A DNA stretch of 64,000 bases, taken from positions 1-64,000 of the forward strand of contig CAMXCT020001407.1 of NCBI GenBank assembly GCA_947184155.2, read 5' to 3'. Made by a program: the position numbers and the translations under genes. The DNA is from Cladocopium goreaui. Lineage: Eukaryota; Sar; Dinophyceae; Suessiales; Symbiodiniaceae. Within the stretch, counting starts at the first letter, position 1; each line of letters opens with the position of its first letter. The notes beneath the pieces were generated by a model, which saw only the letters and a list, made by a program, of their open reading frames with translations, was not told the origin of the DNA and ran no database searches. Positions 1 to 64,000 of the stretch are shown in pieces.

Positions 1-40
1 GCCTGAACAGCTTGGAGGGGGCCCGTGTACCTGCCAATTT

Positions 41-304
41 TCAGAACCACGCCGCAAACCATTTTATCTTGGATGACAACTTTCCGAGTTGTGAACAGCT
101 GCACTGACCAGTTATTACCAGGAAGTACAGTATCGTATCACCTTCAATTGTGAGCAAACCGGAGAAGAGGTCTGCACCAGGCCAAACTAAAGCGAACTGC
201 ACCTTGCCGCCTCGGCCCACTATATAGCTGCCTGCGAGGCTCCAATCTCCCCAATCGCCATCGCTGTCATCATCCCTGCCGTCCTGGGCGCCAACCTCCC
301 GCAA
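41..304. other. GC-rich exon-like island, strand uncertain
   Basis: The minus strand is open for 87 codons (41-304). The plus strand also has an open frame across about 200-310 with higher G+C at third codon positions, preceded by a possible acceptor (TATATAG) and followed by a possible donor (CCC|GTGTGA). Because the nearest well-supported exons to the right (1.2-1.65 kb) are on the plus strand, a plus-strand exon is slightly favoured. No family is recognised. Confidence 0.3.
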
Positions 305-1200
305 GCGACCCGTGTGAGATCACTTCGTCTCAAAAGCTAGTGCTGCACATGTCCAAAACGGCACCAGAACAAAGTATTTGTTGGAGACCGGCCAGAGTCC
401 CCACGGCTCATTACACCCAATAACACTGATCTCTAAAGGCATGGGTTTGATCCTCATCCGCGAGAAGTAGTTGAAGATAGTGACATGCTAATATGCAATG
501 AAACCTTTGCATCCACATCATTTGTTGGCCCCTTTTTGTGCTGTAAGGATTTCCAAGAACACCGCGTTTGACATGCACAGAAGCCAACAGCACCGGTGTG
601 AAATGCATGCGTGATGCCCTTCGAGCTATTCAGCATCAACCCCTGACACTTGAATCAATGCGAACAATGCATGTTTTACTTCTGCTTTTGGTCCGAAATG
701 AAAATATCAATGTTTGCCTTTGCCCTGCACTTCTGCAAAGCTTCAAACGTATTTCATCACGTTTCAGCCTTGACATGGCATTTTCTCAAAGGGTTCGAGT
801 CTTGTGTCAATACAGGGGCAGGCAAAATTGTAAGAACTTAATCACCAACAGGATGCAAAAATCTAAGTGAGATATATGTATCATTCCCTCAACGGCTCCC
901 CCACCCCCCTCGCCGGAAACCGAAAGAAACACAACAAACAGAATTAGAAGAAAGCGGAGAAGAATGCGCGGGTGGGGCCTGGCATCTTTGCCAACTCTGA
1001 ATTTGTTTGTTCTTTTTGGATCTTTTTGGCTTTGTTTGGGATGCCATTTCAGAAGACAAACTCGAATGCAAGGTACGGGCAAAATCCTGGAGATGAAGAT
1101 GGAACCCATGCTGTAATTACAGGCGTTGAACCATTGTATGTGCGGTATGGTGTGTATGGGTGGCTAGTTCAGCGTGGATTGTGGCACCCTTGGGCTGCAG
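305..1200. other. Intronic or intergenic stretch with one possible plus exon
   Basis: Mostly non-coding in appearance. A plus-strand open frame (568-870) starts after a CACAG acceptor-like site and has a plausible protein-like first third, but no family match and no clear donor. Nothing else was found here. Confidence 0.3.
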
Positions 1201-1650
1201 CTCCGCTTCCACCCAGCCTCATTGTGCCGGCTTCTCTTCGACAGCTCCTGCGAGCACCACGGAAAGCTGAAGAAAGCGGCTGGACTTCATCCGGATGGGT
1301 GACATTGCAGCCAGCTTTTGTAAATTCGATTTCCCTGCTGATCCTAGGTGAGCTGCAGGATGTTGGACCACCAAGGAAATGCTAAAATGGGTGACTAAAA
1401 ACATCGACGAAATGGGCCTTGCCTCCGTCCAAGTCGAGGGCGCCCTGGGCTGGAGATGACCGGGAAGAAAATTCAGCCACAAGGGAACCCCTTCAGCAAA
1501 CTCCCGAAAAATTAGAAAAGATTAATTTCCCTCGGCCAAGCTGCTCCCGCTTCATGTCTTCTGCGCAGCGTTTGAGATGAAAAAGCTCACGACACAATGC
1601 AGCTGAATCAAGTGCTGTCCCTTCTACCTGCTGAGAAAAGATGGAAAAGC
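1201..1650 (+). CDS. Plus-strand gene fragment, three exons, unknown function
   Basis: Three exon candidates read in one continuous frame. Exon a (1201-1297) follows a CTGCAG acceptor and encodes residues starting LRFHPASLCRLLFDSS. Exon b (1359-1441) follows CTGCAG and contains KEMLKWVTKNIDEMGLASVQ. Exon c (1603-1650) follows ATGCAG, encodes LNQVLSLLPAEKRWKS and ends at a strong donor, AAAGC|GTAAGT. The a/b junction can slide by one base (GG on both sides). The b/c join needs a GC donor (GAGGGC|GCCCTG); otherwise exon b runs to a TGA at about 1460 and would be terminal. No family is recognised. This is the only well-supported plus-strand gene in the window, and it converges on the minus-strand genes that begin near 2.75 kb. 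Confidence 0.45.
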
Positions 1651-2753
1651 GTAAGTGCAGACAGGTGCTCACAAAAACTGCTGAAATTGGAGACCGATAT
1701 CGGACCACCAATGGTGGACACAACTCACCAACGAAAAGACACAGCCGACCCCAATGAGCCGTTGTTGGTGCAATCTGTGCCATGTTGGGGTTGAAGTGAA
1801 TTCCTTGCACGTTTTCCAAGAGCTACGAGCCCCCGTCACTAGCACCTTCCTGGCATGCAAAGGTGCTTTTTTGCAAAGTGCACTTTGGCCAAGTGCTTAG
1901 TCTACGAAAAGGGGTAAGCTTCCGTCCACCCCGAGATAAATGTCATTGCAGCCACCTGCTCTTGTCCAGGCTCGCCCTTTTGTCGCTCCATCAGCACGCC
2001 TTGGGTCAGCTGTCAACAGCAAAGAGATTCCCAGAAAACCATGAAAAACCTGGGTGAAATTTGGGGGGACCTGGCAAGACTGATGGGTTGTCGCAAAGAA
2101 CAGGTGCACGGACGTATGAATGTATCACAATCAGTCACCATCCGTCACAATCCATCATAATCTCTGAAATCCATCACGATGCGTCGTGATCCATGATTTT
2201 TCCTGCCTTTTGTGATTATTTGTGTAGGTTATGAGGTGGCTCGCCGAGATGCGTTCAGTTCTTCCAAGTGTGGCAGAACTGGCCACTTGGCAGACTTGAC
2301 CTGACTCGATCATTCAATCTGAAGCTGCGATGTTTTGCTGTTCTCTTTCATGTTCAAAGTGACGGCATTCAAAATCGCAGAACGTCCAAATCGCAGCAAA
2401 ATAAACAAAGCGGTCCTTCGCAGTAGCGTTGGTACCTGCCACACAGCGTCTGCGTGTCCACCTGCAGTTTGTGCAAGAAACATGACACAAATGACACAGA
2501 GCGCCATTAAAGTGGGATGTCAGCTGGATGATTTGCTTCTCTGGGAGCCGCAATTCCATACTTATCAATGAATATCATGCACCTGGCATTATGCGTCATG
2601 CACCTGTAAAACGTGAATCAAGTACCAAATCTGACAGTACAAAGATATCAAATATCATGCACCGCACATCATAACACATCATACGATGACATATCATCAC
2701 GATATCATGATGATATCATTGGATCATAGTCAAAGAAAGGCTGCACTCCGCAC
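1651..2753. other. Region between convergent genes, no firm gene
   Basis: Contains competing open frames on both strands near 1.5-1.86 kb, including a minus-strand stretch with LDSAALCRELFHLKRCAEDM that may be an exon or antisense noise. It is followed by short ATCA/TCATGC-type direct repeats around 2130-2210 and 2570-2720. No tRNA, rRNA or spliced-leader sequence was recognised. Confidence 0.3.
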
Positions 2754-2795
2754 CTTGCCCGCGTCGATGCCCTTCTCGGGCACTGCCATGTCCAC
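2754..2795 (-). CDS. Short internal exon of an unknown gene
   Basis: A 42-nt minus-strand exon encoding VDMAVPEKGIDAGK. It is bounded by a TGTAG acceptor and an excellent AAG|GTGCGG donor, is in phase 0 at both ends, and has very high G+C at third codon positions against an AT-rich background. Too short for a family assignment. It probably belongs with the other minus-strand exons between 2.7 and 7.7 kb. Confidence 0.45.
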
Positions 2796-3029
2796 CTACA
2801 CATGCACAGCATCTTCACAGAAAAATGGAAAGGGCAAAAACGCCACAAAATCTAAGATGATCAGAGATTGGTTTGCGGTGGCATGCTGAATAATAGGCAA
2901 ATAAGCCTCATGCAAATGATGAATACAATTGCTGTGGCAGGTTATGCAGCATAATGCAGGGATTCCAAAGAAATGATGAGGCAAGACTAAAACACATTGT
3001 CATGTACGATTTTGAAGGAGAACACCAGC

Positions 3030-3150
3030 TGCGACAACTGAAGCAGTTCCCATGCCCGAACATGTGATGCCAAAGTGCAAAAACTGCCTGAAGGGGCGGA
3101 AGGTGCTTGATCTTCTTCTTGCGGAGCCTGTGTCTGACTTGAGGACGGGG
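3030..3150 (-). other. Possible minus-strand exon
   Basis: The best frame includes HRLRKKKIKHLPPLQAVFAL, in a GC-richer patch. Splice borders are unclear and two other frames are also open, so this is only a candidate. Confidence 0.2.
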
Positions 3151-3239
3151 TGAAACGAAAGGTATAGAGGAAAGGTGAAAGAAGGTGGAGTGAAATCGAT
3201 GCATGTCCGCAAGGGGAAGTGCCATGGCGAGGTATAATC

Positions 3240-3425
3240 AGACGGACGCGGTGGGCATGAGAAACAGTGAGATGTGATGACGTATGATGAGACATGATGA
3301 GATGTCATGAGATGTGATGAGATGTGATGAGATCTGATGAGATGAGACGTGATCAAGAAATTGTGAGTCGTGGTGCAATGTGATGAGATAAAATGAGATG
3401 TGGTCGGGTATTATAAGACAGAAAT
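3240..3425. repeat. GATGAGATGT-type degenerate tandem repeat
   Basis: Imperfect repeats of GATGAGATGTGAT occupy the interval. The long minus-strand open frames here simply translate the repeat. Confidence 0.8.
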
Positions 3426-3880
3426 ACAACATGCAGCTATATTCTAAATAAATATATGCATGATTCTATATAAATATATATATATATGTAACATGTAAGT
3501 GTGTAAAGAGACTGAAGATATAGATAGGTCTGATGAGATGACGTTGAGATATTATCGGGGACCGGCTGTTTCACACTGTGGGGGAGCTGACCGGAGATTC
3601 CCTTTCAAGGGGTACCCCCGCAGAGCCAAGGTGTCTCTTTGACAAAGTTGTTTTGGTGGGTCTGAATTATAAAAATGGCTTTTCCTGAGCTGGTGGTGCC
3701 AAAAACATCAAGGAAAACAATAGGCAAATAATAGAAAGAAAATTACTTTACTTCGAGTGATCCCCACCATGACATTTCAAAACAGCTTGTTGACAGCACT
3801 TTTGTCTGAAGCTTTTGTCACGGGACTTTTGCCCAACTAACTATCCCAATCATTTGTTTCACCTGGCAGGTCATTGTACA
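3426..3880. other. AT-rich spacer, no gene seen
   Basis: Contains a short (TA)n run near 3473-3488 and no supported coding segment. Confidence 0.5.
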
Positions 3881-3884
3881 GATC

Positions 3885-4270
3885 TGCCATATAGAATGCC
3901 AGACGATATGCCAGATAGAATGCCAGATAGAATGTCAGAAAAGATGTCAGATAGAATGTCAGAAAGAATGCCAGAAGATATGCCAGAAGATATGCCAGAT
4001 AGAATGCCAGATAGAATGTCAGAAAAGATGTCAGATAGAATGTCAGAAGATATGTCAGATAGAATGCCAGAAGATATGCCAGATAGAATGCCAGAAGATA
4101 TGTCAGAATATATGCCAGAAGATATGCCAGATAGAATGCCAGATAGAATGCCAGAAGATTTGCCAGATAGATATGCCAGATAGAATGCCAGAAGATCTGC
4201 CATATAGAATGCCAGAAGATATGCCAGATAGAATGCCAGAAGATTTGCCAGATAGAATGCCAGAAGATAT
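3885..4270. repeat. 12-bp minisatellite (ATGCCAGATAGA variants)
   Basis: About 32 head-to-tail units of ATGCCAGATAGA, ATGCCAGAAGAT and ATGTCAGATAGA. The unit is a multiple of three, so all frames stay open; this explains the MPDRMPEDM-like translations, which are not evidence of a gene. Confidence 0.9.
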
Positions 4271-4271
4271 G

Positions 4272-4525
4272 TCAGGGAACAGTTGGCATGGATACTCGCG
4301 GTTGAGGTCCGGCAGGGAACACTGGGCGCGGATGGTCGTGGTTGAGGTCCGGCAGGGAACACTGGGCGCGGATGGTCGTGGTTGAGGTCCGGCAGGGAAC
4401 ACTGGGCGCGGATGGTCGTGGTTGAGGTCCGGCAGGGAACACTGGGCGTGGATGGTCGTGGTTGAGGTCCGGCAGGGAACACTGGGCGTGGGTGGTCGTG
4501 GTTGAGGTCCGGCAGAGAACACTGT
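4272..4525. repeat. 40-bp tandem repeat, six units
   Basis: Near-identical 40-bp units starting GTTGAGGTCCGG begin at 4301, 4341, 4381, 4421, 4461 and 4501, directly abutting the 12-bp minisatellite. The 40-bp unit is not a multiple of three, yet all minus frames are open, which produces long spurious open frames. Confidence 0.9.
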
Positions 4526-4534
4526 GGATCGCGG

Positions 4535-4675
4535 GTCGCAGTTGAGCAAGGACGACGAGGACGACGAGGACAAGGACGACAAGGATGACAAGGAGGACGA
4601 GGAGGAGGAGGAGAGGAGGACGAGGCAGGAGGAGGCGGAGGAGGAGGAGGAGCAGGAGGAGGAGGAGGAGGCAAC
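4535..4675. repeat. Purine-only GAC/GAG/GAGG tract
   Basis: About 140 bp of almost pure purine on the plus strand (GACGAGGACGAC then GAGGAGGAG). It is capable of triplex/H-DNA formation. The Asp/Glu-rich and Ser-rich translations are composition artefacts. Confidence 0.85.
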
Positions 4676-4679
4676 TGAC

Positions 4680-5515
4680 ATAAAATCTAACAACCCTCAC
4701 CTGGCAGGTGGGGAATAAAAACTATAAAGTTCAAGAATAACACTTTGTGGAAAGAAATCAAAACCCAATTGAAGTTTTACATAGAAAATTGATCCTGAAC
4801 AAATCTGTAAGGGGGCACCCCAGCAGAGTCAGAGATTCTATCTAATAAACTTGTTTTGGTCGATCTGAATTGTGAAAACTATATATATATATATATTTGA
4901 ATTGAAGTGGAAAAGTTGTTTTCAATTAGGATCGTTTAAGTTCAATACAACACGGTTTATTCACGTCCGCAAAACATCAAATATTTTTGATGTTCAATGA
5001 GGATCATTCAAGATCGATACAACCCTTTGGATCGACATCCGCAAAAAAAAACACAAAGTATATTTGATTTTCAATTAGGATCATTCAAAATCAATACATA
5101 ATCTTGGAGGGGGGTTCCCCCAGGTCACTGTGTTTAAAAATGTTGCTTTATTCAGGCCCCATCGATTGTTTAGGGGAGGGGGGGACAATAGCCAGGCGCC
5201 AACATTATCCATCTAGGGCTCTGCTGCACTGAGAAGCATTGAGAAGGACCAGAATCCGTTGAAATACAGGGTCTTGCGCACCTGCACAGCGTTCCAAATC
5301 GAGCACGTTTTTTGCCGCCAGCCTAGCCGGATGCAAGCATTCAAAACATGGAGGGCTGTTTGGGACACCAGGTCAACATGGAACTTGAGGCCGGGGGTGG
5401 ATGACGAAAGCTAGCGGGGTAGGAGAAAGAAGGAAGGTAAGAGGTGAGTTGCGGAGGGACTGTCATCATCGTGTCGCGGCATTGTTCGTCCCAACGAGGA
5501 TGCAACAATGATATA
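4680..5515. other. AT-rich stretch with repeated ATTAGGATCATTC motif
   Basis: Two or three loosely related copies of a segment with TTTCAATTAGGATC...TCAATACA lie at about 4920-5100. No supported exon is seen. Confidence 0.4.
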
Positions 5516-5517
5516 TG

Positions 5518-5663
5518 AATGATGTTGATGACGATGACGATGACGATGACGAGGACGATGATGATGATGATGATGATGATGACGAGGACGATGGCGAGGA
5601 CGATGACGATGATGATGACGATGATGGTGACGATGATGATGATGGTGGTGGTGGTGGCGATGA

Positions 5664-5697
<34 letters not shown>

Positions 5698-5713
5698 GGT
5701 GGTGGTGGGGGCC
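5518..5713. repeat. GAT/GAC/GGT trinucleotide microsatellite
   Basis: About 195 bp of GATGAC, GAT and finally GGT triplets. Poly-Asp and poly-Gly frames here are artefacts of the triplet repeat. Confidence 0.9.
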
Positions 5714-6261
5714 CTTTCACGTGAAAAATCACGTGATGTCCTTGAGCAGCCCCCCCCAATACTTGCTAAAGCAAGAAGACTCCAGCTAGCTGACGCTAGC
5801 TTTCGTGAAAACACGGAAAAACATGCAGAAACATGGGGCAACAGAATGGGGAAACGGCTGTCACAAGGCCTCCGCCTCTGCCGTCTCCGTTACATTCCCG
5901 CCTTTGTCTCCTTGGATCTCATCTCCGATGAGTCGAGAGGTTCATGGAAATCAGTGCAGTGCAACGCGCCGAATATTCCCTTCACACATCTTTGCAACCC
6001 TTCGATTCATTTCGATTCATTGTTTTTTATCCTTTTGAATCCTTTCATATCTTTGATCTTAAAACCGCCTTTTTCCAGTCACCCTTGCCGTAGCCACCCG
6101 GGGACCATGGCACAGTAATCACAGTGACCTTGGGGACCAACTCAGCTTGGCCCCAGCTCAGCTCTCAACTGTGACCAACTCGAGTTCCACAGGTTTAGTC
6201 ACTTTAGTCATCCGAATCCTCTCCTGCCACCCCGAATCGGCATTAATCATTAATCTGCCAC
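5714..6261. other. Possible plus-strand coding patch, not resolved
   Basis: A plus frame across about 5840-5965 reads plausibly (KRLSQGLRLCRLRYIPAFVS), but an overlapping minus frame is also open and no splice sites decide between them. The remainder up to 6261 looks non-coding. Confidence 0.25.
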
Positions 6262-6495
6262 ATGCCGAAACTGGCTGAATTGCAAATAGGGAGCCCCATC
6301 TTCAGAACAGAAGAAGTTGAAGCGTTGTTGAGGGTGTTTGGGCGTTCCGAGAAATGCAATCAGGACATATCACGTCTAGCAACATCTAGAAATCAAAAAC
6401 GGCATTTGTGGCAAGATGTTCAGACACGTGATGCTTGTTCTTCAGAGGCGATGGCAAAATGGCAAAACCGCCTGAGTCAAAAATACCTGGGGTGA
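6262..6495 (+). CDS. Small open reading frame, unknown
   Basis: A 77-codon ATG-to-stop frame in non-repetitive sequence with balanced composition (start MPKLAELQIGSPIFRTEEVE). No domain is recognised. It lies on the opposite strand from most genes of the window, so it may be chance. Confidence 0.3.
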   Translation: MPKLAELQIGSPIFRTEEVEALLRVFGRSEKCNQDISRLATSRNQKRHLWQDVQTRDACSSEAMAKWQNRLSQKYLG

Positions 6496-6538
6496 AAAAA
6501 GCTCAATCATAACTCCCAGCATCTCCCAGCTAGTCGTG

Positions 6539-7003
6539 CTAGTTATGCCAGCTCATCGGTTGAGGCTCTGTCGCAGGTCCGGCTGGCATGAACGCGGTGC
6601 TGATCTCCGTGATCTGATCACCAGGTCGAAAGGTTATTTCAACGAATTGGGTGATGAAGTCATGATGACAGCAATGATGTCCATGACCAGTTTCAACATG
6701 TTTCAATGTTGACTTTGCGGAACGCTCCGCAGCGCCTTGAGATCTGCATCTGGAGCATGTCAGTACACCAGATTCTCCTGAGTTTACCCAAATCTTATGA
6801 ACATCTCTGCCGTTCATGCTGTATCCACATTGGTTACAGTAAGTGACATGAATCAATACCAAGTGTGGAAACTGATTGGATCTAATGATTGCAAATTCAT
6901 CAGCCATAAATCCCACCCGGTGCGGAGCTGTAGTCGTCACTGAGCCCGCTGGCGGCATGAAGCTGCACGGATCGACCAAAGTCAACATGCATGGTGTTGT
7001 CAA
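6539..7003 (-). CDS. 154-codon ORF with a CxxC...CxxC pattern, unknown
   Basis: One of the longest open frames in non-repetitive sequence, from an ATG at 7003 to a stop at 6539. Roughly in the middle it carries CNQCG followed about 25 residues later by CSRCR, a spacing that could bind zinc as a ribbon. A His-rich segment (HGHHCCHHD) follows. No family is recognised. It could be an intronless gene, a large exon or chance. Confidence 0.35.
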   Translation of the reverse strand: MTTPCMLTLVDPCSFMPPAGSVTTTAPHRVGFMADEFAIIRSNQFPHLVLIHVTYCNQCGYSMNGRDVHKIWVNSGESGVLTCSRCRSQGAAERSAKSTLKHVETGHGHHCCHHDFITQFVEITFRPGDQITEISTAFMPAGPATEPQPMSWHN

Positions 7004-7134
7004 CGATGAAGGGATGAAAATGACTTGGGTTATGCGTTAGTAAAGCGTGTTTGAACATCGTCAAACTCATGAGATGGTTGACTCGGTTTGCTCGCGCTTA
7101 TCTCATTATCACATTATCACCGAACTTCTTTCAA

Positions 7135-7245
7135 TGAACTTCTTTCATTCGTTTTCATTCGTTTCAGTCATTTCATCTGTTTCATTCATTGCATTCATGT
7201 CAGTCGTTTCTTTCATTGCATTCATTCATTTCATTCGCCGGGCTT
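7135..7245. repeat. TTCATT-rich degenerate repeat
   Basis: Repeated TTTCATTCATT/TTCATTCGTTTC words; no coding content. Confidence 0.7.
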
Positions 7246-7502
7246 GGTTTCTGGCCCGCCGGCCGGCCGGCCGACCGGCTGGCTGCCACGCTGGCTGGCT
7301 GGCTGGCTGGCTGTCGCTTGGCTTCAGCTGGCGCCACGGTGGCTAGCTGGTTCTTGGTTTGTGGCGTCCGGCCAGCCGGCCAGCTGGGGCTTGGTTTGTG
7401 GCCGGCCGGCCGGCTTTGTTTGTGGCCGGCCGGCCGGCCAGCTGGTGCTTGGTTTTTGGCCCGCCGGCCGGCCGGCCGGCCGGCTGGCTGGCTGGGTGTG
7501 AA
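7246..7502. repeat. GGCC/GGCT tetranucleotide island
   Basis: About 255 bp of alternating CCGG, GGCC and GGCTGGCT words with longer ~60-bp sub-repeats (GGTTTGTGGCCGGCCGG). It is strongly GC-rich and self-complementary, surrounded by AT-rich DNA. All six frames are open with Pro/Ala/Gly/Trp/Arg translations, so the open frames carry no information. Confidence 0.85.
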
Positions 7503-7611
7503 ATAGCGGGCCGCACTAAGCTCGCAATCCAACATTATATATACACACACCTAAACCTGACCAAATTTCTGGGTCGTACTCTACGTTTAACCCATCCCCA
7601 CACGGATACAC

Positions 7612-7700
7612 CGGGAGTATCCGAGGAACGCCACAGCGGTGCTGATGGTGGCGCAGACGGCATGACGTTGTTCCAAGGGCGCCTTTTGTGCCACCGCCAC
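7612..7700 (-). CDS. Internal exon, unknown gene
   Basis: An 89-nt minus exon between a GACAGCAG acceptor and a CTCCCG|GTGTAT donor. It encodes 29 codons beginning VAVAQKAPLEQRHAVCATIS, with mostly G or C at third positions. It starts in phase 0 and ends in phase 2. It lies downstream (in transcription) of the stop of the 8.5-12.4 kb gene, so it belongs to a separate gene. No family is recognised. Confidence 0.5.
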
Positions 7701-7749
7701 CTGCTGTCTACCGGCGCCAGCTGGGTTACAGTAGTGTACCTATAGATCT

Positions 7750-8520
7750 CACTATGGTGTTATGGGGATATCAACCTGTGGTAGATCTATTATAACTATA
7801 ATAATCTATAAAATAAAATAATATATATATATATATATCACCTATAGATAAACCTATGGTAGACAGATAATAGTTCTTGAACATGCTTATGGTATACCGT
7901 ATACCTATTTTATGGACACCACCTTGTACCTCTCTCTCTCCTCTCTCTGGTTATGACATTTTTTTTCAGCTGCGCGAAGACATGCGATGCTGCTGTTTGA
8001 TTGAAAACAGTTATGTCTGTCATGTAGTACAAGTCTATGATCTTCTCAAAAATGACGACATAAATAAATGAATGAATAAAAACATATATCTGTATATATC
8101 ACAGACCACGGATCGAAGATATTTTGTCCTGCTGTAATATGGATTTCTGGAGAGAGATGGTCTGGTTCCATGGGCTGGTTCGATCTATGCCATGGTCCCA
8201 AGGTGACCAAACCATGGTGGTTCTACAACCTTCAGGTGAGGCTATACATACCAGGGGGTTCTCAATGTCCCCGGAGTATCCCGGAGTGGAGATTTAAAAC
8301 ATCCCCTTACATTTCCCAGCCGCCATGGCCCATCAAAGTAGAATATTATATATATATATATATATTAATATATCATGTATATATATAATTATTTATATAT
8401 ATATATAATTATATATATTGTAATTTTCGAAAGCAAACTCTAAAATGACCACGAAACCTTTGTTTATTGCGAGTTTCTTTTTTTCCCACTCAAACCCTCG
8501 TTGAAAGCTTGTAGTTCGGC
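7750..8520. other. AT-rich intergenic stretch
   Basis: Contains (TA)n runs at about 7820-7840 and 8340-8420 and no supported exon. It would hold the 3' flank of the 8.5-12.4 kb gene and the 5' region of the gene to its left. Confidence 0.5.
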
Positions 8521-8526
8521 TGCGAC

Positions 8527-8666
8527 TCAGATCACCTTGGAGTTGTTCGCGAAGATCAACCACATGGCCAAAGCAATGAAACCTGCACCCTGCACGATCT
8601 GCGCAATGTTGTGAGGATCTTCCAGATCAACCTGCAGCTTCATGGTCGAAAACAGCATGGTGCCCT
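8527..8666 (-). CDS. Terminal exon of the 8.5-12.4 kb gene
   Basis: A 140-nt exon following a GACCAG acceptor: two bases complete a split codon, then 45 codons and TGA. It is the clearest exon of this gene. Its end carries a 20-residue hydrophobic segment only six residues from the stop. Confidence 0.7.
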
Positions 8667-11600
8667 CTGGTCATCAGAAAAAGAATCCCCTTAGTTCGAA
8701 AACGTCCCAGTAAAAGCGTCATTTCTAGGGGATCTTCAATTGCCGTGTTTGATTACCAAAGGGTAAACCGAGCTAAACACCATAAACCAACAGAGGTTTT
8801 GTGCGTTTGTGCCATAGTCAAGACATTGTGTATATATATATATATAATAATGATGTATATGGGTTATTGTCATCCCACTATGAAATTGGAAATCCTGATA
8901 TTGGCCATCATACTTCCGATGGATAGTGGTATGACCATCCACCATCGACCATTCCAGAAATCCATGCACTTCATAACCTTATCTGCAAACCTAATTTTAG
9001 AAGTGATAATAATAATATTTATATATATATATACGTACATATATATATATATACACATATATATATATACATATATAATATTATATAATGTTATTAGTTT
9101 TGACAAGGGGGTCACCATCGTCAACTTGTGGGCATGAGTTTTTTTTTTTCCCGCAGCTCATGGACGATCCCAAAGTTTTTCCCTCGTTCCCAAGGACGCC
9201 TTACCCTCAGGGCAATCTTGGACTGTTTGCAAGCGCCGCAAATTGCCAAGGACATCCTCAGCCGAAAAAAATCTTGCTACCTTGGTTACCTTGACCCTGA
9301 GCCACAGAAATTCCCACAGAAATTGGGGTAAGATGTCAATCTTAATGGCTTGAAGTGGATATTTTGAAGAGCTAATTGTAGCTAATTGTGGCCTCCCACA
9401 ACCCATGTAGATATGGATCCACAGGATCAAGTGAAGTTTCACATCATGCTGAAGCTATCCGTTGACAGAATAGACCACAGTACATTCCCAGCTTCACAAT
9501 ACATTAAATATCACTTGATCACACTTACCTCTGCAAAGTGCAGTTGGTCTTCATCCATGATCATCCATGCCTACAGCAAATTTGACGATTTGCAAACCCC
9601 TTAACCATAGTATCACACGCTTGCACCTATGCGCCAACGATCATGTGTATTGATTCAATACCTGAGATGCAATAAACCAAGTGTCTTGGATGGTTGACAA
9701 TGCATCTGCAAGCTGGCCCTCAATGACGTTGTTGTTGCTGACCGCCATCACTGGAAAACTTCAAGCTGTGCGAGAATGTCGGAGGATTGGCACACACTCA
9801 AAGGGGGCGAGGTTTAGTGGTCGAGCCCAAAAAGCACTGCGGACATGACGTGGCACTCTGAAAAACCATGCCATACCACATCCACATACCAATTCTATCT
9901 CAGTGCAGGACTAACCTAGTCTGGGCCTTTCTTGGCAGCTCGAAGGTACAACATTCTGCCCAGAAACTTCGGGATGTTGCAGCTTTCGATTGGGGTCAAC
10001 GAGCATAAAGACATCTTCAACATCAGCCAAATGGATGTGGGTCCAAATTGGGTACTCCAATAATTAGTTGGTTTATATCAATCATCTAAAATCTGTGGTC
10101 TTATAGAAGGGCTTACCTTTTGCCCCATACCCAATATTACCCAAAGATAGCAGGCAAATACAGTTTCTGCCACCTTTCCATCAATTTCCATCAGTCAAGA
10201 CACCCAAGGCCCGGAGCACCCCGTGGCTCCCGTCAGCATCCAGGAAGGCATTGGGATGGCAGGAATGCGGCACTTTCGAGCAGGTCACAAACCTTAGATT
10301 CCGAAGGCCACCTCTCAGGGTGGAGGTATAATCTATTGGTCAAACAAGTCTGAGCTGTGCACTACATGAAAACTGGTTCCTGGTTTCAACCCATTCCGAA
10401 AGAATATGAGAGTCAATTTAGTCAATTTGGATATATATTTGGATAAATTACATATTCCTCTGGAAAAATATGGGATGTTTCATTCACAAAGAGCACTCGC
10501 GAACTTTCTGCTGGATCATCACAGCACACCCTGCAACCGAAGGAACAAAGCGACCATCTTTGGCTCTCGGCTGCACACCCGAGCATTGGAGGCTAGGATG
10601 GACTGCAAGGGGTTCCTGCGAGCAGGAATGCAGGTGCTACTGGTGCCCGTCAATAGCAGCAACAGCACATGGGGAACTGGGATGAGTATCTATATGGATC
10701 AAACATTTTCTGCAGGTGTAACATATAGTATTTTCTCCATCTTGTGGATTGAATGATTGAATCTCCATGTTGCCTTGACATCCCCATTTTTCCTGTCAAC
10801 AAATATGCAGCAATTGGTTCCGAAAGGCCAGCCAAAAATCCAAAAAAGGGCTGAGCCTGGTTTCACCGGTAAAGCGATTGCCCTTCAACTGCAACACCTG
10901 CGGTGCTACGGCGGTCCATGGTGGCATTTGAGTTGGAACCCCTAAAAAAACCTCGAGTTCCTTGGCTAAAAGCAATTCAAAATGTATCTGAATATATCTA
11001 TATAATTCTATATAAATATATCTGGAATCTTCCATGTTTGGCGGATACCAAACACAAGTCTTAATTTCTAATATTAAAATTTACAATCCGGGAATGGCTT
11101 CGATTCACTCAATATCCCCAACATTTACACAACCATGGCGGACATGCTGATTTGGGACCTGGATTAAACTCCCTCCCCAAGGTACTGTTGTAGGCGACAC
11201 CCCCAATATGTAGATGCTCATTGCAACATCATATTGACTGAAATCAAGTGTTTCCAATTTGATGGTTTATCAGGCTATCATGATTTTCCCGTATCAAATG
11301 GCTATGTGAGGGTATACCCAATTTTCAGACCATCCCACATATCGACTTCCATCCAAATTTTATGTGGATTATTCCCCAATTGACACACACGCAATATGAC
11401 ACACAATATGACACACCCCCAACATAGTTGACACCACAACCACTACCTAGATGTTGCCAGAATTATCCATTTGTTGGTAGTAATGGGTGATTGCACCCCT
11501 CAAAAACTGGATAATTATACCCCAGAAAATCTAACCACGAATCACTAATTCTGGCACCATCTAAGATCATCTAAGTGGGATGTGGGGGACTTTAGCGTAG

Positions 11601-12385
11601 TTAGACGGGTTTCAATCCGATATGTTCAATGCCACGATGACCTCCTGGTATCGCGCATGGCCCTCCAGCTGACGAGCCATCTGCTCGCAGGCATTGGGGC
11701 CAGCAGCCGCGCGGCAGGCGGAACTTTCGAACAGCAATGCGGTGCCAGCCTTCACCTCTCAAAGAACATGGCTGTCGCCCCAAGTCCAAAGGTGCCAAAG
11801 GTGAATCAATCCGATTAAAATAACATAGTTTCCTGATTTTGCGTCCAATACTGGGGGAAAAACCTTGGGTGTGAGTGTGAATGGTGGCTTTATATGGCAA
11901 AATATGATAGATTTAAGGGTATACCGTATTTTCAGTCACTCCCATTCATTGCCTTGTGAAGAAGGTTTAGTGGCATAGCGGCATATCATAAATCAGTTCA
12001 ATAGGTTCAACTAGTCAAATTTCAACGGATGGTATATAAGTATACTGGTTGCCAATTGAATGGTTAAATTGTTATCATGGCAATAGTGAGTTGATAGGTA
12101 ATTTGCTGGGTTGATAGGTAAATTGATGGATCTGCTGCATGGGGAGGTTCACTATCCGTATGGATTAGTAAACATCCATTGGTTGGTTTGTAAACAAGGT
12201 TTAATTACATTTAATTACTTGGATTATTGGTGGAATAGATTATTGAATCAATGCATGGTATATAATTGTAGGAATTTGTTGGTTGAAGTCATCCTAGCGA
12301 TGGGCAACAGATTCCAGGTCATGTTTCACGACTCGTGTCCCTTGTTCTATTGTGGGAAGCCCAAAAATGGGCTTCCGATGGTCTG
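8527..12385 (-). CDS. Nine-exon gene, unknown function, C-terminal membrane segment
   Basis: Candidate exons in transcription order are 12333-12385 (weak), 11642-11755, 10867-10897, 10530-10602, 10189-10292, 9686-9750, 9529-9570, 9205-9256 and 8527-8666. Every junction keeps one frame; acceptors are AG, and donors are GT except two GA donors (after 10189 and 9686). Strong donors are GCAGAG|GTAAGT and CTGAGG|GTAAGG. The last exon encodes GTMLFSTMKLQVDLEDPHNI, then a hydrophobic helix (GFIALAMWLIFA), then NNSKVI and TGA at 8527, so the C-terminus is probably membrane anchored. The 10.2-kb exon holds HSCHPNAF followed by GVLRALGVLTDG, which resembles the NHSCxPN block of SET-domain methyltransferases, but the following residues do not continue as a SET domain. 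Function is left open. Confidence 0.6.
10189..10292 (-). CDS. Exon with HSCHPN motif
   Basis: A 104-nt exon following CTAAG and ending GATG|GAAAT (GA donor). It reads FVTCSKVPHSCHPNAFLDAD, then GSHGVLRALGVLTD. The HSCxPN arrangement is the signature of SET domains of SMYD/SET7 type, where it forms part of the cofactor and knot region, but other SET motifs were not found. Confidence 0.5.
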
Positions 12386-12397
12386 CTAACTTACTCA

Positions 12398-12500
12398 TAC
12401 CCTCTGGTAATTTAACATAGCTATGGAAAATCACCATTTTTAATGGGAAAACTCACTATAAATGGCCGTTTTCAATACCTATGTTAGTTTACCAGAGGTA
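12398..12500. mobile_element. Short inverted-repeat element, family B
   Basis: About 103 bp with terminal inverted repeats TACCCTCTGGTAATTTAACA and its near complement. An inner inverted pair surrounds AAATGGCC/CATTTTTAAT. Four more copies occur in the window. It ends about 13 nt before a candidate acceptor at 12386. Confidence 0.7.
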
Positions 12501-13084
12501 ACCCTTTCTTGCCAAATCATATGGCTAAGATCACCCCCACATGTGCACATGATTCCAGGTCTCCAAAATTTCACCCGATGTTGGCCAGATCGGAGTACCC
12601 CAGGGTAAACGCCGCGTTTGTTTCTTCAATCCATGTTTTTTTTTCGTGACAAGTCACCAATGTTCTTCGGTATATCGGTATATCCCCAGTCTATTTGTGA
12701 CTAAATCGTACTAAATCCTCACTGTTGGGTGGGTATGTACCCCATTTTGGTTGGCATATCACTCAAAACATCACATGGCATACACCCTAGGGGGTTCTTG
12801 AAATAGATCCCCAAGTCACCATGGGATTCGATACTGAGTCATGGTCATCCATGACTTCGATGATTTGCAGTACCCCCATGTCACAGGAAATCTCCATATT
12901 GCATTGGTGTAAGGGAATATCTACAAATGTCCAACTAATCACCAAGTAAAATCTAATTATCCAACTAAGCACTAAGCACCATATATGGGTATGGGTCAAA
13001 ATTAAAGACTTGGGGACTATCGATTTTAATCAGTTCATTTTTAGTATTAACAATCAACTTATTGGGGTATCCAATTTTGATCCA

Positions 13085-13275
13085 TACCCATATAAACCCA
13101 TATACATATATATATATATATATCTACATACATAATATATATATATATATATATATATTAATATATATATATATACGTACATACATAATATATATATATA
13201 TATATGTCTACATACATAATATATATATATATAATATACATACATAATTACATAATATATATATATAAATATATA
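13085..13275. repeat. (TA)n/(TACATA)n microsatellite
   Basis: About 190 bp of TA dinucleotides with TACATACATA interruptions. It lies just beyond the stop codon of the ABC1-like gene. Confidence 0.9.
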
Positions 13276-13313
13276 TGGTTTGGTTTATTGTACTCCCCCA
13301 TCTCCCATGCAGC

Positions 13314-13406
13314 TCAAATCACATCCTTGGCCGTGCGGAAAGCGTCGATTTCTTCCAGCTGGCCATCCATGATCTCCCAGTGGCCGCTGCTGAAGCGCCT
13401 GGACCA
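13314..13406 (-). CDS. Terminal exon, probably of the ABC1-like gene
   Basis: Follows a pyrimidine tract and ACTCCCAG. It encodes 30 codons (WSRRFSSGHWEIMDGQLEEI, then DAFRTAKDVI) and TGA. Its attachment to the ABC1 exons is inferred from strand and position only. Confidence 0.55.
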   Translation of the reverse strand, partial: WSRRFSSGHWEIMDGQLEEIDAFRTAKDVI

Positions 13407-16400
13407 CTGGGAGTTGGAGGAGAAAATGATGGTTCATAGTGGTTTGTAATGGTTTAATAATGGTTAGTAATGGTTAATAATGGTGTAATAATGGTTAGTA
13501 ATGGTTAAGTATTATTTTGCCGATTCTGAAACATGATGAAGCACTTACCCATAACTACTAGGGGACCGAACTTCTATTTAAAATGACTATAAAAAGATAT
13601 AACAACAATGGTTAATAATGGCCACTGATGGCTAACGGGCATTTAAATGGAAAAAAACATTGAACTAAATGGGGAGGGTTCGATTGTCATGTTTGAATAT
13701 CAAATGGCACCCTGGTACTTACCAGAAAAACACAGTAAAAACTGAGATGGTTAATTGACCAACATTGTGATTCAACTAACAGAACTATTCTGGATTTACA
13801 TATACAGTATGAATTTATTCAAGGAACAAATGACAGAACATCATAGTGAGATTACGGCCAGGAGTCTCCATTTGCCTGGAATGCAATGTATCACGCCTTG
13901 ACGGAGGGCCAAAACAGTGGTATCTCCAGTACACAATGACTGTTTCAACATGTCTTGACATGGTATTGGGCGTGATCGAAAAAGGCTTTGTGGCAAAGCG
14001 ATTTGAGAGTGCTGTAAGGGTTTTCGGAAACTTGCTTTGCAAAATCCCTTTTTCGCCCTTTCTACGCAATCTCCCTTTCCTCCACATAGAACAATGGATG
14101 ACACGCTCATGTTTATATGCGTCCTGCAATCACTGCAACAGTTTATATAATGGGGGTGGTGAATTTTGATTCCTTGTTATGTTCAATCAGTGTAATAGTT
14201 TAGGGGTGGGGGATTTAATCCCTTATTGAAGATCGTCAATCAATGTAAGAATTGAACTGATTGAAGATCTTCAAACAATGTACTAGTTTAATGGGTGGGG
14301 GATGCGATCCCTTATTGAAGATCTTCAATCAGTGTAATCATTCAACATCTGGATTCAGTTGGGACTTTAAGTTGGGACAGTTTAGGGCTTGGGCAAACGG
14401 CGGCCTGAGCCTAAGACTACCACCAAATATAGGGGAATCCTGGTTAAGAAAAAAACTGAAACCAGTTTTGGGACTTAGGAATCAATGAGAATTGGCATGT
14501 TAGTGTAATACTGATGATGATGATGCTCTTGTTGATGGGATAGCCGGAAGAATATAGGGCTTTACTAAGATGAAGTAGATCCAGTAGACCAACCGTCATC
14601 GATGCTGTAGACATGTGGGGGCTTTGTTGCCATAATGGTGAAAAACATGAAAAACATCCCGAATCCCAATGGCTCTACCAATGGTTCCACTGGTTGAGGT
14701 TGGGGTTCCCCCCTCATATCTATTCTACATAATGGGATATGCACAAGAATTGGTAGCTTGTTATTGGATACTTGGGATGATTTATAGCGACCAAATGGCT
14801 TATACTTGGGGATGGTATATTCTTGTGGATCCCGGATGAATTCCATCTAATTCCATGAATTCAAATTCCAATTGATCCATTACTTAGATGTTGCCAGAAT
14901 TTGCCACTTCTGGTTTAGATTTTCTGTGGTATATCCTGATATGTCCCACTCTTTTGAGGGATGAAATCACCCACTTGCGCCATTCTGACAACATCAGGCA
15001 GTAATCCCAAAAGAATCCATATAATCTAATATAACATATCTCATTGAAGAGCCCTGGGATACTCCTAAATGTTGCTATCCTTGCAAAAAAAAAACTGAAA
15101 AAAAACACAAAAAAAACAAAAACATATCAAAAAACAACCGGAAAAAAACAATCCACTCTTTCCAAAACGAATTCAAAAAAAAAACGCAAAAAAAACAGTA
15201 AAACAAAGTAACAAATTCCACAAAAAAATAACAAAAAACTAAAATATTCAAAACAGTTCAGAACAATCAAAAAAAAATGAAATAAAAAAACGAACAAAAA
15301 ATAACAAAATAAACATTCAAAAAAGTTCAAACAAAAATCAGAAAAATCAACAAACAATCAAAATAAAATTCAAAAACAAATCAAAAAATAATTTACTGTA
15401 AAAAAAAACAACAAAAACAAAACAAAAAAAACAACATAAACAAAAAATCAAACAATGAACAAAGTATTTAAAAAAAAAACAAAAGAACAAACAAAAAGAA
15501 AACTACAAAAAAAACAAAAACAAATCGAACAATAAAATAAAACAACAAATCTTGAAATCATCATTTTTTTTACCTTAAAAAACGAATCTTGGAATGTAAA
15601 TAACTATTTGGAATGAAATTGCATTATTTGGAATGAAATTGAAATAAGTCTAATTAAAATTAATAAAAAGGAATGTTCCAGGAGTGTCCCTATGAGGAAT
15701 GTCCCCCTCCATAGAGAAGAATATCTAAGTCACCTTTTTTAGATGTGGAAGATCCACCATACAGACCATTTGATCATTTCGTCCGCGTGAAAGCGATGGA
15801 TTTCCGTCGCCTCTTCCATTCCGCCACAAGCTGCCGCTCTGCCCCGCGCTGCAACGACGCCACATAGTCCAACGGAGCGCCTGGCCATTTTCAGGACAAT
15901 TGACTGGGCTGTAACACAAGAAAGCATCTTCCCCCCGCAAAAATAAATGTAAATTGAAGCTGTTGTTTTTTTTTGGTGTTACAACAACCAAATATTATGA
16001 TCAAACGTGGCAAGTTGATGTTATCCTGTGTGCATCTGGTGAAGCTAAGTGTGGTTCTTAGCCAGTCACTACTCATGAACCGGAGGCTCTCCAGTGTTGT
16101 GGGGGATGGCTTCAATGTTTGAAATGGGTCAGTTCACCCCCGGATCCCTGTACTCACATCCAAAAGACGCCCCCAGAATGGCCTATATCTTGGAATAAGT
16201 TCTTTAAACTTGGTATTTGGTTTTGACACATGAATGGTTACGTCACATTACATCCCCACGTTTGCTGGATCGATCATGCCATGACCCTGTAAAGCCATGT
16301 CAACTTCCAGCACATCAAGTGTGGTAGCTTGTGTATATACAACACTATACAACTCTATACACATGTAAATATATTATATTATATATACAGTATTATGTAT

Positions 16401-19400
16401 TATTTAAATGATTTTATATGTATATATGGTGACATACTTTTCAACTATGGCTCCGTGTGGGTACCCAGTTCCCTCCTGTCGGGAAACCTGGCACTGCGGC
16501 CCGCTGCCGTCGCGCACAGCAGCGGCCCGTTTGTGCGGCCCAGTGCCATAGCTCCATGATGCTCCATGCGGAGCTGCGCCAGGGATATGTCAAGTTATGG
16601 GGATAAATCCAGGAATCCAGGATAAGACATGAGATAGTTATACCCATATAATTCCAATATATATATATGGCATCTTATGATTAGTTAATCAGTGTTTGAG
16701 CACTTGTCAGAATCAACTAGTTATAACTGTGCACATAGTTGAAGAAATGAATGTATGGTCACGTCTCAGTTCTCGCTAAATGTTGAAACAAATGAGCTGG
16801 ATAGACAGCATCTCTGAACCAAGCACCAGCAAGCTTTCCATCCATCGATTTTCCTTGGGCTCCGACAACAGCTTGAGCCACCAATGATTGTACCATTTCT
16901 TGGATTTTCTTGGCATGAATGAAGAGCCATTGATTTCTCAGGTTTGTCCAACATGCACAAACATGGTGTATGCCCCAAATCCATTGGTCAATTCGTCATA
17001 TTCCAGCCATTCAATTCCAAGTTGATACAAATTTATGGAACATGTTCAAACACGCTGGTATTTCAAACCAACCAGGTCTGCTGGTCCATCCTCTCCATGA
17101 CCACTGAGTATCAGCCAAACTGATCTCTAGGAAAGACTCCAAGCGTAGAACCAGCACTGCAGTGTCAAAGGGGAAACAAAACAGGTCATTCAAGATGTCA
17201 TTTCGACCTTGACTTCGATCGTTGTGGCACATTTTGTTGGAAAACAACTGTATTGTTTACCCTTTCAAGGGCAAAAAATTGAAAGCAACCGCTCCTTTCT
17301 TTTTAGACGCACCAGTGTTGGTACTTTACATTCTATGTTCATCGGTGGAACCATGTCAACCTATTTTCCAGTCTGAGTTGCATCATGTTTGATCCCCTTT
17401 GTGTGGAAAAAAACAAATCCATTGAAAACTGTGTCAATCCTATTGTTGTTTGTGGTCATCCATGGCTGGGAATCCTAAAAAAGCGGGTAACCACAAACCC
17501 AATGGATTCATGACCATCCTCTAAGGACTGGGTGCATCCAATTTCTGATAGCTGGTTGTACCATCATATTAACCACATATCCCCATGAATTCTCCGTTGA
17601 ATCCCTATGTTCAATGGTAGATTCCAAGTTGACATAACTTGACCATAGCACATCTGGTGACGCTTTCTATCATGATCCCCATCCCCCGGGAGCTCGTGCG
17701 GTAAGAGATCCACCCGGCTGGAGAGCAGTTGCCCAACTTTCCTGGGAATCTCTTTTTGCTCTGCGATGAAACTCGATCGAAATGGATGAGTTGACCTATT
17801 TCTTCTTGGATATTCAAGTCTGAGGTATTCAGCATGGATTTTTTGGAGGTTCTCAAAAGATCTTGTCGTGGTACTTGTCATGAGTGGAAGGTGGAGCAGT
17901 TCTGAAACAATGTAAAACATGGTTCCAATCTCCTTGTACGAACAAAACAAGTTTGAAGGAAAAGGCAGGGGCCAATCCAAATGAGAATTTAGGAGTGAGG
18001 GGTATGGGCCAAAGAATAGTGTAAAGCAGTGGTAGTGATCATTTCAAGTAGCCAATCATACGGCAGAGGTACCCAACTCAAACCAAATCTCTGGTGGTCC
18101 ACGTGGCCAACAGGAGTTGACCTTCAAACAAGAATTGTTGTACACGGCTTAGACATATATTCACAAGTAAAAAACATCTAATTCATCACACATATTCAAA
18201 AATCATTTCCATCAGCTCTTTTATTCTTAACTTGCTGGGGCTTACACTCTAATCTAATCATGACATCCATGGTCATGTTTTGGATACATGACACATCATG
18301 ACACCATACACCACCCCTCCCAACTTTTTTTGAACGCAAAGAAAACCATCTGCGGGTTTCCATAAATGGGGGTACCCCATTTATCATCCACTTTAATTGG
18401 ATTTTCCCTTATAAACCATCCAGCTATTGGGGTACCCCCATTTATGGAAACCCCCATCTGCGTCCAAGCCTCACAAAGCTGGGCCCCAGGTCCACCAAAC
18501 CATGTCTCAGCTCCGCTGCCAGCCGTGCATCTTCTGGGCGCCTCCAGGGTTCCGCCAGGAGCCACGCGCCGCAACGCCGCAGGATCTGCCAGACACGTCC
18601 CAGCACGGCGCCAACATCCGAGCCGCAGGCCTTTGAGGGGTCCAACATGGTCCAAAAAATGGTACGGTTTTCCTTGTTTTACATGTTTTTTCAAGTAATT
18701 CAACGTGATGGCCACATGATTTTATTCAATCATATACTGCAAGGGTGCTTTCAGCACAACTGATACGGGGTGAAAATGGGTGGAGAAAAAGTGAAATTAC
18801 TTTGTGTTGTTTTCTATATATATATTATATTATATATAATATATATTATATATATATATATATTATATTATATATATATATTATATTATATTATATATAT
18901 ATATTATATTATATTATATATATATTATATTATATATATATATATCACTTTTAGTTAGTTGGTTGGTCAAAACTTGTTCAAACCCTGATAACTGGATAAT
19001 ATTAGAGTGGAATGATTAATTGGATGTATACTTACATAACTTACATATTATTCATATGTTTACTGTAGATTGTTTAGTATTACACCTAATTACAGTAATG
19101 TTATTTACTGTTTCGTAAACGGTGAAGAGCTGCTGAATTTGGGATGTAATTCTGAAGGTCTACTTCCAGGATTGTAAGCAGTGGCTCCCCCTTGAGATGG
19201 GGAAAGTCACGAAGATGATATAGGAAGACAATTACTGGTTGGTGGTCTACCTACCCCTCTGAAAAATATGAAAGTCAGTTGGGATGATTATTCCCAATAT
19301 ATGGAAAAAAACATGTTCCAAACCACCAACCAGATGAATATGGATGTTCTTTCTTTTCTCTGCACTTTAATGAGATGACATGTTCCGAATAGGCTCCTAT

Positions 19401-19690
19401 GATCATGATCTACTATGTATCGTATGCAGAAAACCCCAACAGCCCACCTTCCCAGCCCCTGCCTCTGCGACCTTCTCCGCCGAGTACGGCGATGGCAGCT
19501 GCACCGCCCGTGCCGACGTTCCACGTCGGCCCCGGCGCCCGCTGACCACGCTGACCACGGTGACCGCGGTGACCAGCGTGACGCCGTGCGCGGCACCCGC
19601 GCGCTGCGGCTCCACAGGGCTGGGGTGGGGTGGAAGGATGGATGGTCTGCAGCGCCAGGTGTGGGACAGGAGCATTGCACCATGGCTCCG
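13314..19690 (-). CDS. ABC1/UbiB/ADCK-family atypical kinase gene (multi-exon)
   Basis: Two exons carry the family signature. 18473-18630 contains LGRVWQILRRCGAWLLA and, after a linker, GLVDLGPSFV. 17691-17741 continues as KVGQLLSSRVDLLPHEL. Joined, they match the hallmark block 'LGPxFxKxGQxLSxRxDLLP' that opens ABC1 domains (COQ8/UbiB/plastid ABC1K). These are atypical kinases, typically of mitochondria or plastids, tied to quinone and prenyl-lipid metabolism. Upstream exons are 19164-19234 and one ending near 19448 with a Ser/Arg/Val-rich N-terminal stretch that could be an organelle-targeting leader. Downstream candidates are 15795-15880 and a terminal exon 13314-13406 ending KDVI then TGA. 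The catalytic core exons (nucleotide-binding lysine, metal-binding residues) were not identified with confidence, so the middle of the gene is unresolved. Confidence 0.6.
13407..15069. other. Intronic region, repeats only
   Basis: Holds (GGTTAATAATGGTT)-type short repeats at about 13440-13510 and three to four copies of a TTATTGAAGATCTTCAATCA segment at 14170-14340. Opposed open frames at 13.8-14.17 kb are not convincing as exons. Confidence 0.4.
15070..15550. repeat. A-rich (CAAAAA)n-like tract
   Basis: About 480 bp that is mostly A with interspersed C, G and T on the plus strand. Because the genes here are on the minus strand, the transcript would be U-rich. The 76-codon minus frame of Phe/Leu/Val/Cys residues is a composition artefact. 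Confidence 0.85.
15795..15880 (-). CDS. Candidate exon, ABC1-like gene
   Basis: Begins after a GGCCAG acceptor and reads APLDYVASLQRGAERQLVAE then WKRRRKSI. A GC donor (TCCATC|GCTTTC) would end it in phase 0, matching the terminal exon. Two other frames are open, so it is only a candidate. Confidence 0.4.
16450..16580. other. GC-rich exon-like island, frame unresolved
   Basis: A 130-bp GC-rich patch in an AT-rich intron, open in at least four frames. On the minus strand an acceptor (TGGCGCAG) precedes it. One frame reads SYGTGPHKRAAAVRDGSG, faintly like the glycine-rich/AVK region of ABC1 kinases, but third-position G/C favours other frames. Confidence 0.3.
16762..16910 (-). other. Possible coding patch
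   Basis: Two overlapping minus frames are open and both look protein-like (one includes EMVQSLVAQAVVGAQGKSMD). It cannot be resolved without transcripts. Confidence 0.25.
17691..17741 (-). CDS. ABC1-domain exon (GQLLSSRVDLLP block)
   Basis: Follows TTCCCAG and restores the frame as K-V-G-Q-L-L-S-S-R-V-D-L-L-P-H-E-L, a diagnostic ABC1 segment. The 3' end is uncertain because several GC or GA donors are possible just after the HEL codons. Confidence 0.65.
18354..18455. mobile_element. Short inverted-repeat element, family C
   Basis: About 102 bp with terminal inverted repeats GGGTTTCCATAAATGGGGG / CCCCCATTTATGGAAACCC and an internal GGTACCCC pair. It lies in the intron just after the ABC1 exon at 18473. 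Confidence 0.8.
18473..18630 (-). CDS. ABC1-domain exon (LGPSFV block)
   Basis: A 158-nt exon following CTCAAAG. Third positions are strongly G/C. It ends inside the Val codon of LGPSFV at TTTGT|GAGGCT, implying a GA donor; the frame then continues exactly into the next exon at 17741. A family C inverted-repeat element begins 18 nt into the following intron. Confidence 0.75.
18814..18948. repeat. (TA)n/(TATTATA)n microsatellite
   Basis: About 135 bp of pure A/T simple repeat. Confidence 0.9.
19164..19234 (-). CDS. Exon starting exactly at an introner end
   Basis: A 71-nt exon with 23 codons (IVFLYHLRDFPHLKGEPLLT, ILE) that begins at the base after the AG ending the inverted-repeat element at 19235-19333. 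It ends at CTGGAA|GTAGAC in phase 0, which fits the phase of the exon at 18630. Joining upstream to the exon near 19448 requires a GC donor (AAGGTGG|GCTGTT). Confidence 0.5.
19235..19333 (-). mobile_element. Introner-like inverted-repeat element, copy 1
   Basis: 99 bp with ends CTGGTTGGTGG and CCACCAACCAG and internal GGGATGAT/ATTCCCAATATATGG. In gene orientation (minus) its last AG is the acceptor of the exon at 19234. Flanking four-base words are similar but not identical (ATTA/ATGA). Confidence 0.85.
19448..19690 (-). CDS. Probable N-terminal exon of the ABC1-like gene
   Basis: GC-rich, with very high third-position G/C in the frame that ends PSPYSAEKVAEAGAGK at AAG|GTGGGC (or a GC donor three bases on). 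Upstream it is rich in Val, Ser, Arg and Ala, with few acidic residues, as expected of a transit peptide. The start codon is not certain. Confidence 0.45.
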
Positions 19691-20149
19691 CTGAAAGCTG
19701 TTCTTTTGGAGGAAGCTGTGCTGCTGAAGCTTCTGAAGTTTAGTTGGGGGCTGCTGGCATGAAGGAAACACCAATCTTGGGGTTCTAGTTGTATAAAAGT
19801 TGAGGTCATGATATGTGTGGTAATGAATAATAAGCCCACCAGCAATCGCATGAAATGAGAAAGCACAATTGCAATGGCATCTGCCTATCTAAGCAAAATG
19901 GTGATGTCAGATGCTTCCCAAGAAGCGTGGAACTGAACCAAGGACCATTGGACCATTGTGATGTAATGTGACGCAGAGTTTTGTCATTCAGCCCTTGGAG
20001 CCTTGGACCTCGAATATTCACAAATCCAACATCTTGCAAAGGGTCTGCAATCAGAAGCATGGGGAAACCCATCTTTCCGAATTTGAACAATCTTTGGACT
20101 ATCATATCTCACACACAATAAGGTCACTACAAATTATAAATTATCTAAA

Positions 20150-20245
20150 AGGACTCTACAGTTGCCTTCCGGCCAGGTCTTGGACAGCCCGATGGAAGAC
20201 AGCTGCCAAAGCTCAGGCCGATTGGAATCAGTGGCTTTCACATTG
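20150..20245 (-). other. Candidate minus exon
   Basis: A minus frame with TDSNRPELWQLSSIGLSKTW and mostly G/C third positions follows a GAAAG acceptor-like site. A plus frame is also open. No family is recognised. Confidence 0.3.
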
Positions 20246-20683
20246 ATATGTTCAGCCTGCACAATCTCAAGAAGTAGTATAATGATTATAATGTAGTGTA
20301 CACATTTGCGTCATAGTCACACAATTCCAACAGTTTTTTAGCATACCAGGCAGCCTGGATTCGTGCTCAGGATATCTTTGATCCCACGCTCCATTAAGAT
20401 CTGCGGGTCACCCGCCAGCTTTGAAATCCAAGGACAACAAGACGATTTGTCATATACTTTGCCAAATGGCACAATGTTTCAGGCAAGCCAAAATCAGGTA
20501 CTGTACCACAATGATAACATAATATGTTGAATGGTGTCTCTAGTAACATAAGGTTCACATACCCCATGTCCAAAAAATATTGCACCCCACGCCCCGCAAA
20601 TCAAATCACGCTTGACCTCCAACAGTAAAGATCACAGCTTTCAAGGCTGGCCACTGCTCTGGGTACTATCTTGGGGGCTCAGC

Positions 20684-20773
20684 CAGCCGAGGCAGTGCTG
20701 AGAAGACCTGGCGATCAACTGATGCAGCTGGGAGCCGGGTCATGCCTGGAACTACTCCTTCATCCAGTTTCAT
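20684..20773 (-). CDS. Candidate exon, unknown
   Basis: Follows TTCCCTAG and reads MKLDEGVVPGMTRLPAASVD then RQVFSALPRL. A GC donor (CGGCTG|GCTGAG) would end it in phase 0; otherwise it runs to a TAG at 20666. It would fit in phase after the exon at 21942. Confidence 0.35.
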
Positions 20774-21146
20774 CTAGGGAAAATATGGGAAATTCATGGA
20801 AAATCACGTTCAAAAGCACGTTTTTGGGTTTCCGGAATCCAGAATAGTTTTGCGGAGGGTGTGTCAAATCTTTAGGCCCTACCCCCTAAAAAAAAATATT
20901 CTGTTGGTGCCATTTTGAGCTGGTGGGACTCCCAGCAAAATGAAGTGTTAGACAATCGGTAAGACTCTACAGAATGATACAGAATGCTGTTTTGGAGAAG
21001 CAGATTGTCCGGCTTTTGAATAGTTTTACCGTATGCTAAAGCCTTTTTATGTGCCGCGCTAAAGCACAATAGCAACGACGCACCAACATTGGAATGACAT
21101 GTGGTCAGAGCCAACAACAAGTTGTGCCACAAAACATCAAACATTA

Positions 21147-21560
21147 GTATATATACATATATATTTATATATGATATATATATATATATATATCATATAT
21201 ATATATATCATATATATATATCATATATATATATATATATATCATATATATATATATATATATATCATATATATCATATATATATATATCATATATATAT
21301 ATCATATATCATATATATATATATATATCATATATATATATCATATATATATCATATCATATATATATATATATGTCATATATATATAATCATATATATA
21401 TATGTCATATATATATAATCATATATATATATATATATCATATATATATATATCATATATATATTTATGGTAATATATATATATATATGATATATATATA
21501 TATATATGATATATATATATGACCATTGGTTATATATATATAATTATATAACATCAGTTA
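21147..21560. repeat. (TA)n/(CATATA)n microsatellite
   Basis: More than 400 bp of ATATAT punctuated by TCATAT. Large YIYIY open frames are artefacts. Confidence 0.95.
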
Positions 21561-21716
21561 TCAAAATATCATATTAGTTATATATTAATACCCATGACGG
21601 ATCCATGGTGCTGCTATATGGTGTGCCATGGATCCTACAGCAGTCATCATTGATTCCATCGGATCATCGGATCCAGGTGAATCCCGAAGGCGGGAAGGCG
21701 GGACAACACACAGCTA

Positions 21717-21862
21717 TACCCTCTGGTTATGACTCACATAGCTATACCATATATGGAAAATCCATGAAAATCCCTCATAAATGGAGCTTTCTAGCTGGGA
21801 ACATCATCTATTTCGATTAGGGCCATTTTCCATAGCTATGTTAGTCATAACCAGAGGGTATA
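21717..21862. mobile_element. Short inverted-repeat element, family B
   Basis: 146 bp bounded by TATACCCTCTGGTTATGACT and its complement, with CATAGCTA inner arms. It is longer than the other copies because of the loop. Confidence 0.75.
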
Positions 21863-21941
21863 CGTAATATGCATGTTAATTGGCCATGGGTCAATCATGG
21901 GATCAAACCCACGCAGCCGGATGTTGTCGTTTTTTTCACAC

Positions 21942-22130
21942 CGTAGCCAAGGCGCCAGCATTCAATGAAGACGATTCCCTCGCGGCATCCCGAAATGTCG
22001 TCAGGGTTTCAACTGGCGTAACGAACTGCTTGGATAAAAACCAGCCAAGTCGAAATGGCCGAACATGAACCAAATCTTTGGCCAAGCGCTTTCCAAATGG
22101 GTCAACCGATGATCTTTCACCGGCGAAACC
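21942..22130 (-). CDS. Internal exon, unknown gene
   Basis: A 189-nt, 63-codon exon in phase 0 at both ends, following CTGCAG and ending GCTACG|GTGTGA. It begins GFAGERSSVDPFGKRLAKDL and ends RESSSLNAGALAT. It joins in frame with the exon at 22439-22510. It may be the 5' part of the ABC1-like gene or a separate gene. Confidence 0.5.
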
Positions 22131-22438
22131 CTGCAGGCATCACCGATGGCTTATGGCGACCGATCTCGGTTGCGCCACCAGCTCCAAGATTTGGTCCGGT
22201 GGCGCACATTGCCTTCCAGTCGCCACGGGGGGGAAGGGGGTCAAACTCTACTTTGCAAAACTTGGAAAAAAAATTTCTCCAGCATCAGTTGTGCCTCAAG
22301 CAAAGTAAGTATCTAAACTTGTCTGCATGATTCGTAAATATTCGTAACGACACGTCCAAATGGCAGTACCTAAATGATCCTTTCCTTCTCGATCCATGCA
22401 CTACATGCAAAGCTCAGCAAAAGGACTTCCAGACTCAC

Positions 22439-22510
22439 CGTGGCACCTTCTTCAGTCTCCACTCTGAGATCTCGACTCAGCAGATCAAATGCTCCTACCA
22501 GTGCTTGGGG
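22439..22510 (-). CDS. Internal exon, unknown gene
   Basis: A 72-nt, 24-codon exon (PQALVGAFDLLSRDLRVETE, EGAT) between a TTGACAG acceptor and a consensus donor GCCACG|GTGAGT, in phase 0 at both ends. The classical GT donor makes it one of the cleaner exons in this part. Confidence 0.55.
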
Positions 22511-22949
22511 CTGTCAAGGGATGCCAAAGGTGCAATTTCCATCCTCAACATGTGACATGTGTGCATGCTCATGTGGGCTGCTGCGGCGAAGGACCGTGAA
22601 TTATGTTTCAACCATCAAGCATCGACATATCTATTCTATGAACATAGACAATGCTTCAAAATTGAACAGGTCTCTCAGTTTTCTCAGTGGGTTTCTCAGC
22701 CTTTGCCATATCCAATCATATCCAATCCCATGTTTGAGCCCCCTCCTGGTGTCAGGCAGAATCCGAACTGGACTCGGTCAGGGGACCCCAAATCTCCAAC
22801 AGGAAGTCGTTGATCTGCTGGAATTCGCCAGCACAAAGTTGTTGCCTCCAGGGGGCTGAACAACACGATGTAATACTCAATTATTTGTATGTAAATGCAT
22901 TTACATATTATCAATATATTAATACCATATCTATTGTCGTTCCTATATA

Positions 22950-24645
22950 TATATACATATTCATATAAGTATATACATATACACATATTCATATATATAT
23001 ATATACACATACATACGTACGTACGTACATACATTACATTACATTACATTACATTACATTACATTACATACATTACATACATTACATACATTACATACAT
23101 TACATACATTACATACATTACATACATTACATACATTACATACATTACATACATTACATACATTACATACAATACATACATTACATACATTACATACATT
23201 ACATACATTACATACATTACATACATTACATACATTACATACATTACATACATTACATACATTACATACATTACATACATTACATACATTACATACATTA
23301 CAAACATTACATACATTACATACATTACAAACATTACATACATTACATACATTACATACATTACATACATTACATACATTACATACATTACATACATTAC
23401 ATAAATTACATACATTACATACATTACATACATTACATACATTACATACATTACATACATTACATACATTACATACATTACAGACATTACAGACATTACA
23501 GACATTACAGACATTACAGACATTACAGACATTACATACATTACATACATTACATACATTACATACATTACATACATTACATACATTACATACATTACAT
23601 ACATTACATACATTAATACATACATTACATTAATACATTACATTACATTACATTGCATTGCATTGCATTACATATACATTACATTACATTACATTACATT
23701 ACATACATACATACATACACACACACATACACACACACACACATACATACATACATACATACATACATACATACATACATACATACATACATACATACAT
23801 ACATACATACATACATTACACATATACACATATACATACATACATACATACATTGTGTCTTGCCTAACCTCTGTAACAGTGGCACGAAGTAGGGCACCAT
23901 TTGGTGCACGAGGAAAATCGCAAAAAAGCACGATTTGGTGCACGAAGAAAACCAGAAAAAAGCACGATTTGGTGCACGAAGAAAAGTAAAAAAAAAACAC
24001 GGTTTGGTGCACCAGGAAAGCACAAAAAAAGCACGATTTGGTGCACGAAGAAAACCACAGAAAAAAGCACGACTTGGTGCACGAAGAAAACCGCAAAAAA
24101 GCACGATTTGGTGCACGAAGAAAACGACAAAAAAGCTCGAACTAGAGCACAATTTGGTGTATGAAGCATAATCATCAAAAAGAAAAGCATGAACTGGGGC
24201 ACCATTTGGTGCACGAAGAAAACCACAAAAAACACGATTTGGTGCACGAAGAAAACCACAAAAAAGCACGATTTGGTGCACGAAGAAAGCTCAAAAAAAG
24301 CACGATTTGGTGCACGAAGAAAACCAGAAAAAAGCACGATTTGGTGCACGAAGAAAACCACAAAAAAGCACGATTCGGTGCACGAAGAAAACCGTGAAAA
24401 AAAACGTATTTTTTTGGTGCTCCATTTGAAGCATGTTTAGTAAGAAATTGTTTTAACGACTGTTACAGAGGTTAGGCAAGACACAATACATACATACCTA
24501 CCTACCTACCTACCTACCTACCTACCTACATACATACATACATTACATACATTACATACATTACATACATTACATGCATTACATGCATTACATGCATTAC
24601 ATGCATTACATGCATTACATACATTACATACATTACATACATACA

Positions 24646-24676
<31 letters not shown>

Positions 24677-25078
24677 CATACATACATACATACATACATA
24701 CATACATTACATACATACATACATACATTACATTACATTACATTACATTACATACATACATACATACATTACATTACATTACATTACCTTACATTACCTT
24801 ACATACATACATACATAACCTACCTACCTACCTACCTACATACATACATACATTAATTACATACATTACATACATTACATACATTACATACATTACATAC
24901 ATTACATACATTACATACAGTACATACATTACATACATTACATACATTACATACATTACATACATTACATGCATTACATACATACCTGCATACGTACATA
25001 CGTACATACGTACATACGTACATACGTACATACGTACATACGTACATACGTACATACGTACATACGTACATACATACA

Positions 25079-25109
<31 letters not shown>

Positions 25110-25379
25110 CATACATTACATACATTACATACATTACATACATTACATACATTACATGCATTACATGCATTACATGCATTACATGCATTACATGCATTAC
25201 ATACATTACATACATTACATACATTACATACATACATTACATTACATTACATTACATTACATTACGTTACATTACATTACATTACATTACATACATACAT
25301 TACATACATACATTATATTAAATACATACATACATACATACATACACACATACATACATACGTACGTACGTACGTACAT

Positions 25380-25410
<31 letters not shown>

Positions 25411-25770
25411 CACAGACAGACAGACAGACAGAAAGACAGACAGACAGACAGACCTACCTACCTACATACAGACATACATACCTACCTACATACAAACAGA
25501 CAGACAAACCTACCTACCTACCTACCTACCTACATACATACAGACATACCTACCTACATGCATACAGACAGACATACATACCTACCTACATACATACAGA
25601 CATACATACCTACCTACCTACATACATACAGACAAACAGACAGACATACCTACCTACCTACCTACCTACATACAGACATACCTACCTACATACAGACAGA
25701 CCGACAGACAGACATACATACCTACCTACATACAGACATACATACCTACCTACCTACATACATACATATA
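22950..25770. repeat. (CATA)n, (CATTA)n, (CATACATTA)n and (CAGA)n microsatellite field
   Basis: About 2.2 kb of four- to nine-base tandem repeats in successive blocks (ACATT, ACATACATT, ACATAC, GTACGTAC, GACAGACA, CTACCTAC), interrupted at 23852-24487 by a TIR-bounded element. Several of the largest open frames in the window fall here and are entirely repeat translations. Confidence 0.95.
23852..24487. mobile_element. 636-bp element with perfect 29-bp TIRs and GTGCAC repeats
   Basis: The first 29 bases (23852-23880) are the exact reverse complement of the last 29 (24459-24487). Between them are about 14 degenerate units of roughly 34 bp with core GATTTGGTGCACGAAGAAAA and an A-run spacer. GTGCAC is itself palindromic. 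Open frames on both strands (DLVHEE, FVHQIVLF) are repeat translations, so no transposase is encoded; it resembles a non-autonomous DNA element or mobile satellite. The flanks are microsatellite, so a target-site duplication cannot be read. Confidence 0.8.
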
Positions 25771-25780
25771 TATATATATA

Positions 25781-25882
25781 TGGTGGTTTCATAAAATGGG
25801 GTTACGACTAAATCATCCATTTTAGTTCGATTTTCCATTATAAACCAACCATTTTGGTGTACCACCATTTATGGAAACCCCG
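25781..25882. mobile_element. Short inverted-repeat element, family C
   Basis: About 102 bp with ends GGTGGTTTCATAAAATGGG and its imperfect complement CCATTTATGGAAACCCC, placed at the boundary of the microsatellite field. Confidence 0.7.
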
Positions 25883-26092
25883 ATATGAAATAGATATGAC
25901 GTGTATATATATATATATATAGTGGCATGGCATCTAGCTACAACAAGCCTTTTTGTTGTGTTGCAAAAAATGAACTGTGGTGTCTGGTGTCCACATGTAC
26001 TTTTGAGCCGATCTTGGGGCTAGATTTTTGTTGTGAGTGTGCAAGAGTTGGCTTCTTTTTCAAACCGTCAAGCACTTGAAATATCAAGCTCT

Positions 26093-27145
26093 CTAGCCTT
26101 CACCCGCCACTCCCAGGTGGATGTTTGAAGGCAAATCTGGTTGGTGGTTTCAAGCCCTCTGAAAAATATTAATCAGATTGGATCATTATCCCAACTATTG
26201 GATACTATTGGGGAAAATCAAAAATGTTCCAAACCACCAACCAGAAATACACTCTGCAACCGTCACCGAGCTCCTCCCACCTGCCCCTGGCGCAGGCATG
26301 TCCCAAGTTCTCATCCACCAGCCATCGCAGCTGCGCCCCCGCGAGACGACGCTGGTAACTCTCCAGGGCAGTCTCCGGCGGACACATGCGATCCCAACGG
26401 CCGTGGTGCGCTAAAACCTGCAGAACCCGTGGCGGTGGCCACTTAAGGGGGGGGTAGCTTCCAAGATGTTCCAAGGGAGTGGTCACGGGTAATTTTCCAT
26501 TGCCATGTTAGATTGGAGGGTATACTACTCAAATGGATGGGAACGGTTGCAGGGGGAAAATGTTCAGAACATTTCATGGGTTTGACCCAAAACTTGTTAG
26601 GGGCTCCATTGTTATAGAAAATCAAAGGTTTGACAGGTCCCTACATCCGAAAGCCCATCCTCACTGGAGGATTAAAAGCTCATGGTTGCCGTATCCCTCA
26701 CTTTTTGTGGCAACGATAACCTTAAAAACATGAAAGGCTTCCTTACATGCATATCCTTCATCAACATCACCTGAACGTGGGGCTAACCACAATTCACTTA
26801 CTCAAGTGATACTTCAACACAGACAAAAGGGGAACTGGCCTAATATAGGAAGGCTGAAAGAAATATGCTAATATGATCATGCGCGTTTCTGAATCATTGC
26901 CCAAATAATACTAGTGCCATGTAAATTCAAAATATCAAAATACGGGTGACTAATGAATAGTTACCAAACATGATGGTGATAAATCCCAATATATATATAT
27001 TCTTATATATATATATTGTTGGCGAAACCCAAATTCATGGACAATAGCTACATCAATCACGTACATTAAATAGAACTAAATATAAAACCTCAAACATTTA
27101 TGTAACATAGAAACGTTCATGATCCATATATATATATATATACAC

Positions 27146-27181
<36 letters not shown>

Positions 27182-29735
27182 AATGCAATATCTCACTATG
27201 CTAGTAGGATGTTTATTGATTCCTTTTTTATATCTGTTGGAGGTTGCTATATCTTGCCATATAATCATGGTTTATAACATAACCCATAAGTAGCTGGGTT
27301 ATACTATGCAATGGCTATAATTAATTAGTATGGTTGCGGTTGGTACGTTTGTGGTTTTTGTATATTGTGGTTAGGTTATACTATGGTTATTCTATGGTTA
27401 TATGGCTACTATATGGTTCTTAGGCTTAGGATGTTAGCCATGTTGGCTTCCGCTGCCGCTGTCCGGTGCCTTCATTGCGGCCAGCTCCTCCTCCGGCGCG
27501 CTCCGGCCGGAGCCCAGGGCCGCCCCCCGCAGCAGGAGCAGGGGCGAGCTCTTGGTGCTGAAGGAGACGGCGGCTTCGACCACCAACGCCACACCCTGCG
27601 GTGATGCTGGAGTGATTTTTACTGTGAAAAAAGGGGGAATCTGAAGTGTATTATGAAGGTTCAAAAGAAAAACGTGGAACTTCACGGGGATTTGAATTGG
27701 CAACATCCAACAGAAATGATTTAAACAAAATCTCTACATATCTCTACAGAATCTGATTTTATGCAACCCACATTCCCCCTGATTTTATAGAGGACATATT
27801 TAGGAGGATGGATTTGATAGGATTTACTGAATAAAAACATTCCGTCCAAATGTGTTTATACTTCGGAATTCAACATGATTCTGGCTGTCAAAATATGGAG
27901 AAATTGTCCAAAATATGGGACACACAAATGCTATTTCAAGCAGAATCTTGGCAAGTCACAATGATTCCGAGACCCTTAAACACGCCAATTTTGTGGTTGA
28001 TTTCCCCTTGTGACCAGAATCTAGGTGAATGAACTGTCCATAACCTTTGATCAGCCTTTGGCTTTGAGAGGTTGGTGATCCGGGGGCATCCGGACAATGG
28101 TCAAGGCATGGAAGGCAACTTTTACTTGTGATGGTGATCCCAAGACCTCTGAAATCCTTGTGGTTCATCATTCCTGACATTTCCTGACCAACATGCAGAA
28201 GCCCTCAAGAATGTGTTCAATGCCTTGAATCTCTTGGAACTGACTTCTCCGGATTCCAGCCATTGTTCAACTGTGCGTCTTGTGAACAGACAATCTCCAC
28301 CTGGTCGCATCGAAAAAATTGTACCTCGAAAGGTAAATTGGCTTTGTCATAGGGTGATTACAAATTAATTAAATTTATTTAATACTAATAATTTAATATA
28401 TAATTTATACCCCAAACTCCAATGGTTCCCGAGGAAAATCGCCAGAGACCTCTGGACATTTTGATCCAGGCCTGCGAAAAGCCGCCCAGCAGTAGACGCT
28501 TTGGGTCCTCGCCTCGAGAAACCCACGATGCGCTGACAGCTGGAGAACTGCTAGCGTGAAACAACCCAGTTCAGGTTGGAAGTGTATTTGTGGTGCTATG
28601 TGGTGCCCCAGTTCGTTGGCTAAGTTGGTTTAGTTCCGTCATGTTTCACGAGAATGTGTGAATGTGTGTGTATATATTATATAATCATGTATATATATAT
28701 ATACCACTGGTGCTTGATCGTAGTGCAACTCCACGTCTACAAAAAAAAATGTTGTCTTCGGCTTTTTAAATGGTCCATTAGTCGGTATTCAGCTGTACCG
28801 TTTGGTGGCACTCGTAGTTTGACCGGCTGGCTGGAGAGCAAATCATCTTAAGGACCACTCAGGTTCGATTCATTTGGATTTCTTTGAACATATGATACCC
28901 TCAATTTCTGAATTGTTATGATTAATTCCATGAACATTTCAATTTGTTATATGTGCATATTCCATGCTATCCCATCGCCATTTCATCGGGTTCAACGTCA
29001 GATGTCGACAGCTCACCTGGTAGTCTGGCAATTTCTTCCTCCATCAACTGCTGAATCCGTTCAATTTGGTCCGTCAGCTCCTGGGGGTCCTGTGCAACAT
29101 CGGGGACATCGTTTTGGGGTCAGTGCATGCAAAACCATATCATATAATATGTACCAAAGCGGAACACTGAACATGAAATCTGATATGTATATATATAATA
29201 TACATTTATATATAAACATATGAATATATGTGTATATAACATTATAACACCATATCAATGAAATGTCAGACACAGAACCTCAGAATGACATTAGGTGCAA
29301 AAGTATCCCACCTTCCCTTATCATGTCAACTTAATCATTCAACCATGGAACTTTGGACACATCATGAATGACATCGGTTGCCACACAATTTGGAACCCCA
29401 CAAATCTGCTTATTTTCATTATTGTTGTTATTACATGTAGTTATTGCACATTGTTACCATTGTGGCTGGTCCAAGGTCAAATTGATGTCAAGTTCAAAAA
29501 AGTTGGGTTTTTGCCAGAGGTCCTTTGCACTGTCTCCATCCTCTGCATACTCAAACCACGAGTTCATTTCGCCTCTCCACGAGTGGTGCGCCTCTCTCCG
29601 TAAGGGTGCGCACGGCACCACAAATCGGATCTCGTTGCGAAAGGGGACCTTCAAGCGATGGAGGATGGGAGTCCAATCATCTGGACCTCCACTGCAGGAG
29701 TGGAGCAGAATCCTTGGCGTTGCTCTTGTGGCCAT
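26093..29735 (-). CDS. Alpha/beta hydrolase: acyl-protein thioesterase/carboxylesterase family, six exons
   Basis: Exons in order are 29529-29735, 29017-29089, 28472-28539, 27470-27595, 26261-26417 and 26093-26136. Together they total 675 nt, or 224 residues plus TAG, the usual size of LYPLA/APT-type serine hydrolases. Exon 1 starts MATRATPRILLHS, then FVVPCAPLRREAHHSWRGEM and NSWF (the family's PxAP...SWFD strip). Exon 3 ends RLLLGGFSQ and exon 4 starts G, giving the nucleophile elbow G-F-S-Q-G. Exon 5 has HHGRWDRMCP (acid residue Asp) and ENLGHACARG (catalytic His). Probable role: cleavage of acyl esters/thioesters from lipids or proteins in the cytosol. Donors: GC after exons 1, 3 and 4; GT after 2 and 5. 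The oxyanion segment is LLHSCSGG rather than the common LHGLGDTG. Confidence 0.8.
26137..26244 (-). mobile_element. Introner-like element, copy 2, forms a hydrolase intron
   Basis: 108 bp with CTGGTTGGTGG/CCACCAACCAG ends and a perfect 4-bp flanking duplication (AAAT on plus at 26133-26136 and 26245-26248). It makes up all but 16 bp of the 124-bp intron 26137-26260, and its AG is the splice acceptor. Confidence 0.85.
26261..26417 (-). CDS. Hydrolase exon with catalytic Asp and His
   Basis: A 157-nt exon following TTCTGCAG, reading VLAHHGRWDRMCPPETALES and later DENLGHACARGRWEELGD. It ends at GGTGACG|GTTGCAG, 16 nt before an introner copy. Confidence 0.8.
27130..27185. repeat. (TA)n microsatellite
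   Basis: A pure TA run within the intron between hydrolase exons 4 and 5. Other short TA runs lie at 26988-27020. Confidence 0.85.
28472..28539 (-). CDS. Hydrolase exon with nucleophile elbow
   Basis: A 68-nt exon following CTCCAG: two bases finish a split codon, then VSASWVSRGEDPKRLLLGGF-SQ. It ends CGCAG|GCCTGG, a GC donor, in phase 0. The next exon supplies the Gly completing the GxSxG motif. Confidence 0.75.
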
Positions 29736-30129
29736 GCGTGAAAGATGATGAAACATGAGAATTTACCCATGAAACATGAGGGATTTGAATTATCTTTAGC
29801 CAGCGAATCATGGGTTTGGGTGTGTGTGAAAATGGACTATACCCTGACATTGCCATCATAAACCAAGGAAATTTGGGGTACGCCATTCACTATCCCAAGA
29901 CAAACCCTAATGTGTAAAAACATGGTCAACAATGGGAACATGTTTTTGTGCATCATTGACTTCATTATTTCCGTAAAATTGGGCGAAGAAATGTGTTCTG
30001 AAGGCAACTGTGGGTAGAAAAATCGGCTGAAGATCGATGCAGGTGGCAAAACTACATAAATATGTTGACAATACTCGAAGCTCTAATTTTACGGCAAGTG
30101 TGGCGCCTATGGTTTGCCCGGGACTGGAA

Positions 30130-30335
30130 ATGGTTTTGATGATCACATTGATGATGATGATGATGATGATGATGATGCTGCTGGTGGTGGTGGTGGTGGC
30201 GGTGGTGGTGATTGTGATGATGATGGTGATGATGGTGATTATTGTGATGATGATGATGATGATGATGATAATAATGATGATAATGATAATAATGATGAAC
30301 ATAAGGATGATAGTAATGATGATGATGATTGTGGT
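30130..30335. repeat. GAT/GGT/AAT trinucleotide microsatellite
   Basis: About 205 bp of GATGAT, GGTGGT and GATAAT triplets. Confidence 0.9.
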
Positions 30336-31232
30336 ATGCTTAGAATTGTTCCACGAGGTGGGAAATTATATCGTATATCTTATGTAAACACTAATTGAAA
30401 CCCCAACACAATTTCATCTCTTTTGTTTGAACTCTGAACAAAATCAATGGTTTTCGCGCTATTCTGTTGGTGGGCAAACCGCTGTATACAGATTTCCTCA
30501 TCATTTCTGGACTGGAGTCTCTCGAGATCAATTCCGTTGGGATCAGGAGTCAGTGAAGAGTTTTGTGAGCTTACAATTCTTCAACATTTTTCAACCATGC
30601 AAAGTAGTTGATAGTTGATGTTGATAGTTGATAGATGATAGATGATGTTGATAGTTGATAGTTGATGATGTTGATGTCAACTTTGGGCATTTTGGGGAAG
30701 TCACAAGCTCCAAATATTCACCAGCATGAAAAACCGTTCTGATTGGGATAGCATTTCCAGCCGGTTTACAGCATAGCCGCATAACAAACGCCAAAAACAT
30801 GCCGAACAGTTGGGAACCTGGAAATTATGGAGAAAACATCATCGAGCAACCGTGCTGATTTGTTTTGAGTCAATATTTTTCATTATGTGTTTGGTTTTAA
30901 AAAAACACATGTTCTATCGGAGATTCTATCGTGCATGTTCTGCTGGAGGTACCTGCTTAGGTTTGGCCCCCCGATGACAGCTGGGGGTATTCCCATTCTC
31001 TGTGATGCCTAGATATCACTATCATAGCTGAAACATATCCCATATTTACCCAAGTGACTTCTGGGTAAAATATTCCAAACAAGCTATATATACATATGTA
31101 TATATATATATATGTATATATTTATGTATATATATATATATATGTATATGTGTATATATATATATGTCTATATAGATACGTATATGTATGTATATATATA
31201 TATATGTATATGTACATACATACGGTAACTAC

Positions 31233-31397
31233 ATTTAAATATACAATTTTTTAAATATACGAATAGGTATTTTAGACTACCTCCAGGAAGGTTTTCCTTG
31301 GCCCGCCCAGCCATTTAAACATACGGAACCCAATTCATTTAAACATACTGCAACTACGTTTAAATATACGAACTTGCATTTCATACTACCGAGAGCC
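31233..31397. repeat. Dispersed ~165-bp repeat, family D (copy 1)
   Basis: Shares GGTAACTACAT, then TAGACTACCTCCAGGAAGGT, then TTTCCTTGGCC and GCCATTTAAACATACGGA with the copy at 63141-63357. Repeated ATTTAAATATACG words lie inside. Confidence 0.75.
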
Positions 31398-31406
31398 TCC
31401 AAAAGT

Positions 31407-31500
31407 CCTTAATTAAGGAGATACCTTAATTAAGGTCTCCAGGATTTTCTTCATTAAGGACTTTTGGAGGAACTTCTGGTGACCTTAATTAAGTGATCTG
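31407..31500. repeat. Nested CCTTAATTAAGG palindromes
   Basis: Several copies of CCTTAATTAAGG and TCCAAAAG/CTTTTGGA arms form a cruciform-capable block at the left edge of the mobile-element-like module. Confidence 0.7.
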
Positions 31501-31932
31501 GCTTTTTTGCTGTTTTAGTGGTATAATGGCTAAGTTTGTGCCAAAATTGTCATATGTTTTTTTCTTTGCTGTCCTTTAGAAAGTTTTACTTTGTGCAAAA
31601 AAGTAGGCAATAATCTCCTCTTAGGAGATTTTTCCTTTACAGAAACCATGCATCTTCTGAGGAGGCTTTCTTTCCTCTGTGTAGAAATCTTTCTCTCAGG
31701 AAATTTTATTTCTATATCCTTGAAGAAACCAAGATGTAGTGAGTACCTGCGAGGGCTCAGGGCATGGGCAAAGAGATGAACAAAAAACAAATGTGTGCTA
31801 GTGTCTGCTTGACAAGAATTCCTTTTTTTCTCTTCATGCAACAGGCCACTGTGGAAGTTCGTGTTGAGACATGAATTTGTACAATGTATTTCTGGAAGTT
31901 GAAGCAATTGTATTTTCCTCAGATGCGACTGC

Positions 31933-34202
31933 TCATGTGGCATCAAACCAAAGTAGAATGAAGCAAGGGGAAAAAAAAAACAAGCAAACACCAAATGGCA
32001 AACAAGGTTCTCCACCCCTTCTTCTTGAAATAGCAGCCACTGTCCCACCCATATCTTCATCTCTATATGTCCAATTCTGAGAAGGGCAGCACTCATCAAA
32101 TTCACATAGCTCCTGGAAGAGGTGGTGCTTGGGTTTGAACCTCCAAAACATTCCTTCAGGATCGCTGTCAGAGAGGGAGACATAAAGCAGCAGGAATCTT
32201 TGTCCTGCTATAGCTAATTCTTGTGAGTTCCAAAGGTCTCTTGACAGCAGGCTGCAGCAAGCATTCAATTGCAATGTGGCCTGGAAAATGGTGTTTTCAA
32301 AAGTGTTGGACTTGCCCAGCAACGCTTCTGCAATTTCCAAGCTCCATGGTATGAGAGACCGGGTTTCTCCAGCAGATGCTCTAAGCTTGGGAGCTGAGAC
32401 TGTTTGTTTTTTGTCAGTCTTCCTGAGCATTCCCATAGTCAAAGTATCAAGCCTGTTGTCCACTGAACATCTTCTGTAGAAAGATTGCATGGATCTAAAA
32501 ACAGAGCTCAACCTCTTGTCTTTGCTGGCTCCAGGAAATCTATCAAGGAGGAAATAAATCAAATTTCCAAGAAAATCTTGGGCAACTCCCCGGTCACAAG
32601 CATGCAGCCAATCAATAACAAAGCAATCTATCTGCAGGTCTGGTGCAGAGAATAATGCAGATATTTGTTTTCCTTCTGTTATGCAACCAGCAAAATGATC
32701 CATGGTCGTTTTTCTCTGGCTCCTCCAAACCGCGGAACTGGTGCAATCCCTGCTGTTTTTTTTTGCTGGCATAGCACCTATAGCAAATGTTGTCTGTGCC
32801 AGACCATCCACTGAGGTTGAATGTGTTTTTGTACATTTCCCAGTCTCCTCTAACTTCTGTGAGAAGTGCAGTGCAATTCAAACTTTTGCCTTGGCTCTTT
32901 GTTCTCCATGAAGACAGGAATGGGTTACCAGCATGGTCCCTGGGTGGAAAGAATCCAGCTGTCAAAACTTGGAAGGACCAAGCCAAAATTGCGAAAATTG
33001 CTTGCATTGTTTTCTCCTTGACCACAAACTTCTTGTTGATCACCTGAGCAAAGCCACTTGGTGGTAGGGAAAGAACTCCTCAAAAGAGCCCCTTTGGATA
33101 GCTTCTGGGAGAAAGACAAGGAACCATATATTTGCTGCTAAAAGGCGCACAAGGAAATTCTGAGCCTGGAGAAAATGTCATCAGTTTGGCCACAGAAGCT
33201 CATTGTAATAACAATGACAGATTGGCTTCTGTCCCATTTGACAGGGCAACCATCTGTCCACAACCCCACAGGGATGCAGGTGGTGGGATACTTTCCCAAC
33301 AAAGGCACTGTTTTCTCAAAGTGCTTTCTGGCTGAAGCTGAGAGCCCTGCCCTGTCAAAGACCTTCTGTTTGGAGTGCCGGTTCCAGGACATGATATTTG
33401 CCAGGACTTCATGTGGCAGCAACACATTGATAGATTCTTCAACACTTGATGTGTTTTCTGGTGCAACACTGGGATTTTAGCTGCATAGAGAGGTGGCCAT
33501 TTACTGCCTTTCATGAGTTTTCTGACCAAATCTCTTTGGGCATTCTTGCCCTCATTCACAGCAAGGTCTGCCACACCTGTTGCCCCATCAAACTCAGCAT
33601 CCTGAAACACAGTTGCAGCTCTTCCAGCACTGATAGCACCTGATAGAAATAAGTCTGATACATTTTTCCTGAGTCTCTTGTCAGGCCTGTCAAAATCATT
33701 TCTCTCACTAACAAATTTACTTTTTGAAAACATTGCTAGGAAAACCTGGGGCCATAAACTGCAGCTGGGATTGTGCATTGTGCTTTCTCCTTGAAAGGTT
33801 CCCCATAATCTGCAAATTGCAATTTGAAAACATGTGGACACAAAAGTGTGAGTCATATGCTGGACAAACAAGCTTGCAGCAGAAGCATGGGTGGCACCTC
33901 CTCAGAGGAGATGTGGCAGCTCCAAACCTCAGCTGTTATTGAATGAGCAGCAGGAATGTGTTTCAGGGGCTGACACAAATTGCTGCTCAGTGCAGGAACT
34001 TTCTCTCAAGATCTTCTTGTTCATCACCATCCTGGTCAGTGACTGCCTGAGTTTGGCTCTTCTCCATGTTCTTTGTGTCTAGAGGTGGAACCATCACTTG
34101 AGAATCTTCTCCTTCCAGTAGTTGCCAATCCTTGTACTGGTCGAAGTTCTCTGCCAATTCCATGCCCTTGACATATTCAAGCCTTCGCCTCTTGGCATCC
34201 AT
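31933..34202 (-). pseudogene. Transposase-like multicopy dinoflagellate gene, frameshifted
   Basis: Starts at ATG 34202 (MDAKRRRLEYVKGMELAENF). The main coding stretch includes RPDKRLRKNVSDLFLSGAIS, KWPPLY, LLPHEVLAN, CIPVGLWTDG, then INKKFVVKEKTMQAIFAIL, EVRGDWEMYKNTF, LFSAPDLQIDCFVIDWLHAC and TYRDEDMGGTVAAISRRRGG. From memory these blocks match a protein family present in many copies in Symbiodiniaceae genomes and often linked to mobile elements; no domain name is asserted. It is broken: the frame changes between 33440 and 33480 and again in an A9 run near 32757-32765, and a segment around 33060-33145 with stops may be a short intron. Functional status is doubtful, unless the homopolymer shift is an assembly error. 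Confidence 0.6.
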
Positions 34203-34635
34203 GGTTCAGGGCAATTGCACAAAGTAATGGCAGAGAGGGCAGGTGGCTTGAACCTAATATGCTTCAACAAAGTTAAAGGCTGCAAGTCTTCTGTTAGCAG
34301 TGTCCAGTCAGAAACAAAAAAGGAATATGCTGATGAGTGGTCTTTCCAGGGAAAACAAGAACACAGGCAATGACAGGCAGCTTTTTTCAGCTTGTGCTCA
34401 CCAGCTCTGCAGCTTCACTTCTAAGTTCCAAAATTGCTACATCCTTCTCTGCACCCTGAATCCTATATATCTGTATATGTATGTATATTGGAATATATAT
34501 ATATATATATTTATGTATTTGTTTCCTATATACTATATATGTTAAACTTTAGTTCAACTCCATGCATATGTGTTGGAGTATTGCTAAAACACATGTATAG
34601 TCAGAGTTTAGAGGAGGATTTCTCCTGAGAGGAGC

Positions 34636-36208
34636 TTAGCCTTCAAGGAGAGCCTGGATTCTCCTTTTCAAAGCTTTCAGCCCATCTAGGTGCTGACTTC
34701 CTTTTTCCTTCCAGTCTGTCAACTTCTGACAGAGGGCCTTGGCCTTTGCCTGGTCCATGTCACTGGAAATTTCCAACTTGGAAGCAGCAAGGTCAACACG
34801 CAAATCATCAAGGGCTTTGCCCACCCAGTTCAAACCATCTTGAAGATCATCCAAAAGTTTCTCCATGTCTTTGCTAGGGTTCTGGTGCATAGCCTTGAGA
34901 TCCTTGAAAAGGCTGATGATAGCTTCATATTCTTTGGACACCTTGGTCTTGGCACTGCCCACCACTTTCCATGAGCTCTGGCACTCAGCAAATGGTTCAA
35001 TCTTGATGTCTGGACCTTGGTCACCCAAAGCCAGCTTCATCTTGCTGACCTGAATGTCACCTGTGTCAACCCTGACCTCAGATGTCTGGTGCTCTGCTTC
35101 CTTGGTCGTGGCTTGCTCTGGTCGGTGAATGTAGTAGTACTTGCTCAGCAAAGGGTTGGTAGGATGTTCCTTCTTGAGTCGTGGATCCTGCTGGGTGGTG
35201 ATCCCCCCCCTTTCATAGCAGTCTTTGAGCAAATCTCCAAAGACTTTGGTCCTGTCATCAGGCTCTAGATCTGTCCAGCTCCACCCATTGTGCTTCAAGA
35301 TCTCAGGAGCTGACCTGAGCTGAAAATGTAAAATGCATGCTGTTTTAAATTAAATGCTGGATGTGGTTTATGTATATATCTTGATGGTACAAGACTATAT
35401 GCATGGATGTATATGTCTATATGTGTGAATATATTGGAAAATATTATAAGGAATGGATATGCAAAATATGTATATATATATATAGATATAATATATATAT
35501 ATACATATGTGTCTATATGATATATGGCTACCTTCAGGATCTCTTCAAAGAAAATTTCTAACTCTGTGCATCACTCCTCAGAGGAGTGGCCTAAGTGTTA
35601 TGTATAATCCATAAAAAATTGTTTAGCTGAAACAGAAAATATAATTCAACTTTACCTAGAGACATGTACCCTTCAATAACTTCAGATGAAATCTCCTTAG
35701 AGGAGCCGCTGGATTCCACCCTGGAGAGAATCTGCTGAAGGTTGCCCTTGATCCCACCTCCAGCAATGTACTTGCCCACAATGCCCTTCTTCTCATTTGC
35801 CGACATGGAGTTGTATTTCTGCAGGGCAAGGGTTTCAATAGCACTGATGATGAAAACAGAATGGGTTTCATGCATGTTGGAGTTCAACAATTTCATGATG
35901 AAGATCAATCAAAAATGTATGTCTAATTGGTCACATAATATATAAATATATTTATATATAGGCTCATGTTGATCTAGACCCCTATCCTCCAAGACCATCT
36001 GTGCACCCTGAGCTTGTGGATCCTTTGGGTTCTTGGCTTTGTACTTCAGGGCAGTGATGAACTTGGAAACTTCTGCCCTAGAAACATCATTGCTATCCTC
36101 CACAGGGTGAACCACTGAAGGTTGGCTAGCAGCCTTAGCCTTAGCTTTGGCCTTGCTCTTCACCTTTTCCTTGACAGGCTTCTTGGGCACAGCAGTTGAC
36201 TTTCCCAT
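34636..36208 (-). CDS. First coding unit of the mobile-element-like module, three exons
   Basis: Exon 1 (about 35987-36208) starts MGKSTAVPKKPVKEKVKSKA: a Lys/Ala/Ser-rich basic head, then SRAEVSKFITALKYKAKNPK. Exon 2 (35656-35843) has ALQKYNSMSANEKKGIVGKY and ends at CTCTAG|GTAAAG. Exon 3 (34636-35319) follows TTTTCAG and begins LRSAPEILKHNGWSWTDLEP. It continues with a long charged, probably coiled-coil segment (SKEYEAIISLFKDLKAMHQN; LDDLQDGLNWVGKALDDLRV) and ends LEG, TAA. The pattern (basic N-terminus, KYQK-like middle, coiled coil) recalls proteins that precede the transposase-like gene in related dinoflagellate modules. Role unknown; possibly nucleic-acid binding. Confidence 0.55.
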
Positions 36209-36462
36209 GGTGGCAGCAGAATGAATTGTGTATTTGAACCAATACCAGCTTTGCAAAGATACATGCATTATTCGCCAAGATCACAAGAAACAGGAAGCAA
36301 AGCATTGCTGAATTCATTGGTGTTAAAAAATGTTAAAATTTTAACATGTTCTAACATTGTTTAAAATGTTAAAACATTGCTTAACACTAGGTTTATATAT
36401 ATAAATCAATTTAAAACCATATTGTTTTAATTTGTTAAAACATGTTGAAAATGTTAAAATTT

Positions 36463-36657
36463 TTAACATTGTTTAACGCGAAAAAAATGATGCTTAGTTT
36501 TGGAATTCTTCTGATCCAACACTTCCAGCATGACACATTTGATTGGGGTCCCTGGCCAGTGGTAGCCCAGCCATTGTGCTGCCTCTGAACCTGACTTGGC
36601 AAGTACTGACATGTGAAAGATGTTGCATGTTTGGTGGAAGGGTTCAGTATATAACAT
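36463..36657 (-). other. Possible exon of the mobile module
   Basis: An open minus frame with MSVLAKSGSEAAQWLGYHWP. Its 5' end abuts a CTCCTCTGAGGAG palindrome at 36660-36672. Confidence 0.35.
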
Positions 36658-36659
36658 TT

Positions 36660-36672
36660 CTCCTCTGAGGAG
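36660..36672. repeat. CTCCTCTGAGGAG palindrome (representative copy)
   Basis: Perfect or near-perfect copies lie at 31612-31630, 33898-33910, 34622-34634, 35572-35588, 35693-35705, 36660-36672, 36762-36776, 37070-37086 and 37121-37133. All are inside the module between 31.6 and 37.1 kb. Confidence 0.85.
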
Positions 36673-36810
36673 TGCTGACTCTATTCATATCATATACATA
36701 GATTTGGAGCTGATATATTTGCATTTTGAAAATATATTTGGATGCAATGGGGTGGGTAGTGACTCCTCTGAGGAGTGCCACTTTCTTAGATGATCAGACT
36801 ACATCCCAAG

Positions 36811-37050
36811 TCAATGCAAGATAAACTCCATGATGGCCAATCTCACAAGACAAAAACTTGGAGCAAGATATGAAACACTACTGCACTCAACACAACTGTC
36901 AACAGTCTGAGGATCCACACAGCTCTCTGCAGCAGGGTCTGGCCTGAGTGCAACAAGGGTTGGAAGAATATGTTTTTGTGAATGGGGGGATGCAAATCTC
37001 TGTTGACTAAACATGAGCAGCTTGTGCAAATCAGACTGGATTCTTTCCAA
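36811..37050 (-). other. Possible exon of the mobile module
   Basis: A 79-codon minus frame starting MERIQSDLHKLLMFSQQRFA. It is flanked by palindromes at 36762-36776 and 37070-37086. No family is recognised. Confidence 0.35.
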
Positions 37051-37278
37051 TGGTATTCAAAAACAAATCATCTCCTCTGAGGAGATTGATACCAATTGAG
37101 ATATTGGCTACAAACAAGACCTCCTCTGAGGAGATCTTGTACCTCAAAGAGCAGCAGCAGCAGCAAGGACCTTTTTTCCTGAAAGATCAGCTCCGCGTGT
37201 CTGTCCCTTTGCAGGGCAGTGATCCGCAGCACACACAGGTCCTTTACCAGACCTCCACTGCTGCCAGTTGTACTCCTG

Positions 37279-37668
37279 CTACTGTCTGCGCCAAGGAGCT
37301 GATTGAATTGCCTTCTGGACCCTTTGGTCCATCCAGCTCTTTTGGTCCAGGGAGGGGTTGGGAACTGGATTGTCTGAGCCCACCCACTGGCCCTTAGCCT
37401 TCTTATTCATGATTGCAGCATGCAAACTCAGAACTCGTTTGACACCCTTGCTTCTCCTTTTCTTGGCTGCCTCGGCAATGGCCTGCTGGTGCTCCTCTCC
37501 CATATTGTGCAGCTCTGGTGGCACAGATGGCGCAGTTGGGTGCTCCTGTATGTCGCCACTGTCCAGATCCTCTATGATCAGTGGAGATTCTGCAGCTGGC
37601 AAGGGGGCTTCTGGCACTTGCATTGCCTCGGGCAGCTCATCCTTGTACTCAACCAGGCAATCCTGCAT
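37279..37668 (-). CDS. 130-codon ORF at the 5' end of the mobile module
   Basis: Non-repetitive open frame with MQVPEAPLPAAESPLIIEDL, a basic stretch AEAAKKRRSKGVKRVLSLHA and NKKAKGQWVGSDNPVPNPSL. It has acidic/proline-rich and Lys/Arg-rich halves and could be a DNA-binding or nuclear protein segment. It ends at 37279. It is immediately preceded by the (TATG)n field, so any upstream exon would have to cross it. Confidence 0.45.
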   Translation of the reverse strand: MQDCLVEYKDELPEAMQVPEAPLPAAESPLIIEDLDSGDIQEHPTAPSVPPELHNMGEEHQQAIAEAAKKRRSKGVKRVLSLHAAIMNKKAKGQWVGSDNPVPNPSLDQKSWMDQRVQKAIQSAPWRRQ

Positions 37669-37692
37669 TGCTTGGGATAGCTGCTTGCATTC

Positions 37693-39640
37693 CTTCTATG
37701 TATGTATGTATGTATGTATGAATGTATGTATGTATGTATGTAGGTACGTACGTACGTACGTACGTATGTATGTATGTATGTTATGTATGTATGTTATGTG
37801 TTATGTATGTATGTTATGTATGTATGTATGTTATGTATGTTATGTATGTTATGTATGTTATGTATGTTATGTATGTATGTATGCTTGTATGTATGTTATG
37901 TTATGTTATGTTATGCTATGCTACGTATGTATGTATGTATGTTATGTGTTATGTATGTATGTATGTATGTATGTATGTTATGTATGTATGTTATATGTAT
38001 GTATGTATGTATGTATGTAATAATGTAATGTATGTAATGCATGTATGTATGTTGTTATGTTAAGTTAAGTTATTTATGTATGTATGTTATGTATGTTATG
38101 TATGTTATGTATGTTAAGAGTGTTATGTACGTTATGTATGTATGTATGCTTGTATGTATGTATGTATGTTATGTTATGTTATGATATATTATGTTATGTT
38201 ATGTTATGCTATGGTATGTATGTACTTATGTATGTATGTGTGTATGTATGTATGTATGTACGTACGTACGTACGTACGTACGTATGTATGTATGTATGTA
38301 TGTTATGTATGTATGTTATGTATGTATGTTATTTATGGATGTTATGTATGTATGTTATGTATGTTATGTATGTTATGTATGTTATGTATGTTATGTATGT
38401 TATGTATGTTATGTATCTTATGTATGTATGTATGTATGTTTGTATGTATGCATGCATGTATGTATGTATGTATGTTATGTATGTATGTATGTTATGTATG
38501 TATGTATGTTAATTATGGATGTTATGTTATGTATGTTAATTATGGATGTTATGTTATGTATGTATGTATGTATGTACGTACGTACGTACGTACGTATGTT
38601 TGTATGTATGTATGGTATGTATGTTATGTATGCATGTTATGTATGTTTGCTATGTATGTATGTTATGTATGTATGTTATGTATGTATGTTATGTATGTAT
38701 GTTATGTATGTATGTTATGTATGTATGTTATGTATGTATGTAGTGCATGTAATGCATGTAATGTATGTAATGTATGTAATGTATGTTATGTATGTATGTA
38801 TGTATGTACGTACGTATGTATGTATGTTATGTATGTATGTTATTTATGGATGTTATGTATGTATGTTATGTATGTTATGTATGTTATGTATGTTATGTAT
38901 GTTATGTATGTTATGTATGTTATGTATGTTATGTATGTTATGTATGTTATGTATGTTATGTATCTTATGTATGTATGTATGTTTGTTTGTATGTATGTAT
39001 GGTATGTATGTTATGTATGCATGTTATGTATGTTATGTATGTATGTATGTTATGTATGTATGTATGTTATTTATGGATGTTATGTATGTATGTATGTTAT
39101 GTATGTTATGTATGTTATGTATGTTATGTAGGTATGTATGTATGTTTGTATGCATGTATGTATGTATGTTAAGTTATGTTATGATATATTATGTTATGTT
39201 ATGCTATGCTATGGTATGTATGTATGTATGTATGTATCGTATGTAATGTATGTAATGTATGTAATGCATGTAATGCATGTAATGCATGTAATGTATGTAA
39301 TGTATGTAATGTATGTATGTATGTAATGTAATGTCATGTCATGTCATGTAATGTACTGTACTGTAATGTAATGTACGTAATGTAATGTAATGTAATGATT
39401 GTATGCATGTATATGTATGTATTTATATGTATGTATGTATATGTATGTATGTACCATGGTATGTATCATGGTATGTATCATGGTATGTATCATGGTATGT
39501 ATATGTATGCATATGTATGTATATGTATGTATATGTATGTGTATGTATATATATATATGTATATATGTATATATATATATTATGTATGTATTATATATGT
39601 ATAGATATATAAAAATATATATATGTAATATATGTGTGTA
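37693..39640. repeat. (TATG)n/(TTATG)n microsatellite field
   Basis: About 1.95 kb of TATG, TTATGTATG and TACG blocks, essentially the reverse complement of the 22.9-25.8 kb field. Open frames of Met/Tyr/Val/Cys are artefacts. Confidence 0.95.
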
Positions 39641-39911
39641 TAATTCATCAAGCGGTTGGGCATGGGTCAGAGAGCTTCAGGACCGAACCATGTTGATCAT
39701 TCTACACATGTTTGGCAATGATTTTTCATTCTACACACATTTTTTTATGGCAATAATCCTCCCAGCAATCATCCCAACGTATCCCAGCAATAAGATCATC
39801 GTCCCAGTAATCATTCACTCCCTGACTGGGATGATCTAATATATTCGATGATAATGGATAATATATCAAACGTTAAACAATCCCAAGCCTTTTTGTAGTT
39901 CATGATAGTTA

Positions 39912-40060
39912 TCATTCGTCCACCATCCGTTGTTTTCTTCCCAGTCTCATGGTAAAGCTATGCTGCCCTCTGGGATGCAACGTGAGATCATGGGCATCCA
40001 CATACCACGGCTCTGGCAACAACTCCTCACTTGGCGATGGCGATGCCGCAGCTGCAGCCT
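39912..40060 (-). CDS. Probable terminal exon of the kinase gene
   Basis: Follows CCACCAG: an Ala/Ser/Pro-rich start (EAAAAASPSPSEELLPEPWY), then VDAHDLTLHPRGQHSFTMRL and GRKQRMVDE, TGA. It joins in phase with the exon 40314-40395 through a GC donor. Membership of the kinase gene is inferred from strand, phase and position. Confidence 0.5.
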
Positions 40061-41586
40061 CTGGTGGCAAAATGGCCCCTTAAGGATCTTTAAGGTACAA
40101 GTAGAATCTGGTTCCAAAATAGTGATAGACTAAACGACTACATAATGATATAATCTAATATATATATATACATATATATTTATCCAACATATTTAATGTC
40201 AAGCCAACCAGAGAGATTTGCTGATAGGTTGGAAGATGTTGAAAGATGTTGGAAGATGTTGGAAGCATGCCCATTTTTGGTTGGCTACAGCAGAACCCCC
40301 ACAACATCGGCGCCATTCGGCGCCTGTTCCTCCGACGTCGTCTTGCGGCGCGCGGCGTCGTCCCACTTCCAGCGGCGTTCTGCCCAGCGATCTTCCTGTG
40401 CCCGTGTGGTGTCCATGGTTCATGAAGATGTTGCAACACGAAATTCGATGTGTTTATAATTATATTTATCTGTTTTTAATATTTACAAACATTATCATGA
40501 CCTTCATTTTTGATCCTTACACATGTACTATTTCAAAAGTGAACTTTCAAATTGCACAAAAAGGGGGAGTTTAACCCATCATGTTTGTTGTCTAACTGGA
40601 ATCTCATAATCCTTGCGATGAATGCCAAGTGGATGGTAATTTGTTGTGTTACATATACCCCGTATACCCCATCATGGCACTGGTATATGCTGGTGGCTGC
40701 TCATATCGATCCCATTCACACTGTTTATGATAAGATATCTATCAGGAACTTCCAACGTAGATGATTCAGAAGGATAATTCTCATCATATGTTTCAGTGAG
40801 GAGTTTTACAGCAAGCAGGCCGAAGTAGACCGAAAGTGGCCAGGTTCTGGTGGGGCGTATAGCCAAAAAAATCGTCCACACTATCAAGAAACCACCTGGG
40901 CATGGATCTCACCTTTCAGGTACTAAAGGTATCTAAGGAGACAACTGAAATATCCATCCATATCCCATTTTCAGATTCGTTGACACCATGATCATTAAGA
41001 TGATTGCTACTGTACCCAACATCAAGATCGATAGGTAGGCTCCGTCTGTAGATGACAATCGGTCAACTCTAAGACCCAAATGGGCCCGCGGATTTAGAGA
41101 ATAACATTCTTAGGAATTTAGGAATCAAATAGTGTGGTCAGTGTGGTCTCAATTTTTGACTCATCCCATTCCATCCCGAAAAAACATCCCATAACTGCCC
41201 CCTGTAAAAACCTGCTGAAAGGCCTTCCTAGCCTCACCAACTATCCACCAACGATTCACCAAGGAACAGACCTATCCTTCCAGTCTTTCCACCCCCAAGA
41301 CGAAGACCTTGGCGCAAGAATCATCTGGTTGGTGGTTTCAATCCATCTGAAACACATTAAATATAGTCACAGGGGATCATCATCCCGTTTCGGTGGTTGA
41401 AACAAATATATGAAACCACCAACCAGTCTACTTATTTCAACCACAAAATGGGTATAGGTCCCGTTTGGGGGCCGCACAGGGACAGTATAATAGAAACCAT
41501 CAACGAGCCATGGACATTAGTAATGTCTTGGCTGTTTCTTTTTCTATGTGTTTTTTTTTTGCGGGGCGGCGCAGGGACAACAAATA

Positions 41587-41619
<33 letters not shown>

Positions 41620-44600
41620 TTGTAGTGGCAGGCACAGTAAGTTGAAAGTCGTTGAACCGCTTGGTTGATGCGGAATGAAATCACACAGCTCTTTATTGGA
41701 GTAACTCGGGCGGTGGTCCGGTGGTCATCTGTGAATCCCAATGCCGCCGTCAACACATGGTCACATGGTAGCTTGTGGTCATCCCTCAGTTGGAAATCCT
41801 TATGCTAGTAGTGAGATGTAGTGGGTAGATCAATCCCTAATAGATTGATGGCCATCCGACAATATGGCTACAGTGTAATTTTCAACTTTTGACCACGGCA
41901 CAGAAAAACCGTAGCTTCTATTAACATAGACCCATTTTTAATAAATGACCTTTTTTTTGTGGAATTCAATCTTCCAACCCCCTGTCTGCCAGAGTCCATG
42001 TTAACCATCTTTCCTGGGTCCCCGAACGATTGCGCTTGCTGCGCTTGCTGCGCTTGCCATCCGTTCCAGCCCTGCAACGGCTCCACCAAAGTATTAAAAA
42101 AAAAAAACGGGGTTTGACCAAGTCCCACAGATTGAACATGATTGACAGGTGTCTGAAAAGTGGAAACTAAGGACAATCCATTCAACTCATAATACACTTT
42201 ACATTACCGTGAATCCTAGGGGAAAAAACTATGGAAGGGACATACGGTACAGCAGTAAGAATTGACCTGCCATCACAAGACACTAAATCTCTGACGCAGG
42301 TGATGGAAACCAAGTGGCAAGGTGGGAAACCTCCACACCCACAGAGAGTGGACATGAATGATTATGAAGTTGCCCCTCAACACATCCTGTTGCTTATTAG
42401 GGAGTAGGGGAGTGGGATTAAAAGTTATTAGGATCGTTCCCCCCATTCCCTACTACTATTTCAGAGCGGCTTCACCTTTTTCCGAACTTCTTAGACCACT
42501 TGCTTGACAGCTAAAAGATGGAATATGTGTCCTTAGGAACCTTCTGTAACATTTCTTTTTCATCGTGCAGCTTCACAGGCAAGCAGGCACATATACCCTA
42601 TACATCTGCATGGTCGACTTTAGGTCTATATATAGATCCTTTTTGGTATGTTTAATATTAAAATGTATCAATATTATTGGACACAATCGATTGATGTTAC
42701 ATACACTCACGGCTATCAGCCATTACTCGACTGTTGACCAATCCATAGTGGCAAATGACCTGAGGGATGTCCACAAAAGAATTGTCTAACTGAACCCATT
42801 CTGGCACTGGACCGATGTATACATATGTTTGTATATTCTATAACCCAGATACTAAGCCAGATATGATATTTGACCCATGTATATATATAATATAATACAA
42901 ATGTAATATAGTACCAAAATACTATATGATTACTATATAACAATATATGACCCAAATATACCCCGATATGAAAAACGCTTAACACAGTCCATGGCCCCCA
43001 TGACCCATCACCTGCCGCCAGTTCTCGTCTCCCCAGTCCCCTTGGCTGGGTCAAAAAGCTATGGAATTACCGACTGGGGGGAATAAACATCCATTCACCA
43101 GCTATTTTAGGATACGGCGCCAAGGTTTTGATTCACAATGTCATAGATAGGATGTGATTTATGGGGTGTCCATCCGTTTTATAGATGCCTATGAATTCCA
43201 ACTAAACGGATTGATGATCATCTCCTTTGATTAGAATATACCATGTTTTGGCCGTGGCACATATATCCTGGCTGGTGGTTTTAACACCCTAAAATACGCT
43301 CGTCAATAAGGCTCATCATCCGCATTCCTATGACCGGAAAACAAAAAACCCAACAACTACCAGTATCTGGCTGAATGGTGTATATATATATATTATATAT
43401 GTAATCCATATATATATATATGTAATCCACCAAGCTAGAGTTTCTGTTCATTTTGCTCTGGTTCCCCTAGAGTAAGGCATAATCTATCGTGGCGTCGTTT
43501 TGTGGGGTCGTTATCATTCAACCCGAAAATGGGAAAAATGAAGCAACAGAAAGAGCTGCACTGAACACCCTTGAAATCAACATCTAAAAGACCATAAGCG
43601 AATGGGGTTTACTGGGGTCTACTGGTCTTGTTTCACTTATCAATGTGTCCCTTATTTTTGGCACTCCCATTTCAACATGTTCCACCCATTTTCAACATTT
43701 TTCAACGCTATGCTGCCCCAACATCCCTCATGCTGCGCAGGCCACTGGGTGTGCGCGACGCACTCCGCATGGCTCAATAGCGACAGCTTCTGTTCCGTAG
43801 CGTCAGAGCCGAAACGTTTACGGCACAGAGGATACGATTTTCTGTGTGTCTAGCGGAATATGGGGTGTAACGCGAAATTATTGCCTGTTCAATAGTGAAC
43901 ATATGTGAAAATGGTGATACTAACCAGTGGAATAGTGAAAATGAAAATAGTGAAAATGTATTGAATAGTGAAAATATGTAAAAATATGTGAACATGATCA
44001 TTAACCAGTGGATGGAATAGCGTACCGGCGCACCCCGATTGTAGACAAACCCATATTAATAGCCAACAATGATGTGGTCATCACCTGCCATTAGTCCTCT
44101 GGTCCACCTTCCTAGTTAGGTTCTCTTATTCCTTATCTCCGACAAATACATCAAAAATCAAGATCATCCTCAGGTCCTAGACAAATAATATATATTGTTT
44201 ATATTGTTTTCTTGGTTGGTTGTACCCCTTTTCAACATGCTGTCATAGAAATGTCGCCCAACACTGCTTACCTCTAGCAAGCCCAGAATGTTTGCTACCA
44301 GACTCCCACCTCAAAGACCTTGGCTGCAGAAGGTCGCTCCACCGGATTCCACTCGAAGCACTTGGAGAGGATTTCTTTCACCTGGCTGCCATTGCAGGTC
44401 ATCCTCACCGGATCCAAGGTGCGGTAAATCATAGCAAAACATGCGAAATGTTCAGCTGGTTGGTGGTATACTATACAACCCCCTCTGAAAAATGATGGAG
44501 ATCGTCAGTTGGGATGATGAAATTCCCAATATATGGAAATTCCCTATGGAAAAAAAAATGTTCCAAACCACCAACCAGTCAGGGTTTTGCAGGGACACCA

Positions 44601-47600
44601 GGTTTGATATCTTTTGATTATCCTTGCGGATGTGAGGAAATTACAAGCAAAAGGCAAGACTTAGGATGGTGTGATTGTTTACCATTAATTATTTTAAATA
44701 TGGGAGTTTCTTAAAATGAGTGATCCCCCAAATCATCTAAAATTAGATCATTTTAGTATTGAAACCCATGGTTTTGGGGATCCATCATTTTAGGAAACCT
44801 CCAATATGTTTTCCAACAAAATCCCATGGCGCTGACGCCAAACTTCTCTGGGCCTCTGGGTGAAAAGGCACCGCCCAATCATCCTCAGCAGCTTCCGGTG
44901 AGAAATCTCTGACCATGGTGTTTCCATTGAAACACATAAGTTATTGTCATTGTGGCTGTTTCGGGTCACGTGCTCTCGGTCCACGGGGACGGTGGTTTTT
45001 GTTTTTGTCCACCAAGATGATTGTCAGGCCATGTCAGGCCATATTGTGGGGGTGGGGTTCCGCCCGCGTTTTCTAACATGCTCTGGATGCTACGCTCTTG
45101 ATGTTTTCAAGTAAGTTTCCAAGATGTTCTGGATGCAATGCTCTTGACTTTCTCAAGTAAGTTTCCAAGATGCTCTGGATGCTACGTTCTTGATGTTTTC
45201 AAGTAAGTTTCCAAGATGCTCTGGATGCAATGCTCTTGACTTTCAAGTAAGTTTCCAAGATGCTCTGGATGCTACGCTCTTGATGTTTTCAAGTAAGTTT
45301 CCAAGATGCTCTGGATGCAATGCTCTTGGCTTTCTCAAGTATGTTTCCAAGATGCTCTGGATGCTACGCTCTTGATGTTTTCAAGTAAGTTTCCAAGATG
45401 CTCTGGATGCAATGCCCTTGACTTTCTCAAGTAAGTTTCCAAGATGCTCTGGATGCTACGCTCTTGATGTTTTCAAGTAAGTTTCCAAGATGCTCTGGAT
45501 GCAATGCTCTTGACGTTCTCAAGTAAGTTTCCAAGATGCTCTGGATGCTACGCTCTTGATGTTTTCAAGTAAGTTTCCAAGATGCTCTGGATGCAATGCT
45601 CTTGACTTTCTCAAGTAAGTTTCCAAGATGCTCTGGATGCTACGCTCTTGACGTTTTCAGTTTTCAAGTAAGTTTCCAAGATGCTCTGGATGCAATGCTC
45701 TTGGCTTTCTCAAGTGAGTTTCCAAGATGCTCTGGATGCTAAACTCTTGACTTTCTCAAGTAAGTTTCCAAGATGCTCTGGATGCTACGCTCTTGATGTT
45801 TTCAAGCAAGTTTCCAACATGCTCTGGATGCAATGCTCTTGACTTTCTCAAGTAAGTTTCCAAGATGCTCTGGATTCTACGCTCTTGATGTTTTCAAGTA
45901 AGTTTCCAAGATGCTCTGGATGCAATGCTCTTGGCTTTCTCAAGTAAGTTTCCAAAATGCTCTGGATGCTACGCTCTTGGTGTTTTCAAGTAAGTTTCCA
46001 AGATGCTCTGGATGCAATGCTCTTGACATTCTCAAGTAAGTTTCCAACATGCTCTGGATGCTACGCTCTTGATGTTTTCAAGTAAGTTTCCAAGATGCTC
46101 TGGATGCTAAACTCTTGACTTTCTCAAGTAAGTTTCCAACATGCTGTGGATGCTACACTCTTGATGTTTTCAAGTAAGTTTCCAAGATGCTCTGGATGCA
46201 ATGCTCTTGACTTTCTCAAGTATGTTTCCAAGATGCTCTGGATGCTACGCTCTTGATGTTTTCAAGTAAGTTTCCAAGATGCTCTGGATGCAATGCTCTT
46301 GGCTTTCTCAAGTAAGTTTCCAAGATGCTCTGGATGCTACGCTCTTGATGTTTTCAAGTCAGTTTCCAAGATGCTCTGGATGCAATGCTCTTGACTTTCT
46401 CAAGTAAGTTTCCAAGATGCTCTGGATTCTACACTCTTGATGTTTTCAAGTAAGTTTCCAAGATGCTCTGGATGCAATGCTCTTGACTTTCTCAAGTAAT
46501 TTTCCAACACGCTCTTGATGCAATGCTCTTGACTTTCTCAAGCAAGTTTCCAACACGCTCTGCATGCTACGCTCTTGATGATCTCAAGGAAGTTTCCAAC
46601 ATGCTCTGGATGCTACGCTCTTGATGTTTTCAAGTAAGTTTCCAAGATGCTCTGAATGCAATGCTCTTGGCTTTCTCAAGTAAGTTTCCAACATGCTCTG
46701 GATGCTACGCTCTTGATGTTTTCAAGTAAGTTTCCAAGATGCTCTGGATGCAATGCTCTTGACTTTCTCAAGTAAATTTCCAACATGCTCGGGATGCTAC
46801 GCTTTTGATGTTTTCAAGTAAGTTTCCAAGATGCTCTGGATGCAATGCTCTTGACTTTCTCAAGTAAGTTCCCAAGATGCTCTGGATGCTACGCTCTTGA
46901 TGTTTTCCAGTAAGTTTCCAAGATGCTCTGGATGCAATGCTCTTGACTTTCTCAAGTAAGTTTCCAAGATGCTCTGGATGCTACGCTCTTGATGTTTTCA
47001 AGTCAGTTTCCAAGATGCTCTGGATGCAATGCTCTTGACTTTCGCAAGTAAGTTTCCAACATGCTCTGGATGCTACGCTCTTGATGTTTTCAAGTAAGTT
47101 TCCAAGATACTCTGGATGCAATGCTCTTGACTTTCTCAAGTAAGTTTCCAACATGCTCTGGATGCTACGCTCTTGATGTTTTCAAGTAAGTTTCCAAGAT
47201 GCTCTTGATGCTACGCTTTTGACTTTCTCAAGTAAGTTTCCAAGACGCTCTTGATGCAATGCTCTTGGCTTTCTCAAGTAAGTTTCCAACATGCTCTGGA
47301 TGCTACGCTCCTGATGTTTTCAAGTAAGTTTCCAAGATGCTCTGGATGCAATGCTCTTGACTTTCTCAAGTAAGTTTCCAAGATGCTCTGGATGCTACGC
47401 CCTTGATGTTTTCAAGTAAGTTTCCAAGATGCTCTTGATGCTACGGTCTTGATGATCTCAAGTAAGTTTCCAAGATGCTCTGGATTCTACGCTCTTGATG
47501 TTTTCAAGTAAGTTTCCAAGATGCTCTGGATGCAATGCTCTTGGCTTTCTCAAGTATGTTTCCAAGATGCTCTGGATGCTACGCTCTTGATGTTTTCAAG

Positions 47601-50600
47601 TAAGTTTGGATGCTAAACTCTTGACTTTCTCAAGTAAGTTTCCAACATGCTGTGGATGCTACACTCTTGATGTTTTCAAGTAAGTTTCCAAGATGTTCTT
47701 GATGCTATGGTCTTGATGATCTCAAGTAAGTTTCCAAGACGCTCTTGATGCAATGCTCTTGGCGTTCTCAAGAAAGTTTCCAACATGCTCTGGATGCTAC
47801 GCTTTTGACTTTCTCAAGTAATTTTCCAACACGCTCTTGATGCAATGCTCTTGACTTTCAAGTAAGTTTCCAACACGCTCTGGATGCTACGCTCTTGATG
47901 ATCTCAAGTAAGTTTCCAAGACGCTCTTGATGCTACGCTTTTGACTTTCTCAAGTAAGTTTCCAGACGCTCTTGATGCAATGCTCTTCACTTTCTCAAGT
48001 AAGTTTCCAACATGCTCTGGATGCTACGCTCTTGATGTTTTCAAGTAAGTTTCCAAGATGCTCTTGATGCTACGGTCTTGATGATCTCAAGTAAGTTTCC
48101 AAGACGCTCTTGATGCTACGCTTTTGACTTTCTCAAGTAATTTTCCAACACGCTCTTGATGCAATGCTCTTGACTTTCTCAAGTAAGTTTCCAAGATGCT
48201 CTGGATTCTACGCTCTTGATGTTTAAGTAAGTTTCCAAGATGCTCTGGATGCTACGCTCTTGATGTTTTCAGTTTTCAAGTAAGTTTCCAAGATGCTCTG
48301 GATGCAATGCTCTTGACTTTCTCAAGTAAGTTTCCAAGATGCTCTGGATGCTCTTGACTTTCTCAAGTAAGTTTCCAAGATGCTCTGGATGATGCTCAAG
48401 TAAGTTTCCAAGATGCTCTGGATGCAACTCTTGACTTTCTCAAGTAAGTTTCCAAGATGCTCTGGATGCTACGCTCTTGACGTTTTCAGTTTTCAAGTAA
48501 GTTTCCAAGATGCTCTGGATGCAATGCTCTTGGCTTTCTCAAGTGAGTTTCCAAGATGCTCTGGATGCTAAACTCTTGACTTTCTCAAGTAAGTTTCCAA
48601 GATGCTCTGGATGCTACGCTCTTGATGTTTTCAAGCAAGTTTCCAACATGCTCTGGATGCAATGCTCTTGACTTTCTCAAGTAAGTTTCCAAGATGCTCT
48701 GGATTCTACGCTCTTGATGTTTTCAAGTAAGTTTCCAAGATGCTCTGGATGCAATGCTCTTGGCTTTCTCAAGTAAGTTTCCAAGATGCTCTGGATGCTA
48801 CGCTCTTGGTGTTTTCAAGTAAGTTTCCAAGATGCTCTGGATGCAATGCTCTTGACATTCTCAAGTAAGTTTCCAACATGCTCTGGATGCTACGCTCTTG
48901 ATGTTTTCAAGTCGGTTTCCAAGATGCTCTGGATGCAATGCTCTTGACTTTCTCAAGTAAGTTTCCAAGATGCTCTGGATGCTACGCTCTTGATGTTTTC
49001 AAGTAAGTTTCCAAGATGCTCTGGATGCAATGCTCTTGGCTTTCTCAAGTAAGTTTCCAACATGCTCTGGATGCTACGCTCTTGATGTTTTCAAGTAAGT
49101 TTCCAAGATGCTCTGGATGCAATGCTCTTGACTTTCTCAAGTAAATTTCCAACATGCTCGGGATGCTACGCTCTTGATGTTTTCAAGTAAGTTTCCAAGA
49201 TGCTCTGGATGAAATGCTCTTGACTTTCTCAAGTAAGTTTCCAAGATGCTCTGGATGCTACGCTCTTGATGTTTTCAAGTAAGTTTCCAACATGTTCTGG
49301 ATGCTACGCCCTTGATGTTTTCAAGTAAGTTTCCAAGATGCTCTTGATGCTACGGTCTTGATGATCTCAAGTAAGTTTCCAAGATGCTCTTGATGCAATG
49401 CTCTTGACTTTCCCAAGTAAGTGTCCAACATGCTCTGGATGCTACGCTCTTGATGTTTTCAAGTAAGTTTCCAAGATGCTCTTGATGCTACGGTCTTGAT
49501 GATCTCAAGTAAGTTTCCAAGACGCTCTTGATGCTCTTGACTTTCTCAAGTAAGTTTCCAACATGCTGTGGATGCTACACTCTTGATGTTTTCAAGTAAT
49601 TTTCCGAGATGTTCTTGATGCTATGGTCTTGATGATCTCAAGTAAGTTTCCAACACGCTCTTGATGCAATGCTCTTCACTTTCTCAAGTAAGTTTCCAAC
49701 ATGCTCTGGATGCTACGCTCTTGATATTTTCAAGTAAGTTTCCAGACGCTCTTGATGCTACGCTTTTGACTTTCTCAAGTAAGTTTCCAACACGCTCTTG
49801 ATGCAATGCTCTTGACTTTCTCAATTAAGTTTCCAACATGCTCTGGATGCTACGCTCTTGATGTTTTCAAGTTTCCAGAAGCTCTTGATGCAATGCTCTT
49901 CACTTTCTCAAGTAAGTTTCCAACATGCTCTGGATGCTACGCTCTTGATGTTTTCAAGTAAGTTTCCAAGATGCTCTTGATGCTACGGTCTTGATGATCT
50001 CAAGTAAGTTTCCAAGACGCTCTTGATGCTACGCTTTTGACTTTCTCAAGTAATTTTCCAACACGCTCTTGATGCAATGCTCTTGACTTTCTCAAGCAAG
50101 TTTCCAGCACGCTCTGGATGCTACGCTCTTGATGATCTCAAGTAAGTTTCCAAGACGCTCTGGATGCTACGCTCTTGATGTTTTCAGTTTTCAAGTAAGT
50201 TTCCAAGATGCTCTGGATGCAATGCTCTTGACTTTCTCAAGTGAGTTTCCAAGATGCTCTGGATGCTAAACTCTTGACTTTCTCAAGTAAGTTTCCAAGA
50301 TGCTCTGGATGCTACGCTTTTGACTTTCTCAAGTAATTTTCCAACACGCTCTTGATGCAATGCTCTTGACTTTCTCAAGCAAGTTTCCAACACGCTCTGG
50401 ATGCTACGCTCTTGATGATCTCAAGTAAGTTTCCAAGACGCTCTTGATGCTACGCTTTTGACTTTCTCAAGTAAGTTTGCAACATGCTCTGGATGCTACG
50501 CTCTTGATGTTTTCAAGTAAGTTTCCAAGATGCTCTTGATGCTACGGTCTTGATGATCTCAAGTAAGTTTCCAAGACGCTCTTGACGCTACGCTTTTGAC

Positions 50601-53600
50601 TTTCTCAAGTAATTTTCCAACATGCTCTGGATGCTACGGTCTTGGTGATGCTACGGTTTTAATGATCTCAAGTAAGTTTCCAAGATGCTCTGGATGCTAC
50701 GGTCTTGATGATCTCAAGTAAGTTTCCAAGACGCTCTTGATGCTACGCTTTTGACTTTCTCAAGTAAGTTTCCAACATGCTCTGGATGCTACGCTCTTGA
50801 TGTTTTCAAGTAAGTTTCCAAGACGCTCTTGATGCTACGGTCTTGATGATCTCAAGTAAGTTTCCAAGACGCTCTTGATGCTACGCTTTTGACTTTCTCA
50901 AGTAAGTTTCCAAGACGCTATTGATGCTACGCTCTTGACTTTCTCAAGTAAGTTTCCAAGACGCTCTTGATGCTACGCTCTTGACTTTCTCAAGTAAGTG
51001 TCCAAGACGCTCTTGATGCTACGCTCTTGATGTTTTCCAGTGAGTTTCCAAGACGCTCTTGATTCTACGCTCTTGACTTTCTCAAGTAAGTGTCCAAGAC
51101 GGTCTTGACGCTACGCTCTTGATGTTTTCAAGTATTAAGTTTCAACACGCTGATGGTGCTATGGTCTTGACTTTTGGGCTACGTTTGTTTGCAGATAAGA
51201 ATCAAATGAACATTGCGATATATTGCGATGTTTTGCATTGTGTCCCATTAAAGGTTGCTCGCAAAGTCAAGGGCAACGCCAAAATTTCCAGGACGCAAGT
51301 CTTAGATGGGACTTGGATGTGGCTGAAAGCCTCAAAACAAAACATGACAAAGTCATTAACCCGCGTTTGTAGGACTATGTGTACCAGTTTTAGACACAAC
51401 AAGAAAGATTAGAGAGACATGCCTGTGGATGAAGAAACGATTTGTTTGTCCTTTTGCATTTCCTGGCATTGCAACATGAAAACACAAAACACTGTAAACA
51501 AAAGTGAGACACACAATTTTGAACGATTTCACCCGAGTACTGAGCACGCGTGTTGCCTTGTTTTCACTTAAACAGAAGTGAAACACATATAAAATAGTAT
51601 ATAATATACTTTGGTATACTTTAGTTGTGCTTAGTTAAGCAAACTATAGTATATTGTAGTATAGCATTGGACGATCAGGTTTTTGAATTAAGTTGTAGTG
51701 TTGAGCAGTGTCTTCCTTTACAGCAGGAACTGGGTATTCCTCCAAACGGTGCAGCAATCCAGCTGGATGCAGGGTCCAAATTTTCAGCTGCGGCTTTCAA
51801 GCCTCGATGACCTTTCGGGTACCCTTAATAGGAACACTCATATTAATTACCATCTGGTTATTTAACATAGCCATGGAAAATGGCCAATTTATAGATGGTT
51901 TACCTATTAAAAATGGTGATTTTCCATGGCTATGTTAAATAACCAGAGGGTATAGGAGATTTTTTTTGGGTACCCTTAATAAGAAGACCCATATCAACTA
52001 TAGATGATTATAGAAGATTATACAGCTGATGTGTTTCCATCCCTCAACAAAGACATGCAAAACAGTATCTATTGAAGTTGAAGGATCAGCCCGATATATC
52101 CCGATATTAGTCAGCTGGAACCAGCCAAGACAAGCCCCAGCAGGATGGGAAAAAACAATCATCGAAGCCCCCACCAATCGATTTATTGGGGTTTGTCTCA
52201 GAATGAGATGCCCTCAAATCGGAGTATCATCAACATCCCAAAAAAGGAAAATGCAAATTTGCTGTATATTGCTGTATGCATTTTCTGACCAATCCCAACT
52301 TGACAAGTGAACTCCCATGCTTCCAAGACTAAACATGGCCTATGCCTATGATGCCTATGTGGCTTTGTCTTAAAATTGGCCCCCAAATCCATGATCATGG
52401 TATACCCATGGTCTGTACCCAATAGTAAATGATCATAGGTTTGTCTTAAATTGTGGGAAATGATCATCCGCACCATGTTCCCCGGCCGTCTATGGCCATC
52501 AATTGGTTTGTCATCACTGTTGGATCCCATGATACTCCAGAAGGCATATCTATTTTTCGAAAAGAATTCTAATCTATGAATATATGATCATATCAAAGTG
52601 GTGATGATTAAATTACAATATATATATATATACATATTTGTAATATAATCCCGAATTGTTATATGATGTTATAATGAAATCCAAATTTGGACCAGCCATG
52701 ACAAAGCTGAATCTGGGTCAGCCTGCAGTGAAGGGTGGCTCTTTGGTCACCAGCAGCTTGGTCGCTACCTTCCGAGAGAATACTTGGGAGTCTTCCAGCA
52801 TGTCACCGCAATTCAACCCACCCCATGAAGATGTGTATATACAAATGTATGTACATATATATATATATACATTAGATATATATATATATATAATGAGATT
52901 GCTATATTAAACACAGACTGTGTCCTTTCTTGAGCAAGTGATTTGTGACGACACAAAAGCTTGCCAGGTTTTTTCAAGGTGGATCAACAGCCCTCTGAAG
53001 TCTCAACCATACCTGGAACATGACGCTTTTGGATGATGTTAAAGTAATGATCAAATATGTACCCTCTGGTAATTTAACATAGCTATTGAAAATAGCCATT
53101 TATAGTGGATTTATCCATTAAACATGGTGATTTTCCATAGTTACGTTAGTTTACCAGAGGGTATGTCTTCATATCTCTTCAACTGCATGGACGCTTGCTC
53201 ATGCATCATGAGAAATTTGAATTATATACTTGCAATTTATTGCCATTGCATGACTGTCCAGCCTTTAAGTCTTGTCATTAGGACCCAACAGTCCACCAAC
53301 GAAAGGGAGAATGACATATCTACACAATATATATATATAATTATGTATATATACATGTATATAATTATGCATGTGTATATATAATTATGTGTATATATAT
53401 AATTATGTATTATGTATATACATATATAATACTGTATGTATATATATATATGAAGGTTTGCTAAAATAAAGGTACCGCAATCATTTAAGTTATATTTTCG
53501 TATTGAAACCCATGGTGACTTGGGGATTCCCCATTTCAAGAAATCCCCATATATAGTACGCAATAATGGATCTGGAAACATTAACTAATTCACTGAACTG

Positions 53601-56600
53601 ACAAGGCCATTTGGGCATATAGTTACCCCACTCCAATTTCCATCACTCCGCTACCTGTTGCACGTTGATGCATCCTTCATGAGGCACTCGCGTGGTCAGC
53701 ACCTAGCGATCTCTCAGCCGACAACCGGCGAATCACCAAACACATTCCAAGCTGAAGCCAGTTTTGCTGGCTGGAACTTGATAGTGAGCTTGGAAAAAGG
53801 TCTCCACATTGGATCAACAAGTAGTTGTCAATTTCAATGCATCTTCTTTCATCTTCGTATTTGTTTAAATTATATAAGTTTTCCATATCGTGTGTTTTCG
53901 GCGTTTTCTCCTCCCAGCGGTTTCCCTCCTTCCCCGGTTTGACGCCTCGACAGCCAGGCAGCCCAATGCCCAAAGGTCCATCTTTTCAGTAAGCTTGCCA
54001 GGGGCGTGGAACAACTCAGGCGACATATACCTGCCAATGAACCCTGGGACCTTCATAGAATCATGAGTTTCAAGAAGACTCAAATACCTCAGTTTGTTTT
54101 TGATGATCCTAACTAAGTGCTATGGGTGTTAACATGTTTTAACATCTTAACCATGATCGGATTTGGCCTTCATGGGAGACACTGAGCATCATCCCATCTT
54201 AACATGGTGAACCCATCGGAGCCTGGGCGATCCCGCTTCCGCGTCTCGCTTGCTGATGTGGGTCCTTTCCATGCGCCTGGAATTGCTGGGTCCGTTCACT
54301 GGCGACAGCATGAAGAAAAAAAACACCAACCAAATGAGATGTGCAAGAAATAAACATCACCCTTTCGGTGCGCTTTTAGGACACATACTGGGGCCAGTTG
54401 GGCAAATGATCATGAATTATCTATCATTATCTACTTATTGGTTGGTTTTCATGGAGGTAGCCTTCTATTAATCCACCCAGTTCTTTACAGGACGTCGTCT
54501 GGCTATGGGGCCCCATCAGTGTGACCGCTGCGATGTCTGGGTCCCAACTCAGTGATGCCCAAATCGCAAAGCTTCGCATTGAGCTCCGCATCCAGCACGA
54601 CCTTTGCGCGGCGGAGACGTGGTGCAGATTTCAGATCGACTCATCCAAGTTTTGAGGTGGTCAAGGCTATTTTTTTGTATGTACCCTCTGGTTATTTGTT
54701 CCATAGCCATGGTATAGATGGCCCATTTATAGATGGTTTACCTATTTAAAAAATTGTTTTTCTTTTTTTATGGCAATGTTAAATAACCAAATGGTATATT
54801 TTGTTGTCTATATGTGTCTATTTTGTCATGTTCATACCTTTGATCTGGTCACCCCATTTCAAGCAGGGGAACATGAGCCATCGCCAGAATTCGCCATGGA
54901 CTCAGGGGTGCTCAAATAAAATGGCTGTAGGGATGGCATGTCTGTGGGAATGTGCTGCTGGTTGAGTTCCCAAACATTGGAATTGGAAGGATCCGTTCCC
55001 ATGGGACTACTGTACCATATAACAAGAGCCCCTGGGAACTCCAGTCATCTCATAAAACCAAAGTCAATCAACTTGTCTATTCCAAAGCTCATAGGTTGGG
55101 TACGTTGACTTTAAGCCTTTAAATATCGGGTAAGATCGAAATGAGTACAGTATCCCCCCGTTTTTACTAACATAGCTGTTGAAACTAACCATGTTTTAAT
55201 AGGTCCTCTATAAATGGGCCATTTTCATCCATTTTCCATAGCTATTTGAGTTGGAGACTGCCAGTATCTGTGCAGAGCCCGCAGTCATCCAAGCAGCATT
55301 GGCGCTCTTCAAGTCCCGATGGACAAACCTGGCTGCACAGATTTTTTTTTCGCAGAGTTGCGGAGTAAATCCAGATATCCGAGATTATCCGAGACAGTTA
55401 CTATGAACATAGTTGATATTAGTAGTAACCAATATACAGAGTATAATCCGGATAAATGTTGATTGACTTTCAAGTTAAGTATATCCAATATTGATGAATT
55501 GATTGGTGAATTCATATTATGGAGCGATTCGTACAAACGGTGAGCTATACAAAAAATGTCTACTCACTATTGGGGAGTTTCTGTGCGGCAGCGAGGTACA
55601 TGTATCCGTCCTTGTCAAAGCATCCGTGTGTGTGTGTGTTTTCTGAATCCGAAATGCCGTCCTTTTATATACACTGGTTATGAACGTATCTTCCAATTCC
55701 TGGATTGTGATAATCCCATGTATGTACATTATATATATATATATGTATTATAGAATTACATTGTATATGTAAAATATACTGTATAATTTATTACTATATA
55801 TAGGCTATAGGATGTATTATTATAAAATACAATAATATATCAATAATATATATATATATATCATATATCTGATTATTATTATCATGATTAATATGGTTAT
55901 TAATTTTATTATCATATCACGTGTATATATATATATATATCTATATGTTTATAGATGTGAACAGATGTGAATGGTGTAACCCCAGATAATCATCAATCAT
56001 GGGAGTCTTGGGGCATTCTCCCGTGCACATGTCGGGCCAAAAGAGGCCATGGCCATGTCGGGAGGACGGAGGTCGCTGGCCATGTAGAAACCTGGTGCGT
56101 CCAGAGCCGCGCCAGTTTATTCATATTCAAAAAATATCTGAACATACGGCAATTATCGGCAATTAAAGCTTAAATGAAGCAACAAACAACAGGAAACAGA
56201 ATCTTAATGACTGGTTCATCATTAATTGAACACATGGTTTAATCATAGAGGAATACAAATGAAACAACCAACCACCAACGAATTTCAATCTCTGTGGTTC
56301 GGAAATGAAAGGAGTAGAATTACCCTCTGTTGACAATCAATTCGTGGGCCTCGTGTTCATCACACTTGTTCTACAAATACTTGGCTTGGGTTTGGTCGGG
56401 AGGATATTCATATTCAACACTAAAGGTGAAAACCTTGGGCTTGTTATAGAGACTCACTATTGGTGAATTAGGTTTGTGTGGCACGTCGGGAGCCCTAAGG
56501 CTTATAGAGCAAAGCCTGAATGTGAGAGCAATTTCAACGCTATGGCCACACACTTGCTTGATTGTATCAATTATATTTGATATTGTTAATTCTTAATGTT

Positions 56601-59600
56601 AATCCAATGTTAATTCTACAGCTATCACTAGATTTTATCACTATATAACTATGGTTAATTCTATGTCGCTCCCCGGGCGGGTCCAAACAATGTTGGATCA
56701 TCCCAAAGAGGACCAGGAAGTTGTCTCTAACCCCCCTAAAAATAGAAGAAATAAGGAAAAACCAGGTAAAATTGCCAAATTTCAGTGGTTCATTCTCGTG
56801 GATCCATCACGTTTTATTTTATGTTTTTCATGACTTGCTGAGTGAATTTTAGAATCTTCTGTATTTTTGGATTCAAAATGTTCACAGGACCCCTGGGTGC
56901 ACTGCCAAAACCAAAAAAAACATCTGGGGCCATCCGGCATGACGCCCTCAGTCATCTGCAGAATCAAGCGAAGCTTTTGGGCCTCCGAGGTTGAGTCCAT
57001 GGTAACCCCAAGGGATGGGGGGGGATGATCATCATATTTCCCGTTGGAGATCGAATAATCCCAATGAGATCTAAATGGTTGGTGGAATATCGTTGGTCAA
57101 TAAGTCAATCACCACTCATCATCATTGGATATCATTGGATCATATTATTGGATCATGTTGGATCATATTGGATCTGAATAGTTCTTGGGTCCACGCTCGC
57201 AGCCAGTTGTTCGCAGCTGTGATTCTCATTTTTGTTTCTGCCCGGGCTGTCGCCATTCCTTTTGTCTATCCCAAAAAACACATCTGTTTAAGGGCCTTTA
57301 AGGGATAATTCATGTAACCATCATTATTGTAGGTCAGTCAGGTTGCGAGGGGTCGTGAGCTGAATCATCCAGAAGAAGCTGTTGGTGAATGGATGATGAC
57401 CAGGATGAAAGCTTCTAGAGTCTAGATATTAAGATGGTTGAGAACTTTAGAGTTTGTACTGTCAAAAACAAACTGGAGATGTTATGATGTTGTCTTGTTA
57501 CAACCACTCGTTAACAACTATGTCATGGTCATGTGCATATTGGTGGATTCTCGGGTTTAAACAAATATATTGTATCAGATATCATCATCCCTCAACCAAT
57601 AATCTACTAAAACACGTACAAAGTACAAACTATTCATAACATATCATCAATAAGATCCATGAAAACTATCCATCCATTTTCTGGAGATGTTCCATTATGA
57701 TTAAGAGAAACAATTTCCCACATGACTGGGACCTCCAAAAGAATATATAGATTCAATACGTTTTACCATGTGGTCCAGGAGGTGCTTACACAGCAACCTC
57801 TAAAAAGATGCCCAAGTGGGCGTGCTATAGTCAATAACGAACCATTAAATGGCTATAGCACCATGGATTCATTAAAATTAAACATACATGTGTATAGTAC
57901 AATAAACATTATCATTGTGTAGTTAACTATAATGTTCACATGGCGTTAATAAACCCCCCCGCAATAAAGTACGCCAACTCCCGGTTCACAATAATAAAAC
58001 CACCCCGTAATAAAGTACGCCAACCTTTTTTTCCCGTTTTTTTTTCGTTTTTTTCCCTTTAGTATTCGTTTTCAATTAGGCAATTCATTTGGGAATACAT
58101 AGGTATATTTTTTTTTGGAGGGAAAGTTCCCTTATGTATTCGTTTTCAATTAGGCAATTCATTTGGGAATACATAAGTTATTTTTTTTGGAGGGAAAGTT
58201 CACTTTCTGCATTCGTTTTCAATTAGGCAATTCATTTGGGAATACATAGGTGATTTTTTGTTTGGAGGGAAAGTTCCCTTATGTATTCGTTTTCAATTAG
58301 GCAACTCATTTGGGAATACATAGGTGTTTTTTTTTTTGGAAAAGTTCTGGAGTGCAAAAAAATCAACAAGGCTCAAATGGTCGATTTCCTTACTAAACCC
58401 TTTCAAAAAATGCCAAAAAACAATCGCGCAAAGGGGGTAGCCTTGAAGTCCCCTGACATCAAAATAATAATGTATGTTTGCACACCCCTAAATAAAGTAT
58501 TTGGATTTCAGGGTTCTAAAATTTTGGTGGTTAATTAAATTTGTTTCTCAATTCCTTTCCTAGTTGAACCCTTTCTCAAACCCTTTCTGAAGCCCTCAAG
58601 ACTCTTTGAGCTGGAAGCAGTAAACTCCAAACCCCAAATCTTGCCTGAAAAGTTCTGGAGTGCAAAAAAATCAACAAGGCTCAAATGGTCGATTTCCTTA
58701 CTAAACCCTTTCAAACAATGCCAAAAAACAATCGCGCAAAGGGGGTAGCCTTGAAGTCCCCTGACATCAAAATAATAATGTATGTTTGCACACCCCTAAA
58801 TAAAGTATTTGGATTTCAGGGTTCTAAAATTTTGGTGGTTAATTAAATTTGTTTCTCAATTCCTTTCCTAGTTGAACCCTTTCTCAAACCCTTTCTGAAG
58901 CCCTCAAGACTCTTTGAGCTGGAAGCAGTAAACTCCAAACTCCAAATCTTGCCTGAAAAGTTCTGGAGTGCAAAAAAATCAACAAGGCTCAAATGGTCGA
59001 CCCTTTCCTTACTAAACCCTTTCAAGAAAGTTCACTTTATGTATGCGTTTTCAATTAGGCAATTCATTTGTGAATACTAAAGTTCCAAGAAAGTTCACTT
59101 TATGCATTCGTTTTCAATTAGGCAATTCATTTGTTAATACTAAAGTTTCCAAGAAAGTTCACTTTATGTATTCGTTTTCAATTAGGCAATTCATTTGTGA
59201 ATACTAAAGTTCCAAGAAAGTTCACTGTATGTATTCGTTGTCAATTAGGCAATTCATTTGGGAATACATAGGTGATTTTTTGTTTTTTTTGAACAGTTCC
59301 CTTTATGTAATCGTTTTCAATTAGGCAATTCATTTGGGAATACATAGGTGTTTTTTGTTTTTTGGAAAGTTCCTTTTATGTAATCGTTTTCAATTAGGCA
59401 ATTCATTTGGGAATACATACTAATACGTGTTTTTTTTTGGGGGGGGGGAAGTTCCCTTATGTATTCGTTTTCAATTAGGCAATTCATTTGGGAATACATA
59501 GATGATTTTTTTTTTGTAAAGTTCCCGTATGTATTCGTTTTCAATTAGGCAATTCATTTGGGAATACATAGGTGATTTTTACGATAGTTGAATGTTTGGC

Positions 59601-62600
59601 CCTAACTTTATTCTGATGCTCTTAATGTTTGGGGGGGGAGGGGGGGGTTTATTAATACGATGTCAACATTAATGATCATGAAAACTTACTACTATCTCAA
59701 TTATAGTGATTGACTACAATAATGAATTATATAGATTAATCTCCTGGACCGTCAATGGATCATCCCCTCGACCCGACCCTCGGACCCGAACCGTTCGCCT
59801 CCTGGAGCATCACCCGCTTCACGTGAAGTAAGTCGTGAAGTGATCCGCCCGCGGCCAACTGCACCGGCGCTCCATCGCAGGGGCCCAAGATGGCCCAAGG
59901 GCCCAAGGGCCCAAGGGAAAGGGAGGTAGTTGGGTGGAAGCTACTGAAGGAAACATGAACATGGAGCTTGGAATATTTCGAAATCACATGAAACACGTTT
60001 GACATGTTTCAATCATCAAACACGGCAACACAACTTATTCGTCAATCACGAATAGACAACCAAGATGTATATAACCGTTATAACCAAGTCAAATGGACAT
60101 AAATAACGCATACGTATTGTTTAAAAAAGGAAACATGAATAATTATAAACTATTAAGATCTATTAAGATCTATGAAGTACTATTAAGTATACAATTTTTA
60201 GTTCCATTATGTTCCATTTATCCCATGAATTTCCCATGGAAAATTCCCCGAAAACTCCCCTTGCCGCCTCCGTGACGATGCACAGAAGCGGCATCTCGCA
60301 CGCGATACCGATGAGTTGGATCAAACGCTCGTGCCTCGAGCGTAGCGGTAGCGTTGTCGCGTTTCTCCCACGTTTTGTTGATGAAAACCTGGGATTTGAC
60401 AACATGATCACATCATGTGGTACCCTTATAATATACCAAAGGATATTTTCAAAATACAGCAAACAATAAATGTGTCTTTAATTCCAATCACAACACATGA
60501 TTTCCGGAATTAAGTATCATTATAATATATTATAAATGTATATTAATTATTGTAACCAAAAACGAGAAACCAACTCTTCAAACCAAAACACAGGCAATAT
60601 AATCAGTGATGATCGTTGGGCTTATCTTAGATATCCACAGCGAAAATGAACAAGTTCAGCTGGGTGTTGTCTTCGTTTGAGTTTTGAAGGAAACATGTAT
60701 GGTCATGGATCTCTAATGATCTCTATAGAGAGGCCCAAAGGACGCTCTGGATTGCAAACATGGGTCAATAAACTGGCTCCAGACAAAAAAAAAACTAGTG
60801 GTGTCGTCCCGAAAACAGTGTTCTATATGTTCTAGTTCTTTGATCAGTTGATCCCTCAGTTTGGCCTCAAAGCCTGGAGGTTCGCAACCTCCTTGTAAAA
60901 TTCCGCCACATGCTCCTGCGAAAGGGGGAGATTGGCACAAATTGGGTCCACTGGAGATTGGGTTTGGAATAGCGCCATGTGTGGATGCATGTGGATGCCA
61001 CAAGAAAGTTTTTCCAATGTGGGGATGCACACAGGAGTGTATACATGTGTATACTGATAGAAGACAAACTTGGACAACCCCACAGTTGCATGAAAGAGAT
61101 GCGTTGCATCCTGAAGTTATACTCTAAGTGGCGGATTCAGGTATGATTCCCCGATCACCAATTTCCTTTGCATCGATGCTAGCCACCTTGATACTCAAAT
61201 TATCCGCTAAAACATTGCAAGATTTACCAAACATGTTCGGGTTTGTTTCGTGTTTACTAGATATAATTATATAATATTATATACATTGGACTTGTCCAAA
61301 ACTAGAGGATACCTCAGAATGGCAATTTGAATCAGAAAAAAAACATAATGATCGGCCGTGAGAATTTGAACAGCACTCCATTTTCAGACACGTCCATATA
61401 TGGTCCCGTCCTCCGTCTCTCCACCCCCCCCCATGGGTTGGGTCCCCAGGTAGTAGCCCCAATTCCCTTCTATTTGCAAGCTATTGGCAGCATTTCTGAG
61501 GTCCAGCTTCGTATTTGCTAGGTCTTTGCAGCATTTCTGACTACCAGCCTCGCATTTACTAGGTACATGCTACCTTTTAGGCGACCTACGTAGCACACAT
61601 ACTCCTTCAAAGTACCTACGTGCTACCTATAGTCATACATACATGTGCTATGTATCTACTGTATCTACTTCCTGTTTACTACCTGTGTACTCTGACAACA
61701 CTACCTCTGTTGAACATATACCGTACCTACCATACATGTCAATGATGCCATGCATACCATACCTATCATATCTATCATACATACCATACATACCATACAT
61801 ATGAAATGTAATTACCACACCTACCATACATACAATAGCATACATACAATAGCAAGCATACATGCCATACATACCATACCTACCTTAGATAGGACATATT
61901 CCATACCCATCATAGTAACCATACATACCATACAGACCATACATACTGTCATATCAAACATACCATATCCAACAGACTTACATACCATACCTACCATCCA
62001 TACAATACCAACCACTCATGCCATACATACCATACCTATCATACATACCAAACATACCATACTTTCCAAACATGCCATACCAGACCGACCATACACACCA
62101 TACATACCCACCATACCATACCACACCCCCACCACACCACAGGGGGGGGAGGGGGACAGTGCCACACCCCCACCACACCACAGGTGGGGGGAGGGGGAAG
62201 ATCTCATATGGGACCAGTATATGGGACCCATCCACCACACCACAGGGGGGGGAAGGGGGACAGTGCCACACCCCCACCACACCACAAGGAGGGGAGGGGG
62301 AAGATCTCATATGGGACCAGTATATGGGACCCATCCACCACACCACAGGGGGGGGAGTGGGACAGTGCCACACCCCCACCACACCACAGGGGGGGAAGGG
62401 GAAGATCTCATATGGGACCAGTATATGGGACCCATCCCATATGGGGGGGGGAGGGGGGGGGTGGCAGGGCCTGGTGCATATATATAGCTATCTTGGCGAA
62501 CATAGAGTATGGACGTGTTCAGATAATCCTCAGCAAAACTGGAATATGTTTGAACTACGTTAGGCTGACAGAAAAAAAACAATCCCCCACTGTCTGAAAG

Positions 62601-62995
62601 ATGTGCAAATCCCCGTTCGAAACCAAGGGTTCTGTCCGGTGTATTCTATAGGGGGATGTGATTATTAGATTCATCATGATATATCAAGATTTGTCCCCAT
62701 ATCCCATTTTTTAAACTCCATTTGTAGATGACTTCCCCATATCTTGAAAAAAACACGATTCAAGACCATTCATCTCCATTAAATCATTAGAAATCCCATT
62801 AAATCCAATAGAAATCCCATATTTTCCCATTAAATCCAATCAAATCCCATTAAATCACCATGGTTGTTGGTTAAGCCACCATTTTTAGTGGTTAAATCAC
62901 CAGCAAAAACCACCCAAAAAACCAGCGTACCTTGGTCACGCCACCCATGACATGCAGTTTCTTGATGGCCACCTGGGCAGATTTTGGGGCTGAAT
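39912..62995 (-). CDS. Ser/Thr (TKL-like) protein kinase, at least 16 exons over 23 kb, 5' end off window
   Basis: Kinase exons in order: 62931-62995 (beta3, AQVAIKKL); 60866-60915 (helix C, AEFYKEVANLQAL); 60268-60334 (HERLIQLIGIACE...CIVTE); 59802-59858 (hinge, GGSLHDLLHVKR); 56944-56982 (QKLRLILQMTEG); 55568-55610; 55298-55332 (catalytic loop RFVHRDLKSAN); 54518-54601 (KLCDLGI, DLG for DFG); 53946-54050 (RYMSPELF...DLWALGC); 53655-53702 (VLTTRVPHEG); 52723-52768 (VATKLLVTKEPPF); 44310-44455 (ILSKCFEWNPVERPSA). Every join is phase-consistent, giving about 261 continuous residues. Downstream candidates are 43739-43789, 42014-42071, an exon starting at 41324, 40314-40395 and a terminal exon 39912-40060. 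The ATP lysine, helix-C Glu, HRD Asp and DLG Asp are all present, so it is probably active. The glycine loop exon lies beyond the right edge. Donors are GT, GC and GA. Confidence 0.85.
40314..40395 (-). CDS. Candidate C-terminal exon of the kinase gene
   Basis: Follows GGGCACAG and reads EDRWAERRWKWDDAARRKTT, SEEQAPN: highly charged, with high third-position G/C. It ends AATG|GCGCC (GC donor). Confidence 0.45.
41282..41324 (-). CDS. Candidate exon abutting an introner
   Basis: Starts at the base after the AG ending the element 41325-41426. Reads DSCAKVFVLGVERLEG after two bases. The donor is uncertain: GCCAAG|GTCTTC would shorten it to 17 nt. Confidence 0.4.
41325..41426 (-). mobile_element. 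Introner-like element, copy 3
   Basis: 102 bp with CTGGTTGGTGG/CCACCAACCAG ends. The interior differs (GGGGATCATCATCCCG). Flanking four-base words are TCAT and TCTA, so any duplication has decayed. Confidence 0.8.
42014..42071 (-). CDS. Candidate Gln/Ala-rich exon of the kinase gene
   Basis: Follows a T12 run and CCGTTGCAG; encodes GWNGWQAQQAQQAQSFGDP plus one base, ending ACCCAG|GAAAGA (GA donor). It joins in phase with the exon at 41324. The CAAGCG triplet repeat makes this a short Gln-Ala tract. Confidence 0.45.
43739..43789 (-). CDS. Candidate exon of the kinase gene
   Basis: Follows ACGGAACAG; KLSLLSHAECVAHTQWP, with a phase-0 GC donor (GGCCT|GCGCAG). Open frames on the plus strand overlap, so confidence is low. 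Confidence 0.35.
44310..44455 (-). CDS. Kinase exon: subdomains X-XI, starts at an introner end
   Basis: A 146-nt exon whose first base follows the AG of the introner at 44456-44578. After two bases it reads EHFACFAMIYRTLDPVRMTC, then QVKEILSKCFEWNPVERPSA, ending TTTGAG|GTGGGA. The conserved Arg of subdomain XI is present. Confidence 0.85.
44456..44578 (-). mobile_element. Introner-like element, copy 4
   Basis: 123 bp with the same ends, and a perfect 4-bp flanking duplication TCAG (44452-44455 and 44579-44582). It supplies the acceptor AG of the kinase exon at 44455. Confidence 0.85.
44701..44803. mobile_element. Short inverted-repeat element, family C
   Basis: About 103 bp with GGGAGTTTCTTAAAATGA ends and inner GATCCCC/GGGGATC arms, in the intron between the kinase exons at 52723 and 44455. 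Confidence 0.7.
45070..51135. repeat. 6-kb, 46-bp-unit minisatellite with two-type higher-order pattern
   Basis: About 130 head-to-tail units of consensus length 46. The shared core is AAGTAAGTTTCCAAGATGCT. Type A ends GCTACGCTCTTGATGTTTTC and type B ends GCAATGCTCTTGACTTTCTC. From 45.07 to about 46.5 kb they alternate strictly (92-bp dimers). Later the order loosens and a third type with GATGATCTC becomes common (47.4-51.0 kb). The array lies wholly inside the intron between kinase exons 52723-52768 and 44310-44455. Few open frames exist because 46 is not a multiple of three. Confidence 0.95.
51136..52722. other. Intron sequence right of the minisatellite
   Basis: A GC-richer patch at 51705-51810 is open on both strands. 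On plus it follows CTTTACAG and reads QELGIPPNGAAIQLDAGSKF up to a stop; on minus two frames are open. No exon is needed here for the kinase. A family B element is at 51849-51954. Otherwise nothing is seen. Confidence 0.35.
51849..51954. mobile_element. Short inverted-repeat element, family B
   Basis: 106 bp. The left arm CCATCTGGTTATTTAACATA and the right arm are nearly perfect complements over more than 25 bp. Confidence 0.8.
53059..53163. mobile_element. Short inverted-repeat element, family B
   Basis: 105 bp bounded by TACCCTCTGGTAATTTAACA and its complement, in the intron between kinase exons 53655 and 52768. Confidence 0.8.
53452..53550. mobile_element. Short inverted-repeat element, family C (diverged)
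   Basis: About 99 bp with GGTTTGCTAAAATAAAGG / CCATTTCAAGAAATCC ends and a middle (CGTATTGAAACCCATGG) shared with the copy at 44701. Confidence 0.65.
53946..54050 (-). CDS. Kinase exon: activation loop end and helix F
   Basis: A 105-nt exon: VPGFIGRYMSPELFHAPGKL, then TEKMDLWALGCLAVE. SPE replaces APE. It ends GTCGAG|GCGTCA (GC donor). Confidence 0.85.
54518..54601 (-). CDS. Kinase exon: metal-binding loop (DLG)
   Basis: An 84-nt exon following GCGCAAAG: VVLDAELNAKLCDLGITELG then PRHRSGHT. The metal-binding Asp is kept, but Phe of DFG is Leu, a substitution seen in active kinases. The 3' border CACACT|GATGGG (GA donor) is inferred from phase. Confidence 0.8.
54681..54797. mobile_element. 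Short inverted-repeat element, family B (diverged)
   Basis: About 117 bp with TACCCTCTGGTTATTTG ends, between kinase exons 55298 and 54601. A half-copy-like segment lies at about 55145-55245 in the same intron. Confidence 0.7.
55298..55332 (-). CDS. Kinase exon: catalytic loop
   Basis: A tiny 35-nt exon following TGTGCAG encoding RFVHRDLKSAN and ending GCCAAT|GCTGCT (GC donor). It contains the catalytic Asp and metal-binding Asn. Confidence 0.85.
55980..56110 (-). other. Exon-like island in a kinase intron
   Basis: A minus frame reads APGFYMASDLRPPDMAMASF with G/C-rich third positions, somewhat like the PGFxYMSPEL segment of the real kinase exon at 54050. It is not needed for domain continuity. 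It may be an optional exon or a decayed duplicate. Confidence 0.3.
58050..59580. repeat. ~50-bp palindromic repeat array with a nested 308-bp duplication
   Basis: About twelve copies of a unit beginning TATGTATTCGTTTTCAATTA and ending TTTGGGAATACATA (TATGTATTC/GAATACATA are inverted), separated by T-runs and GAAAGTTCC. A 308-bp segment (58340-58647) is repeated at 58648-58955 and begins a third time at 58956. All lies in the intron between kinase exons 59802 and 56982. Confidence 0.85.
59802..59858 (-). CDS. Kinase exon: hinge and helix D
   Basis: A 57-nt exon following GGTGCAG: LAAGGSLHDLLHVKRVMLQ, ending CTCCAG|GAGGCG, a GA donor. GGSL...LL is the usual post-hinge motif of TKL and related kinases. 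Confidence 0.8.
60268..60334 (-). CDS. Kinase exon: beta4-beta5
   Basis: A 67-nt exon following CGCTCGAG: completes Arg, then HERLIQLIGIACEMPLLCIV-TE. It ends ACGGAG|GCGGCA (GC donor). It is contiguous with the hinge exon at 59858. Confidence 0.85.
60866..60915 (-). CDS. Kinase exon: helix C
   Basis: A 50-nt exon following CCTTTCGCAG: EHVAEFYKEVANLQAL plus two bases of Arg. It ends TTGAG|GCCAAA (GC donor). One Glu (of FYKEV) is the expected salt-bridge partner of the beta3 lysine. Confidence 0.8.
61700..62110. repeat. (CATAC)n degenerate microsatellite
   Basis: About 400 bp of ACCATACATACCATAC-type repeats in the kinase intron. Gly/Met/Tyr-rich minus frames are artefacts. Confidence 0.85.
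62110..62462. repeat. ~102-bp tandem repeat with G-runs, about three units
   Basis: Units carry CCACACCCCCACCACACCAC, a G8-G10 block and AAGATCTCATATGGGACCAG. Units recur at about 62199, 62302 and 62403. The G-runs on plus (C-runs on the transcript) could form quadruplexes. Confidence 0.85.
62931..62995 (-). CDS. Kinase exon: beta3 strand with ATP lysine
   Basis: A 65-nt exon following GCAAAG; two bases, then SAPKSAQVAIKKLHVMGGVT-K, ending ACCAAG|GTACGC. The VAIKK lysine anchors ATP phosphates. Confidence 0.8.
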
Positions 62996-63004
62996 CTTTG
63001 CGGA

Positions 63005-63105
63005 TATATATATATATATACATACATATATATATATATATAATTACATATATATATATATATACACTGTGTATATATATATATACTGTGTGTATATATA
63101 TAAGC
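63005..63105. repeat. (TA)n/(GTATATA)n microsatellite
   Basis: Directly abuts (within 10-15 bp) the acceptor side of the kinase exon at 62995. Confidence 0.9.
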
Positions 63106-63140
63106 AACAAAAAATTAGGAGATGGCAGGCCTTATATGTA

Positions 63141-63357
63141 TGGTAACTACATCTAGATATGAACAGATTTAAACGGATTTTTGAATATGTGAACTGGTAT
63201 TTGAGACTACCTCCAGGAAGGTTTCCCTTGGCCCATCTGGCCATTTAAACATACGGACTATTATTTTTTAAACTGTACATTTAAATATACGGATGGAACT
63301 GGTGTTTCATACTGCCTCCGGTGCATTGTAGTGTGGCCCGCCCTCCACTTGTTTAAA
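63141..63357. repeat. Dispersed repeat, family D (copy 2)
   Basis: Shares several blocks of up to 20 bp with 31233-31397, in the same orientation and order. Confidence 0.75.
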
Positions 63358-64000
63358 TGTTGTTACCGTATGGATATGCAACTCAAAACAACACTATAAT
63401 ATCTATAATATATATATATATATATGGGTTTGTCTATGTTTCGAAAGCACAAGACATTAAGACCTATGGTTTATCATGTGCCGAATTGTCCCTATTGAAA
63501 TGGCCAATTGGGGTCATCATCCATTTTCAGACAAACTCATATATCATATGTATAATATATATATAATATATAATATAACATATATATATATATATTACAT
63601 AACATGTTGTTACCATATATATATATATATTACATAACATGTTACCATCAAATCCTATTCATTTGAAACATCAAAATTATCAAATCCAGACTGGGTCTAT
63701 CACCTTCTTTAAATTAGCGGTTACCACCAACCAATGTTTTGAAGCCAAAAGCGGACCATCACATGTGCCATGGTCAAAGTCCATCCCATAATGGGAATCC
63801 TTACAATGGGAATCCTTACAAAGGGTGTCTTGTATGACTCCATATGAGTCCCTGTTATGGTCCAATATGAGTGTAAAACCCAAGTTTTACCATGGCACGC
63901 ATGTTCAGTATTGGACCCCAAATAGCCTTCCCTGATCCACTCTTAGTGAGTAGATAGTAGTCAGCCAAGGTATAATTCAAAATAGGAGCACGGCCTTTAG
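63358..64000. other. Right edge, intron of the kinase gene
   Basis: Contains (TA)n runs and an inverted-repeat segment with GGTTTGTCT...AGACAAACTC ends (63427-63541). The glycine-rich-loop exon expected upstream of 62995 was not found and probably lies beyond the window. Confidence 0.5.

Follow-up and report, generated by a model that had tools for sequence, protein, structure and literature searches.

The last exon of a hydrolase gene in Cladocopium goreaui is interrupted by a short inverted-repeat element, which raises the question of whether the insertion created an intron, as the original prediction held, or placed a transposon within an exon. The window, the whole stretch of 64,000 nucleotides that was analysed, is C1407:1-64000, and the genome searched was the 1.17-Gb assembly of 6,202 contigs. 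A 200-kb sample containing 7,883 N has a GC content of 0.426 of all letters, so about 0.44 of the bases. In the account that we favour, a non-autonomous DNA transposon (MITE) would have struck the final coding exon of an acyl-protein-thioesterase-like esterase, making a 4-bp target-site duplication. Its family would keep one orientation per block, apparently that of the sense strand of the genes nearby, and most copies so oriented would offer a pyrimidine tract with CAG as well as a terminal CAG. The insertion would be tolerated through a 3′ splice site borne by the element or through a new C-terminus. Taken as a whole, this account seems to us somewhat better than an even chance.

The interrupted gene and the inserted element

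Hand-joined exons on the minus strand match the Abhydrolase_2 profile (PF02230) with 33.9 bits against a cut-off of 23 (E 3.7e-8), and the nearest solved relative in the PDB is acyl-protein thioesterase 2. Judged by this homology the interrupted gene is an acyl-protein-thioesterase-like esterase, in agreement with its earlier description as a hydrolase. The position of the L-P relative to the catalytic His is the same as in human APT1. The exons were placed as follows, with a slash marking splice boundaries here and below.

29472..29735, minus strand: exon 1, 88 codons, donor TTG/GACCAG
29017..29089, minus strand: exon 2, acceptor CACAG/GACCCC, donor CCAG/GTGAGC
28472..28560, minus strand: exon 3 with the nucleophile motif GGFSQ, donor CAG/GCCTGG; 5′ end not fixed
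27460..27595, minus strand: exon 4, acceptor CGCAG/GGTG; 3′ end not fixed
26245..26417, minus strand: last exon, part upstream of the element (VLAHHGRWDRM...GHACARGRWEELGDGCRVY), acceptor TTCTGCAG/G
26093..26136, minus strand: open frame of 13 codons (LPSNIHLGVAGEG) and a stop, following the element when the site is read as empty; its length does not allow a coding test

With one end each of exons 3 and 4 not fixed, the total of 225 codons originally given for the gene was not confirmed. The placed introns are several hundred bp long each. The first (29090-29471, minus strand) has the word GACC at both edges (TTG/GACCAG...CACAG/GACCCC), possibly the relic of an older introner-type insertion.

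Across the genome there are 31 matches to PF02230. The multi-Mb contig C1, which has several long uninterrupted PF02230 frames and many motif matches, seems to come from a bacterium present in the culture or the assembly. A genome search with the last hydrolase exon returned the exon itself and two weak matches (E 0.83 and 2.9), with no close paralogue, and a genome search with the kinase exon described below gave no close paralogue either; there is therefore no empty allele for comparison.

The element and the sites around it are these.

26137..26244, minus strand: 108-bp MITE copy interrupting the last hydrolase exon, in the sense orientation of the gene; 93.1 bits, the best of the five window copies
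26133..26136: one copy of the target-site duplication, AAAT (ATTT in gene sense)
26245..26248: the other copy of the target-site duplication, AAAT (ATTT in gene sense)
26157..26167, minus strand: internal acceptor-like stretch ATTTTTCAG/AG, the AGs ending at 26159 and 26157
26137..26260, minus strand: originally predicted intron, 124 bp, donor ACG/GTTGCA, acceptor CCAG/ATTT
26261..26266, minus strand: alternative frame-keeping donor TCG/GTGACG, from the donor test; the intron would begin at 26266

The inverted termini, CTGGTTGGTGGTTT and AAACCACCAACCAG, are 14 bp long and perfect; the length of 108 bp, the perfect 4-bp duplication and the terminal AG in gene sense are likewise as predicted. 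With up to three mismatches allowed, the window contains the terminus 21 times, against 6.7 expected. Given this excess, the five copies in the window and the 18,234 genome occurrences of the exact 21-bp left end against 0 for its reversed control, the element is not a chance pattern. The 26-bp variant proper to the hydrolase element has 8 exact copies.

No stop interrupts the hydrolase frame between the conserved part and the insertion point, and, as had been claimed, the frame also runs open through the empty site when the element and one copy of the duplication are removed (GDGCRVYLPSNIHLGVAGEG). As the frame is open to the insertion point, coding DNA was probably struck, unless the exon ended earlier. 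The site reads as coding and lies in the last exon, and what it holds is a MITE with its target duplication; the claim of an insertion into coding sequence is thus supported, and we consider such an insertion likely. Two of the five window copies of the family interrupt apparent coding exons. We think it unlikely that the element landed instead in a pre-existing intron with its donor upstream (for example CAG/GTGGGA at 26280) and its acceptor further downstream. That donor, which is out of frame, has the highest score of the GT donors nearby (8.2, as against −2.1 for ACG/GTTGCA, in a generic matrix whose scores serve only to rank sites because dinoflagellate donors are weak), and a length of several hundred bp would match the placed introns of the gene; against this, reading through the empty site extends the last helix to the length usual in the family, by comparison with human APT1.

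Fate of the element in the transcript

What becomes of the element in the transcript we infer from the DNA. The original prediction was an intron whose donor GT lies 12 nt ahead of the duplicated word and whose acceptor is the terminal AG of the element. The GT is in place, the 124-bp interval has GT-AG ends, and its removal would keep the frame at the cost of four codons, but the exact donor and acceptor are not supported as stated. With the terminal AG as acceptor, seven of the 24 GT, GC or GA donors tested keep the empty-site frame; one of them, TCG/GTGACG, lies six nt upstream of the predicted donor and scores 3.2 in the same ranking. The target-site duplication offers no donor. Both candidate acceptors, the terminal CAG and the CAG of the internal acceptor-like TTTTTCAG/AG on the sense strand, are AG/A. 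All five homology-placed introns of the hydrolase and kinase genes have AG/G acceptors (donors GA, GC, GC, GA and GC), although at the last kinase intron one of two in-phase AGs was picked partly by the AG/G rule. In Symbiodinium the intron AG is reported to be frequently followed by G and donors to be GT, GC or GA (PMC4083563), a habit from which the CCAG/A of the hydrolase differs. The five placed introns follow it, as fits a dinoflagellate nuclear gene. Introners with a 4-bp target-site duplication, terminal inverted repeats and a 3′ splice site on the element, as described for S. microadriaticum in PMC9860276, speak for the predicted intron, as do its GT-AG ends and intact frame. The choice among seven frame-keeping donors, the poor donor score and the AG/A acceptor weigh against it, and so does a second exon-interrupting copy; we regard this exact intron as unlikely.

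44456..44578, minus strand: second exon-interrupting copy, 123 bp, inside a protein-kinase exon; duplication CTGA (gene sense)
44579..44622, minus strand: part of the kinase exon upstream of the copy (DNQKISNLVSLQNP), acceptor CCGCAAG/G, in a phase that fits the previous exon
44298..44455, minus strand: part of the kinase exon downstream of the copy (EHFACFAMIYRTLDPVRM...NPVERPSAAKVFE), weak Pkinase match (E 0.17)
53946-54050, 54551-54601 and one ending at 55298, minus strand: upstream exons of the kinase gene, of which 44298-44622 is the last recognised exon

The upstream exons carry the motifs HRDLKSAN, LCDLGIT and YMSPELF...DLWALGCLAVE, and a joined query without the DNQKISNLVSLQNP part matched ABL kinases (best E 5.8e-7). 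At the empty site the kinase exon, DNQKISNLVSLQNP joined to EHFACFAMIYRTLDP, starts at AG/G, and once the two parts are joined 69 codons read through without a stop. None of the GT, GC or GA donors keeps the kinase frame with the terminal AG, so that the acceptor rule originally proposed does not serve both genes; three donors keep it with the AG of the internal TTTTTCAG.

The transcript may also be left unspliced. The hydrolase would then be translated from GCRVY into the element (FWLVVWNIFDFPQ), where the frame runs for 13 residues before a stop, giving a protein that ends ...GCRVYFWLVVWNIFDFPQ. The element would thereby replace the last 13 codons with a new C-terminus, and the rest would become 3′ UTR. 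All residues before the insertion would be kept in this case, as against the four codons deleted by the proposed splice, and the AG/A acceptor and weak donor also point this way. The acceptor-like signals in the sense strand of most copies examined argue the other way, as does the kinase copy, in which the unspliced frame would reach a stop where the element ends and so cut the kinase domain short. We give this outcome a serious but less than even chance. That the RNA uses a 3′ splice site borne by the element together with some donor in the upstream exon we put at evens. Given the seven frame-keeping donors among 24, the AG/A acceptor, the weak donor and a plausible unspliced end, splicing of the hydrolase element is possible, and the original observation of an exon that holds a MITE is sound but went too far in treating the intron as established. 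The insertion is likely tolerated, either through such an element-borne 3′ splice site, most sense copies carrying acceptor-like signals, or through the new C-terminus.

Copy number and orientation of the family

The window holds five copies of 96-123 bp, and one further copy lies just beyond it. Besides those in the hydrolase and kinase exons, the family search of the window gave the following.

19235..19333, minus strand: family copy
41325..41426, minus strand: family copy
43268..43363, minus strand: degenerate family copy, duplication GATA

Among 24 copies examined, ten have a perfect 4-bp duplication, the duplicated words being AT-rich in most of these, two more agree over 5 bp instead, and TTTTCA(A)G is present in 21. 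In the sense orientation most copies examined show a pyrimidine tract with CAG in addition to the terminal CAG. The family has terminal inverted repeats, a fixed short target-site duplication, short length and high copy number, and as a whole it looks like a plain MITE rather than a set of clean introns. Drawing the donor from the duplication does not look like a family-wide habit, because the candidate intron of the hydrolase exceeds the element by 16 bp and GTNN stands directly before 829 of the 18,234 left ends (4.5%, counting GT words alone). Viral contigs scanned for exact matches to the element had none. The spliced-leader core has seven matches in the window against 7.0 expected, which is a weak test.

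Several other features of the window were noted in passing. A 100-bp element at 18354-18453 with 26-bp inverted ends and 8-bp direct repeat flanks belongs to a third MITE-like family. Long tandem arrays lie at 45100-46500 and beyond, 22900-25780 and 38000-39200, with units of the GAGCATCTTGGAAACTTACTTGA type and ACAT/ACCT/ACAG tetranucleotides. On the minus strand, 31530-32877 has long open frames, possibly of a transposable-element protein.

Copies of the family share their orientation with their neighbours. Among the first 100 of the 18,234 left ends (contigs C2-C6), 94 of 95 neighbour pairs agree, or 86 of 87 once pairs less than 1 kb apart are removed. Within the GTNN subset, 32 of 34 pairs agree among the first 100 places, including all 30 within 400 kb, and each of the two switches spans a gap of more than 500 kb. 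A second MITE served as control.

51849-51951, 53061-53162, 21718-21859 and loci L003-L026: control MITE, about 103 bp, terminal inverted repeat ACCCTCTGGT, mixed orientation

An internal 22-mer of this MITE has 10,104 exact matches in the genome, and neighbours agree in 37 of 87 pairs among the first 100 of them (C2-C17), a difference from the focal family with a Fisher p of about 1e-19. In sampled stretches the focal family is uniform (6/6 on C1407, 5/5 on C2 and 3/3 on C3557; neighbours 7/7). The two orientations of the control MITE number 7 and 6 on C2, 3 and 3 on C5948, 3 and 2 on C1407 and 3 and 2 on C3557, with 14 of 20 nearest neighbours within a locus agreeing. In the places examined, the focal family thus has one orientation per chromosomal block.

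Gene direction was taken from kinase and DEAD motifs as strand markers. The 229 markers comprise 88 of the 100 listed among 190 matches, a further 14 of 24, 29 of 33 and 98 of the 100 listed among 147, those on the bacterial-looking contig C1 being left out; 16 of them lie on a contig that also has a copy of known orientation, and the set of 29 contributes none of these. Patterns run in reverse gave 39 matches against 190 and 33 against 147, so that some of the markers are there by chance. Within 50 kb all seven markers agree with the nearest copy, within 200 kb 10 of 13 and overall 11 of 16, the disagreements being three of six between 50 and 200 kb and two of three beyond 200 kb. One of the disagreeing markers, on C245 and counted among the 13 within 200 kb, has a stop codon within its motif, and two matches on C380 are about 600 kb from the copy. 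Many of the DEAD matches contain a single string, VFDEAD, and could come from one repeated gene. Gene direction was also sought with a self-trained coding-strand model, which yielded 17 segments, of which several are repeats, and was set aside in favour of the motif markers as too weak. Two weak plus segments (L019 and L020) beside minus copies on C3557, and a minus segment on C2 at 300 kb (L010) before plus copies at 401-422 kb, went against the sense-orientation reading; the DEAD motif on C3557 is on the minus strand. Because the markers agree nearby and S. microadriaticum genes are arranged in unidirectional blocks, as PMC8110479 describes, the copies likely follow the direction of transcription, the marker test being a small one.

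Such polarity could come from purifying selection against antisense copies rather than from directional insertion, which we put slightly short of evens. The splice-like signals in the sequence differ between sense and antisense copies, which speaks for selection, but sampled stretches with no recognised genes are equally uniform (5/5 on C2, 3/3 on C3557), and the second MITE is mixed both there and in the places listed. Somewhat unlikely, in our estimate, is that transcription itself sets the direction of insertion, with the tens of thousands of copies lying sense in unidirectional blocks and integration coupled to the transcribing polymerase or to an RNA-DNA hybrid. If this were true, insertions into exons would come with an acceptor on the right strand, making intron birth far easier than with unoriented insertion. 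An orientation fixed by the direction of the gene block would allow a direct test of insertion versus selection as the source of sense-only copies, and an orientation-fixed transposon could map transcription blocks from sequence alone in unannotated dinoflagellate genomes. The source of new introns is a long-standing question, for which dinoflagellate introners are among the best live cases.

Relation to known elements

Ordinary MITEs are short and non-coding, with terminal inverted repeats, a short target-site duplication and very many copies. The family is like them in size, termini, duplication, copy number and AT-rich duplicated words, and differs in that, in the places examined, its orientation stays the same along long blocks. 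The introners of S. microadriaticum, as described by Gozashti et al, 2022 (PMC9860276), have a 4-bp target-site duplication, terminal inverted repeats, an acceptor on the element and a donor co-opted from the duplication. Compared by described features, not by sequence, the element is similar in its 4-bp duplication, termini, AG at the element end and dinoflagellate host; the duplication here is ATTT, however, with GTNN before only 829 of the 18,234 left ends. The introners of Polarella and other dinoflagellates (Roy et al, 2023, as cited in PMC11453091) likewise point to recent intron creation by DNA-transposon-like elements, but those are counted as introns, whereas the present family is known from DNA alone. 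The introner elements of Amoebophrya, as described in PMC7789003, also have inverted repeats with direct repeats of 3-5 nt at the intron edges; their boundaries are largely non-canonical, whereas GT/GC/GA-AG ends were tried here. A search of the open-licence literature, which did not include Roy et al, 2023, found no dinoflagellate MITE described as locked in orientation. Introner-like MITEs are already known, and what seems to be new is the apparent locking of this family to the direction of transcription.
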